Source of the DNA: an uncultured Lachnospiraceae bacterium
Lineage (GTDB): Bacteria; Bacillota; Clostridia; Lachnospirales; Lachnospiraceae
NCBI GenBank assembly: GCA_947599905.1
Contig: CANQFR010000006.1
Coordinates: forward strand, 1 to 39,110
Length of the DNA: 39,110 nucleotides
Direction: 5' to 3'
Positions 1 through 39,110 of this stretch are shown piece by piece (position 1 is the stretch's first letter; each line of letters begins with the position of its first letter). Made by a program: the position numbers and the translations under genes. The notes beneath the pieces were generated by a model. That model was not told the DNA's origin. It did no database searches and saw only the letters and a program-made list of their open reading frames with translations.

Positions 1-4
1 CCGA

Positions 5-1741
5 ATGACCGACTGCGCAGGCATCCCCGCCCGCGAGGATTACGCCGATTTCATCTACCGTCACGGAAATGCAAGTCCGGCCGAGCTGGACCGGCTCGCG
101 GGAAACGGCTGCGCAAGTTATATCAATGAAGAATTTGCCGTACTTCATGTCCCTTTAAGCGGGATTGCGCCTGTATCCCTGCAGAATTATCCGTACTCTT
201 CAATCCCAGCCCTCTACACACTCCTCGACAATACCGGCGCCGAAGCCGCCGGCATCCTGCCCGTCTTCCGCCAGCCGTCGCTTAACAGCCGCGGTGAGGG
301 CGTAATCATCGGCTTCATCGACACCGGCATCGACTATAGGAATCCGCTCTTTCAGAGCCATGACGGCAATACGCGCATCCTCGGCATCTGGGACCAGACT
401 CTCTCCGGCGAAGGATTCACTGTCTCGGATCCGAACGGATTTCTGTTCCGCTTTCTCTACGGGCAGCAATTTCTGGAGCCCGCGATCAATGAAGCCCTGC
501 GGGCGGAAGAACCGCTGTCTGTCATTCCTTCCGAAGACACAGATGGTCACGGCACCTTTCTGGCCGGCGCAGCCGCGGGAGGAGAGGTTGCGGACATGGA
601 TTTCATCGGCGCGGCGCCGTCAGCATTTCTGAGCGTCGTCAAGCTGAAGCCGGCCAAGCAGTACCTGCGGGACTTCTACGGCATCCCCGACGACGCAGCT
701 GCCTACCAGAGCAGCGATATTATGATGGGCGTCATGTGGCTGACGCTTCTGGCTTACCGCTACCGCATGCCGCTTGTGATCTGCCTGGCGCTCGGCAGCA
801 ATCAGGGCGGACACGACGGAACCACGCCGCTGGGTCAGGTTTTGAACCGTCTGCATATCTTTTCCGGCGTCTCTGCGGTCTGCGCCGCCGGCAACGAAGC
901 CGGACGGCAGCATCATTATATCGGCCATGTCACAGAAGACACGATCTACGATGAGGCGGAACTGCGGGTCGGAGAAGGGGAGCGCGGCTTTATTGTTCAG
1001 TTGTGGGCCGACCAGCCGGAAATCTACACCGTCGGCTTCGTCTCGCCTACAGGCGAGTTCATAGAACGGATTCCGCTGCGGCCCGGACAGACGCAAACGC
1101 TGCGCTTCGCTGTCGATGCGACGACCGTCACCGTCGCCTACGAGACGATTACCGGCGGGCAGAGCAGTTATCTGGCAGCGATGCATTTTATGGATCCGTC
1201 TCCCGGCATCTGGCGCATCCGCGTCTACCCCACGGCGACAGTCACCGGCGTCTACCATCTGTGGCTGCCGGTTCACGGCTTTATCCGGGAAGACACGGTT
1301 TTTTTGAAGGCCGATCCGTTTACGACAATCACTTCCCCCGCCAATTCCTCCTTCGCCATCACCGCAGGCGCCTTCAATCACCGGAATAACAGCCTCTACA
1401 TCCATTCCAGCCGCGGCAATACGCGCGACGGCAGAATCAAGCCGGATCTGACCGCTCCCGGCGTGGATGTCCCGGGGCCGGGCCGGGCGCTCGCGGACGG
1501 CATTTTCCCTATGGTCCGCATGACCGGTACCTCCGCGGCCGCCGCCATCACCGCAGGCGCGGTCGCCGATCTGTACGCCTGGGCTTATGTGCGCGGCAAC
1601 GATCCCTACATCAACAACAGCGCCGCACGCGCCTATCTGACCCGCGGCGCAAAGAGAAATCCAGGCTACACATATCCCAGCCGCGAATGGGGATACGGTA
1701 CCCTGGATCTGTATCAGTCGTTATTGTCACTTCGGAATTAG
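5..1741 (+). CDS. S8 family (subtilisin-like) serine peptidase, CspA/B/C-like
   Basis: A subtilase of 578 residues. The catalytic triad is readable: Asp106 in the block GFIDTGID, His182 in DTDGHGTF and Ser510 in TGTSAAAA. A long insert lies between the His and Ser blocks, as in the clostridial Csp proteases that act on spore cortex lytic enzymes and in related Lachnospiraceae S8 peptidases. I see no signal peptide; the N-terminus (REDYADFIYRHGN) resembles the usual start of this family, so the ATG at base 5 is probably the real start. Only four bases precede it, so an upstream start and the RBS cannot be checked. The gene is convergent with clpX, and the 38-base gap between them holds only a weak hairpin. 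Peptidase identity is certain; the substrate is unknown. All three catalytic residues are present, so it is not a CspC-like pseudoprotease. Confidence 0.93.
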   Translation: MTDCAGIPAREDYADFIYRHGNASPAELDRLAGNGCASYINEEFAVLHVPLSGIAPVSLQNYPYSSIPALYTLLDNTGAEAAGILPVFRQPSLNSRGEGVIIGFIDTGIDYRNPLFQSHDGNTRILGIWDQTLSGEGFTVSDPNGFLFRFLYGQQFLEPAINEALRAEEPLSVIPSEDTDGHGTFLAGAAAGGEVADMDFIGAAPSAFLSVVKLKPAKQYLRDFYGIPDDAAAYQSSDIMMGVMWLTLLAYRYRMPLVICLALGSNQGGHDGTTPLGQVLNRLHIFSGVSAVCAAGNEAGRQHHYIGHVTEDTIYDEAELRVGEGERGFIVQLWADQPEIYTVGFVSPTGEFIERIPLRPGQTQTLRFAVDATTVTVAYETITGGQSSYLAAMHFMDPSPGIWRIRVYPTATVTGVYHLWLPVHGFIREDTVFLKADPFTTITSPANSSFAITAGAFNHRNNSLYIHSSRGNTRDGRIKPDLTAPGVDVPGPGRALADGIFPMVRMTGTSAAAAITAGAVADLYAWAYVRGNDPYINNSAARAYLTRGAKRNPGYTYPSREWGYGTLDLYQSLLSLRN

Positions 1742-1779
1742 GTGCGAAACGACACCGCTTCGGAGAATCGTTCCGCCGG

Positions 1780-3234
1780 CTATCCCCGCATCTCGATGCG
1801 CGGTCCGCCGTTTTTCTCGAGATAGCTGCGCGTGATCACTACCGTACCGATGGACGGATCCTTCGGCACCTCGTACATAATATCCAGCATGAATTCCTCC
1901 ATGATTGCCCGGAGCGCACGCGCGCCCGTCTCCCGCTTCATGGCCTCGGCCGCAATCCATGTGAGCGCGTCATCCTCGAAGACCAGCTTCACCTCATCAA
2001 GCGCAAGAAGCTTGATATACTGCTTGAGAATCGCATTCTTCGGCTCTTTCAGAATCTTCACAAGCATCGGCTCCGTGAGTTTCGTAAGCGTCACAAGAAT
2101 CGGCAGTCTCCCCAGAAACTCCGGGATCATCCCGAATGCCCGCAGGTCTGCGTTCGTCGCATGGCTCAGGATATCCGGATCGTCGTCATAGCGGTCGCGG
2201 AGTTCCGCCCGGTAACCGATGGAGGAAGTCTTATTCAGACGTTCCTTAACGATCCGCTCCAAATCCGGGAAGGCGCCGCCGCAGATAAAGAGAATCTGAT
2301 CCGTGTTCACCGTCGCTGTCGGCGAGAGTGCATTTTTCTGGTTCGTGCCCACCGGCACCTCCACCAGACTGCCTTCCAGCAGCTTCAGAAGCTCCTGCTG
2401 CACCGACTCTCCGCTGACATCGCGGCTGTTCATATCCTTCTTCTTCGCAATCTTATCAATCTCGTCAATAAAAACAATCCCGTGCTCCGCCCGCTCCACA
2501 TCGTTGTCTGCCGCGGCCAGAAGCTTGGAAATCACGCTCTCGATGTCATCGCCGATATAGCCCGCCTCGGTGAGCGACGTAGCGTCTGCAATCGCCAGCG
2601 GCACATCCAGAAGCCGCGCAAGCGTTTTCACCAGATATGTCTTCCCGCTGCCGGTCGGTCCGATCATCAGGATATTCGACTTTTCGATGATAACATCGTC
2701 CGGGATGGAATCCGCGGACGCATTCTCGTCCGACGCGGTCTCCGCCTGTCTGGCCTGCTCGGCGAACACCCGCTTGTAGTGGTTATAAACCGCCACGGAT
2801 ATTACCTTCTTGGCCTGCTCCTGACCAATCACATACTGATCCAGACTGGCCTTGATTCTGTGCGGCGCGGGAATATCACGGATATCGAAGGCTGGCTGCT
2901 CCTTCGGCTTCTTTTTCTTAATCCGCTGCTTCTGCGGGATCTCCGGCTGCGGAATATTCAGCCCTGAAATATCGCTCAGATTCATATTCAGAAACGGCAT
3001 ATTCTGGATTTTCGAGAAATCAAAGCCGTTCTTCAGTACCGTATCAAATGCTTTCTGCATGCAGTCATGGCAAAGACACATGCCTCCCGGCATGTTGATC
3101 ATCGGTCCCGCCTTGCTCTCACTGCGACGGCAGGAATAGCAGATCTTCTCATACTGATCGTCACTGCTATTCCTGTCGTTCTGACCATTTTCAGGCGTTG
3201 TCTCTTTTATCAGGTTCTCGTCCTTTTCGTCCAA
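1780..3234 (-). CDS. clpX: ClpX-type AAA+ unfoldase (ATP-dependent Clp protease ATP-binding subunit)
   Basis: This 484-residue AAA+ protein unfolds substrates for ClpP in the cytoplasm. An N-terminal zinc-binding segment has Cys32, Cys35, Cys55 and Cys58. A Lys-rich linker follows (about 100-112). Walker A is GPTGSGKT at 192-199 and Walker B is IVFIDEID at 253-260. The pore loop reads GYIG and the sensor-2 motif GARALR is near the C-terminus. The loop that normally carries the ClpP-docking IGF tripeptide reads SSIGYRAE here, so Phe is replaced by Tyr. The start is TTG with GGGAG seven bases upstream; no ATG lies nearer. It begins 21 bases after the htrA stop, so the two are probably cotranscribed. 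It is longer than housekeeping ClpX (about 420 residues) and may be a second lineage-specific ClpX; no clpP is in the window. Confidence 0.92.
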   Translation of the reverse strand: MDEKDENLIKETTPENGQNDRNSSDDQYEKICYSCRRSESKAGPMINMPGGMCLCHDCMQKAFDTVLKNGFDFSKIQNMPFLNMNLSDISGLNIPQPEIPQKQRIKKKKPKEQPAFDIRDIPAPHRIKASLDQYVIGQEQAKKVISVAVYNHYKRVFAEQARQAETASDENASADSIPDDVIIEKSNILMIGPTGSGKTYLVKTLARLLDVPLAIADATSLTEAGYIGDDIESVISKLLAAADNDVERAEHGIVFIDEIDKIAKKKDMNSRDVSGESVQQELLKLLEGSLVEVPVGTNQKNALSPTATVNTDQILFICGGAFPDLERIVKERLNKTSSIGYRAELRDRYDDDPDILSHATNADLRAFGMIPEFLGRLPILVTLTKLTEPMLVKILKEPKNAILKQYIKLLALDEVKLVFEDDALTWIAAEAMKRETGARALRAIMEEFMLDIMYEVPKDPSIGTVVITRSYLEKNGGPRIEMRG

Positions 3235-3255
3235 CTGTGTTCTCCCATTCGGGCG

Positions 3256-4866
3256 TTACTCCGTGCTCACCTTTTCTCCCAGGGTGATCGTGATCGTCCG
3301 TTCCACGTACTTGCCGTCCACAAGCGACATCACGACCATGTCCACGGTCTCGCCTTTCTTATAGTACTTCTGCAGATCCTGCAGGCTGGACATCGTCTTG
3401 ACGGTCTGTCCGTCGAACTTCACAATAATGTCCTTCTCATGCAGATCCGTCTTCGACGCAGCGCCGCCCTCCGGAATCCGATAGACATAGACGCCGTCCG
3501 GCATATCAAGAATCTGCTTCATGGAATCATCCACGGTCACACCGACAATACCCAGATAGCCCGCTTCGTCCTCCTCAACGGTCTCGCCGCTGCGGCGCAC
3601 CATCAGCGTATCCAGAATCTCCTGTGCCTGGGAAATGGGAATCGCAAAGCCCATACCTTCCACATCAGTATCCGAATACTTGGCTTCATTAATGCCGATG
3701 ACCTCACCCTGCATATTCAGCAGCGCGCCGCCGCTGTTGCCGGGATTAATTGCCGCGTCGGTCTGAATCAGATGCTTGGTGCTGCCGTCTGTCTGCACTT
3801 CCCGGTTCAGGGCGCTCACATAACCCACAGTCACGGCCTGCCCATATCCCAGGGCGTTGCCGATCGCGATCACTCCCTGACCGATCTTAAGCTCTTCGGA
3901 ATCGCCCAGCTCAGCGACCGTAATCTTGTTCATTGTATCCGCCGGAATCGTGTCCAACGGAACCGCTACAATCGCCAGATCGCTCTCCGAATCCGTTCCC
4001 TTGACCGTCGCATCCAGCTCCGTATCATCAATAAATACGACGGAAAGCTCATTTGCATTCTCTACGACATGGTTATTCGTCGCAATCAGCAGTTCCGTAT
4101 CGTTCTGTCCGACGATGATACCGGAACCCGCGCTGGGCACCTCATAGGTCTGACTTCTTCCAAACCACGGATTCACACTCTGATAGACCATCGTATTATT
4201 AATCGCCACAACGGACGGCATTGCGTTTTCCACGATATCGGATACATCCATGGCAGCAGTCTGCGTGCCGCCGGTCCGATTGATACGGCCCGCGATCGCG
4301 TCCAGCTCCTCGTCGGAAAGCGTCACCTGCTCCTGTTGGGCAACCGTCTGAGGCACTGTCGCCTCCGGCTTCTCATTCATGGAATCCGCCAGCATATTGA
4401 TACCGACCATCGTGCCGCCGGATACAAAGCCAAACAGCAGCGCCGCCGCGACAATACCGGCTGTTTTCCTGAACAGACCGGGCTTTTTGTCCTTCTTCTC
4501 TTTCTTCTTTTTCCCGGACGGCTGCTGCGGCATCTGATACTGCTGATACGTCTGACCCTGATAGCCGTAATTGCTCTGCGCCTGCCATCCGGCACTGCCG
4601 TTCTGCTGCGGCTGCCATGCCGTGCCGCCTGACGGCTGCGACTGATACGCCGGCCCGCCTGCCTGATAACCGGCCGTGGCTGCTGTCTCCGCCTGCGCAC
4701 TGCCCGTCATCTGTGGGGCGGCTCCAGCCTGACTCTGACCGGACTGCTGGCCGGTGTAAGACGTGGCCGCGCTTCCCATCATAGAATTCACTTCCGCAGA
4801 AGCTGCGCTCTCTTCTGCATATTGACTGCCTTCCGGCTCTATGTTTCTGTTTTCCTCATCGTACAT
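3256..4866 (-). CDS. Membrane-anchored HtrA/DegP-like S1C serine protease with PDZ domain
   Basis: A 536-residue surface quality-control protease. Order: a Gln/Gly/Ala/Tyr-rich N-terminal region (about 1-117), a Lys cluster (119-128), one membrane helix (about 135-158), a trypsin-like domain with the triad His266 (TNNHVVEN), Asp296 (SDLAIV) and Ser378 (NPGNSGGALL), then a PDZ domain (about 430-520). The topology puts the protease and PDZ parts outside the membrane and the low-complexity tail in the cytoplasm. The ATG has AAAGGGG nine bases upstream. The gene has its own promoter region with a pair of direct repeats, so it is likely stress-regulated. In Bacillus, htrA genes are controlled by the CssRS two-component system; whether that applies here is inference. 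clpX follows in the same operon. Confidence 0.95.
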   Translation of the reverse strand: MYDEENRNIEPEGSQYAEESAASAEVNSMMGSAATSYTGQQSGQSQAGAAPQMTGSAQAETAATAGYQAGGPAYQSQPSGGTAWQPQQNGSAGWQAQSNYGYQGQTYQQYQMPQQPSGKKKKEKKDKKPGLFRKTAGIVAAALLFGFVSGGTMVGINMLADSMNEKPEATVPQTVAQQEQVTLSDEELDAIAGRINRTGGTQTAAMDVSDIVENAMPSVVAINNTMVYQSVNPWFGRSQTYEVPSAGSGIIVGQNDTELLIATNNHVVENANELSVVFIDDTELDATVKGTDSESDLAIVAVPLDTIPADTMNKITVAELGDSEELKIGQGVIAIGNALGYGQAVTVGYVSALNREVQTDGSTKHLIQTDAAINPGNSGGALLNMQGEVIGINEAKYSDTDVEGMGFAIPISQAQEILDTLMVRRSGETVEEDEAGYLGIVGVTVDDSMKQILDMPDGVYVYRIPEGGAASKTDLHEKDIIVKFDGQTVKTMSSLQDLQKYYKKGETVDMVVMSLVDGKYVERTITITLGEKVSTE

Positions 4867-4916
4867 AATCGTTACCCCTTTCCAGCATCAGCTGTTTGAT
4901 TTCTTTCAATGATCTG

Positions 4917-4972
4917 AGTATATCAGCGTTTTGTGACCAATCTGTGAAAGAAATACTATAAATCTGTGAAAA
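4917..4972 (-). promoter_or_regulatory. htrA promoter with two direct repeats 22 bp apart
   Basis: On the minus strand an extended -10 (TGATATACT; hexamer at 4917-4922) lies about 50 bases before the htrA ATG. There is no good -35 at the usual distance. Instead the 11-mer TTTCACAGATT occurs twice, at 4962-4972 (the copy continues one T further upstream of 4949 and 4972 respectively) and at 4939-4949, exactly 22 bp apart. The proximal copy ends 16 bases before the -10, where an activator replacing -35 contacts would sit. Repeats two helical turns apart are typical of OmpR-family response regulator sites. Activation by such a regulator is inferred. Confidence 0.6.
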
Positions 4973-4989
4973 CAGGGGTTCCGTTTCTG

Positions 4990-6732
4990 TCAGTACTGGC
5001 CGGGTTCAGGCGGATTTACCTGACCGTCCCCCGGGCCGGTAATCACCCCCGAATCTGCCGATCCCATCGGTCCGCCGCCGGGGCCAGTGGAAGCAGCGGT
5101 GCTTTCTTCAACCCTTGCACCGCCGGGACCGGAAACCATCGTTCCGGACGATGAGCCGTTCCCGGAGCCTCCGGAATTCCCGCCAGCCATCGGTCCTGCC
5201 TGCCCGGGCACCGTCCCCCCGGGTTCCTCATCCTCTCCCGGGCGCGCGTCTGTTCCGCTGGGACCCGAATTCAAACCGGGGCCTTCCTGATTCCCGCCGG
5301 GCCACATCTCTCCCGGACGGATTCCCGTATCACCATTATCACCATTTTCTCCTGGGCCTGCCGTTGTTCCTCCCGGTCCGTTATTCTCTCCGGGCGTATT
5401 CCCTCCGGGTATATTCTCTCCGGGCGTATTCCCCGGTTCATACCACTCATCCGGCTCCGGTCCGTCAATCAGTTCACCGTTCTCGTCCGTCTCACCGATC
5501 CCAGGCGCAGGCGCGATAATCACGCCGTCTTCATCCGTTCCTTCCTCCGGCTCCGATTCGTCTTCCGTCTCTTTTGTTTCTTTCGCTTTCGTTGTCTCCG
5601 TCTCGGCCGTGGCCGCCTTGGTCTGCACCGCATAGACGCCGGAATCAGCCGAAATTTTCTCACTGATCTTCTTCACCGCGTCCGTCGGCTCATAAGCCTC
5701 ATCTCCGAAGAGGAACTGATGAAGCTGCGTCACATTCGATTCCAGCGTCTGCGGGATAATGCAGGCACCCCTGGCCTTACCCAGATTCGCCTCACTCCGA
5801 TCGAAGGGGAAGCCGGCCGTATCCCCGATATAATACTTCGACACATTCAGCGCCACATTCGTCAGATCCGCAAAATCCAGATTCGTCATGACTTCCTTCA
5901 GACAAACGACCAAAATATTGTTCAGAACCGAATAGTCTGATTTCTTCGCCTTGGCAAACGCAACCTCTATGACCTTCTTCTGCCGCTCGACACGTTTATA
6001 ATCGTTATCCATCAGACGCAGGCGCCCATAAGCCACGGCCTGGATGCCGTCCAGATGGTTCATGCCGGCGCTCTTCAGCTGATGGGAACCCACGCCGGTC
6101 TCCTGCACGGTCTCCGTGATAAACGCATTGATGAACTTAAACTCCGAGTTGGTAATATCCATATCGACGCCGCCGAGGATATTGATGCCGTCGGCGACCG
6201 CCTTCCAGTTGAAGATGATATATTCGGTAATATTCAGATCCAGGTTCTCATTGAGCATCTTCAGCGCCTGCTCGGGCCCGCCTTCGGAATACGCGTAATT
6301 AAACTTCCGGTAGGTTCCCTTGTCGCTGACTTTCAGGTACGTATCGCGATAGAGCGACACCAGCTTAATCTCACCGGTATCCTGATTGATGCAGGCGATC
6401 ATGTTCACGTCGGAGGAATTGCCGCGGGAGCTGGAGGTTCCGGTTCCCGAATCCACCCCGAAGATCGCGATCATCCAGTAGCCCTGCATCTTGCTGATGG
6501 ATTCCAGGGAGATATTCTCGTTCTCCACATTTGACTTGTCAAACTCCGGCCTTGGCATCAGGTTCCAGAGCCGGCTGAAATACGCGTACGAAAAAATGCC
6601 TGCCAGAACGAGACATTCCGCCACGATCATGATGATAATCCGCCTTCTGCGTCTTTTCTTGCGTTCCAGTTCAATCCGGATTCTGGCCACTTTGCCGCTG
6701 AAGGATTCTTCCTCCATATAGTCATTCCTCAT
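4990..6732 (-). CDS. LytR-CpsA-Psr (LCP) family cell-wall glycopolymer ligase with long Pro/Gly-rich tail
   Basis: LCP proteins move polyprenyl-linked glycopolymers onto peptidoglycan outside the membrane. In this protein (580 residues) a basic cytoplasmic stretch is followed by one membrane helix (about 33-52), an LCP domain (about 85-262) with SLYRDTYLKV (Arg129, Asp130), KFNYAYSEGG and the Arg-rich GRLRLMDNDYKRVERQKK block, and a tail of about 200 residues (from about 375). The tail begins Thr/Lys/Glu-rich and becomes a Gly/Pro/Glu/Asn run that looks disordered and wall-spanning. I chose the ATG with GAGG eight bases upstream; an in-frame GTG at 6756, just after the upstream stop, is possible. 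It directly follows the priming glycosylphosphotransferase, which fits attachment of the polymer made by this cluster. Confidence 0.92.
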   Translation of the reverse strand: MRNDYMEEESFSGKVARIRIELERKKRRRRRIIIMIVAECLVLAGIFSYAYFSRLWNLMPRPEFDKSNVENENISLESISKMQGYWMIAIFGVDSGTGTSSSRGNSSDVNMIACINQDTGEIKLVSLYRDTYLKVSDKGTYRKFNYAYSEGGPEQALKMLNENLDLNITEYIIFNWKAVADGINILGGVDMDITNSEFKFINAFITETVQETGVGSHQLKSAGMNHLDGIQAVAYGRLRLMDNDYKRVERQKKVIEVAFAKAKKSDYSVLNNILVVCLKEVMTNLDFADLTNVALNVSKYYIGDTAGFPFDRSEANLGKARGACIIPQTLESNVTQLHQFLFGDEAYEPTDAVKKISEKISADSGVYAVQTKAATAETETTKAKETKETEDESEPEEGTDEDGVIIAPAPGIGETDENGELIDGPEPDEWYEPGNTPGENIPGGNTPGENNGPGGTTAGPGENGDNGDTGIRPGEMWPGGNQEGPGLNSGPSGTDARPGEDEEPGGTVPGQAGPMAGGNSGGSGNGSSSGTMVSGPGGARVEESTAASTGPGGGPMGSADSGVITGPGDGQVNPPEPGQY

Positions 6733-6767
6733 AATGCCAACCTCGCCTGACGGCACCTGCCGCCTTC

Positions 6768-8186
6768 CTAATACGCATTTTTATTGATAAAACCTTTGAA
6801 AATTGTCAGGAACAGGATCTTGAAATCCAGTCCCGGCGTCCAGTTCTCGATGTAATACAGATCATGCTCAATCCGCTTTGCAATCGACGTGTCCCCCCGG
6901 TAACCGTTGACCTGCGCCCAGCCCGTCATACCAGGCCGGACCTGATGCTTGATCATGTATCTGGGAATCTGTTCCTTAAACTGTTCCACAAAGAACGGAC
7001 GTTCCGGCCTCGGTCCCACCAGACTCATCTCGCCCTTCAGGACATTAAAAAACTGCGGCATCTCATCAATGCTGAACTTACGGATAAAACGTCCGAACGG
7101 CGTCACTCGCGGGTCATGCGGGGTTGTCCACTTATCCGCTTCGTCTTTCGGATTCTGTACTTCCATGGAACGGAACTTGTACATCTGAAACGGCCGGTTG
7201 TGAAGTCCGACCCGTTCCTGCTTAAAGATCAGCGGTCCCGGAGACGTAATCTTGATCACAAGCGCCGTAAGCAGCATAACCGGCGAAAACAGGATGATCC
7301 CCGCAACCGCGCCGACCACATCCACCGTCCGCTTCACAAACCGGTTAAAAGTAGAATTCAACGGCACATGACGGATATTGATCACCGGAAGCCCCTGCAG
7401 ATCCTCCGTATAGGGTCTGGTCGGAATCACATTGTTATAATCCGGAATGAACTTTGTGTGGACGCCGGACTTCTCGCAGGCGGCCACGATGGATTCCAGC
7501 CGCCCGTATTCACCGATACCCAGCGTGATGGCGATCTCATCCAGCGTATTCAGTTCAAGGATCGAATCCAGTTCACCGACCGTACCGATCACACGGATGC
7601 CCTTATACTCGCTGCCGAGAGACGCCCTGTCGTCCAGAATCCCCCAGATATGATAACCCCATTCCGGATTCGCCTTTACACGGTCGATGAAGCCTTCCGC
7701 CGTCCGGCTCATCCCGATCAGCAGAATATGCTTCTGATTATAACCTTTGGCGCGCATCGCGCGCAGAAGCATACGAATGGCCGTCCGTTCCGCCGTCTCC
7801 GCCACAATATTGACAGCGAAGAAATAGAATACCATCCGCGTGGAGAATTCCTGCAGGTACGGATTCTTACGGAACAGGAAATAAAATACCGCAAGGATCA
7901 TCAGGCCGAACAGGTTCGCCTTAACGATATTGGCAAACTCGAAACGCCTCGACTGGATCCTCTTGGGTTCATAAAGATGAAAGCATGTATATAAAATTAA
8001 ATACAGCGGTATGATAACGGTCAGCGCCAGGAAATAATACCGCGCCGCGAGCAGTCCCCGTTCCGGCGTCAGAAGGCTGTTGCGAAACACCAGGATTCCC
8101 CAGGCCAGAGTGTAGGAAAGCGCCAGCACCAGTACATCCAGAGCGATGTGCAGCCGGTTCAGCATCTGCTGATTATTCTTTATCAT
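6768..8186 (-). CDS. Exopolysaccharide polyprenyl glycosylphosphotransferase (priming sugar transferase)
   Basis: A 472-residue membrane enzyme that moves a sugar-1-phosphate from a nucleotide sugar to undecaprenyl phosphate, the first membrane step of surface polysaccharide assembly. The N-terminal third has about four hydrophobic helices, followed by a Rossmann-like CoA-binding_3 region (HILLIGMSRTAEG) and another membrane segment (about 290-312). The bacterial sugar transferase domain (about 280-466) carries the conserved blocks MYKFRSM, FSIDEMPQ and SLVGPRPERP. Length and order match the WbaP/EpsL superfamily; the sugar (glucose, galactose or other) cannot be read off. The RBS is AAGGTG seven bases before ATG. 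A TATAAT box at 8227-8232 suggests that transcription can start here separately from the glycosyltransferase genes upstream. Confidence 0.93.
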   Translation of the reverse strand: MIKNNQQMLNRLHIALDVLVLALSYTLAWGILVFRNSLLTPERGLLAARYYFLALTVIIPLYLILYTCFHLYEPKRIQSRRFEFANIVKANLFGLMILAVFYFLFRKNPYLQEFSTRMVFYFFAVNIVAETAERTAIRMLLRAMRAKGYNQKHILLIGMSRTAEGFIDRVKANPEWGYHIWGILDDRASLGSEYKGIRVIGTVGELDSILELNTLDEIAITLGIGEYGRLESIVAACEKSGVHTKFIPDYNNVIPTRPYTEDLQGLPVINIRHVPLNSTFNRFVKRTVDVVGAVAGIILFSPVMLLTALVIKITSPGPLIFKQERVGLHNRPFQMYKFRSMEVQNPKDEADKWTTPHDPRVTPFGRFIRKFSIDEMPQFFNVLKGEMSLVGPRPERPFFVEQFKEQIPRYMIKHQVRPGMTGWAQVNGYRGDTSIAKRIEHDLYYIENWTPGLDFKILFLTIFKGFINKNAY

Positions 8187-8335
8187 AAGCGTTCACCTTA
8201 AGCTAATGTGGTGCCGTAACTCATACATTATACACGAAAATGCAGGATGTGGTATTAAAAATCTCTTAAATTTTTGGTATCATTTGCAGGTTTCCGCGCA
8301 CAAACCGCGGGAAAGTCCGCCAGCCGCGTCTCTGC
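8187..8335 (-). promoter_or_regulatory. Spacer with probable promoter of the glycosylphosphotransferase-LCP pair
   Basis: A consensus -10 TATAAT lies at 8227-8232 on the minus strand, about 40 bases before the ATG. The -35 position is poor. Downstream of the preceding glycosyltransferase stop are a short GC hairpin (8296-8312) and an AT-rich near-palindrome (AAAAAT...ATTTTT), but no convincing intrinsic terminator, so read-through from the upstream genes is likely. Confidence 0.5.
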
Positions 8336-9334
8336 TTAACTCCGCCGCCGGGCCGCTTTCTTAAGCTGGCGCGCCGAAACCTCATACACGTAGACCGCCG
8401 TTCCCGCAATCATCTCCCACTGAATTGCCAGGTAATTGATCAGCCGGTCCGGCTCATACGGCACCTTTTTACAGCTGCGCGCGGTCGTAAGTCCCTCGCG
8501 GACACCGCCCAGGAACTCCCTTCCAAAGCCCAGCTTCCGGAAAAATCCGTACTTCACAGCCACCCCCGCCGCCATCAGCGGGAAGTTCACAAGCAGCTGC
8601 CCCGCCGGCATATTCTTATAGTTCAGATATACACTGTTGCGGGCCGCCAGACGCACCTTGAACGGATTGTACTTTGAGCCGCTGGTGCCGCTGCCCACAT
8701 GGTAAACGAGCGCTTTCGGGCAGTACCGCACATGATAGCCGCGGATCTTCGCCCGCCAGCAGACGTCGATGTCTTCCAGATACGCGAAGTGCATCTCGTC
8801 AAACAGGCCGATTTCATCGAATACCGCCCGCCTGTAGATCGCAGCGCCGGCGCAGGCGGAGAAAACCTCCATAGGCCGGTTGTAACCGCGGCTGTCCCGT
8901 CCCACGCCGCGCTGATAGGCCCAGCCCATCAGGCTGTACATATCACCCGCGTCGTCCATCAGCTCCCGGTGGTACATCTGGACCATCCTGCTGCTGACCG
9001 CAAAGATCTTCTTCGACCGCCGGATGGCCGCGAGAAGTTCCCCCACGAAATCCGGCGCCGCCTCGGTATCATTGTTAAGAAGAAGGACATAGGGTGTCTT
9101 CGCTGCCCGGATACCGGCATTCACCGCACCGGAAAACCCGGTATTCTCCGGCAGGAAGACAGCCGGAATGCCCTGCGCCTTCAGCCACTCGACGCTTCCG
9201 TCGGTCGAGCCGTTATCCACCACCAGAACCTCAAAATCCTGGCAAGTCTGGCCTTCAAGTGCAGCCATGCATGTCCCCATAAACTGAAGGCCGTTATAAT
9301 TCGGTATGATCACCGTTACCTGTTTCTCTGACAT
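8336..9334 (-). CDS. Glycosyltransferase family 2 (rhamnosyltransferase-like)
   Basis: A GT-A fold glycosyltransferase of 332 residues, probably adding one sugar to the polyprenyl-linked repeat unit on the cytoplasmic face. Visible motifs are VTVIIPNYNG at the N-terminus, VVDNGSTDGS, the metal/nucleotide block LLLNNDTEAAP and the acceptor-side block YLEDIDVCWR. No clear membrane helix is seen except a weak hydrophobic patch near residue 250. The start shown (MSEKQV) begins the fold immediately; an in-frame ATG at 9403 would add 23 mostly charged residues and has a weaker RBS. The gene follows another GT2 gene by about 100 bases. Donor and acceptor sugars are unknown. Confidence 0.9.
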   Translation of the reverse strand: MSEKQVTVIIPNYNGLQFMGTCMAALEGQTCQDFEVLVVDNGSTDGSVEWLKAQGIPAVFLPENTGFSGAVNAGIRAAKTPYVLLLNNDTEAAPDFVGELLAAIRRSKKIFAVSSRMVQMYHRELMDDAGDMYSLMGWAYQRGVGRDSRGYNRPMEVFSACAGAAIYRRAVFDEIGLFDEMHFAYLEDIDVCWRAKIRGYHVRYCPKALVYHVGSGTSGSKYNPFKVRLAARNSVYLNYKNMPAGQLLVNFPLMAAGVAVKYGFFRKLGFGREFLGGVREGLTTARSCKKVPYEPDRLINYLAIQWEMIAGTAVYVYEVSARQLKKAARRRS

Positions 9335-9434
9335 ATCCCTTCTGCTCTCCCTTTCACGCCGCACAGCTTCTCCATTCTCTGCCCAAACCCGCAGCCGCGC
9401 CATGCTGCCCGCAGGTAGTCCGGGACATTCCGCC

Positions 9435-11678
9435 TCACGCTTCCTCCATCAGCCGCCTGATCTCTTCCGGCATCGGATACGGTTCGCCGATCTTTTCCTT
9501 CAGAAGATCGCGCAACGCGAAATTCGACTTGCGCAGCGTCAGGTTCGGATTATAATACGGATCGCCGTCCCGCAGGATCTCCGGCCACTTCTTCGCGAAC
9601 TTCGCCACCTCGCGGTTAAAGCGTGCCACCTTTTCCGGCGTGTCCTCCAGCCCCCGCGACTTGGATTCATAGTGATACAGCTTCGCGTAGGGCGCGTAAA
9701 CCACCAGTTTCCCCAAAGAACGCACCTTCATGCAGTAGTCGATATCATTGAACGCCACCGCCAGTTCCTCCGAAAAACCGCCGGCAGCGTCAAAAACCGA
9801 CCGTTTGCTCATCATGCAGGCCGCCGTCACCGCGCTGTAATCCTGCGCGCACATCGCCCGGTGGAAATAGCTGTTCTCCGCCTCGTGGAGTCCGATGAAC
9901 GTATGTCCGGCGATGCCGCCGAAGCCTACCACAACGCCGGCGTGCTGGATCGTTCCGTCCTCATACAGAAGCCTGGCGCCTACGGCGCCCACATCCTCCC
10001 GCTGGCAGAAGCCCAGCATCTCCTCAATGAAATTCTCCGCAACCGGTTCAATATCATTGTTCATAAACAGCAGATAATCGCCGCGGGCATACTGCACGCC
10101 AAAGTTATTGATCGCGGAAAAATTGAACTCCCGCTCCCAGCGGACGACGCGCACCTGCGGGAATTCCTTCTGAAGCTTCTCATAGTAGCCGAAGGTTCCC
10201 GGGTCGCTGCTGTTGTTCTCCACAACCACGATCTCCAGATTCTTATAGGTACATTTCGTAAGTATCGTGCGCACGCACAGATCGAGGTCAGCCGTATGAT
10301 CTTTATTCGGTATGATCACCGACACCAGCGGCTCGCCGTGAATCGTAAACGTCGTATGGTAAATGCCATAGTCCACGCCTTTTTCAACCTTCTCCGCCGC
10401 AATGCCGGTACGCCGGTAATGATCCATGATGGCCCGCGAACCGGCCTCGAAAGCATAGAGCTTACTCTGCGGATTGCTGGCCGTGGAACCCTGATGGCAG
10501 CGCCAGTGGTACAGCACCTTCGGGATATGATAAATCCCGCGCGCCGCCTCCGTACACCGGAGAATCAGATCGTAATCCTGGGCGCCGTCATATTCCTTCC
10601 GGAATCCCCCTACGCGCTCAAGAAGCTCCCGCTTCACCGCGAACTGATGGCAGATATAATTCACACTGCACAGCAGATCCGGATTAAAATCCGGCTTAAA
10701 ATGCGGGTCGAAGAGCGCCCCGCCATCCATATCCATCTTGTCCTCGTCGGAATAGACCACATCGCAGTCCGGATGCTCCCGGAACGCCTTCGCAATCTCA
10801 TAGAGAGCGTGCTCCGGCATCGCGTCGTCCTGATCGGCCAGCACGACATAATCCCCGGACGCGAGGGCAATCGCCGCATTGGTATTGCCGGAAATACCTT
10901 CGTTCTTCTCAAGCGCCTGATAGCGGATCCGCTCATCACGGTCCGTATATTCCTTCACAAGCTTCGCCAAATCCTCTCCCCGGGGACTTCCGTCGGCGAT
11001 GCACAGTTCCCAGTTGGGATAGGTCTGGGCAAGAATGGAATCCAGCATGACCCGCAGAAATCCGGCAGGCGCCTTATAGACCGGCATAACCAGGGAAAGC
11101 TTCGGCCAGGCGGGCGCGTCCGCTGCCCGCTGACGCATCGCCGCCCCGGTTTCCGCCCGCTGACGCGCAAGCTCCTCCTCCGACGGCTTCGTCAGATCAT
11201 ACCATTCCGCGTACTCGTAGTCGTTGTCAATCCCCTGCAGCTTGTGCTTTGATTTGAGAAATAATGCTTTAAGCCCGTGTTTCTTCCCGAAATCCAGTGC
11301 CACACGGACTGTCTCCATGTTCATTAGATCATGAATCTTCTCCAGACGCTTATGAGCCACGCTGGAACGCTTCGCAATCAGTTCCTCATTGAATTTGATC
11401 CGGCGCACGCTGCCGTCGCAGCGGATCAGCAGCCAATAGCTTCGTCCCCGTTCATAGGGGAACTGGACGTCAAATCCAAAATCCCGGTCATAGATCTGTT
11501 TGTAATAGATCTGACTGACATCGTCCCGACGCGTGGGGACGTATTTGATCTTCACCCTGTCACGGTTTTCGTCCAGCACGGCAAACGCCGGTTTCGATTC
11601 CGGCGTTTTACCGATGACCCAGCCGTTCAGCTGAATCGAATTCTCGCGGATCCTGACCACATCGATCTTGTATTTCAT
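9435..11678 (-). CDS. Two-domain GT2 glycosyltransferase with N-terminal accessory domain
   Basis: A protein of 747 residues with three parts. Residues 1-100 form a beta-rich accessory domain (KIDVVRIRENSIQLNGWVIG...) often found at the front of large polysaccharide glycosyltransferases. The first GT-A domain starts near 193 (KLSLVMPVYKAP), with ADQDD at 281-285 and YSDEDK at about 309-314. The second starts near 451 (LVSVIIPNKDH), with VVENNSSD and FMNNDIEP at about 538-545. Two active sites suggest that it adds two sugars in turn, or polymerises. An upstream in-frame start at 11804 exists but would overlap the preceding gene, and its extra 42 residues are Arg/Thr-rich and unlike the family, so I start at MKYKID. 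Confidence 0.9.
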   Translation of the reverse strand: MKYKIDVVRIRENSIQLNGWVIGKTPESKPAFAVLDENRDRVKIKYVPTRRDDVSQIYYKQIYDRDFGFDVQFPYERGRSYWLLIRCDGSVRRIKFNEELIAKRSSVAHKRLEKIHDLMNMETVRVALDFGKKHGLKALFLKSKHKLQGIDNDYEYAEWYDLTKPSEEELARQRAETGAAMRQRAADAPAWPKLSLVMPVYKAPAGFLRVMLDSILAQTYPNWELCIADGSPRGEDLAKLVKEYTDRDERIRYQALEKNEGISGNTNAAIALASGDYVVLADQDDAMPEHALYEIAKAFREHPDCDVVYSDEDKMDMDGGALFDPHFKPDFNPDLLCSVNYICHQFAVKRELLERVGGFRKEYDGAQDYDLILRCTEAARGIYHIPKVLYHWRCHQGSTASNPQSKLYAFEAGSRAIMDHYRRTGIAAEKVEKGVDYGIYHTTFTIHGEPLVSVIIPNKDHTADLDLCVRTILTKCTYKNLEIVVVENNSSDPGTFGYYEKLQKEFPQVRVVRWEREFNFSAINNFGVQYARGDYLLFMNNDIEPVAENFIEEMLGFCQREDVGAVGARLLYEDGTIQHAGVVVGFGGIAGHTFIGLHEAENSYFHRAMCAQDYSAVTAACMMSKRSVFDAAGGFSEELAVAFNDIDYCMKVRSLGKLVVYAPYAKLYHYESKSRGLEDTPEKVARFNREVAKFAKKWPEILRDGDPYYNPNLTLRKSNFALRDLLKEKIGEPYPMPEEIRRLMEEA

Positions 11679-11736
11679 GCCTTCCCGTGTTCCCTTTTCT
11701 GTCTTATTTGCACTGTCCTTCGGATGCCTGCGGCCA

Positions 11737-12891
11737 TCAGTCCCAGTTGTCAGCTTCGTCCAGATTGATATTCTCGTCGTCGTCCGGCTCCGCCGCCGGC
11801 GCAACCGCCGTCACACCGACCGGCGCCATATCTGCGGCGGCTCTGCTTCCCTTGCCGCCCTTGCCTGATTTCCCCGCCTTGCCGGGCTTGTCCTCCCGGC
11901 CGCGGTTCTTGCCGTCCTTTTTCTTTTTCTTCTTCTCCCCGGCTTCGTCCCCCTGCCGCGGGAAATTCAACCGTTCCTCCTCGACCACGAGCGGCCGCTT
12001 CATGACCCGCTGGTTGATCGACAGGACATATTCGCCGATCATACCAATGAAAAAGATCTGCACCGAACCCAGAAACAGCATGCCGATCAGCATGGGCGCC
12101 ATGCCGGCCGGGAACCGGTCCCACCAGATCAGCTTCATGACCAGATAAATAACCGCCACCACAAAGCTGACTGCGCAGCTGAAACCGCCGATAAAGGTCG
12201 CCAGACGGATCCCTGCCTTCGTATAGGAGGTAACGCTTAACATTGCCGCGTCATAGAGCCTGTAGAAGTTATTGCTGGTCTTGCCGGCCCGCCGCTTCGG
12301 CTGCTCGTAGGGAATCTCCTTCCGCTTAAAGCCCAGCTCCGCGACGATCCCCCGCAGAAACGGCGTCGGATCATCCAGTTCCCTGAGCACCCGGATGAAT
12401 GATGCGTCATAGAGCCCGAAGCCGGTAAACTGCTCGATCTGCTCCACATCGGACAGTTTCTTGATTATCTTGTAATAACAGCCGCGAAGCCAATACATGA
12501 AGCGGTTCTCCCGGCTGGATTTCTTGATGCCGATGACGATCTTGCTGCCGTTCTCCCACTCATGCACATACCGCGGGATCAGTTCCACCGGATCCTGGAA
12601 ATCCGCCGCCATCAGAACCGTACAGTCGCCGCTGCTCTGCAGCATCGCGTAATACGGGGAATTGAACTGACCGAAGTTCCTGGCATTGAAGATACCGCGT
12701 ACATCCGGATCCTCCGCGCAGATTTCGCGGATGATCTCACGGGTTTTGTCCCGGGAATCATTATCTATGAAAATGATCTCGTACCGGTAAGCGGGAAGCT
12801 CTGCCGCAAACATCTCCCGCAGGGCGTCCGCCATGGCCCTTACATTCTCTTCCTCATTATAACAGGGTACTACGACGCTGACTGTCTTCAT
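11737..12891 (-). CDS. GtrB/DPM1-like polyprenyl-phosphate glycosyltransferase with charged C-terminal tail
   Basis: This 384-residue GT2 protein resembles enzymes that load a sugar onto polyprenyl phosphate. The N-terminal domain has VSVVVPCYNEEENV, IFIDNDSRDKT and the metal-binding AADFQDP (Asp97, Asp100). Two membrane helices follow (about 229-252 and 264-288), then SINQRVMKRPLVVEEE, the normal end of the family. Beyond residue 315 there is an unusual tail of about 65 residues: a Lys run, a Lys/Gly-rich section, an Ala/Pro section and an acidic end (DDDENINLDEADNWD). The first 35 bases overlap the end of the dehydrogenase gene, so translation is probably coupled. The product sugar-phosphate-lipid could feed a periplasmic-side glycosyltransferase, but none is visible here. 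Confidence 0.9.
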   Translation of the reverse strand: MKTVSVVVPCYNEEENVRAMADALREMFAAELPAYRYEIIFIDNDSRDKTREIIREICAEDPDVRGIFNARNFGQFNSPYYAMLQSSGDCTVLMAADFQDPVELIPRYVHEWENGSKIVIGIKKSSRENRFMYWLRGCYYKIIKKLSDVEQIEQFTGFGLYDASFIRVLRELDDPTPFLRGIVAELGFKRKEIPYEQPKRRAGKTSNNFYRLYDAAMLSVTSYTKAGIRLATFIGGFSCAVSFVVAVIYLVMKLIWWDRFPAGMAPMLIGMLFLGSVQIFFIGMIGEYVLSINQRVMKRPLVVEEERLNFPRQGDEAGEKKKKKKDGKNRGREDKPGKAGKSGKGGKGSRAAADMAPVGVTAVAPAAEPDDDENINLDEADNWD

Positions 12892-13960
12892 CCGTGCCTC
12901 TTTTCTCGCTGACCATCACCTTGATCAGATCCTGTGGTTTATCTTTCATCAGATACAATGCTTCCTCTATCCTGTCCATTCCGCTCAACCGGTGAGTGAT
13001 CAGCCGTTCCGGCGCGATCCGCCCGGCTGCCGCCATCGCCATCATCCGCTCGATGCGCACCCGGCCCCCTGCTGCCAGTTCCGTGTGTACGGTCTTGCCG
13101 GCCATTCCGCGGCCGCCCGAGAATTTGGGAAACGGCAGGCTGCCCGTACCGCCGTAATAATTCACATTGGAGACCGTACCGATCCCGTAACGCACCATAT
13201 CCACCGCCTGAGTAAACACCTCGTCGCCGCCTCCGCAGACGATGACGCTGTCCGCGCCCCGGCCGCCTGTCCGCGCAAGCACCTGCTCCACGATATCGCC
13301 GTTATGATAATCCAGCACCTCCGTGGCCCCGAACTCCAGTGCACGCTCCACACAGATCTGGCGGCTTCCGACCGCCAGAATCCGGGCCGCGCCCCGCAGC
13401 TTCGCCCCGGCCACCGCCATCAGACCGATGGGACCGATACCCAGCACCGCCACCGTATCGCCGAATTTGATATCCGCATACTCTGCGCCCGTGAAGCCCG
13501 TAGTCACCACATCCACGCACATCAGCGCCTGTTCAACCGTCACACCGTCCGGTATCTTCGCCAGCGTGGTATCCGCATCCGGAATCGCGAACTGCTCCGC
13601 AAACACGCCCGGGCGGCTCCGCCCCAGACGATGACCGGAGAACGGCTCCGACGCATGCTTATAATTGCCTTCCTGAATCCCAAGATCACGCCAGTCCGGC
13701 GTAATCGCAGGTACTGCCACGATCTCTCCGAGCGCAAAATCCCGCACCAGACTGCCGACTTCAAGAATCCTGCCCACACATTCATGTCCCAGGACCAGAT
13801 TCGGGGCCTTGCGCGAACCGCCGCCGAAAACCGTATGGACGTCGGAAGAACAGGGGGCTGCCGCGACCGGTTCCAGAATCGCCCCATAAGGCGTCAGTTC
13901 CGGCTCCGGCACATCCGCCCAGCCCGCGACTCCCGGTTCCTTCAGTACAAATGCTCTCAT
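12857..13960 (-). CDS. Zinc-dependent NADP(H) alcohol dehydrogenase, Thermoanaerobacter secondary-ADH type
   Basis: A medium-chain dehydrogenase of 367 residues that closely follows the Thermoanaerobacter/Clostridium beijerinckii secondary alcohol dehydrogenase pattern. The catalytic-zinc ligands Cys37, His59, Glu60 and Asp150 are all present (APCSSDVHTVF, LGHECVG, VDVVTTGF). The Rossmann motif is GIGPIG near 173-178. Gly197-Ser198-Arg199 and Tyr217 match the residues that read the NADP phosphate in that family. The four-cysteine structural zinc lobe of horse-liver-type ADHs is absent, as in this subfamily. The C-terminus past VMVSEK overlaps the next gene. The start overlaps the stop of the upstream fusion gene in ATGA. 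Among sugar genes it may oxidise or reduce a sugar or polyol rather than a solvent alcohol; that is inference. Confidence 0.9.
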   Translation of the reverse strand: MRAFVLKEPGVAGWADVPEPELTPYGAILEPVAAAPCSSDVHTVFGGGSRKAPNLVLGHECVGRILEVGSLVRDFALGEIVAVPAITPDWRDLGIQEGNYKHASEPFSGHRLGRSRPGVFAEQFAIPDADTTLAKIPDGVTVEQALMCVDVVTTGFTGAEYADIKFGDTVAVLGIGPIGLMAVAGAKLRGAARILAVGSRQICVERALEFGATEVLDYHNGDIVEQVLARTGGRGADSVIVCGGGDEVFTQAVDMVRYGIGTVSNVNYYGGTGSLPFPKFSGGRGMAGKTVHTELAAGGRVRIERMMAMAAAGRIAPERLITHRLSGMDRIEEALYLMKDKPQDLIKVMVSEKRGTDEDSQRRSTLL

Positions 13961-16140
13961 GAAAGTTCCTCCAGCTTCTCACTGCGCAGTGTCCATATCC
14001 CGATATCCTCGCCGTACCGTCTGCGGATCTCCCCGCGAATCTCCTCTGTATAACCGGGCGCCGCGATCAGGATCACATCCGGCGGATTGCCGGCCACCGA
14101 TTCCGGAGATACGATCGGCAGATGGGAAGCGGGGGCGAAGCGTCCCTGCTTAAACGGCGCGGAATCAATGATATAGGCTGCCTTCTCCCCCAGACAGGTG
14201 GTAGCCGCCAGCGTAAAGCCCTGATGGCTGGCTCCCCAAACCGCGAGGGTATGCCCCTGCGCCGCACAGTCCGCGGCCAGCGCAAGCAGCTGGCTGCAGA
14301 TTCGTTCATAGCTTTCCTTCCAGCCGGAAACATCCACGGGAATGAGCGGACGGGCCGCCGCATTACTGCCTGCCGCGGTCTGCTCCTTCAGGCCGCAGTC
14401 CCGCACCGTCGCTGCCGGATTGCAGGCCCCGACTTCGCCGGTCTTCTGCACGATCACCGCAAGCGTATCCCGGTTCACCACTTCCTCTTCAAGCACTGCA
14501 AACCCATTCCGCTCCAGAAGGTACCGCAGCGTCTCAAATGTATAGTAGGCGATATGATCCCGGATCAGTTCATAATAGCCGTCATATTGCAGTATATACT
14601 CCAGACTGGGCACCGTAATCAGCCCCATGCCGGAATCCGACAGATTATTCCGGATACAGGTGAGCATTACGCCCGGCTCAGGCTGGTGCTCCAGAAAATT
14701 AAAGGACAAAAACACATCATAAGGCCCCTTATCTCCCAGCACCGTATCCGCCGTCTCCGTAAAGCCGTCAAATACCTGAAGGCCGGATGCTCTTGCAGTA
14801 TCCGCCAGTTCCCTCCGCTGCTCGATACCGTAGGCGTCTACCGCAAACTCTCCAAGCATCTGCAGAAACTCCCCGCGTCCGCAGCCAACTTCCAGAAATT
14901 TCTTCCCTTCCAGATGATACCGTTGAATCAGATGACTGTACTGTTCCCTGCGAAGCCGGGCCATGGTAGTCGTATACCCGCCGGAACGGATCACCTCCCG
15001 ATAGTACGCCACCGGCTCACAATCCAGCTGAACCAGGCCGCAGGAGGGACACTGATACAGTCCGAGACCAATCCCATGGTCAGCGGCCAGATCCCCGGGC
15101 CCGGGAATATCCTGCGCGGAAGCCGGCATCCCCTCAAAACGCATCAGGGCCGCAGCCGGCAATTCGCGGCCGCATATGAGACACTGCGTTCTTTTCCGCT
15201 CTCCCTGCGCAAGCATTCTGCGAATTCCCTCCTCAAAACGGACACGCGGCTTCCAGCCGGTAACCGCCGTTATCTTATCAATGGAGGGCGCAAGACGGGC
15301 CGCTCCCTCCGCGTTCGGAGGAAGTTTCCCGTAGGCGCAGCTTCCGCGGCCGCCGCACAGCGCATGCATTTCCTCCACATAATCCCGCAGCGGTCTGGTC
15401 GCGCTACGGTCTCCCGCCAGATTATAGACGCCGCCTGCTGCCTTCTCACAGAAGGCCAGCGCCAGCAATCCCTCCACCAGATCATCTATATATAAATAAT
15501 TCCACGGCCGGGCGCAGTCACCGAGTTCCATGGTCCGTCCCGCCGCAAAGGTCTTCAGACAGGTATTCACCAGAGAACCCTCGTGATCCCCCGGTCCGTA
15601 GACGCTGAAAATCCGCGTATGGATATACACCATCTCCGATACGCCGCTGCGTCTGCGCTGCTCCGCAAGAGAAAACGCCTGACGGCCGAAAGCCAGCTTC
15701 GCCCTGCCGTACTCGGACACCGGGCTGCACACCGTCTCCTCCGTCATCTCTCCGTCGCAGATGCCATACTCCGCCTGGGATCCGCTGAAAATAAAGCGAC
15801 CGCAGCCAAGACGTTCGGCTGCGAGAAACGCCTTGACGGAATTCTCCGCGTTCCGCTGCTGAACAACAGCGTTCTTCCGGTTCTCGCTGCCGGATCCATC
15901 CCATCCGAAATGAAAGAAGAGCCCGCACGAACGGCCGATCACACTGTCGAGCCTGTCAAATCTTTCCATCTCCAGCTCCACCAGCCGCAGACCGGGATTG
16001 TCCCCCGCTTCTTTTTTCAGAAGTTCAAGATTCGAAGAGCCGGGACGAACCACGGCATAAACCTGATGACCCATTGCCAGCAGGCGTCCGACCAACGGAC
16101 GGGCCAGAAAACTGGTAGCCCCCGTGACGACAATCTCCAC
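13957..16140 (-). CDS. Fusion: NAD-dependent sugar epimerase/dehydratase (SDR) + C-methyltransferase
   Basis: Two enzymes in one chain of 727 residues. Residues 1-310 form an extended SDR: a nucleotide-binding start (VVTGATSFLAR), Ser119 in IFSGSQAEYG, catalytic Tyr144 and Lys148 (YGRAK), and YIDDLVEGLLAL. From about 318 comes a zinc-binding lead-in (CLICG and CPSCG pairs), then a SAM methyltransferase (KFLEVGCGRGEF) and a C-terminal domain with VWGASHQGF and YIIDSAPFKQGRF. That is the Methyltransf_13/23/14 order of sugar C-methyltransferases such as TylC3 and NovU. The start is a GTG with AAGGAGG eight bases upstream; an ATG 54 bases earlier has no such RBS. It is first in the glycan operon and probably makes a C-methylated, possibly deoxy, nucleotide sugar. 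Confidence 0.88.
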   Translation of the reverse strand: MEIVVTGATSFLARPLVGRLLAMGHQVYAVVRPGSSNLELLKKEAGDNPGLRLVELEMERFDRLDSVIGRSCGLFFHFGWDGSGSENRKNAVVQQRNAENSVKAFLAAERLGCGRFIFSGSQAEYGICDGEMTEETVCSPVSEYGRAKLAFGRQAFSLAEQRRRSGVSEMVYIHTRIFSVYGPGDHEGSLVNTCLKTFAAGRTMELGDCARPWNYLYIDDLVEGLLALAFCEKAAGGVYNLAGDRSATRPLRDYVEEMHALCGGRGSCAYGKLPPNAEGAARLAPSIDKITAVTGWKPRVRFEEGIRRMLAQGERKRTQCLICGRELPAAALMRFEGMPASAQDIPGPGDLAADHGIGLGLYQCPSCGLVQLDCEPVAYYREVIRSGGYTTTMARLRREQYSHLIQRYHLEGKKFLEVGCGRGEFLQMLGEFAVDAYGIEQRRELADTARASGLQVFDGFTETADTVLGDKGPYDVFLSFNFLEHQPEPGVMLTCIRNNLSDSGMGLITVPSLEYILQYDGYYELIRDHIAYYTFETLRYLLERNGFAVLEEEVVNRDTLAVIVQKTGEVGACNPAATVRDCGLKEQTAAGSNAAARPLIPVDVSGWKESYERICSQLLALAADCAAQGHTLAVWGASHQGFTLAATTCLGEKAAYIIDSAPFKQGRFAPASHLPIVSPESVAGNPPDVILIAAPGYTEEIRGEIRRRYGEDIGIWTLRSEKLEELS

Positions 16141-16189
16141 TCCCGCGTCCTCCTTTTTGCATTCCCTCCGGGATATCACTATCTGTTTT

Positions 16190-16308
16190 ATCATAACACA
16201 TTTTCTCCCTACTTAAAAGCCTTTTTCTACATCTGCCCATTTCTGCGCTTTTCTGCTCCGTTTTCCAGCAACCTTCACTTTTCAGGGGCCGCCCCGATGG
16301 TATATAAT
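16190..16308. promoter_or_regulatory. Divergent promoter region between the glycan cluster and a wall-repeat gene
   Basis: Leftward, TATGAT at 16190-16195 (minus strand) is the -10 of the glycan operon, with a weak -35. Rightward, TATAAT at 16303-16308 is the -10 of the wall-repeat gene, with TTTTCA at 16279-16284 as a possible -35 (18-bp spacer). Between them, TCTGC recurs at 16232, 16242 and 16252, a strict 10-bp period that puts three copies on one helix face. Confidence 0.55.
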
Positions 16309-16364
16309 CTGACCGTAATGCAGAGACGGATTTGAGGACAATCAAGTAAAGGAGCGTTGAATTT

Positions 16365-17900
16365 ATGAGAAAATCCATCAAATTAAGCGCCGCGTTCTGC
16401 GCGGCGGCAGTTACCGCCATGAGCCTCGCCATCGGTTCTGCGGCTCTGGCGCAGGAGGCAGGCTGGGCAGAGGAAGACGGAAACTGGAAATACTACGATG
16501 CCGACGGGTACTCCCTGACGGATTCGTGGAAGAAATACGGAAACGACTGGTACTATCTGGATGAGGACGGCAATATGGCCGTGAACCGTCAGATCAATGA
16601 GTATTACACCGGTGCGGACGGAAAGCGCGTCCAGAACCAGTGGGTAGAAGTCGCAAATGACGACGACTGGGACGAAGATGCGCCTGAGAAATACTGGTAC
16701 TACTACACGGCGAACGGCCAGATGGCCGCCGCGAAATTCAAGGAGATCGACGGCGTGACCTATTACTTCGATGAGGAAGGGCGCATGGCTACGGGCCTGA
16801 CGGAAATCGACGGCGCGTCCTATTATTTCTCCGCCAGCGGCGCGATGAAGAAGGGCTGGATTCAGCTGCCGGCAGAAGGCGATGAATTCGGCGACACGAT
16901 GGTATGGGCCTATTTCGACAGCCGCGGAAGGCGGATCGAGAACCAGATTGATAAAAAGATCAACGGCGCATATTACACCTTTGAAAATGGCGTCATGGTA
17001 ACCGGCTGGTACAAGCTCCCCGAAACCGCCGCAGAAGAGAACACAGACGGCACGCAGGAGACCGCCGCCGCACAGGAGACCGGCGAGGCGCAGGCAGACA
17101 GTATGCAGGAAGGCGAGAGTGTACAGGGAACTGCCGGCGCACAGGAAACAGCCAATGAACAGGCAGACAGCATGCAGGAGACTGCAGGCGCGCAGGAAAC
17201 AGCCGCCGTAAAGGAAACCACAGGCGCACAGGAGTCGGCTGACTCCGAAGAAAGCCAGGAAGCTGAGAAGGTCGTAACTGCCCCCGCCGCCGGCTATCAG
17301 TATTATGAGGCGGATGGACGCCGTGCCTCCGGCTGGCTCACCGTCGCCGGTATCCCCAGGATTTCTGCGGAAGATGAGACCTACCGTTTCTATTTCAAAG
17401 GCGGCGTGCCGCACTACTCGACGAACGGCGGCATCCAGATCTTCGGCATCGGCTCTGACCGTTACGCGTTCAACGACAGAGGCGAGATGCAGACCGGCCT
17501 GACGGTTGTAACCCTTGACGACGGTTCCACCGCCAATTATTACTTCGCCGAGAGCGGCGTCATGAAGACCGGCAAGCAGACCATTTACAGCGACGACACG
17601 GAGATGAACCAGGTCTGGTACTTCCAGACGGACGGTTCCGCCCGCGGTCAGGGCTTCCACGGTATCCATGCAAACGTGATCTATGAGCACGGCATGCGGC
17701 TGGAGGCGGACAGCGACCTGCGCTACGCGCCTGTAACATTTGAAGGAACCAGGTATCTGGTCAATGCCTCCGGCACCATTCAGAAGGCTTCCGCTTCCTC
17801 CCGTTCCACTGTGAAGCCGGAGCTTGGCAGCGGCTACCGAGACCTCCGCGACGCCAACGATACGGTCTGGACGGTAAATACCGACGGAATCGTACAGTAA
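16365..17900 (+). CDS. Secreted cell-wall-binding repeat protein with Gln/Glu/Thr repeat insert
   Basis: An exported protein of 511 residues. A signal peptide covers about 1-29 (hydrophobic core, cleavage expected after ALA). Choline-binding-type wall repeats follow, with Trp/Tyr/Gly signatures such as GNDWYYLDEDGNM and GVTYYFDEEGRMATG (about 35-220). Residues about 226-305 are a low-complexity block built from QETAGAQ-like and QADSMQE units. More degenerate repeats run to the C-terminus. No catalytic domain is recognisable. Proteins of this kind stick to choline or other wall polymers; the ligand here is unknown. The RBS is AAGGAG ten bases before the ATG. A strong hairpin terminator follows, so it is monocistronic. 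Confidence 0.88.
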   Translation: MRKSIKLSAAFCAAAVTAMSLAIGSAALAQEAGWAEEDGNWKYYDADGYSLTDSWKKYGNDWYYLDEDGNMAVNRQINEYYTGADGKRVQNQWVEVANDDDWDEDAPEKYWYYYTANGQMAAAKFKEIDGVTYYFDEEGRMATGLTEIDGASYYFSASGAMKKGWIQLPAEGDEFGDTMVWAYFDSRGRRIENQIDKKINGAYYTFENGVMVTGWYKLPETAAEENTDGTQETAAAQETGEAQADSMQEGESVQGTAGAQETANEQADSMQETAGAQETAAVKETTGAQESADSEESQEAEKVVTAPAAGYQYYEADGRRASGWLTVAGIPRISAEDETYRFYFKGGVPHYSTNGGIQIFGIGSDRYAFNDRGEMQTGLTVVTLDDGSTANYYFAESGVMKTGKQTIYSDDTEMNQVWYFQTDGSARGQGFHGIHANVIYEHGMRLEADSDLRYAPVTFEGTRYLVNASGTIQKASASSRSTVKPELGSGYRDLRDANDTVWTVNTDGIVQ

Positions 17901-17930
17901 ATTGCATAATTATTGATAAAACCCGTTCAA

Positions 17931-17964
17931 AAAATGCCGGAATAGGAATATTCCGGCATTTTCC
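17931..17964 (+). terminator. Intrinsic terminator of the wall-repeat gene
   Basis: A perfect 14-bp stem (AAAATGCCGGAATA at 17931-17944 with its complement at 17949-17962) and a GGAA loop. The stem ends in TTTT on the plus strand and likewise on the minus strand, so it could work both ways, although the next gene to the right is co-directional. Confidence 0.85.
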
Positions 17965-18037
17965 TGCATAAAAATATGATACTGCCCGCACATAGCGGTT
18001 CACAATATACCAAAATGCAATTAGAGGATCGACAACA

Positions 18038-18439
18038 ATGAGTGAACTCTCTCCTTATTTTTGCCCAAAATGCGGTCATTATGCGTATTTTCAGCTCTCC
18101 AGAAACGCGCTCTGCCATCGGTGCCACATCCGGCTGCGCCGACTGGAAATGTCTTATCGAACATTTACGGATATGGATCTGATTGAACGGGACCGGCTGA
18201 TCACCCGCAAGATCATCGAAGCGGCGCCCTCCCTCGCGGGGACAATCAGTGAAACGGAGGAAGCGGACAACCACAGACGGCTCATCGCCCGTCTGACCTC
18301 CGAATATGAGAATCTGACTGAGGAAAACCGGAAACTGAACCAGACTGTCGAATGGATGCATGACACGATCTGGGATCTGCTTCGCCAGAGAAATGAACTG
18401 AAACGAATGCTCGAAGATATGCAGGCAGCGCAGAAATAG
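18038..18439 (+). CDS. Small zinc-ribbon and coiled-coil protein of unknown function
   Basis: A 133-residue protein I cannot assign to a characterised family. The N-terminus has a zinc-ribbon pattern, CPKCG at 7-11 and CHRCH at about 26-30, then a helical, charged segment. The C-terminal half (about 85-133) reads as a coiled coil with leucine/asparagine heptads (ENLTEENRKLNQTVEWM, LLRQRNELKRMLEDM). There is no signal peptide or membrane segment, so it is probably cytoplasmic. The RBS is a modest GAGG nine bases before ATG. It converges with a second tiny coiled-coil gene at 18504-18647. A zinc ribbon with a coiled coil suggests binding to nucleic acid or a protein partner, but no function is proven. 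Confidence 0.7.
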   Translation: MSELSPYFCPKCGHYAYFQLSRNALCHRCHIRLRRLEMSYRTFTDMDLIERDRLITRKIIEAAPSLAGTISETEEADNHRRLIARLTSEYENLTEENRKLNQTVEWMHDTIWDLLRQRNELKRMLEDMQAAQK

Positions 18440-18490
18440 CGGTTTTTCCGCTCCCGCGTCACCGGCGTTCTGCCCGCACGAAAACGATAA

Positions 18491-18516
18491 AGAGGACGGT
18501 CTTTTATCCGTCCTCT
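18491..18516 (-). terminator. Terminator of the 47-residue gene
   Basis: A 9-bp stem AGAGGACGG/CCGTCCTCT with an 8-base loop. On the minus strand it is followed by TTTATCGTTTT. The stem begins inside the last codons of the minus-strand gene, so stop codon and terminator overlap. Confidence 0.65.
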
Positions 18517-18647
18517 GAAACATATCTGAGAACCAGGCGATTTAACGTCGCCCGCATCTGTACCACAATCTCCATCAGTTTGTCGTTATCTTCTCTTAAT
18601 CTTCGATTCTCCTCTTCCAGAACGGACAGTTTCTCCTCGTCAGCCAT
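18504..18647 (-). CDS. 47-residue coiled-coil protein
   Basis: A very small ORF with good translation signals: AAGGAGG lies nine bases before ATG (MADEEKLSVLEEENR). Nearly the whole chain is an acidic coiled coil with Leu/Ile/Val at heptad spacing and an ENRRLREDNDKL core. A longer in-frame reading to 18770 adds residues without coiled-coil character and without an RBS, so I prefer the short form. The ENRxLxxxN core is loosely like the C-terminal half of the convergent 133-residue protein, which could mean a heterotypic coiled coil; that is a guess. It resembles no family I can name. Confidence 0.6.
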   Translation of the reverse strand: MADEEKLSVLEEENRRLREDNDKLMEIVVQMRATLNRLVLRYVSEDG

Positions 18648-19020
18648 CTGGTCCCCCTCCTTCCTGACTGTTTCCAATATAAGGCATTTTTCGTGATTTG
18701 AAAAGTTGATTCGTTCGCGCGTTTCGACACGGCTCCACGGAGCCGCTTTCAAAAACCGGAAAACGACCACAAAATATACCCTCCGATTCCTCCGCGAATA
18801 CTACTTCTGGATATGTTTTCGGCACCGAAAATGTCGGTTTTTGTCGAAATATTTTTGGTAAGATTTATGTCCGAAAATCGTAAGATTTTACCCGCTTTTA
18901 ACACCTAGGCAAACGCGTTTCCCTGTGCTATACTGAGAGCGAAGACAGAGAGTTGCGGACGGATCTGTGTATATCAGTTCCGCTCTGCGGGTATTGATTC
19001 AGGAAAGGAGGCTGTGTGGG
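18648..19020 (+). promoter_or_regulatory. Intergenic region with promoter and repeats for the 126-residue wall protein
   Basis: This AT-rich spacer holds an extended -10 (TGCTATACT, hexamer 18929-18934) with a 4/6 -35 (TAGGCA at 18906-18911, 17-bp spacer). Upstream, GTAAGATTT occurs at 18858-18866 and 18880-18888, again 22 bp apart. A TTTTCGG/CCGAAAA inverted repeat lies just left of them. The transcript would have a leader of about 80 bases. I see no gene in this stretch. Confidence 0.6.
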
Positions 19021-19401
19021 ATGAAGAAGATACGGTTCTGTGCAGCCGCGACTGCTTTTCTGCTGCTTCTTTCGACGTCCGTGCCTGTATACGCCGGCAC
19101 CTGGACGGCGCATGAGGATAAGACCTGGAGCTATGTGAATGATGAGGGCGAAAGCGTCAAAGGCTGGATCAAAGAAGACGGCAAGACCTACTACCTTGAC
19201 GAGAACGGCGTCCTTTTGACCGGCTGGATCGAGGATAGTGAGAAGACTTACTACCTCGACGAAGAGGGCGTTCTGAAGACCGGCTGGTTTAAGCTCAAGG
19301 GTTCCTGGTATTATTTCGACGAGAAAGGTGTCCTGGCGAAAGATCAGTGGATTGATAATTACTATGTAAACAAAGACGGGAAGATGAAAGGGGTCCGCTG
19401 A
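19021..19401 (+). CDS. Short secreted cell-wall-binding repeat protein
   Basis: A 126-residue exported protein. The signal peptide (MKKIRFCAAATAFLLLLS, cleavage expected after VYA near 25) is followed by wall repeats of about 20-21 residues: WSYVNDEGESVKGWI, TYYLDENGVLLTGWI, TYYLDEEGVLKTGWF and WYYFDEKGVL. It has nothing else, so it is a bare wall-binding module without an effector domain. The DNA of adjacent repeats is still similar (63-base units from about 19153 to 19341), suggesting recent duplication. The start is fixed by AAAGGAGG ten bases upstream; an ATG at 18967 is in frame but has no RBS and would spoil the signal peptide. A terminator overlaps the stop codon. Confidence 0.85.
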   Translation: MKKIRFCAAATAFLLLLSTSVPVYAGTWTAHEDKTWSYVNDEGESVKGWIKEDGKTYYLDENGVLLTGWIEDSEKTYYLDEEGVLKTGWFKLKGSWYYFDEKGVLAKDQWIDNYYVNKDGKMKGVR

Positions 19402-19416
19402 AGCGGCCCCCTTTTC
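19387..19416 (+). terminator. Terminator overlapping the stop codon of the short wall protein
   Basis: The stem AAAGGGGTCCGC/GCGGCCCCCTTT has one mismatch and a TGAA loop, and is followed by TTTTCT. The loop contains the TGA stop codon. It separates this gene from the convergent greA. Confidence 0.8.
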
Positions 19417-19919
19417 TAGTAACTTCGGATCTTATCATCTTTGTCGTCCGTGCTTTTGTCGATCGAACGGATTACCACATAGTAGCCGGCCGTCTCATTG
19501 ACCCGGACATACACACGCTCACCGGCCTTATGCCCCAGCACGGCGCGCCCCAGCGGGGATTCCGTACTGATCAGGCCGTGCAGGGAGCTGCCGCGGATCG
19601 ACGTAACCAGACGGTAGGTTTCCACCTCGTCGTCGTCCTCCATATAGAGTTCGACCGTATTGTTCAGTCCCACCTCGTCGGCCTTCGACTCGTCAGAGAT
19701 GATCTCGGCCGTACGCAGAAGCTTTTCCAGATAGCGGATGCGGCTCTCGTTCTGGTTTTTGTCCTTCTTTGCCGCGTGATATTCGAAATTCTCGCTTAAA
19801 TCCCCATGAGCGCGCGCTTCCTTCACCGCCTCCAGCGCCTCCTTGCGAACCACAAGCTTCCGGTATTCGATCTCCTCCTCAATCTTTTTCACGTCACTTT
19901 TTGTCAGCTTCTCTGCCAT
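19416..19919 (-). CDS. greA: GreA/GreB family transcription elongation factor
   Basis: A 167-residue Gre factor, which enters the RNA polymerase secondary channel and stimulates cleavage of backtracked RNA. The N-terminal coiled coil carries the acidic-tip signature GDLSENFEYHAAK (about 41-53). The C-terminal FKBP-like domain has ESPLGRAVLGHKAGE. The ATG has AAGGAGA five bases upstream; a TTG seven codons earlier is less likely. The first 26 bases overlap the end of the GTPase-nuclease gene, so translation is coupled. The C-terminus has an extra Asp/Lys-rich end. This may be a second Gre factor rather than the main GreA, because its context is not the usual one. Confidence 0.9.
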   Translation of the reverse strand: MAEKLTKSDVKKIEEEIEYRKLVVRKEALEAVKEARAHGDLSENFEYHAAKKDKNQNESRIRYLEKLLRTAEIISDESKADEVGLNNTVELYMEDDDEVETYRLVTSIRGSSLHGLISTESPLGRAVLGHKAGERVYVRVNETAGYYVVIRSIDKSTDDKDDKIRSY

Positions 19920-22833
19920 GATAATCTCCTTCTTTTCCAAGTCTTACCTCTTCCAGGTATTCCCGCAGCTCTCCGTCCGCGTGATTTAACAGGTAATTCC
20001 CGCCGCGGACCGACGGCCGGGAAAGTCCCGCCAGATGCTCCGCGCGAATCTGTTCATTGACATACACGACCGCTTCCCGCAGATCCTGCGCCGATAAAAG
20101 GCGGCAGCCCGCGCCGCGGATAATCAGCTGCTCCAACCCGTCGGAAGTCGCCACCGTGACCGTATGGCTCTTTCCCATCTGATGGGCCAGCTTCTCAATA
20201 TATGCGTCGGCGGTCTCGGCCTCTTTCGTGTAGACAACATGGATATTGTGGTAGTTGATGGCCTGTCCGAGGCCCCCTTCCACTTTATATGCGTCAAACA
20301 CGAGAATCAGAATACATCCCGTGTATCCCTGATAATTACACAGAATATCCATCAGCCGCTGCCGGGCTCCGTCGATCGTCGTCTCCGCCAGTTCGTGAAG
20401 CTCCGGCCAGGCGTAGATAATATTGTAACCGTCCACCAGCAGGTATTCTTCCTCCGGCGTCTCTTCCGATTTCGGCGTCCGCTTCCGGTCGAAGCTGATG
20501 TGCCGCGGTGAATGTTCCGACGGAAGACGGGTTTTCCGCTCCCCATAGGTCCGTGTGAAAATGGCCTCCAGTTCCCTGTCTTCGGCTCCCCACGCGGCGC
20601 TTCGCCCTGCATGACCGCCGGACTGACCGGAAGCTGCCGCATGACCGCCGGACTGACCGGAGGCCTGTTCCCTTCTTGCCGTCAGCATGAGCGGACTCTC
20701 CAGATGCATATATCTCCCGACATCCTTCCAGTCTACCGCGAAACCCGCGCCATGGGCGCAGAATACGGAGCCGCAGGGATTCTCCAGATCCGCCTGCGGG
20801 TCGTAAGCAGCCGCCGCAATCACTTCCGGCGCATTGTGGCACGGCTCGTAACCTTTCAGGCTGCAGCTGAGCCGGCCGCGCCCCTTCGAGTATGCAGCCA
20901 CTTCCATCTGATAATTTCCCATCTCGGAAACCGGCGCATCACCGGTGATGACCGCCATTTCTCCGTCCACCTCGGGTCCAGCGAAAGCCGCGTTCATCCG
21001 TTCCAGATCCGAAAGCGCCCGCCCGGCAGCTTCCATCGGCACCTCCAGCCGAAAGTGGTAATACGGCTCCAGAAGCAGGTAATTTCCCGCTGTCAGTGCC
21101 TGCATCAGCCCGTGACGCACCGCCCGATAGGTGGACTGGCGGAAATCCCCGCCCTCCGTGTGCTTCAGATGCGCCCGGCCCGTCAGCAGAGTAATCTTCA
21201 TATCCGTAATCTGCGCGCCGGTCAGCACGCCGACATGGCGTTTCTCCTCCAGATGCGTCAGGATCAGCCGCTGCCAGTTCAGATCCAGTACATCGGTGCT
21301 GCAGGCCGTGCCGAAGCTCAGGCCGCTTCCACGGGGCGCGGGTTCCAGAAGCAGATGCACCTCCGCATAATGCCGCAGCGGCTCGTAATGCCCCACGCCC
21401 TCGACAGGCGCAGTGACCGTTTCCTTGTATACAATATGGCCGGTACCGAATTCCACATCCGTACCGAATCGCTCCCGGATCAGATTCTTCAGTATCTCAA
21501 TCTGCACCTGTCCCATAACCTGGGCCTGAATCTCACCCAGCGCCTCATTCCATGCGATGCGCAGCATCGGCTCTTCTTCCTCCAGCTGGCGCAGCTTCGC
21601 AAGCATCCCGTGGACATCGCTGCCCGGAGGAAGAATCACCTGATAGGTGAGTACCGGTTCCAGCAGCGGCATCTCCTGCCCCCGTGCCGCTTCTGCCCCG
21701 AGCGCCTGACCGGCATATGTAGCAATGGGACCGGTCACCGCACAGATCACCCCGGGGCCGGCTTCTCCCGCCAGCTCATACTTCGCGCCCGAATAGATCC
21801 GGATCTGATTGACTTTTTCATTCTCCGCCGGCGGCCTGCCGCCTGCCGCGGAAAATGGCGCGGACCTTACCCCAGACGCTGCCGCGGACGCTGCCTCCGG
21901 GAGCAAATCCTTCACCTTCAGGGTACCGCTTGTGATCTTCATATGTGTCAGCCGGTTTCCGGCATCGTCACGTGATATTTTGAAGACGCGCGCCCCGAAC
22001 GGCGCAGCCGCACCGCCTGCATTCATGCCGTCCTGTGCATCCAGCCGACCGGCCGCGCTGCCGAACGCTTCAATCCCGTGCAGCAGTTCTTCCACGCCCT
22101 GAAGCTTCAACGCCGAACCGAAATAGCATGGGAAGACCTTCCGGGCCGCAACCAGCTGCCGGATGTCCTCCGCGCGCACCGTGCCGCTTTCGAGATAACT
22201 TTCCAGAACCGCCTCATCGCACATCGCGAGTTCTTCCATGATTTCGGCCGACTGGGATGCCATCCCGGCAACACTGTCCGCGCTTCCTACCGCCCTGCCT
22301 CCGGCAACATTTCCATCTTCGGATACGGTCAGGACATCAAAAGGGATACAGTTCGCGTCCAGCCGCTTCTGCAGTCCGGCAAGCAGCGCCTGCCGGTCTG
22401 TCCCCGGCTGATCCATTTTATTGACAAACAGAAACACCGGAACTCGATAGCGTCTCAGCAGCCGCCACAAAGTTTCCGTATGTCCCTGAACGCCGTCCGC
22501 GCCGCTGATCACCAGGACGGCGCAATCCAGCACCTGAAGTGTCCTCTCCATCTCCGCGGAGAAATCCACATGCCCCGGCGTGTCCAGAAGCGTCACACGG
22601 ATATCCCCCAGATCGAATACCGCCTGTTTGGAAAAAATCGTAATGCCCCTGGCACGCTCCATTTCATAAGTGTCCAGAAAGGCATCCCGGTTATCCACAC
22701 GGCCCAGCCTGCGGATAGTCCCGGTCTCATAGAGAATCCCTTCCGACAACGTGGTCTTTCCCGCATCTACATGGGCCAGCAGACCCACGCACAGGTGTTT
22801 CGCGGGTCTCCTTCCTTCTGCCTGTCCGCCCAT
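19894..22833 (-). CDS. EF-G/TetM-like translational GTPase fused to a YacP/Rae1-like NYN nuclease domain
   Basis: A protein of 979 residues. The G domain shows AHVDAGKTT (20-28), RGITI (62-66), DTPGH (84-88) and NKMD (138-141). EF-G/TetM-type domains II-V follow to about 710. A low-complexity Gly/Ser/Ala linker contains two copies of GQSGGHA. From 796 an NYN/PIN-like domain begins (YLLVDGYNIIYAWPEL), with acidic residues Asp801, Asp847, Glu873/Asp876 and Asp898 (VDGYN, VFDAY, ETADAY, ATSDGLEQ). That is the YacP/Rae1 signature. Free-standing Bacillus Rae1 cleaves mRNA in the ribosomal A site; TetM-like proteins bind the same region. The fusion suggests a ribosome-targeted endonuclease. Tetracycline resistance cannot be inferred. 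The RBS is GAGGAGG seven bases before ATG; the gene lies 13 bases after tldE. Confidence 0.9.
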   Translation of the reverse strand: MGGQAEGRRPAKHLCVGLLAHVDAGKTTLSEGILYETGTIRRLGRVDNRDAFLDTYEMERARGITIFSKQAVFDLGDIRVTLLDTPGHVDFSAEMERTLQVLDCAVLVISGADGVQGHTETLWRLLRRYRVPVFLFVNKMDQPGTDRQALLAGLQKRLDANCIPFDVLTVSEDGNVAGGRAVGSADSVAGMASQSAEIMEELAMCDEAVLESYLESGTVRAEDIRQLVAARKVFPCYFGSALKLQGVEELLHGIEAFGSAAGRLDAQDGMNAGGAAAPFGARVFKISRDDAGNRLTHMKITSGTLKVKDLLPEAASAAASGVRSAPFSAAGGRPPAENEKVNQIRIYSGAKYELAGEAGPGVICAVTGPIATYAGQALGAEAARGQEMPLLEPVLTYQVILPPGSDVHGMLAKLRQLEEEEPMLRIAWNEALGEIQAQVMGQVQIEILKNLIRERFGTDVEFGTGHIVYKETVTAPVEGVGHYEPLRHYAEVHLLLEPAPRGSGLSFGTACSTDVLDLNWQRLILTHLEEKRHVGVLTGAQITDMKITLLTGRAHLKHTEGGDFRQSTYRAVRHGLMQALTAGNYLLLEPYYHFRLEVPMEAAGRALSDLERMNAAFAGPEVDGEMAVITGDAPVSEMGNYQMEVAAYSKGRGRLSCSLKGYEPCHNAPEVIAAAAYDPQADLENPCGSVFCAHGAGFAVDWKDVGRYMHLESPLMLTARREQASGQSGGHAAASGQSGGHAGRSAAWGAEDRELEAIFTRTYGERKTRLPSEHSPRHISFDRKRTPKSEETPEEEYLLVDGYNIIYAWPELHELAETTIDGARQRLMDILCNYQGYTGCILILVFDAYKVEGGLGQAINYHNIHVVYTKEAETADAYIEKLAHQMGKSHTVTVATSDGLEQLIIRGAGCRLLSAQDLREAVVYVNEQIRAEHLAGLSRPSVRGGNYLLNHADGELREYLEEVRLGKEGDYHGREADKK
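20611..20661 (-). repeat. 30-bp tandem duplication in the GTPase-NYN linker
   Basis: A 21-base sequence beginning ATGACCGCCGGACTG (plus strand) occurs at 20611-20631 and again at 20641-20661. It encodes the doubled GQSGGHA linker at about residues 724-741. A 30-bp unit keeps the frame, so copy number could vary without breaking the protein. Confidence 0.85.
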
Positions 22834-22846
22834 TCAGACGCCTCCT

Positions 22847-24184
22847 CTATTTGCCGCTGACCGCGATCTCCTTCACCAGAAGGCTGGGCGAACCGAAGCC
22901 CCGCATACTGTTAAACTTCATATCATTTCCGACCGCCGTCACCTTCTTAAGCAGTTCGAAGAAATTGCCCGCAATGGTAAATGATTTCACCGGCCGGTCT
23001 TTTCTTCCGTTCCGGATCAGGAAACCGCTGCTCTGCAGCGAGAAATCACCCGATACAAAGCTGGCGCCCGCGTGAAGGCCCTGAACCCCGGTAATCAGGA
23101 TGCCGTCCTTTGCTATCGCGCAAATCTCTTCCGCAGTTACCGTCCCCGGCCGGAGATAGAAATTGGTCGGCTGCACGGAAATCGGCGAACTGACCGACAT
23201 TCTGGATGCATTGCCCGTCGATTCCGTTCCGGCCCTGGCGGCCGAAGCAAGATCGTACAGCAGCGTTTTCAGCGTCCCGTTTTCAATCACCGCCTTGCAC
23301 CGGGCGGGCATCCCCTCTCCGTCAAACGGAATCTGCCGGAAACTCTCCTCATAAAACGGATTGTCCATAATAGTCACACAATCCGACGCTATCTTCGTCC
23401 CTTCCTTCCCTTTCAGCAGGGAAAGGCCGTTGACCGCATTCTCCCCGGAAAACGCCGGCGAGAACGCCGCCAGCAGACTGGTCATTGCTTCCGGGGCGAT
23501 CACGGCCGGACAGACGCCGCTGTCGGGAGCCGATGCGCCCAGAGAGTCCAGCGCCTTCTGCACCGTCTCCCGGGCCAGCTCCTCCAGATCGATCTGATCC
23601 ACGCTTCCGCAGCGAAAGCCGTACTCGCTGCTTACGTCCTCCCCATCCTTCGCGACCACCTGCGCAAACACCGCGCCTGCATGAAGTTCCCCTGTCAGAT
23701 GCACCCCATTGGAATTATCCAGACAGATTTCCGAATGACTGGTCCAGGTTCCGGCCTCCGAATTACCGGTGACTCTCCGATCCGCGTCACGGCAAAGCTT
23801 AAGCTCCCGCTTTGCAAGCTCCGCCATCTGCGCCGTTGACACCTCGCTGACCATGCGCGGCTCCGCCTTCTCGTAAACCAGACCGCCCTTACAGAAAAGA
23901 ACCGGTTCGTCTTTCTCGATGCAGGAGGCATTCTCCATGGTATGGGCTACCAGCCGCTCCGCCTCATCCTCCGTAAACAGGCTCGTCGAGGCGCTTCCGA
24001 TATGCCCCCGGTAAACGCACCGAAAGCAGGCGGCCGCGTCCTCCGAACTGGAGAACCCCTTCACCTCTCCCTCAAACGCCCCGATATCCGACGACCGGGA
24101 CCGCATATAATACAGCTCATATTCCGTCAGGCCGCAGGCACAGGCCCGCTCAAACACCTTATCCTTAAATTCCTGATAATTCAT
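22847..24184 (-). CDS. tldE: TldE/PmbA-type subunit of the TldD/TldE metalloprotease
   Basis: This protein (445 residues) is of the PmbA/TldD superfamily without the HExxxH zinc motif, so it is the TldE (PmbA) partner. TldD/TldE heterodimers degrade small unfolded peptides and mature some peptide antibiotics in the cytoplasm. The family end is visible (GVQGLHAGASFVSGDFSLQS and GNFFELLKKVTAVGNDM). The start MNYQEF is set by AAAGGAGAGG about eight bases upstream; a longer reading to 24289 would run back into tldD. It begins 14 bases after the tldD stop and is followed after 13 bases by the GTPase-nuclease gene, so the four genes form one operon. Confidence 0.9.
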   Translation of the reverse strand: MNYQEFKDKVFERACACGLTEYELYYMRSRSSDIGAFEGEVKGFSSSEDAAACFRCVYRGHIGSASTSLFTEDEAERLVAHTMENASCIEKDEPVLFCKGGLVYEKAEPRMVSEVSTAQMAELAKRELKLCRDADRRVTGNSEAGTWTSHSEICLDNSNGVHLTGELHAGAVFAQVVAKDGEDVSSEYGFRCGSVDQIDLEELARETVQKALDSLGASAPDSGVCPAVIAPEAMTSLLAAFSPAFSGENAVNGLSLLKGKEGTKIASDCVTIMDNPFYEESFRQIPFDGEGMPARCKAVIENGTLKTLLYDLASAARAGTESTGNASRMSVSSPISVQPTNFYLRPGTVTAEEICAIAKDGILITGVQGLHAGASFVSGDFSLQSSGFLIRNGRKDRPVKSFTIAGNFFELLKKVTAVGNDMKFNSMRGFGSPSLLVKEIAVSGK

Positions 24185-24198
24185 TTCGGACCTCTCCT

Positions 24199-25596
24199 TT
24201 ACTGATTTCTTCCGCCTACCGTAATATCCGACACGCGGATCAGCGGCTGGCCGACTGTCGTGGGAATTCTTCCGCTGGAAGCGCCGCACATACCGGCCGC
24301 CAGCTGCAGATCCTTCCCGACCATATCGATCTTCCGGATCACATCCGAACCTTTGCCCACCAGACTGGCGCCGCGGACCGGCTCGCAGATCTTGCCGCCG
24401 CGGATCATATAGGCCTCGGCAACCCCGAAGTTGAATTCCCCGGTGATCGGATTGACGGACCCGCCGCCCATTTTCTTCGCATACAGGCCGTATTCGATGG
24501 AGGAAATGATATCCTCGTCGCTGTCCGTTCCCGGCGCGATATAAGTGTTTGTCATCCGGGATGTGGGTTCATAGTCATATCCCTGTCTGCGCGAATTGCC
24601 GGTCGCCGGCAGGCCCATCCGGCGGGCGTTGAATTTATCGATCATATAGGACTTCAGGATCCCGTTTTCGATCAGGACATTCTTTCTGGCCGGCGTCCCC
24701 TCATCGTCGATGTTCATGGACCCCCATTCGTTGGGAATTGTACCATCGTCGACCGCGGTTACTTTCGGGTTCGCCACCTGCTGTCCCAGCTTACCGGCGA
24801 ATTCCGACTGACCGTAGGCCACGGATGCCGCCTCCAGCGAATGACCGCAGGCTTCATGGAAAATCACGCCGCCGAACCCATTGCCGATCGCCACGGTCAT
24901 CTTCCCCGCCGGGCAGTAACCGGCATTCAGCATCGTCACTGCCTGCGTCGCTGCCTCCACTCCTACAGCCCGCGGTTCGATCATTTCACAGAGTTCAAAG
25001 CCGACGCGGTGTCCGTGGGAACAGGAACCGCTCTGATTCTCACCGTTTAGGCTTGCCGTGGCGGAAACAGTCAGGCGGCTGCGGATCTGACGGTCGGAAG
25101 CGAGAAGCCCCTCGCTGTTGGCAACCTGAATCCGGTGATCCACATCGAGGAAGACGCCGCTGACCTGAGAAATGGTTTCATGCACAGTCCCCGCCGCCTC
25201 ACAGGCCTCTTTCAGGACATCAATCTTATCCCTGTTTGCCGTATCAGCCGGCACAATCCGTACCGGATGAATATCTCCGAAAATGCGTTCCCGCAGATGA
25301 ATGGCCGCCGGCTGCACACTTTCGGCCAGCGCGCCGGCCACACGGTCCGCACAGGCAAGCAGCCCCTTCCCGGTAAGATCGGAAGTGCTGGCAAAGACGC
25401 TTCTTAAGCCCATATAAATACGAATGCCGGCTCCGGAAATCAGCTGGTCGCTGATCGAATAAACGCTTCCGTTCATCAAATGAATGGAACGGCTCCCCGT
25501 ATGTTCCAGATACAGCTCCGCATAATCGGCGCCCGTAGTCATAGCCCGTTCCAGAATCTGCTCCATCAGGGAACGGGGAATGGAATTGGGTGACAT
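24199..25596 (-). CDS. tldD: TldD-type metallopeptidase catalytic subunit
   Basis: The catalytic partner of TldE, 465 residues long. The zinc-binding HExxxH motif is clear: His247, Glu248 and His252 in GVIFHEACGHSLEA. The C-terminal family blocks NPITGEFNFGVAEAYMIRGG and GKGSDVIRKIDMVG are present. Peptide substrates enter a chamber formed with TldE; the natural substrate here is unknown. The start MSPNSI has AAAGGAGG eight bases upstream, which rules out the longer in-frame reading to 25632. It is the first gene of the operon, with a promoter at 25679-25707. I see no RiPP precursor gene next to it, so general peptide turnover is at least as likely as natural-product maturation. Confidence 0.93.
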   Translation of the reverse strand: MSPNSIPRSLMEQILERAMTTGADYAELYLEHTGSRSIHLMNGSVYSISDQLISGAGIRIYMGLRSVFASTSDLTGKGLLACADRVAGALAESVQPAAIHLRERIFGDIHPVRIVPADTANRDKIDVLKEACEAAGTVHETISQVSGVFLDVDHRIQVANSEGLLASDRQIRSRLTVSATASLNGENQSGSCSHGHRVGFELCEMIEPRAVGVEAATQAVTMLNAGYCPAGKMTVAIGNGFGGVIFHEACGHSLEAASVAYGQSEFAGKLGQQVANPKVTAVDDGTIPNEWGSMNIDDEGTPARKNVLIENGILKSYMIDKFNARRMGLPATGNSRRQGYDYEPTSRMTNTYIAPGTDSDEDIISSIEYGLYAKKMGGGSVNPITGEFNFGVAEAYMIRGGKICEPVRGASLVGKGSDVIRKIDMVGKDLQLAAGMCGASSGRIPTTVGQPLIRVSDITVGGRNQ

Positions 25597-25678
25597 AGAC
25601 GAAACCTCCTTTTCAAATAACAACACCTCCACGAATGCTGCATTCCGGAGGCATTATTCTGTCTGACTGTTCAGTCTC

Positions 25679-25707
25679 ATTATACTTCACTTTCGCTTGG
25701 ATATCTA
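25679..25707 (-). promoter_or_regulatory. Promoter of the tldD operon
   Basis: TATAAT at 25679-25684 and TAGATA (4/6 of TTGACA) at 25702-25707, with a 17-bp spacer. The leader contains a hairpin (CCTCC..AATGC / GCATT..GGAGG) about 25 bases before the real RBS. Confidence 0.65.
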
Positions 25708-25740
25708 TAGTTATTTTGTTGTTTTGATGGCGGGGTGGTG

Positions 25741-26007
25741 GTGAGCCGCGGCGGCGGGTTATTGCGAAGACAGGAGAGGGCTTGATTCGGCTTGATTCGG
25801 CTCGGTTAGTTCTTGTCTTCTTATTTCTTAGCTGGCTGTCCGCGGACCGCGGCGGCGGGTTATTGCGAATCCAAGAGATGGCCTCGATTCCGCTTCGCTT
25901 CATCTCGGTCATCTCTTGTCTTCTTATGAATCAGGATATACAGAAAGAGTCCAAGGTATGCAAGCATCCCTGGGACTCTTTCTGTATATCCTGATTCGCA
26001 ATAACCC
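25741..26007. repeat. Palindromic, repeat-rich intergenic element between tldD and rpsI
   Basis: A 23-base direct repeat (starts CCGCGGCGGCGGG, ends TTATTGCGAA) occurs at 25746-25768 and 25847-25869. Fifteen bases of it return in inverted form at 25993-26007, touching the rpsI stop codon. Each unit encloses an imperfect hairpin (GAAGACA..TGTCTTC; CAAGAGATG..CATCTCTTG) and ends in CTTGTCTTCTTAT. Short ORFs on both strands look spurious. This looks like a small intergenic repeat family rather than coding DNA. Confidence 0.75.
25928..25997 (-). repeat. Perfect 25-bp inverted repeat downstream of rpsI
   Basis: Arms at 25928-25952 and 25973-25997 are exact reverse complements, with a 20-base loop that itself contains ATGC-AA-GCAT. 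No T-run follows on either strand, so it is not a standard terminator; RNA processing, mRNA 3'-end protection or DNA cruciform formation are alternatives. Confidence 0.85.
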
Positions 26008-26400
26008 TTATCTCTTTGAAAACTGCGGAGCGCGACGGGCGGCTTTGAGGCCGTATTTCTTACGCTCTTTCATTCTCGGATCTCTGGTGAGGTATCCGGC
26101 CTGCTTGAGGATCGGACGATACTCGGGATCTGCCTGGAGCAGGGCTCGGGAGATACCGTGACGGATGGCACCAGCCTGGCCGGTGAAACCGCCGCCGCGG
26201 ACATTGACCAGAACGTCGAACTTGTCAACATTGTCCGTGGCTACAAGGGGCTGACGAACGACCAGCTTTAAGGTCTCCAGACCAAGGTACTCGTCGATAT
26301 CCCTCTTATTAATCGTGATCTTGCCGGTTCCCGGCATCAAATAAACTCTGGCTACGGATTTCTTCCTTCTGCCTGTTCCGTAATATCTTGTAGCGGCCAT
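26008..26400 (-). CDS. rpsI: 30S ribosomal protein S9
   Basis: Full-length S9 of 130 residues. The N-terminus [19 protein letters not shown] and the C-terminal tail [21 protein letters not shown]-type end are diagnostic; the basic tail reaches the P-site tRNA in the ribosome. It follows rplM after 22 bases, the usual L13-S9 pair. The stop codon abuts the inverted repeat element downstream. No anomalies in length or key residues. Confidence 0.98.
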
Positions 26401-26422
26401 GCTATTCTCCTCCTTTCAGTCC

Positions 26423-26857
26423 TTAAAACTTAAATTCCAGCACTTCCGGCTTCTGCGCTGCGTGCTCGTGCTCCGGGCCCGCGTATACGTGAAGCTTTCT
26501 GTACATGTCATGTCCTAAGGAACCCTTGGGAAGCATGCCTTTGACCGCCAGTTCAACTACGCGCTCTGGCTTCTTCGCCATCATCTCGCGCAGTGTGGTC
26601 TCTCTCATGCCGCCTACATATTCGGAATGATGATAATAAATCTTCTGATCCAGCTTGCGGCCGGTGACCTTCACCTTCGCGGCATTGACAATAATCACAT
26701 AGTCGCCGCAATCCATGAACGGTGTATAAATGGGCTTGTTCTTGCCGCGAAGCACCTTGGCAACTTCCGCCGCCAGACGCCCTAATGTATATCCGGTCGC
26801 ATCGACAACATACCACTTCCGCTCGATGGTCGCCGGACTAGCCATAAAACTCTTCAT
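26423..26857 (-). CDS. rplM: 50S ribosomal protein L13
   Basis: Full-length L13, 144 residues, an early assembly protein of the large subunit. Diagnostic stretches are [36 protein letters not shown] and [17 protein letters not shown] chose MKSFMA, with AGGAGGT six bases upstream; an in-frame start 57 bases earlier lies inside the leader. The gene is transcribed from its own near-perfect promoter, so rplM-rpsI can be made independently of the upstream truA/ecf genes. Confidence 0.98.
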
Positions 26858-26996
26858 CGGTTGACCTCCTGTAATAACACCAATGTTACCTGATCTCGCA
26901 ATATCGATACGCAAAACGCTTCTTCCGGGGCTTTGGCAAAAGCATTCGCCTAACGTCGCATTTACACATTATATAACACGTTTTCGGGCGTGTCAA
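26858..26996 (-). promoter_or_regulatory. rplM-rpsI promoter and leader (candidate L13 leader RNA)
   Basis: TTGACA (26991-26996) and TATAAT (26968-26973) are both perfect consensus with a 17-bp spacer. The transcript would have a leader of about 100 bases with a palindrome around TATCGATA and a 7-bp hairpin (GGTAACA/TGTTATT) just before the RBS. Many Firmicutes carry a structured L13 leader that L13 is thought to bind for autoregulation; membership of that family is inferred from position, not from a consensus comparison. Confidence 0.7.
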
Positions 26997-27013
26997 CCCA
27001 TTTTTTCCAGAAA

Positions 27014-27041
27014 ATATGCACTTCAGCGCAGTTCTGCACAT
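27014..27041 (-). terminator. Possible weak terminator after truA
   Basis: On the minus strand ATGTGCA pairs with TGCATAT (one G-U) around a 14-base loop and is followed by TTTTCTGG. The stem is short, so termination is likely partial. Confidence 0.35.
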
Positions 27042-27055
27042 GCCTGCGCGCCTTC

Positions 27056-28156
27056 TCAGTCCGCGCTTTCCCCGCTCCTCGGATACCCCGCGCCTGTCGT
27101 CCGAAACCACTCGCTATCCGCCGCTTTCTGTCTGCAGAGCGTCTTATGATATTCCTCATCATCCATTTTGATCCGCTGAAACCGGTAATATCCGTAACTG
27201 CGCTCCGGATCAATGCGTTCTCCTTCCTGATCGCAGGCATATACCTCCCGCGCCCCGTTGCGCACGGCCTGGTGCGTCACACGCAGAAGAAGCCGGTCGA
27301 AATCCCGCGCCGCACAGCGACGGATGGTCAGGTACGCCCTGCCGTTTGCCGCAATCTCCCGCTGGTCCAGCTCATAAGCCCAGTCCTTATTCTCACCGGC
27401 AATCCGCTCCCGCAGCGCCGTCTCGTACTCCATGCTCACAAGCGTCAGCCCTTTTGCCGGTGCGGTTGGCCCGGCTTTGCGCCGGTCACGCGCATCCAGA
27501 ATCTCCTCCACATATTCCGGCGGATACATGCCGACACCCACACGGATCAGTGTCCCAGCGATAATCCGCACCATATTGTAAAGAAAGCCGCTGCCGCTTA
27601 TGCGCAGCGTAATCATATCGCCGCTCTTGTCAATCGAAATACTGTAAATGGTCCTGACTGTTTCTTCCGCCTGCCCTCTCGGGGCGCAGAAACTTCTGAA
27701 ATCATGCTCGCCAATCAGGCAGGCCGCACCCGCCCTCATTTTCTCCAGATCCAGCGAAAAATAGCAGAAATACGAATACAGCCGCTCGGTCGGCAGATTG
27801 ATCTTCCGGTTCAGAATCCGGTACTCGTAGGTCTTCGTGCAGTTCTGCTTGCGGGGATGCCAGTCCGCAGACACTTCCTCCGAGCGAAGCGCCCGGATGT
27901 CCTCCGGCAGCCACTGATTAAGTGCCAGACAGATCTTGTCTGCCGCCATCGGATTCGCTGTGTCGAACACGGCTACATTCTCCAATGCGTGAACGCCCGC
28001 GTCGGTCCGGCTCGCACCGATTACCGCAATCTCCTCGCCTAACAGCTTCGAAAGCGACTGATTCAGCACTTCCTCGATCGTCAGCGCATTCTTCTGGAAC
28101 TGCCATCCGCTGTAGTTCGTCCCGTCATACGCAAGTACCAGTTTGATCCGCCTCAC
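27056..28156 (-). CDS. truA: tRNA pseudouridine synthase A with C-terminal extension
   Basis: TruA makes pseudouridine at positions 38-40 of tRNA anticodon arms. The catalytic Asp52 is in SRTDAGVHA, and the family blocks LAYDGTNYSGWQ, LIGEHDFRSFCAP and ISGSGFLYNMVRII are intact. TruA normally ends near residue 245; this protein continues to 366. The extra segment of about 120 residues (ENKDWAYELDQREI... ) is basic, looks folded (WAYELDQREIAANGRAYLT, DFDRLLLRVTHQAVRNGAREVY) and matches no domain I can name. It follows ecfT after 30 bases in the common ecf-truA-rplM-rpsI arrangement. Confidence 0.93.
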   Translation of the reverse strand: MRRIKLVLAYDGTNYSGWQFQKNALTIEEVLNQSLSKLLGEEIAVIGASRTDAGVHALENVAVFDTANPMAADKICLALNQWLPEDIRALRSEEVSADWHPRKQNCTKTYEYRILNRKINLPTERLYSYFCYFSLDLEKMRAGAACLIGEHDFRSFCAPRGQAEETVRTIYSISIDKSGDMITLRISGSGFLYNMVRIIAGTLIRVGVGMYPPEYVEEILDARDRRKAGPTAPAKGLTLVSMEYETALRERIAGENKDWAYELDQREIAANGRAYLTIRRCAARDFDRLLLRVTHQAVRNGAREVYACDQEGERIDPERSYGYYRFQRIKMDDEEYHKTLCRQKAADSEWFRTTGAGYPRSGESAD

Positions 28157-28186
28157 ACGCTGCCTCCCTTCTGCTGTCCGCTCTCC

Positions 28187-28987
28187 TTACAGCACCGCCT
28201 TCGTCAGCACAATGACTCCCAGATATCCTGCATAGACCGCGTACGCCGCATAGTCGCGTCCCGCGTAGCGAAGCGGTTTCATCTTCGTGCGGCCTTCGCC
28301 GCCATGATAACAGCGCGCCTCCATCGCCATCGCCAGATCCGTCGCCCGCCGGAATGCCGAGATAAACAGCGGCACCAGAAGCGGCACCATGCTCTTCGCC
28401 TTCTGGATCAGGCCGCCGCTCTCAAAATCTGCGCCGCGCGCCATCTGCGCCTTCATGATCTTATCCGTTTCCTCCACGAGGATCGGAATAAAACGCAGCG
28501 CGATTGACATGATCATCGACATCTCATGAACCGGTACCTTTACCTTCTTAAGAAAGCCCAGACTTTTCTCCAGACCGTCCGTCAGCTGGTTCGGCGTGGT
28601 CGTCAGCGTCATCACGGAAGACCCCATAACCAGAAAGATCAGCCGCACCGCCATAAAACCTGCCATACGCACGCCTTCCTTTGTTACATGCAGCACCCAG
28701 ATGCGGAAAATCTCCTCACCTTCCGTCAGAAACAGATTGAAGCTGACGCTGATCAGAAGCAGGAACAGAATTGCCTTCAGTCCACGCACCATAAAAGAAA
28801 CCGGTACATGGGACAGCCTGATCACAAGCGCCAGAAACAGGGCCGCAGCAGTATACCCCCAGACGTTATCCGTTAAAAACAGCGAAATAATATAAACCAT
28901 CGTCCCAAACAGCTTCGTCCGCGGATCCATGCGGTGCAGTACCGAATCCACCGGATAATATTGTCCGATCGTAATCTCCCTTAGCAT
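28187..28987 (-). CDS. ecfT: Energy-coupling factor transporter transmembrane protein EcfT
   Basis: The membrane scaffold (266 residues) of a group II ECF vitamin/micronutrient transporter; it couples the two ATPases to interchangeable substrate-binding S components. About five or six hydrophobic helices are visible, with the conserved MDPRTKLFGTM near the N-terminus. The coupling motifs read QMARGADFE and AMEARCYHGG: the first has the usual Ala-Arg-Gly, the second has Cys in place of Gly. The start MLREIT has AAAGG seven bases upstream and gives the normal family length; an earlier in-frame ATG at 29041 is poorer. No S component is in the window, as expected for the shared module. Confidence 0.95.
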   Translation of the reverse strand: MLREITIGQYYPVDSVLHRMDPRTKLFGTMVYIISLFLTDNVWGYTAAALFLALVIRLSHVPVSFMVRGLKAILFLLLISVSFNLFLTEGEEIFRIWVLHVTKEGVRMAGFMAVRLIFLVMGSSVMTLTTTPNQLTDGLEKSLGFLKKVKVPVHEMSMIMSIALRFIPILVEETDKIMKAQMARGADFESGGLIQKAKSMVPLLVPLFISAFRRATDLAMAMEARCYHGGEGRTKMKPLRYAGRDYAAYAVYAGYLGVIVLTKAVL

Positions 28988-29053
28988 AACCATACCTTTC
29001 CCGAACGTGTCAGTTTCCCGCGGTACACGCCGGATTTCCATTGATTCGCAGTG

Positions 29054-29908
29054 TTACGGCTGCAGCCGAAGCGCCGCCAGAAGCGCGCCCCGGGCTTCCT
29101 CCACCGTAGTAATGTCCTCGTCAATCTCTACGCCCCGCTCCCGCAGCGCGTGAACCACATACGTCACCTGCGGTGCCGCAAGTCCCATTTGCTCGAGCTC
29201 CCGATAATGCTGAAACACCTCTTTCGGCGTCCCGTCAAATGCTTTCTCCCCATGGTTCATCACCAGCAGCCGATCCGCGTAACGGGCCATATCTTCCATG
29301 CTGTGCGACACCAGAATGATTGTCATGTTCCGCGCCTCATGCAGCGCTGCGATCTCATTCAGTATCTCGTCCCGTCCCTTCGGATCCAGCCCCGCCGTCG
29401 GCTCGTCCAGAATCAACACCTCCGGATTCATCGCCAGCACACCGGCAATCGCAACCCGCCGTTTCTGTCCGCCGGACAGTTCAAACGGCGACTGCTCCCA
29501 ATACTTCTCCTTCATACCCACAAGCCGAAGCGCCTCTTCCGCCCTGCTGCGCGCTTCCGTCTCCGAAAGCCCCAGATTGCGCGGTCCGTAACACACATCG
29601 GAAATGACGTCCACCTCGAACAACTGATGCTCCGGATACTGGAAAACCAGCCCCACCTTGCTTCGAAGCTGCCTCAGACTGTAGCCCTCTGCGTATATAT
29701 CCTCGCCGTTATAATAGATCTTTCCGCCGGTCGGCTTCACCAGACCGTTTAAGTGCTGGATCAGTGTGGACTTGCCGGAACCGGTGTGACCGATCAGGCC
29801 CACGAACTGTCCGTCCGGAATCTCGAAACTGACGTTATTAACCGCGCACTGTTCAAGCGCCGTTCCCGGATTATATACAAATGTCAGGTTCTCCACCTTG
29901 ATTGCCAT
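29054..29908 (-). CDS. ecfA2: ECF transporter ATP-binding protein EcfA2
   Basis: An ABC ATPase of 284 residues that pairs with EcfA1 to drive the ECF transporter. Walker A is GHTGSGKST, the Q-loop is VFQYPEHQLF, the signature is LSGGQKRRVAIAG, Walker B is LILDEPTAGLDPKG and the switch His is in LVSHSMED. The EcfA-specific C-terminal region (DGTPKEVFQHYRELEQMGL, APQV) is present. The ATG lies one base after the ecfA1 stop codon, with AAGGAGA nine bases upstream inside the ecfA1 end. Longer in-frame readings are Arg-rich and overlap ecfA1. Confidence 0.96.
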   Translation of the reverse strand: MAIKVENLTFVYNPGTALEQCAVNNVSFEIPDGQFVGLIGHTGSGKSTLIQHLNGLVKPTGGKIYYNGEDIYAEGYSLRQLRSKVGLVFQYPEHQLFEVDVISDVCYGPRNLGLSETEARSRAEEALRLVGMKEKYWEQSPFELSGGQKRRVAIAGVLAMNPEVLILDEPTAGLDPKGRDEILNEIAALHEARNMTIILVSHSMEDMARYADRLLVMNHGEKAFDGTPKEVFQHYRELEQMGLAAPQVTYVVHALRERGVEIDEDITTVEEARGALLAALRLQP

Positions 29909-29909
29909 A

Positions 29910-30836
29910 CTACTGCATCTCCTTCTGTGACCGGCAGTCAGTTCTCTGCCCGCCGTCTGCACAGTTCTCCCGGCCGCCCTGCGCCGCATAAGCCTTCATA
30001 TAGCTCCCGACAAATTCCTCCAGCGACAGAATCCCCTCCGGTATCTCTGCGCCGGCTTTACGCAGCTCATACGCCAGTTCCGTCACCTGCGGCACGTCCA
30101 GCCGGTACGATTTCAGTTCGTCCACCCGCGAGAAAATCTCCCGCGGCGTTCCGTCCATTACGATTTTCCCTTCATCCATCACGATCACGCGGTCTGCGTG
30201 AATCACTTCTTCCATATAATGCGTGATCAGAATCACCGTGATTCCTTCCTTTTGATTCAGTTCACGCACGGTGCGGATCACTTCTTTCCGCCCGTTCGGA
30301 TCCAGCATCGCGGTCGGCTCATCCAGAACAATACACGACGGCCGCATCGCCATCACGCCCGCTATCGCAACGCGCTGCTTCTGACCGCCTGACAGCTTAT
30401 TCGGGGACTTGTAACGATATGCGGTCATTCCCACCGCCTCGAGACTCTCATCCACCCGCTTCCAGATATCGTCCGTCGGTACGCCGATATTCTCCGGACC
30501 GAAGCCCACATCTTCCTCGACGACATTGCCGATGATCTGGTTGTCCGGATTCTGAAATACCATCCCGGCCCGCTTGCGGATCTCCCAGACCTTACTCTCA
30601 TCCGCAGTATTCATCTCCGCAACCCAGACCGTCCCCCCGGTCGGCGTCAGGATCGCATTGATATGCTTCGCAAGCGTCGATTTGCCGGAGCCGTTGTGTC
30701 CCAGGATCGCCACAAAGCTGCCCTTCTCCACATCGACGCTGAGTCCGTCAATCGCCCGGTCCACTTCCTCGATATTCTCTTCTTCATCGCGTCTGATATA
30801 ATCAAAAACCAGTTTTTCAGCCCTGATAATTCCCAT
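29910..30836 (-). CDS. ecfA1: ECF transporter ATP-binding protein EcfA1
   Basis: An ABC ATPase of 308 residues, first gene of the ecf block. Walker A is GHNGSGKST, the Q-loop is [18 protein letters not shown], the signature is [13 protein letters not shown], Walker B is [15 protein letters not shown] and the switch His is in LITHYMEE. The FQNPDNQ block is typical of EcfA1. The C-terminus has about 25 extra polar residues ([17 protein letters not shown]...). The ATG (MGIIRAEK) is preferred over a GTG six codons earlier. A clear promoter lies just upstream, because the gene is cut off from rplQ by an inserted wall-protein gene. Confidence 0.95.
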
Positions 30837-30863
30837 CGTTCCACCACCACTCACATTTTTTCA

Positions 30864-30892
30864 ATTTTAGTAGAAATCTCTCCGTTCGTCAA
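30864..30892 (-). promoter_or_regulatory. Promoter of the ecfA1-ecfA2-ecfT-truA operon
   Basis: TTGACG (30887-30892) and TAAAAT (30864-30869) with a 17-bp spacer, about 28 bases before the ecfA1 ATG. Confidence 0.75.
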
Positions 30893-30912
30893 CCGGTAAA
30901 TGCAGTCTCTGA

Positions 30913-30947
30913 CAATAAAAGGGATGCAGTCCCACACGCTGCACCCC
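30913..30947 (-). terminator. Terminator of the 422-residue wall-repeat gene
   Basis: On the minus strand GGGGTGCAG pairs with CTGCATCCC (one G-U pair) around a 9-base loop and is followed by TTTTATT. It lies directly upstream of the ecfA1 promoter. Confidence 0.75.
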
Positions 30948-31029
30948 TTCATTCTGTACTCCCCGTCTGCTTCCTTCATCGGAATTCCCGGCCGCGCCCA
31001 CCCCTGGCGCCCCGTTCCGTTTCAATCTT

Positions 31030-32298
31030 CTACTGAATCCAGGCCCCGTCGGCTCCCACGCGGAAATACGTATCAACCGTGGTGTTCGTCGCCATATAAC
31101 CGTAACCCGGATAGAAATAGTAGTATTTATTACCGATTGCCGTCCAGCCTTCCGCCATCTCCCCGTTGCTGTTCAGAAAATAGGTCTTACCGTTCTTCGT
31201 CAGCCAGCCGGTACGCATCATACCCTCCACGCCGTCGGCGACCGTGTTCAGGTAGTACCACTTGTTGCCGGCCAGGATCCAGCCGGTCAGCATCGTGCCG
31301 TTGGGCTGCATATAGTACCAGCCGCCCTTCCACTGCTGCCATCCGGTCAGCATCCGTCCATTCCCGTCAAACAGGTACCAGATCCCGTTCAGCTGCAGCC
31401 ATCCGTTCGTCTGATACTGCCCGGTCGGATACCGGAAATACCAGTCGCTGCCGGAGCTGACCCAGCCAACCTGCGTCGTACTGGCGGCAATACCATCCAT
31501 CGCCACCTGACCGCTCCCGTCGGATACATGATCTTCGTCAATATAAAAATCGTCAGATTCCGTCCACTCACTCTTTGTACCGTACTGCTTCTGCTGCGTC
31601 GTATGAGGCACCGTGCGGACGCGGAAGAAATAGCTGCCCTTTTTCGTCATATACGGATAAAAATTGCAGGAAGTTCCGTAATAATCCTCCAGTTTGTATA
31701 CAAGGGTGCTGCCACGGTACAGATACACATCGTAGTATCCGGACGTCGTCGCTGCGTAATAATCGTCATATCTGCTCATCTCCGTGTTCCACTCGGCCCG
31801 TCCCAGACCGTTGCTGCGCCACTGAGCGTCGGAGGGCGCCGCGTAGGCCCCCTTGACCGGTACGGAAACGACGACTGCCAGCATCCCGTCTGCTTCTCTG
31901 CGGGCACTGACGAAGGTTCCGCCCTTGACCGTGATACTTCCGGAACCATAGGAACCGCGGAAAGCATAACCTGACTCCGGTTCAAGATAAACCCGCATCT
32001 TCGGCAACTCCCCAACCGCGATATACCGGTCTTCGGAAGTCACCCATTCTGCAGAACGTACCTCGTATTTCGTTGAGTTCGTAGCGGCGTAGGCCTTCTT
32101 GTCCGGCTGAGCTTCGGTAGAACCAACAATACAGTCAATATATTCCGGCAGCGTATCTCCAGGGTCGATCGTCAATCCAACTCGTATCCCAACACTGGTG
32201 ATCGCCACATCTTTCGCCCAGGCCGTCTCGCAGACCCCAAACGCCATCAGGCAAGCCAGAACAGCAGCCAGGACTCTGCCGTATTTTCGTCCTCTCAT
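31030..32298 (-). CDS. Secreted protein with C-terminal cell-wall-binding repeats
   Basis: An exported protein of 422 residues. The signal peptide covers about 1-28 (core VLAAVLACLMAFGV, cleavage expected after AWA). The middle (about 29-265) is beta-rich, with a stretch reminiscent of a fibronectin-type fold (YDVYLYRGSTLVYKLED, SYFFRVRTVPHT), and matches no enzyme I know. The last 150 residues are choline-binding-type repeats (WYFRYPTGQYQTNGWL, WYLFDGNGRMLTGWQ, TYFLNSNGEMAEGW). The RBS is GGGAGG eight bases before ATG. With its own promoter and terminator, it forms a self-contained unit placed between rplQ and ecfA1, two genes that are usually adjacent in related bacteria. Wall attachment is firm inference; the ligand and role are unknown. 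Confidence 0.85.
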   Translation of the reverse strand: MRGRKYGRVLAAVLACLMAFGVCETAWAKDVAITSVGIRVGLTIDPGDTLPEYIDCIVGSTEAQPDKKAYAATNSTKYEVRSAEWVTSEDRYIAVGELPKMRVYLEPESGYAFRGSYGSGSITVKGGTFVSARREADGMLAVVVSVPVKGAYAAPSDAQWRSNGLGRAEWNTEMSRYDDYYAATTSGYYDVYLYRGSTLVYKLEDYYGTSCNFYPYMTKKGSYFFRVRTVPHTTQQKQYGTKSEWTESDDFYIDEDHVSDGSGQVAMDGIAASTTQVGWVSSGSDWYFRYPTGQYQTNGWLQLNGIWYLFDGNGRMLTGWQQWKGGWYYMQPNGTMLTGWILAGNKWYYLNTVADGVEGMMRTGWLTKNGKTYFLNSNGEMAEGWTAIGNKYYYFYPGYGYMATNTTVDTYFRVGADGAWIQ

Positions 32299-32340
32299 CT
32301 GAATTCCTCCCCAAAAGGTCTGGTAACGTCTTTATTTATC

Positions 32341-32369
32341 ATTATACCCAGCTCATTCAGTACCGTCAA
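32341..32369 (-). promoter_or_regulatory. Promoter of the 422-residue wall-repeat gene
   Basis: TTGACG (32364-32369) and consensus TATAAT (32341-32346) with a 17-bp spacer, about 42 bases before the ATG. Confidence 0.8.
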
Positions 32370-32458
32370 CTTAAGATATTCTTTCTTTTTCATACCATTT
32401 TCCTAAAGTGACAGTCAATACGGGCAGTGCGTCACTGGCGCTTTGCTCGTATGAAGAC

Positions 32459-32487
32459 AGGAAAATCCCGCTCATTGCGAGCGGGAT
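32459..32487 (-). terminator. Terminator of the ribosomal/alpha operon after rplQ
   Basis: A perfect 9-bp stem ATCCCGCTC/GAGCGGGAT with a 5-base loop, followed on the minus strand by TTTCCTGTCTT, 45 bases after the rplQ stop. Confidence 0.85.
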
Positions 32488-32531
32488 CATATCTGTGGCT
32501 GATTCAATTACAACTTGTCATTCTGATCCGA

Positions 32532-33068
32532 TCAAACCAGTTCGATCAGAACCATCATCGCGCCGTCGCCTTTGCGCTGGCCGATCTTGACAATTCTGGT
32601 GTAACCGCCATTGCGGTTCACATACTTGGGAGCGACCTCGTCGAACAGCTTCGCGACAATATCGGCTTCCTTCGTGTTCCTCTTACGGCCGGCCGGAGTT
32701 GTCGGGACTTCGGTTACCGGATAGAGAACCTTCAGTATCTGCCTTCTGGCATGCAGCCTGGAGGGCAGATCCTTCTTAATCTCCTTCTCGACCTCGTCGT
32801 AGACGGTCACTTTCTTGCCGTCCTTTACTTCCTTGACACGCTTGCCGTCCTTGTCCTTGCGCGGGACTTTGGCGGTCACCTTCACGGTCTCGAAGTTGTC
32901 CTTCTCCTTGACGGCCCTGGCAATCAGACCCTCGGCGATCTTACGGATCTCCTTGGCTCTGGCCTCGGTGGTAACGATCTTTCCGTGATACAAAAGAGCG
33001 GTTACCTGATTTCTGAGTAATGCCTTTCTCTGGCTGGACGTTCTGCCCAGCTTGCGATATCCTGCCAT
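32532..33068 (-). CDS. rplQ: 50S ribosomal protein L17 with internal insertion
   Basis: L17 lines the polypeptide exit tunnel rim. The conserved start [20 protein letters not shown] and end [23 protein letters not shown] are present. The protein has 178 residues against about 112-130 in most Firmicutes. The extra part (about 55-100, Lys/Val/Glu-rich, [21 protein letters not shown]) sits between [11 protein letters not shown] and the conserved LHARRQ helix. The ATG has GGAGG eight bases upstream. It is the last gene of the operon. Confidence 0.97.
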
Positions 33069-33206
33069 GTTTTCTTCCTCCATTGATTCCGGAGAGCGGC
33101 GCTGTGCCCTTCGGTCTTACCTGCGCTGCATCTTCCTGTTAAATGTCCCACCGTTCCCCTGCTGCATCGGTCTTACGGGGGCGGCGTATATCACCGGGAC
33201 GCCAAA

Positions 33207-34166
33207 TTATTCGTCGCCGGGATTCAGCTGAAGTCCCAGTTCCTTTAACTTGGACAGAACCTCCTCCAGGGATTTCCGGCCAAGATTGCGAACCTTCATC
33301 ATATCTTCGGAAGTGCGGTTGCAAAGCTCTTCCACGGTATTGATGCCTGCGCGTTTCAGGCAGTTATAGGAACGGACGGAAAGCTCCAGTTCGTCGATGT
33401 TCATCTCGAGAACCTTCTCTTTCTCATTGTCTTCCTTCTCCACCATGACCTCGGCGGTCCTGGCGTTCTCGGACAGATCAATGAACAGATTCAGGTGCTC
33501 GCTGAGTACCTTCGCCGCAAGGCTGACCGCCTCGTCGGGCGCAAGGGTACCGTTGGTCCAGACGTCAAGCGTCAGCTTGTCATAGTCTGTCTGCTGACCC
33601 ACACGGGTATCCTCGACGGTCATATTGACACGCTCTACCGGCGTATAGATGGAGTCCACGGCAATCGCGCCGATGGGCATATCATCTTTCTTGTTCCGAT
33701 CGGCACTCACATAACCGCGGCCCTTTGAAATCGTAAGCTCCATATAGAACTTGCTGTCGGCACCGCCGCTCAAATGCGCGATCTCCTGCTCCGGATTGAT
33801 GATCTCAATATCCTGATCCGCCTGGATGTCGGCGCCTGTCACGACGCCTTCCCCTTCGAAGTCAATGTACGCTGTCTTTATCTCGTTGCTATCGCTGCTG
33901 TTCTTGATGGACAGACTCTTCACGTTCATGATGATTTCCGTCACATCCTCCTTAACGCCGGGGATGGAACTGAACTCATGCAGAACGCCGTCAATCTTCA
34001 CCTGACTCACCGCAGCACCCGGCAAGGATGAAAGCATGATTCTCCTGAGAGAATTGCCAAGTGTGGTGCCGTAGCCTCTTTCGAGCGGTTCTACTACGAA
34101 CCTTCCGTATTTCCTGTCATCAGAAATCTCTGCAATCTCGATATTGGGTTTCTCAAACTCGAACAC
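33207..34166 (-). CDS. rpoA: DNA-directed RNA polymerase subunit alpha
   Basis: RNA polymerase alpha, 319 residues. The N-terminal assembly domain has [29 protein letters not shown]; the C-terminal domain, which binds UP elements and activators, has [22 protein letters not shown] and [13 protein letters not shown] short acidic linker joins them. The start is GTG with AAGGAGG eight bases upstream. It lies between rpsD and rplQ as in other Firmicutes. Confidence 0.98.
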
Positions 34167-34199
34167 TCTAGCCCCTCCTTTTTGGGTATGCTCTACGGA

Positions 34200-34793
34200 T
34201 TACTTCGAGTACAACTCGACGATCAGCATCTCGTTGACCGGAACGTCGATCTCCTCTCTGGTGGGCAGCGCACTTACGGTGCCGCGCAGATTCTCGGAAT
34301 CCACGTCAAGCCACGCGGGAATCAGGCGTCCGCCGGTCGTCTCCAGAACATCCTTATATCTCTGGGAGGACTTGCACTTCTCCTTCACTTCGATCACATC
34401 GCCGGCCTTCACAAGATAGGACGGAATATTCACGCTCTTGCCGTTGACAAGAAGCTGTTTGTGATCGACGATCTGACGGGCCTCTCTTCTCGTACGGGCA
34501 AAGCCCATGCGGAAGATCACGCTGTCCAGTCTTCTCTCCAGAAGGATCATCAGGTTCTCACCGGCCTGACCTTCCATACGCTCCGCCTTCGCATAGTAAT
34601 TGCGGAACGGCTTCTCCAGCACACCGTAGATGAACTTGGCTTTCTGCTTCTCACGAAGCTGCATGCCGTACTCACTCACCTTACGGTTTGCTCTCTTTAA
34701 CTCTCTGTTTGATTTCTTGTCTATTCCTAAATAACCAGGCTCCAAACCAAGGGATCTGCATCTTTTAAGAACAGGAACTCTATCTACTGCCAC
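34200..34793 (-). CDS. rpsD: 30S ribosomal protein S4
   Basis: A primary 16S rRNA-binding protein of 197 residues. The S4 RNA-binding domain is clear ([31 protein letters not shown]). The N-terminal zinc-finger cysteines of the C+ form are missing ([18 protein letters not shown] keeps one Cys), so this is the zinc-free paralog. In several bacteria S4 represses its own operon; a binding site was not identified here. Confidence 0.97.
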
Positions 34794-34808
34794 TTTTCGT
34801 ACCTCCTA

Positions 34809-35210
34809 TCAGACTCTTCTACGCTTGGGCGGACGGCAGCCGTTATGCGGAACTGCGGTTACGTCCTTGATACTTGTTACTTCGATGCCGCACGCGGACA
34901 GTGCGCGGATAGCCGCCTCACGTCCTGAGCCCGGGCCCTTGACCATAACATCAACGGATTTCAGGCCATGTACGATCGCTGCCTTCGCAGCGGTTTCTGC
35001 TGCCATCTGAGCTGCATAGGGAGTAGATTTCCTTGAACCTCTAAATCCCAGACCACCGGCACTTGCCCATGACAACGCATTGCCCTGGGTATCCGTCAAC
35101 GTCACGATCGTGTTGTTGAAAGATGCCTGGATATGTGCCTGTCCGCGTTCAACGTTTTTCTTGACACGCTTTTTTGTCACTTTCTTCGCAGTGGACACTT
35201 TTTTAGCCAT
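34809..35210 (-). CDS. rpsK: 30S ribosomal protein S11
   Basis: S11, 133 residues, part of the 30S platform near the mRNA exit. Conserved stretches are [36 protein letters not shown] and the C-terminal [18 protein letters not shown]. The basic N-terminal 20 residues are a little longer than in E. coli. It lies 15 bases before rpsD. Confidence 0.98.
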
Positions 35211-35291
35211 TTTAAACTAACCTACTTTCTTCCTGATTGCTCGAATCGCTGTTTCCTGTTTTTAAAACATGTAACGTGATTCTACGTAATA

Positions 35292-35660
35292 TTACTTCTT
35301 CTTGTTCGCCACAGTCTTCCTCGGTCCCTTGCGGGTTCTCGCGTTGTTCTTGGTATTCTGACCGCGAACCGGAAGGCTTCTTCTGTGGCGGATGCCGCGG
35401 TAGCAGCCGATTTCCTGAAGACGCTTGATGTTCATCGCGACTTCTCTGCGCAGATCGCCCTCTACCACCTGGGTATCGGCGATCACAGCGGAAATCTTAC
35501 GCACTTCATCGTCTGTCAGATCTTTGACACGGGTATCCGGGTTCACGCCGGCTTCCTTAAGGATGCGGTTAGAACTGGTACGTCCGATGCCGTAGATATA
35601 GGTCAGACCGATCTCTACACGTTTTTCCCTTGGCAAATCAACACCTGAAATACGAGCCAT
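35292..35660 (-). CDS. rpsM: 30S ribosomal protein S13
   Basis: S13, 122 residues, contacts tRNA and L5 at the head of the 30S. Diagnostic parts are [32 protein letters not shown] and the basic end [18 protein letters not shown]. An 81-base spacer without a gene separates it from rpsK. It follows rpmJ by about 33 bases. Confidence 0.98.
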
Positions 35661-35693
35661 GTGCCTGTTACACCTCCTGTATTATTTAAAAAC

Positions 35694-35807
35694 TTAACCT
35701 TGTCTCTGTTTGTGCTTGGGGTTCTCACAGATAATCCGGATACTGCCCTTGCGCTTGATAACCTTGCATTTTTCGCAAATCGGTTTCACTGAGGATCTGA
35801 CTTTCAC
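35694..35807 (-). CDS. rpmJ: 50S ribosomal protein L36
   Basis: A 37-residue protein read directly from the minus strand: [20 protein letters not shown] at the N-terminus and an end in NPKHKQRQG. The zinc ligands Cys11, Cys14, Cys27 and His32 are present, so it is the zinc-containing form, in contrast to the zinc-free S4 in the same operon. The start is GTG with AAGGAG seven bases upstream. It has its expected place between infA and rpsM. Confidence 0.96.
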
Positions 35808-35879
35808 GGTAATTCTCCTTTCTCCCCTGTCCGGGTGCAGAGCATACTTCACCCATTACTTCAACAAAGTCGCCATAAT

Positions 35880-35908
35880 AGTATAGCACTTTGTTTTCGG
35901 GAAAGCAA
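35880..35908 (-). promoter_or_regulatory. Internal promoter before rpmJ
   Basis: TTGCTT (35903-35908) and extended -10 TGCTATACT (hexamer 35880-35885) with a 17-bp spacer, in the 146-base gap between infA and rpmJ. It would allow rpmJ-rpsM-rpsK-rpsD-rpoA-rplQ to be transcribed separately. Confidence 0.7.
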
Positions 35909-35953
35909 GCATTTTTTTCATTTTTAGGGCTTCGCCCGGCAGTTTCGCCGACC

Positions 35954-36172
35954 TTACTTATCCCTCCAGATGATTCGGCCTTTCGTCAGGTCGTACGGAG
36001 ACATCTCCAGAGTGACACGGTCTCCCGGCAGGATCTTGATGTAGTTCATCCGAAGCTTGCCGCTGATGTGAGCCAGCACCTGGTGCCCGTTCTCCAGCTT
36101 CACCTGAAACATGGCATTGGGAAGTTTCTCAACAACAACTCCCTCGATCTCAATTACGTCCGCCTTAGACAT
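35954..36172 (-). CDS. infA: Translation initiation factor IF-1
   Basis: IF-1, 72 residues, a single S1/OB-fold that blocks the A site during initiation. The sequence is the standard one: [36 protein letters not shown] and [13 protein letters not shown]. It follows map after 39 bases. The small KOW-domain gene found between map and infA in some relatives is absent. Confidence 0.98.
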
Positions 36173-36211
36173 ACGGTTTTCTCCTCCCTTGAGGCTGACA
36201 CTTAGTTGCTC

Positions 36212-36976
36212 TTAAAGCCCTTCTGACGACAGCGACAGAATCTCCGGGCCGTTCTCACAGATCAGAATCGTGTTCTCATAATGGGCGGACAGGGAGCCGT
36301 CCCGCGTCACCACGGTCCAGCCATCGTCCAGCCAGTCCACATCCGGCTTTCCCGCATTGATCATCGGTTCCACCGCCAGTGTCATGCCCGCGCGCAGCCG
36401 TATGCCGCGCATCCTTCTTGCAAAGTTCGGCACCTCAGGGTCTTCATGCAGATGGCTGCCGATCCCGTGACCAACCAGATCACGGACCACGCCATAGCCG
36501 AACTTCTCTGCGTAAGCCTGAATATGCGAGGAGATATCATTCAAATGATTGCCAACTTTTGCATATTTAATCCCTTCGAAGAAACATTCCCGCGTAACCG
36601 CTATCAGTTTCTCCGCCTCCGGACTGATCAGGCCGACGGCGTGGGTCCGGGCCGCATCGGAATGATAACCCTTGTAAATGACGCCGGCATCCAGACTGAC
36701 AATATCGCCTTCCCTGAGGATTCTCTTTTTGCTGGGAATCCCATGGACCACCTCGCCGTTTACCGACACACAGATGGAAGCGGGGTACCCATTGTAGTTC
36801 TTAAAAGAAGGAATGCAATGGTAGCTGCGGATGATCTCTTCGCCCAGACGGTCGATCTCCCCGGTAGATATCCCCGGTCTGACCGCCTTTTCAAGCTCCT
36901 CGTGCGTCTTCGCCAGAATCCTTCCGGCCTGACGCATCAATTCAATCTCATGCGCCGACTTGACAGTAACTGCCAT
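36212..36976 (-). CDS. map: Type I methionine aminopeptidase
   Basis: Removes the initiator methionine from nascent proteins. The 254-residue protein shows the five metal ligands of the family: the two Asp in VSLDAG and SDAARTHAVG, His in LVGHGIGSHLHEDP, and Glu in AVEPMIN and HYENTILI. There is no N-terminal extension. The gene begins three bases after the adk stop, so the two are translationally close. Confidence 0.98.
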   Translation of the reverse strand: MAVTVKSAHEIELMRQAGRILAKTHEELEKAVRPGISTGEIDRLGEEIIRSYHCIPSFKNYNGYPASICVSVNGEVVHGIPSKKRILREGDIVSLDAGVIYKGYHSDAARTHAVGLISPEAEKLIAVTRECFFEGIKYAKVGNHLNDISSHIQAYAEKFGYGVVRDLVGHGIGSHLHEDPEVPNFARRMRGIRLRAGMTLAVEPMINAGKPDVDWLDDGWTVVTRDGSLSAHYENTILICENGPEILSLSSEGL

Positions 36977-36979
36977 CTG

Positions 36980-37624
36980 TTATGCCCCCAGAATCTCCAC
37001 AATATCGGCAAAGACCCTGTTCAGCTCCTGCGTGCCGTCCACTTCCTTCAGAACGCCGGCCTTCTGATAATAATCGATCAGCGGCTGGGTCTGCTCATGA
37101 TAGACAGACAGACGGTTCTTCACGGTTTCAGGCTTGTCATCGTCGCGGAGCACCAGGGCACTGCCGCAGACATCGCAGACGCCTTCCGCCTTGGGCGGAT
37201 TGAACTGCACATGATAGGTTGCACCGCAGCTCAGGCAGGCACGCCGGCCGCCCATGCGGGTGATGATATTCTCATCGGGGACATCGACATTAATTGCATA
37301 GTCAATCGCTTCTCCCCGTTCCGACAAAGCCGCTGTCAGACTTTCCGCCTGCGGAATGGTTCTCGGGAATCCGTCCAGAACATAGCCCTTCGCGCAGTCA
37401 TCCGCCTTGATGCGATCCATCAGCATGCCGATCGTGATCTCATCGGGAACCAGTTTGCCCTGGTCCATGAAGGTCTTGGCCTTCATTCCCAGCTCTGTAC
37501 CGCCCTTAATGTTCGCACGGAAAATATCCCCCGTGGAAATGTGCGGAATGCCATACTTCTCAGCAATCTTCTTCGCCTGCGTCCCTTTTCCTGCTCCGGG
37601 AGCGCCTAACATGATGATCTTCAT
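36980..37624 (-). CDS. adk: Adenylate kinase
   Basis: Converts ATP and AMP to two ADP. The long form of 214 residues: P-loop [13 protein letters not shown]-site GFPRTIPQ, and a LID with four cysteines (CLSCGATYH and CDVCGSAL) that bind structural zinc, as in Gram-positive adenylate kinases. I chose MKIIML with AAGGAGG eight bases upstream; a GTG six codons earlier would consume the RBS. It is separated from secY by a 158-base spacer with two hairpins. Confidence 0.98.
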
Positions 37625-37659
37625 ACGGTCGTCCTCCTTCACCTTGATATCGCTGCGGC

Positions 37660-37754
37660 GTCCCGCCCCGCGGGACTGTCCGGGTTAAAACACAGCGTTA
37701 CTGATATCATGAGACGTAATGAGAAGAAAGGCAGCCTGAGCCTTCCTTCTCATT
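37660..37754 (-). other. Two hairpins in the secY-adk spacer
   Basis: A 15-bp stem (arms 37718-37732 and 37740-37754, one G-U pair, 7-base loop) lies soon after the secY stop. A 7-bp GC stem GTCCCGC/GCGGGAC (37660-37676) lies before the adk RBS. Neither is followed by a T-run, so attenuation or mRNA processing is more likely than full termination. Confidence 0.6.
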
Positions 37755-37782
37755 CTGTACAATGCGCCATGCAAATCTCCGC

Positions 37783-39099
37783 CTAGTCGTTTAAGAAGCC
37801 ACGATAATTGCGGACCAGCATCTGCGACTCGATCGCATTCAGCGTTTCCAAAACAACACCGACGATAATGATCAGCGACGTGCCCGCGAAGGACAGCCGG
37901 CTGATATTGAACAGTCCCGACACAATAATCGGAATGATGCAGACAATGATCAGGCCGATCGCACCGATAAACACGATGTAGTTCAGGATCCCGTTCAGGT
38001 ATTCGCTGGTCGGTTTGCCGGGACGGATGCCCGGGATAAAGCCGCCCTGCTTCTTGATATTATTGGCCACTTCAAGCGGATTGAAGGTGATGGACGTATA
38101 GAAATACGCGAACACCACAATCAGCACCAGATAAATGACCAAGCCGATGGAGTACACCGGCTGATCCGGCCTGAACCACATATTGGAGTTCAGGGTCTGC
38201 AGGATCCTGCCGCCGATGCTGTTATAGTTCACATTGAAAAACTGCGAAATCACCACCGGGAGGGACATGATGGATGATGCGAAGATCACCGGGATAACGC
38301 CGGCCGTGTTGACCTTCAGCGGGATGTTGGAGGAACGGCCTCCGACCATCCTTCTGCCCTGCATCTTCTGGGAATACTGCACCGGAATTCTCCGGACCGC
38401 ATCCTGAAGAATGATGACAAACACCACCATCGCCACGATCAGCGCCAGGATGATGATCACTGTTACGATCGCCACCGGCACGTTCTTGCCGGAAAGGAAA
38501 CGGGTGTACAGCGTGTTGATGTCATCCGGCAGACTGGAGATGATGTTGAAGAGCAGTACGACGGAAATTCCGTTGCCCACACCGTTCTCCGTGATCCGCT
38601 CGCCGATCCACATAAGGAAGGCGCTGCCTGCGGTCATTGCCGCAATGGCTACAATCACGCTGCCCACGTTATAGTTGACCAGAAGACCCTGGCCGCCGAA
38701 CCCGATGGCCATACCGCCGGATTCCAGAAGCGCCAGTCCAACCGTCAGATAGCGGGTGAACTCCGCAATCTTCTTGCGGCCGTCTTCACCTTCCCGCTGC
38801 ATCTCTTCGAGCTTGGGGATCGCAATGGTCATTAACTGCATAATGATCGAGGATGTGATATACGGGGTAATGCTTAATGCCAGGATGGACATGTTGGAAA
38901 ATGATCCACCGGTCATCGCATTAAAAAATCCAAAAGCGTCCGTTGTCTGACTGGCAAAAAAGTCCGCAAAATAACTTGTGTTTACCCCCGGTACCGGCAG
39001 CTGCGATCCGAAGCGGATCACGACCAGCATCAAAAACGTGTAAAGTATTTTATTTCGGATTTCTTTTATACGAAACGCATCTCGGAATGTTTTCCACAT
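37783..39099 (-). CDS. secY: Protein translocase subunit SecY
   Basis: The central channel of the Sec translocon, 438 residues with ten membrane helices. Diagnostic features are the start RIKEIRNKILYTFLMLVVIR, the plug-region PVPGVN, LSITPYITSSIIMQL, the cytoplasmic loop RRIPVQYSQK and the end ESQMLVRNYRGFL. The gene is complete; the ATG is 11 bases from the window edge with GGTGAT upstream. Its position before adk marks it as the downstream half of the spc operon. Confidence 0.98.
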   Translation of the reverse strand: MWKTFRDAFRIKEIRNKILYTFLMLVVIRFGSQLPVPGVNTSYFADFFASQTTDAFGFFNAMTGGSFSNMSILALSITPYITSSIIMQLMTIAIPKLEEMQREGEDGRKKIAEFTRYLTVGLALLESGGMAIGFGGQGLLVNYNVGSVIVAIAAMTAGSAFLMWIGERITENGVGNGISVVLLFNIISSLPDDINTLYTRFLSGKNVPVAIVTVIIILALIVAMVVFVIILQDAVRRIPVQYSQKMQGRRMVGGRSSNIPLKVNTAGVIPVIFASSIMSLPVVISQFFNVNYNSIGGRILQTLNSNMWFRPDQPVYSIGLVIYLVLIVVFAYFYTSITFNPLEVANNIKKQGGFIPGIRPGKPTSEYLNGILNYIVFIGAIGLIIVCIIPIIVSGLFNISRLSFAGTSLIIIVGVVLETLNAIESQMLVRNYRGFLND

Positions 39100-39110
39100 A
39101 TTAAATCACC

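Follow-up and report, generated by a model that had tools for sequence, protein, structure and literature searches.

A gene in the window, by which we mean the whole 39,110-nucleotide stretch of Lachnospiraceae DNA that was analysed, encodes an EF-G-type translational GTPase and a Rae1-type nuclease in a single chain, and this protein is probably a chromosomal GTPase of a clade of its own with a tethered endoribonuclease, a ribosome-dependent mRNA cutter that replaces Rae1. Rae1 is an endoribonuclease that cuts mRNA in the ribosomal A site (PMC6613710, PMC12320835, PMC10100781), and knowledge of the enzymes that cleave mRNA on stalled ribosomes in bacteria is incomplete (PMC12320835). If the reading given here is true, a large bacterial family cuts mRNA by means of a GTP-coupled machine and not a free nuclease, and a clade of translational GTPases that is partly annotated as tetracycline resistance gains a testable job.

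The fusion architecture is already in print and is not new: in Atkinson 2015 (PMC4342817), Tet proteins of ten Clostridiales species carry a YacP-like NYN domain. The order of parts is the same, an EF-G-type GTPase followed by a C-terminal YacP-like NYN domain, and those proteins are almost certainly the same as the fusion described here. That account covers ten species and regards the proteins as Tet resistance factors with an acquired RNase; the present one spans the family, sets the clade apart from Tet and sees the fusion as replacing Rae1. The new elements are the position of the GTPase outside Tet, the distribution in the family and the class, the replacement of rae1, and the invariant acids of an NYN domain under purifying selection. 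Beyond PMC4342817, no other paper reporting the fusion was found in a search whose scope did not extend to the principal publications on Rae1 (Leroy 2017, Condon 2018, Deves 2023, Gilet 2025), and the main text of PMC8547433 held no occurrence.

The reading frame encodes 979 residues and starts at an ATG closely preceded by AGGAGG (ORF listing of the window; Table 1). A preliminary description of this DNA had given positions for the GTPase motifs and for the acids of the NYN domain, and both were found exactly there, the motifs being AHVDAGKTT (G1, residues 20-28), RGITI (G2, 62-66), DTPGH (G3, 84-88) and NKMD (G4, 138-141); its EF-G domain order and complete NYN domain were confirmed by a Pfam domain search. 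GTP_EFTU (1.1e-49), EFG_III (8.6e-7), EFG_IV (6.8e-15) and EFG_C (2e-17) matched the GTPase part, with EF-G_D2 slightly below its cut-off (23.5 versus 27), and NYN_YacP matched the C-terminal part (1.8e-46; 158.6 bits versus a cut-off of 24.6). GTP_EFTU with its G motifs and domains III, IV and V places the protein among the translational GTPases of the EF-G superfamily, and a fold search matched EF-G structures. In the alignment, K26/T27 of G1, D84/H88 and K139/D141 were present in 40/40 fused proteins and 9/9 separate GTPases. The extension after domain V was found in fused and separate GTPases and was absent from the compared Tet and EF-G rows. Structure prediction indicates that the linker is flexible, long and disordered. 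Its ELEAIFTRTYG motif was rejected as a family-wide feature, as it occurs in only 20 of 40 fused proteins. An assembly join as the origin of the fusion was ruled out by same-genus copies: the fused gene was held by 17 of the 21 same-genus genomes searched, the four misses being 65-93% complete, and two of the copies are 80% identical to the fused protein across its full length.

Table 1. Features of the fused gene, its protein and the adjoining genes (window coordinates)
Feature	Positions	Strand	Residues	Details	Basis
greA	19416..19919	-		ATG at 19919, inside 3' end of fused gene (stop 19894-19896)	
Fused gene: EF-G-type GTPase, linker and NYN_YacP nuclease	19894..22833	-			ORF, motifs, Pfam
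NYN_YacP (Rae1-type) nuclease domain	20029..20442	-	798-935	acids D801, D847, D876, D898	Pfam, PDB matches, alignment
Linker, low confidence	20449..20694	-	714-795	pLDDT <50 at 729-752 and 764-791	structure prediction
Short linker helix	20545..20586	-	750-763	ELEAIFTRTYG motif	structure prediction, motif search
Conserved post-domain V extension	20695..20826	-	670-713	...NP.GSVFCAHGAGF...YMH	alignment
Domain IV	21097..21438	-	466-579	family-specific tip GHYEPLRHYAEV (481-492) and HLKHTEGGDFR (555-565)	Pfam, alignment
G domain	22072..22800	-	12-254	includes G1-G4; catalytic-type His88 in G3	motifs, Pfam
PmbA/TldD metallopeptidase gene	22847..24289	-		ends 13 bases before fused start	

The GTPase part in relation to Tet and EF-G

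Tet(M) and Tet(O) share their domain order and GTPase motifs with the fused protein at ~27-29% identity, but differ from it in the domain IV tip, the post-domain V extension, phylogeny, the NCBIfam cut-off, the linker and the NYN domain. It was suggested in Atkinson 2015 (PMC4342817), where the fusion is filed as Tet, that such a protein is a tetracycline ribosomal protection protein whose accessory RNase is a second resistance mechanism. This explanation, which gains from tet_protect being the closest NCBIfam model and from the TetM-family annotation of an unfused relative, is nonetheless highly improbable: the score of 415 bits lies below the cut-off of 775, a tet(M) control passes this threshold with 876, and three separate (unfused) orthologs scored 370-408. 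The domain IV tip, which in Tet proteins has a role in tetracycline release (PMC4342817), reads HLKHTEGGDF in the window protein and HxKHTxGGDF in its clade instead of the SPVSTPADF common to Tet(M), (O), (W) and (36), all four of the named tet rows. In the tree, a clade that unites the Tet and EF-G rows (support 100/100) leaves the window GTPase outside. Furthermore, two genomes of the same genus, G300 and G311, hold a gene of the Tet(M/O/W) clade in addition to the fusion, and near-universal presence in the family is unlike a resistance gene. Tetracycline protection was rejected on the cut-off, the tip and the tree, and, judged by sequence, the GTPase is a clade of its own in the EF-G superfamily and not a Tet protein; the earlier label "TetM-like" does not hold for the parts that displace tetracycline.

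The EF-G model TIGR00484 gave 281.5 bits versus a cut-off of 659.4, and the EF-G tip loops GGRGQYGH and GSYHxVDS are absent from the window GTPase. Bacteroides EF-G2 (8dmf; 7uvp, deposited as TetQ), a chromosomal EF-G paralogue with one Tet-labelled entry, came up in the fold search, but it is 20% identical and has no NYN domain; on the separate NCBIfam model for EF-G2, with a cut-off of 1000, the window protein scored 156 bits and three relatives 128-189.

The preliminary description had held that annotation as tetracycline resistance would hide the fusion. This applies to one unfused relative, named "TetM/TetW/TetO/TetS family" at NCBI, but not to one fused protein, named "translation factor GTPase family protein", so that only part of the clade is hidden in this way. 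Resistance surveys should not count this GTPase clade as tet genes.

A single origin of the fusion received weak support in the tree (71/92). One fused row (L053, from G149) is very divergent, with a branch of 4.14, and its placement is unsure. Bifidobacterium avesanii has a GTPase ortholog without any NYN domain.

The nuclease part, rae1 and the spread of the fusion

In the PDB, significant similarity to the NYN part was limited to the YacP entries 5mq8/5mq9 (1.4e-25), YacP being B. subtilis Rae1. The NYN_YacP fold is shared by sequence, and D7, D53, D81 and D104 of these entries align with D801, D847, D876 and D898. A loss of the catalytic residues across homologs, named beforehand as evidence against the nuclease, did not appear: D801, D847 and D876 were retained in 40/40 fused rows and D898 in 38/38, since contig ends truncate the other two rows. 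E873, which had been listed with these acids, varies (34/40 fused, 6/12 separate NYN). The NYN part is under purifying selection, with dN/dS of 0.059-0.091 versus 0.092-0.148 for the GTPase part and the lower value in 6/6 pairs. The NYN tree was poorly resolved, with unsettled bootstrap and many long branches, and its rows L216 (not extracted) and L220 (apparently wrong frame) were not used.

In B. subtilis, Rae1 is a free protein of ~170 residues encoded in the operon cysS-mrnC-trmH-rae1-sigH, whereas here the NYN domain is joined to a GTPase and the operon no longer contains rae1. Stand-alone rae1 directly follows trmH in 8 of 12 separate loci, and it is missing beside trmH in 19 of 20 fused genomes; where trmH and sigH were both found, in nine fused genomes of the family, the gap between them is 14-60 nt. 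The genome of the window itself has cysS-mrnC-trmH without rae1 (locus L195), and its single NYN_YacP is the fused one. Because rae1 is absent beside trmH in fused genomes, the fusion appears to have taken its place, and replacement of stand-alone Rae1 is the best reading of these sequences; whether hosts keep a separate rae1, a point raised in the preliminary description, has the answer that it is mostly lost. Two NYN matches in four genomes of the class (G433, G486, G519 and G591) indicate that replacement is incomplete in places, and G591, with both NYN copies, represents an in-between state. A second NYN, a fragment at a contig edge, also occurs in G030 of the family sample.

The genes with which separate rae1 is located, mrnC and trmH, presumably form an rRNA-maturation neighbourhood, which would suit an NYN domain that acts on rRNA or tRNA in ribosome maturation or quality control, with the GTPase as an assembly or checkpoint factor. 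However, Rae1, the relative that has been studied, cleaves A-site mRNA, and we know of no rRNA substrate for Rae1. Even though NYN domains were first proposed for rRNA/tRNA maturation, as quoted in PMC4342817, this explanation is highly improbable.

The fusion proved widespread in the kind of survey foreseen in the preliminary description: a fused-length frame was present in 249 of the 298 genomes of the family (Lachnospiraceae) and 113 of the 343 of the class (Clostridia). The distribution of Rae1 is reportedly covered in Condon 2018. The GTPase and NYN parts also co-occur when unfused. Among unfused class genomes, 16 had both, 6 the GTPase only, 84 NYN only and 120 neither, a modest association uncorrected for kinship (Fisher p 0.006); in the family, a separate GTPase ortholog was found in 9/10 genomes with a clearly separate NYN and in 0/20 tested of the 28 NYN-less ones. 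The family count includes 21 genomes with a frame of <800 residues, comprising 11 with a clear separate NYN, G033 (GTPase and NYN frames overlap), G119 (gene in two frames) and G054, G078, G081, G115, G145, G190, G192 and G213, several of them at contig ends. For the class, orthologs were cut at 700 bits, except the partial G468; G442 (568 bits) was excluded as a non-ortholog, and, judged by position, G545, G484, G359 and G468 were treated as split or broken fusions and left out.

Proposed action on the ribosome

Ribosome binding, the order of events, GTP coupling and A-site cleavage are proposed for the fused protein as follows. In its GTP form, the GTPase would bind ribosomes in a particular state, with the A site vacant or stalled, and the tip of its own domain IV would probe the A site. 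GTP hydrolysis would withdraw the GTPase, after which the NYN domain, tethered by the flexible linker, could enter the freed A site and cut the mRNA, resembling the proposed action of free Rae1 in B. subtilis and leaving the ribosome for rescue. An EF-G-type domain IV would occupy the site that Rae1 also needs, so the two would have to act in turn. Tentatively, the protein may be a dedicated no-go-decay factor, in which the GTPase senses stalled ribosomes and hands the A site by GTP hydrolysis to its tethered endonuclease, and the unfused GTPase that accompanies separate Rae1 may then be an unrecognised partner of it. If so, on-ribosome mRNA cleavage would be GTP-gated across a whole family of Clostridia.

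Coupling is not obligate, as 6/343 class genomes carry the GTPase but no NYN, 84/343 carry NYN but no GTPase, and B. subtilis, among the NYN controls, has Rae1 without the GTPase; neither part, therefore, needs the other. Such genomes, together with the long, disordered linker and the much the same domain IV tip retained by NYN-less GTPase orthologs, are compatible with two independent functions, in which an EF-G-like factor (for example, a translocation aid or a recycling or ribosome assembly factor) and Rae1 were joined for co-expression only. This alternative is considered rather unlikely: the fused form is stable across the family, rae1 is gone from its old operon, both parts belong to families of ribosome factors, and co-expression alone does not need one chain.

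Neighbouring genes and mobility

The start codon of greA within the end of the fused gene makes translational coupling of the two genes probable, and the PmbA/TldD gene likely forms one operon with the fused gene. Among 40 fused loci, there was no conserved neighbour beyond a few pairs. An anti-phage defence protein was rejected, with 0 PADLOC families at E 0.01. Cargo of a mobile element was likewise rejected: matches at a cover of at least 80% occurred in 2/1260 plasmid records, one of them from Monoglobus, and in 2/113 phage records, both unannotated faecal contigs and one labelled UNVERIFIED, so few that they give no sign of mobility. The position of greA downstream of the fused gene is kept within the genus only.

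Architecture and setting of the fused protein

The preliminary description had read one ORF as an EF-G-type GTPase joined to a Rae1/YacP-type NYN nuclease, and the positions that it assigned to the G motifs and NYN residues were borne out in the 979-residue protein. Pfam matches to GTP_EFTU, EFG_III, EFG_IV, EFG_C and NYN_YacP all exceeded their cut-offs, with EF-G_D2 narrowly below. The AlphaFold2 model (mean pLDDT 83, pTM 0.68), for which 40 fused proteins formed the input alignment, predicted the GTPase body and NYN domain well; pLDDT dropped below 50 in the linker at residues 729-752 and 764-791, flanking a short helix (750-763). All 50 matches shown by a fold search were EF-G-type proteins, and the closest structures to the NYN part were YacP entries 5mq8 and 5mq9 (1.4e-25; next match, E 1). 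Comparison of the window with six close relatives gave dN/dS values of 0.059-0.091 for the NYN domain, 0.092-0.148 for the GTPase part and 0.028-0.063 for domain IV, which are rough because dS was 0.7-1.5, near saturation; the linker was fast-changing in these comparisons.

The 2.83-Mb genome (88.7% complete) that includes the window as contig C6 has a single NYN_YacP match, the fused gene. The gene is present in 17 of 21 same-genus genomes, and the four without it are 82, 93, 65 and 79% complete. The closest named locus, from an uncultured Lachnospiraceae bacterium (L119), matches at 72% in the GTPase and 90% in the NYN domain. A greA gene overlaps the end of the fused gene.

Features of the window and of two fetched loci
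Feature	Record	Coordinates	Strand	Remarks
Fused gene	Window	19894-22833	minus	ORF, 979 aa
Extension after domain V	Window	20695-20826	minus	Cys665, Cys692 and His694 near-invariant across the fused set; possible metal site
Two PmbA/TldD metallopeptidase genes	Window	22847-25632	minus	Tandem; immediately upstream of fused gene
Choline-binding-type cell wall repeats, first protein	Window	18967-19401	plus
Choline-binding-type cell wall repeats, second protein	Window	31030-32298	minus
Glycosyltransferase and epimerase/methyltransferase genes	Window	9435-16194	minus	Left of SecY gene
SecY gene	Window	37783-39099	minus	At window end; with the glycosyltransferase and epimerase/methyltransferase genes, a possible accessory Sec and glycan locus
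Very divergent GTPase-NYN fusion	L053	5174-7960		Branch 4.14; usual domain IV tip lost
Unfused GTPase	L108	4983-6917		Ligilactobacillus salivarius plasmid, the only record searched for this species; annotated TetM-family; adjoins rpsN (S14) gene

A GTPase clade distinct from Tet and EF-G

A 2015 paper described the fusion architecture from ten species and treated the proteins as tetracycline ribosomal protection (Tet) proteins in which an RNase might provide a mechanism of resistance (Atkinson, 2015; PMC4342817). In a 60-row GTPase tree, a branch with 100/100 support and a length of 1.01 divided 19 Tet, Tet-like and EF-G rows from 41 rows of the fused protein's GTPase family, and the GTPase of the fused protein, together with its unfused orthologs, is a clade of its own. 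The domain IV tip of this family is unlike the tips of both Tet and EF-G: its motifs, GH(F/Y)EPLRH and KHT..GD, occur in 39-40 of 40 fused rows and in all nine separate rows, and are altered in the Neobacillus, Intestinibacter and L. salivarius GTPases. Against NCBIfam tet_protect (cut-off 775 bits), the fused protein scored 415 and a tet(M) control 876. In addition to the fusion, a true member of the Tet clade is present in two same-genus genomes. A Tet-like subgroup (L103 and L135; G054 and Paenibacillus jilunlii) lies beside the Tet clade, and its domain IV tip, HTHPLDF, is different again.

Most unfused Bacillota orthologs group together (99/78). Unfused GTPases of Bifidobacterium, Collinsella and L. 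salivarius nest with fused proteins in a 21-row group (98/99), a placement suggestive of transfer and of loss of the NYN domain. No further report of the fusion was found in the open-access literature searched, which left out central Rae1 papers; as far as that literature goes, three points are new: the GTPase forms a distinct clade, the fusion is spread across the family, and it replaces the operon copy of rae1.

Family-wide spread and the vacated rae1 site

The proposed survey of the fusion's spread revealed it to be common. Among 298 family genomes (297 others of at least 90% completeness, plus the window's own), NYN_YacP was present in 270 and absent in 28. Fused-length frames (at least 800 aa) were found in 249 (248 others and the window), a count by frame length; 40 loci were fetched to check that such frames are GTPase fusions, and every one matched the GTPase part, 39 at 36-77% identity and the divergent L053 at 25%. 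The 21 shorter NYN frames comprise 11 clearly separate rae1 genes, the rest being contig-end, split or unsettled. A second NYN match away from the fused gene occurred in one of the 249, as a contig-edge fragment above the cut-off (G030).

As to whether hosts keep a separate rae1, mostly they do not at its operon: fetching the mrnC neighbourhood in 20 fused genomes revealed rae1 to be absent there in 19, the exception, G591, having rae1 between trmH and sigH plus the fused gene. In nine family genomes sigH was also located, and only 14-60 nt separate it from trmH, too little for rae1; in six fused genomes from two other families this gap measures 178-625 nt and gave no rae1 match, and at the remaining four sites sigH was not found. 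Each of G433, G486 and G519 carries an additional NYN match, outside the mrnC-trmH site. Thus, in most fused genomes examined, the operon has lost rae1, which persists as the nuclease domain at the C-terminus of the GTPase.

Unfused genes and the proposed coupling

Separate rae1 lies immediately downstream of trmH in 8 of 12 loci, in the usual order cysE-cysS-mrnC-trmH-rae1(-sigH). Ten of the 11 family genomes with a clearly separate NYN (all except G022) were tested for the GTPase; nine encode a separate ortholog elsewhere (541-706 aa; 39-51% identity in the matches that span most of the ortholog), and none was found in G005. No ortholog was found in the 20 tested of the 28 NYN-less genomes, where the best matches were of EF-G or Tet type (at most 33%).

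Across 343 class genomes, orthologs (at least 700 bits, plus one partial; next full match, 568) occurred in 139. Fused-length GTPases were present in 113, all with an NYN match, and split or broken fusions in four. Unfused genomes included 16 with GTPase and NYN apart, 6 with GTPase only, 84 with NYN only and 120 with neither. With fusions left aside, the association (odds ratio 3.8, Fisher p 0.006) points weakly to co-occurrence of the unfused genes, because related genomes were counted as independent. Among named relatives, the two genes stand apart in Collinsella, Neobacillus cucumis, Intestinibacter bartlettii and one Clostridiales bacterium; Bifidobacterium avesanii has the GTPase and lacks NYN.

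EF-G-superfamily factors put domain IV into the ribosomal A site. Rae1 is described as a translation-dependent A-site endoribonuclease (PMC6613710; PMC12320835; PMC10100781). A tether of ~80 residues would let the NYN domain reach the A site after domain IV withdraws; we infer this order of withdrawal and entry, and its link to GTP hydrolysis. Because GTPase and NYN also occur apart, their coupling is probably an advantage rather than a need.

Two fused genes come from a 518-kb Monoglobus record labelled as a plasmid (L107) and an UNVERIFIED, phage-labelled faecal contig (L113), both of which may be mislabelled chromosomal DNA.
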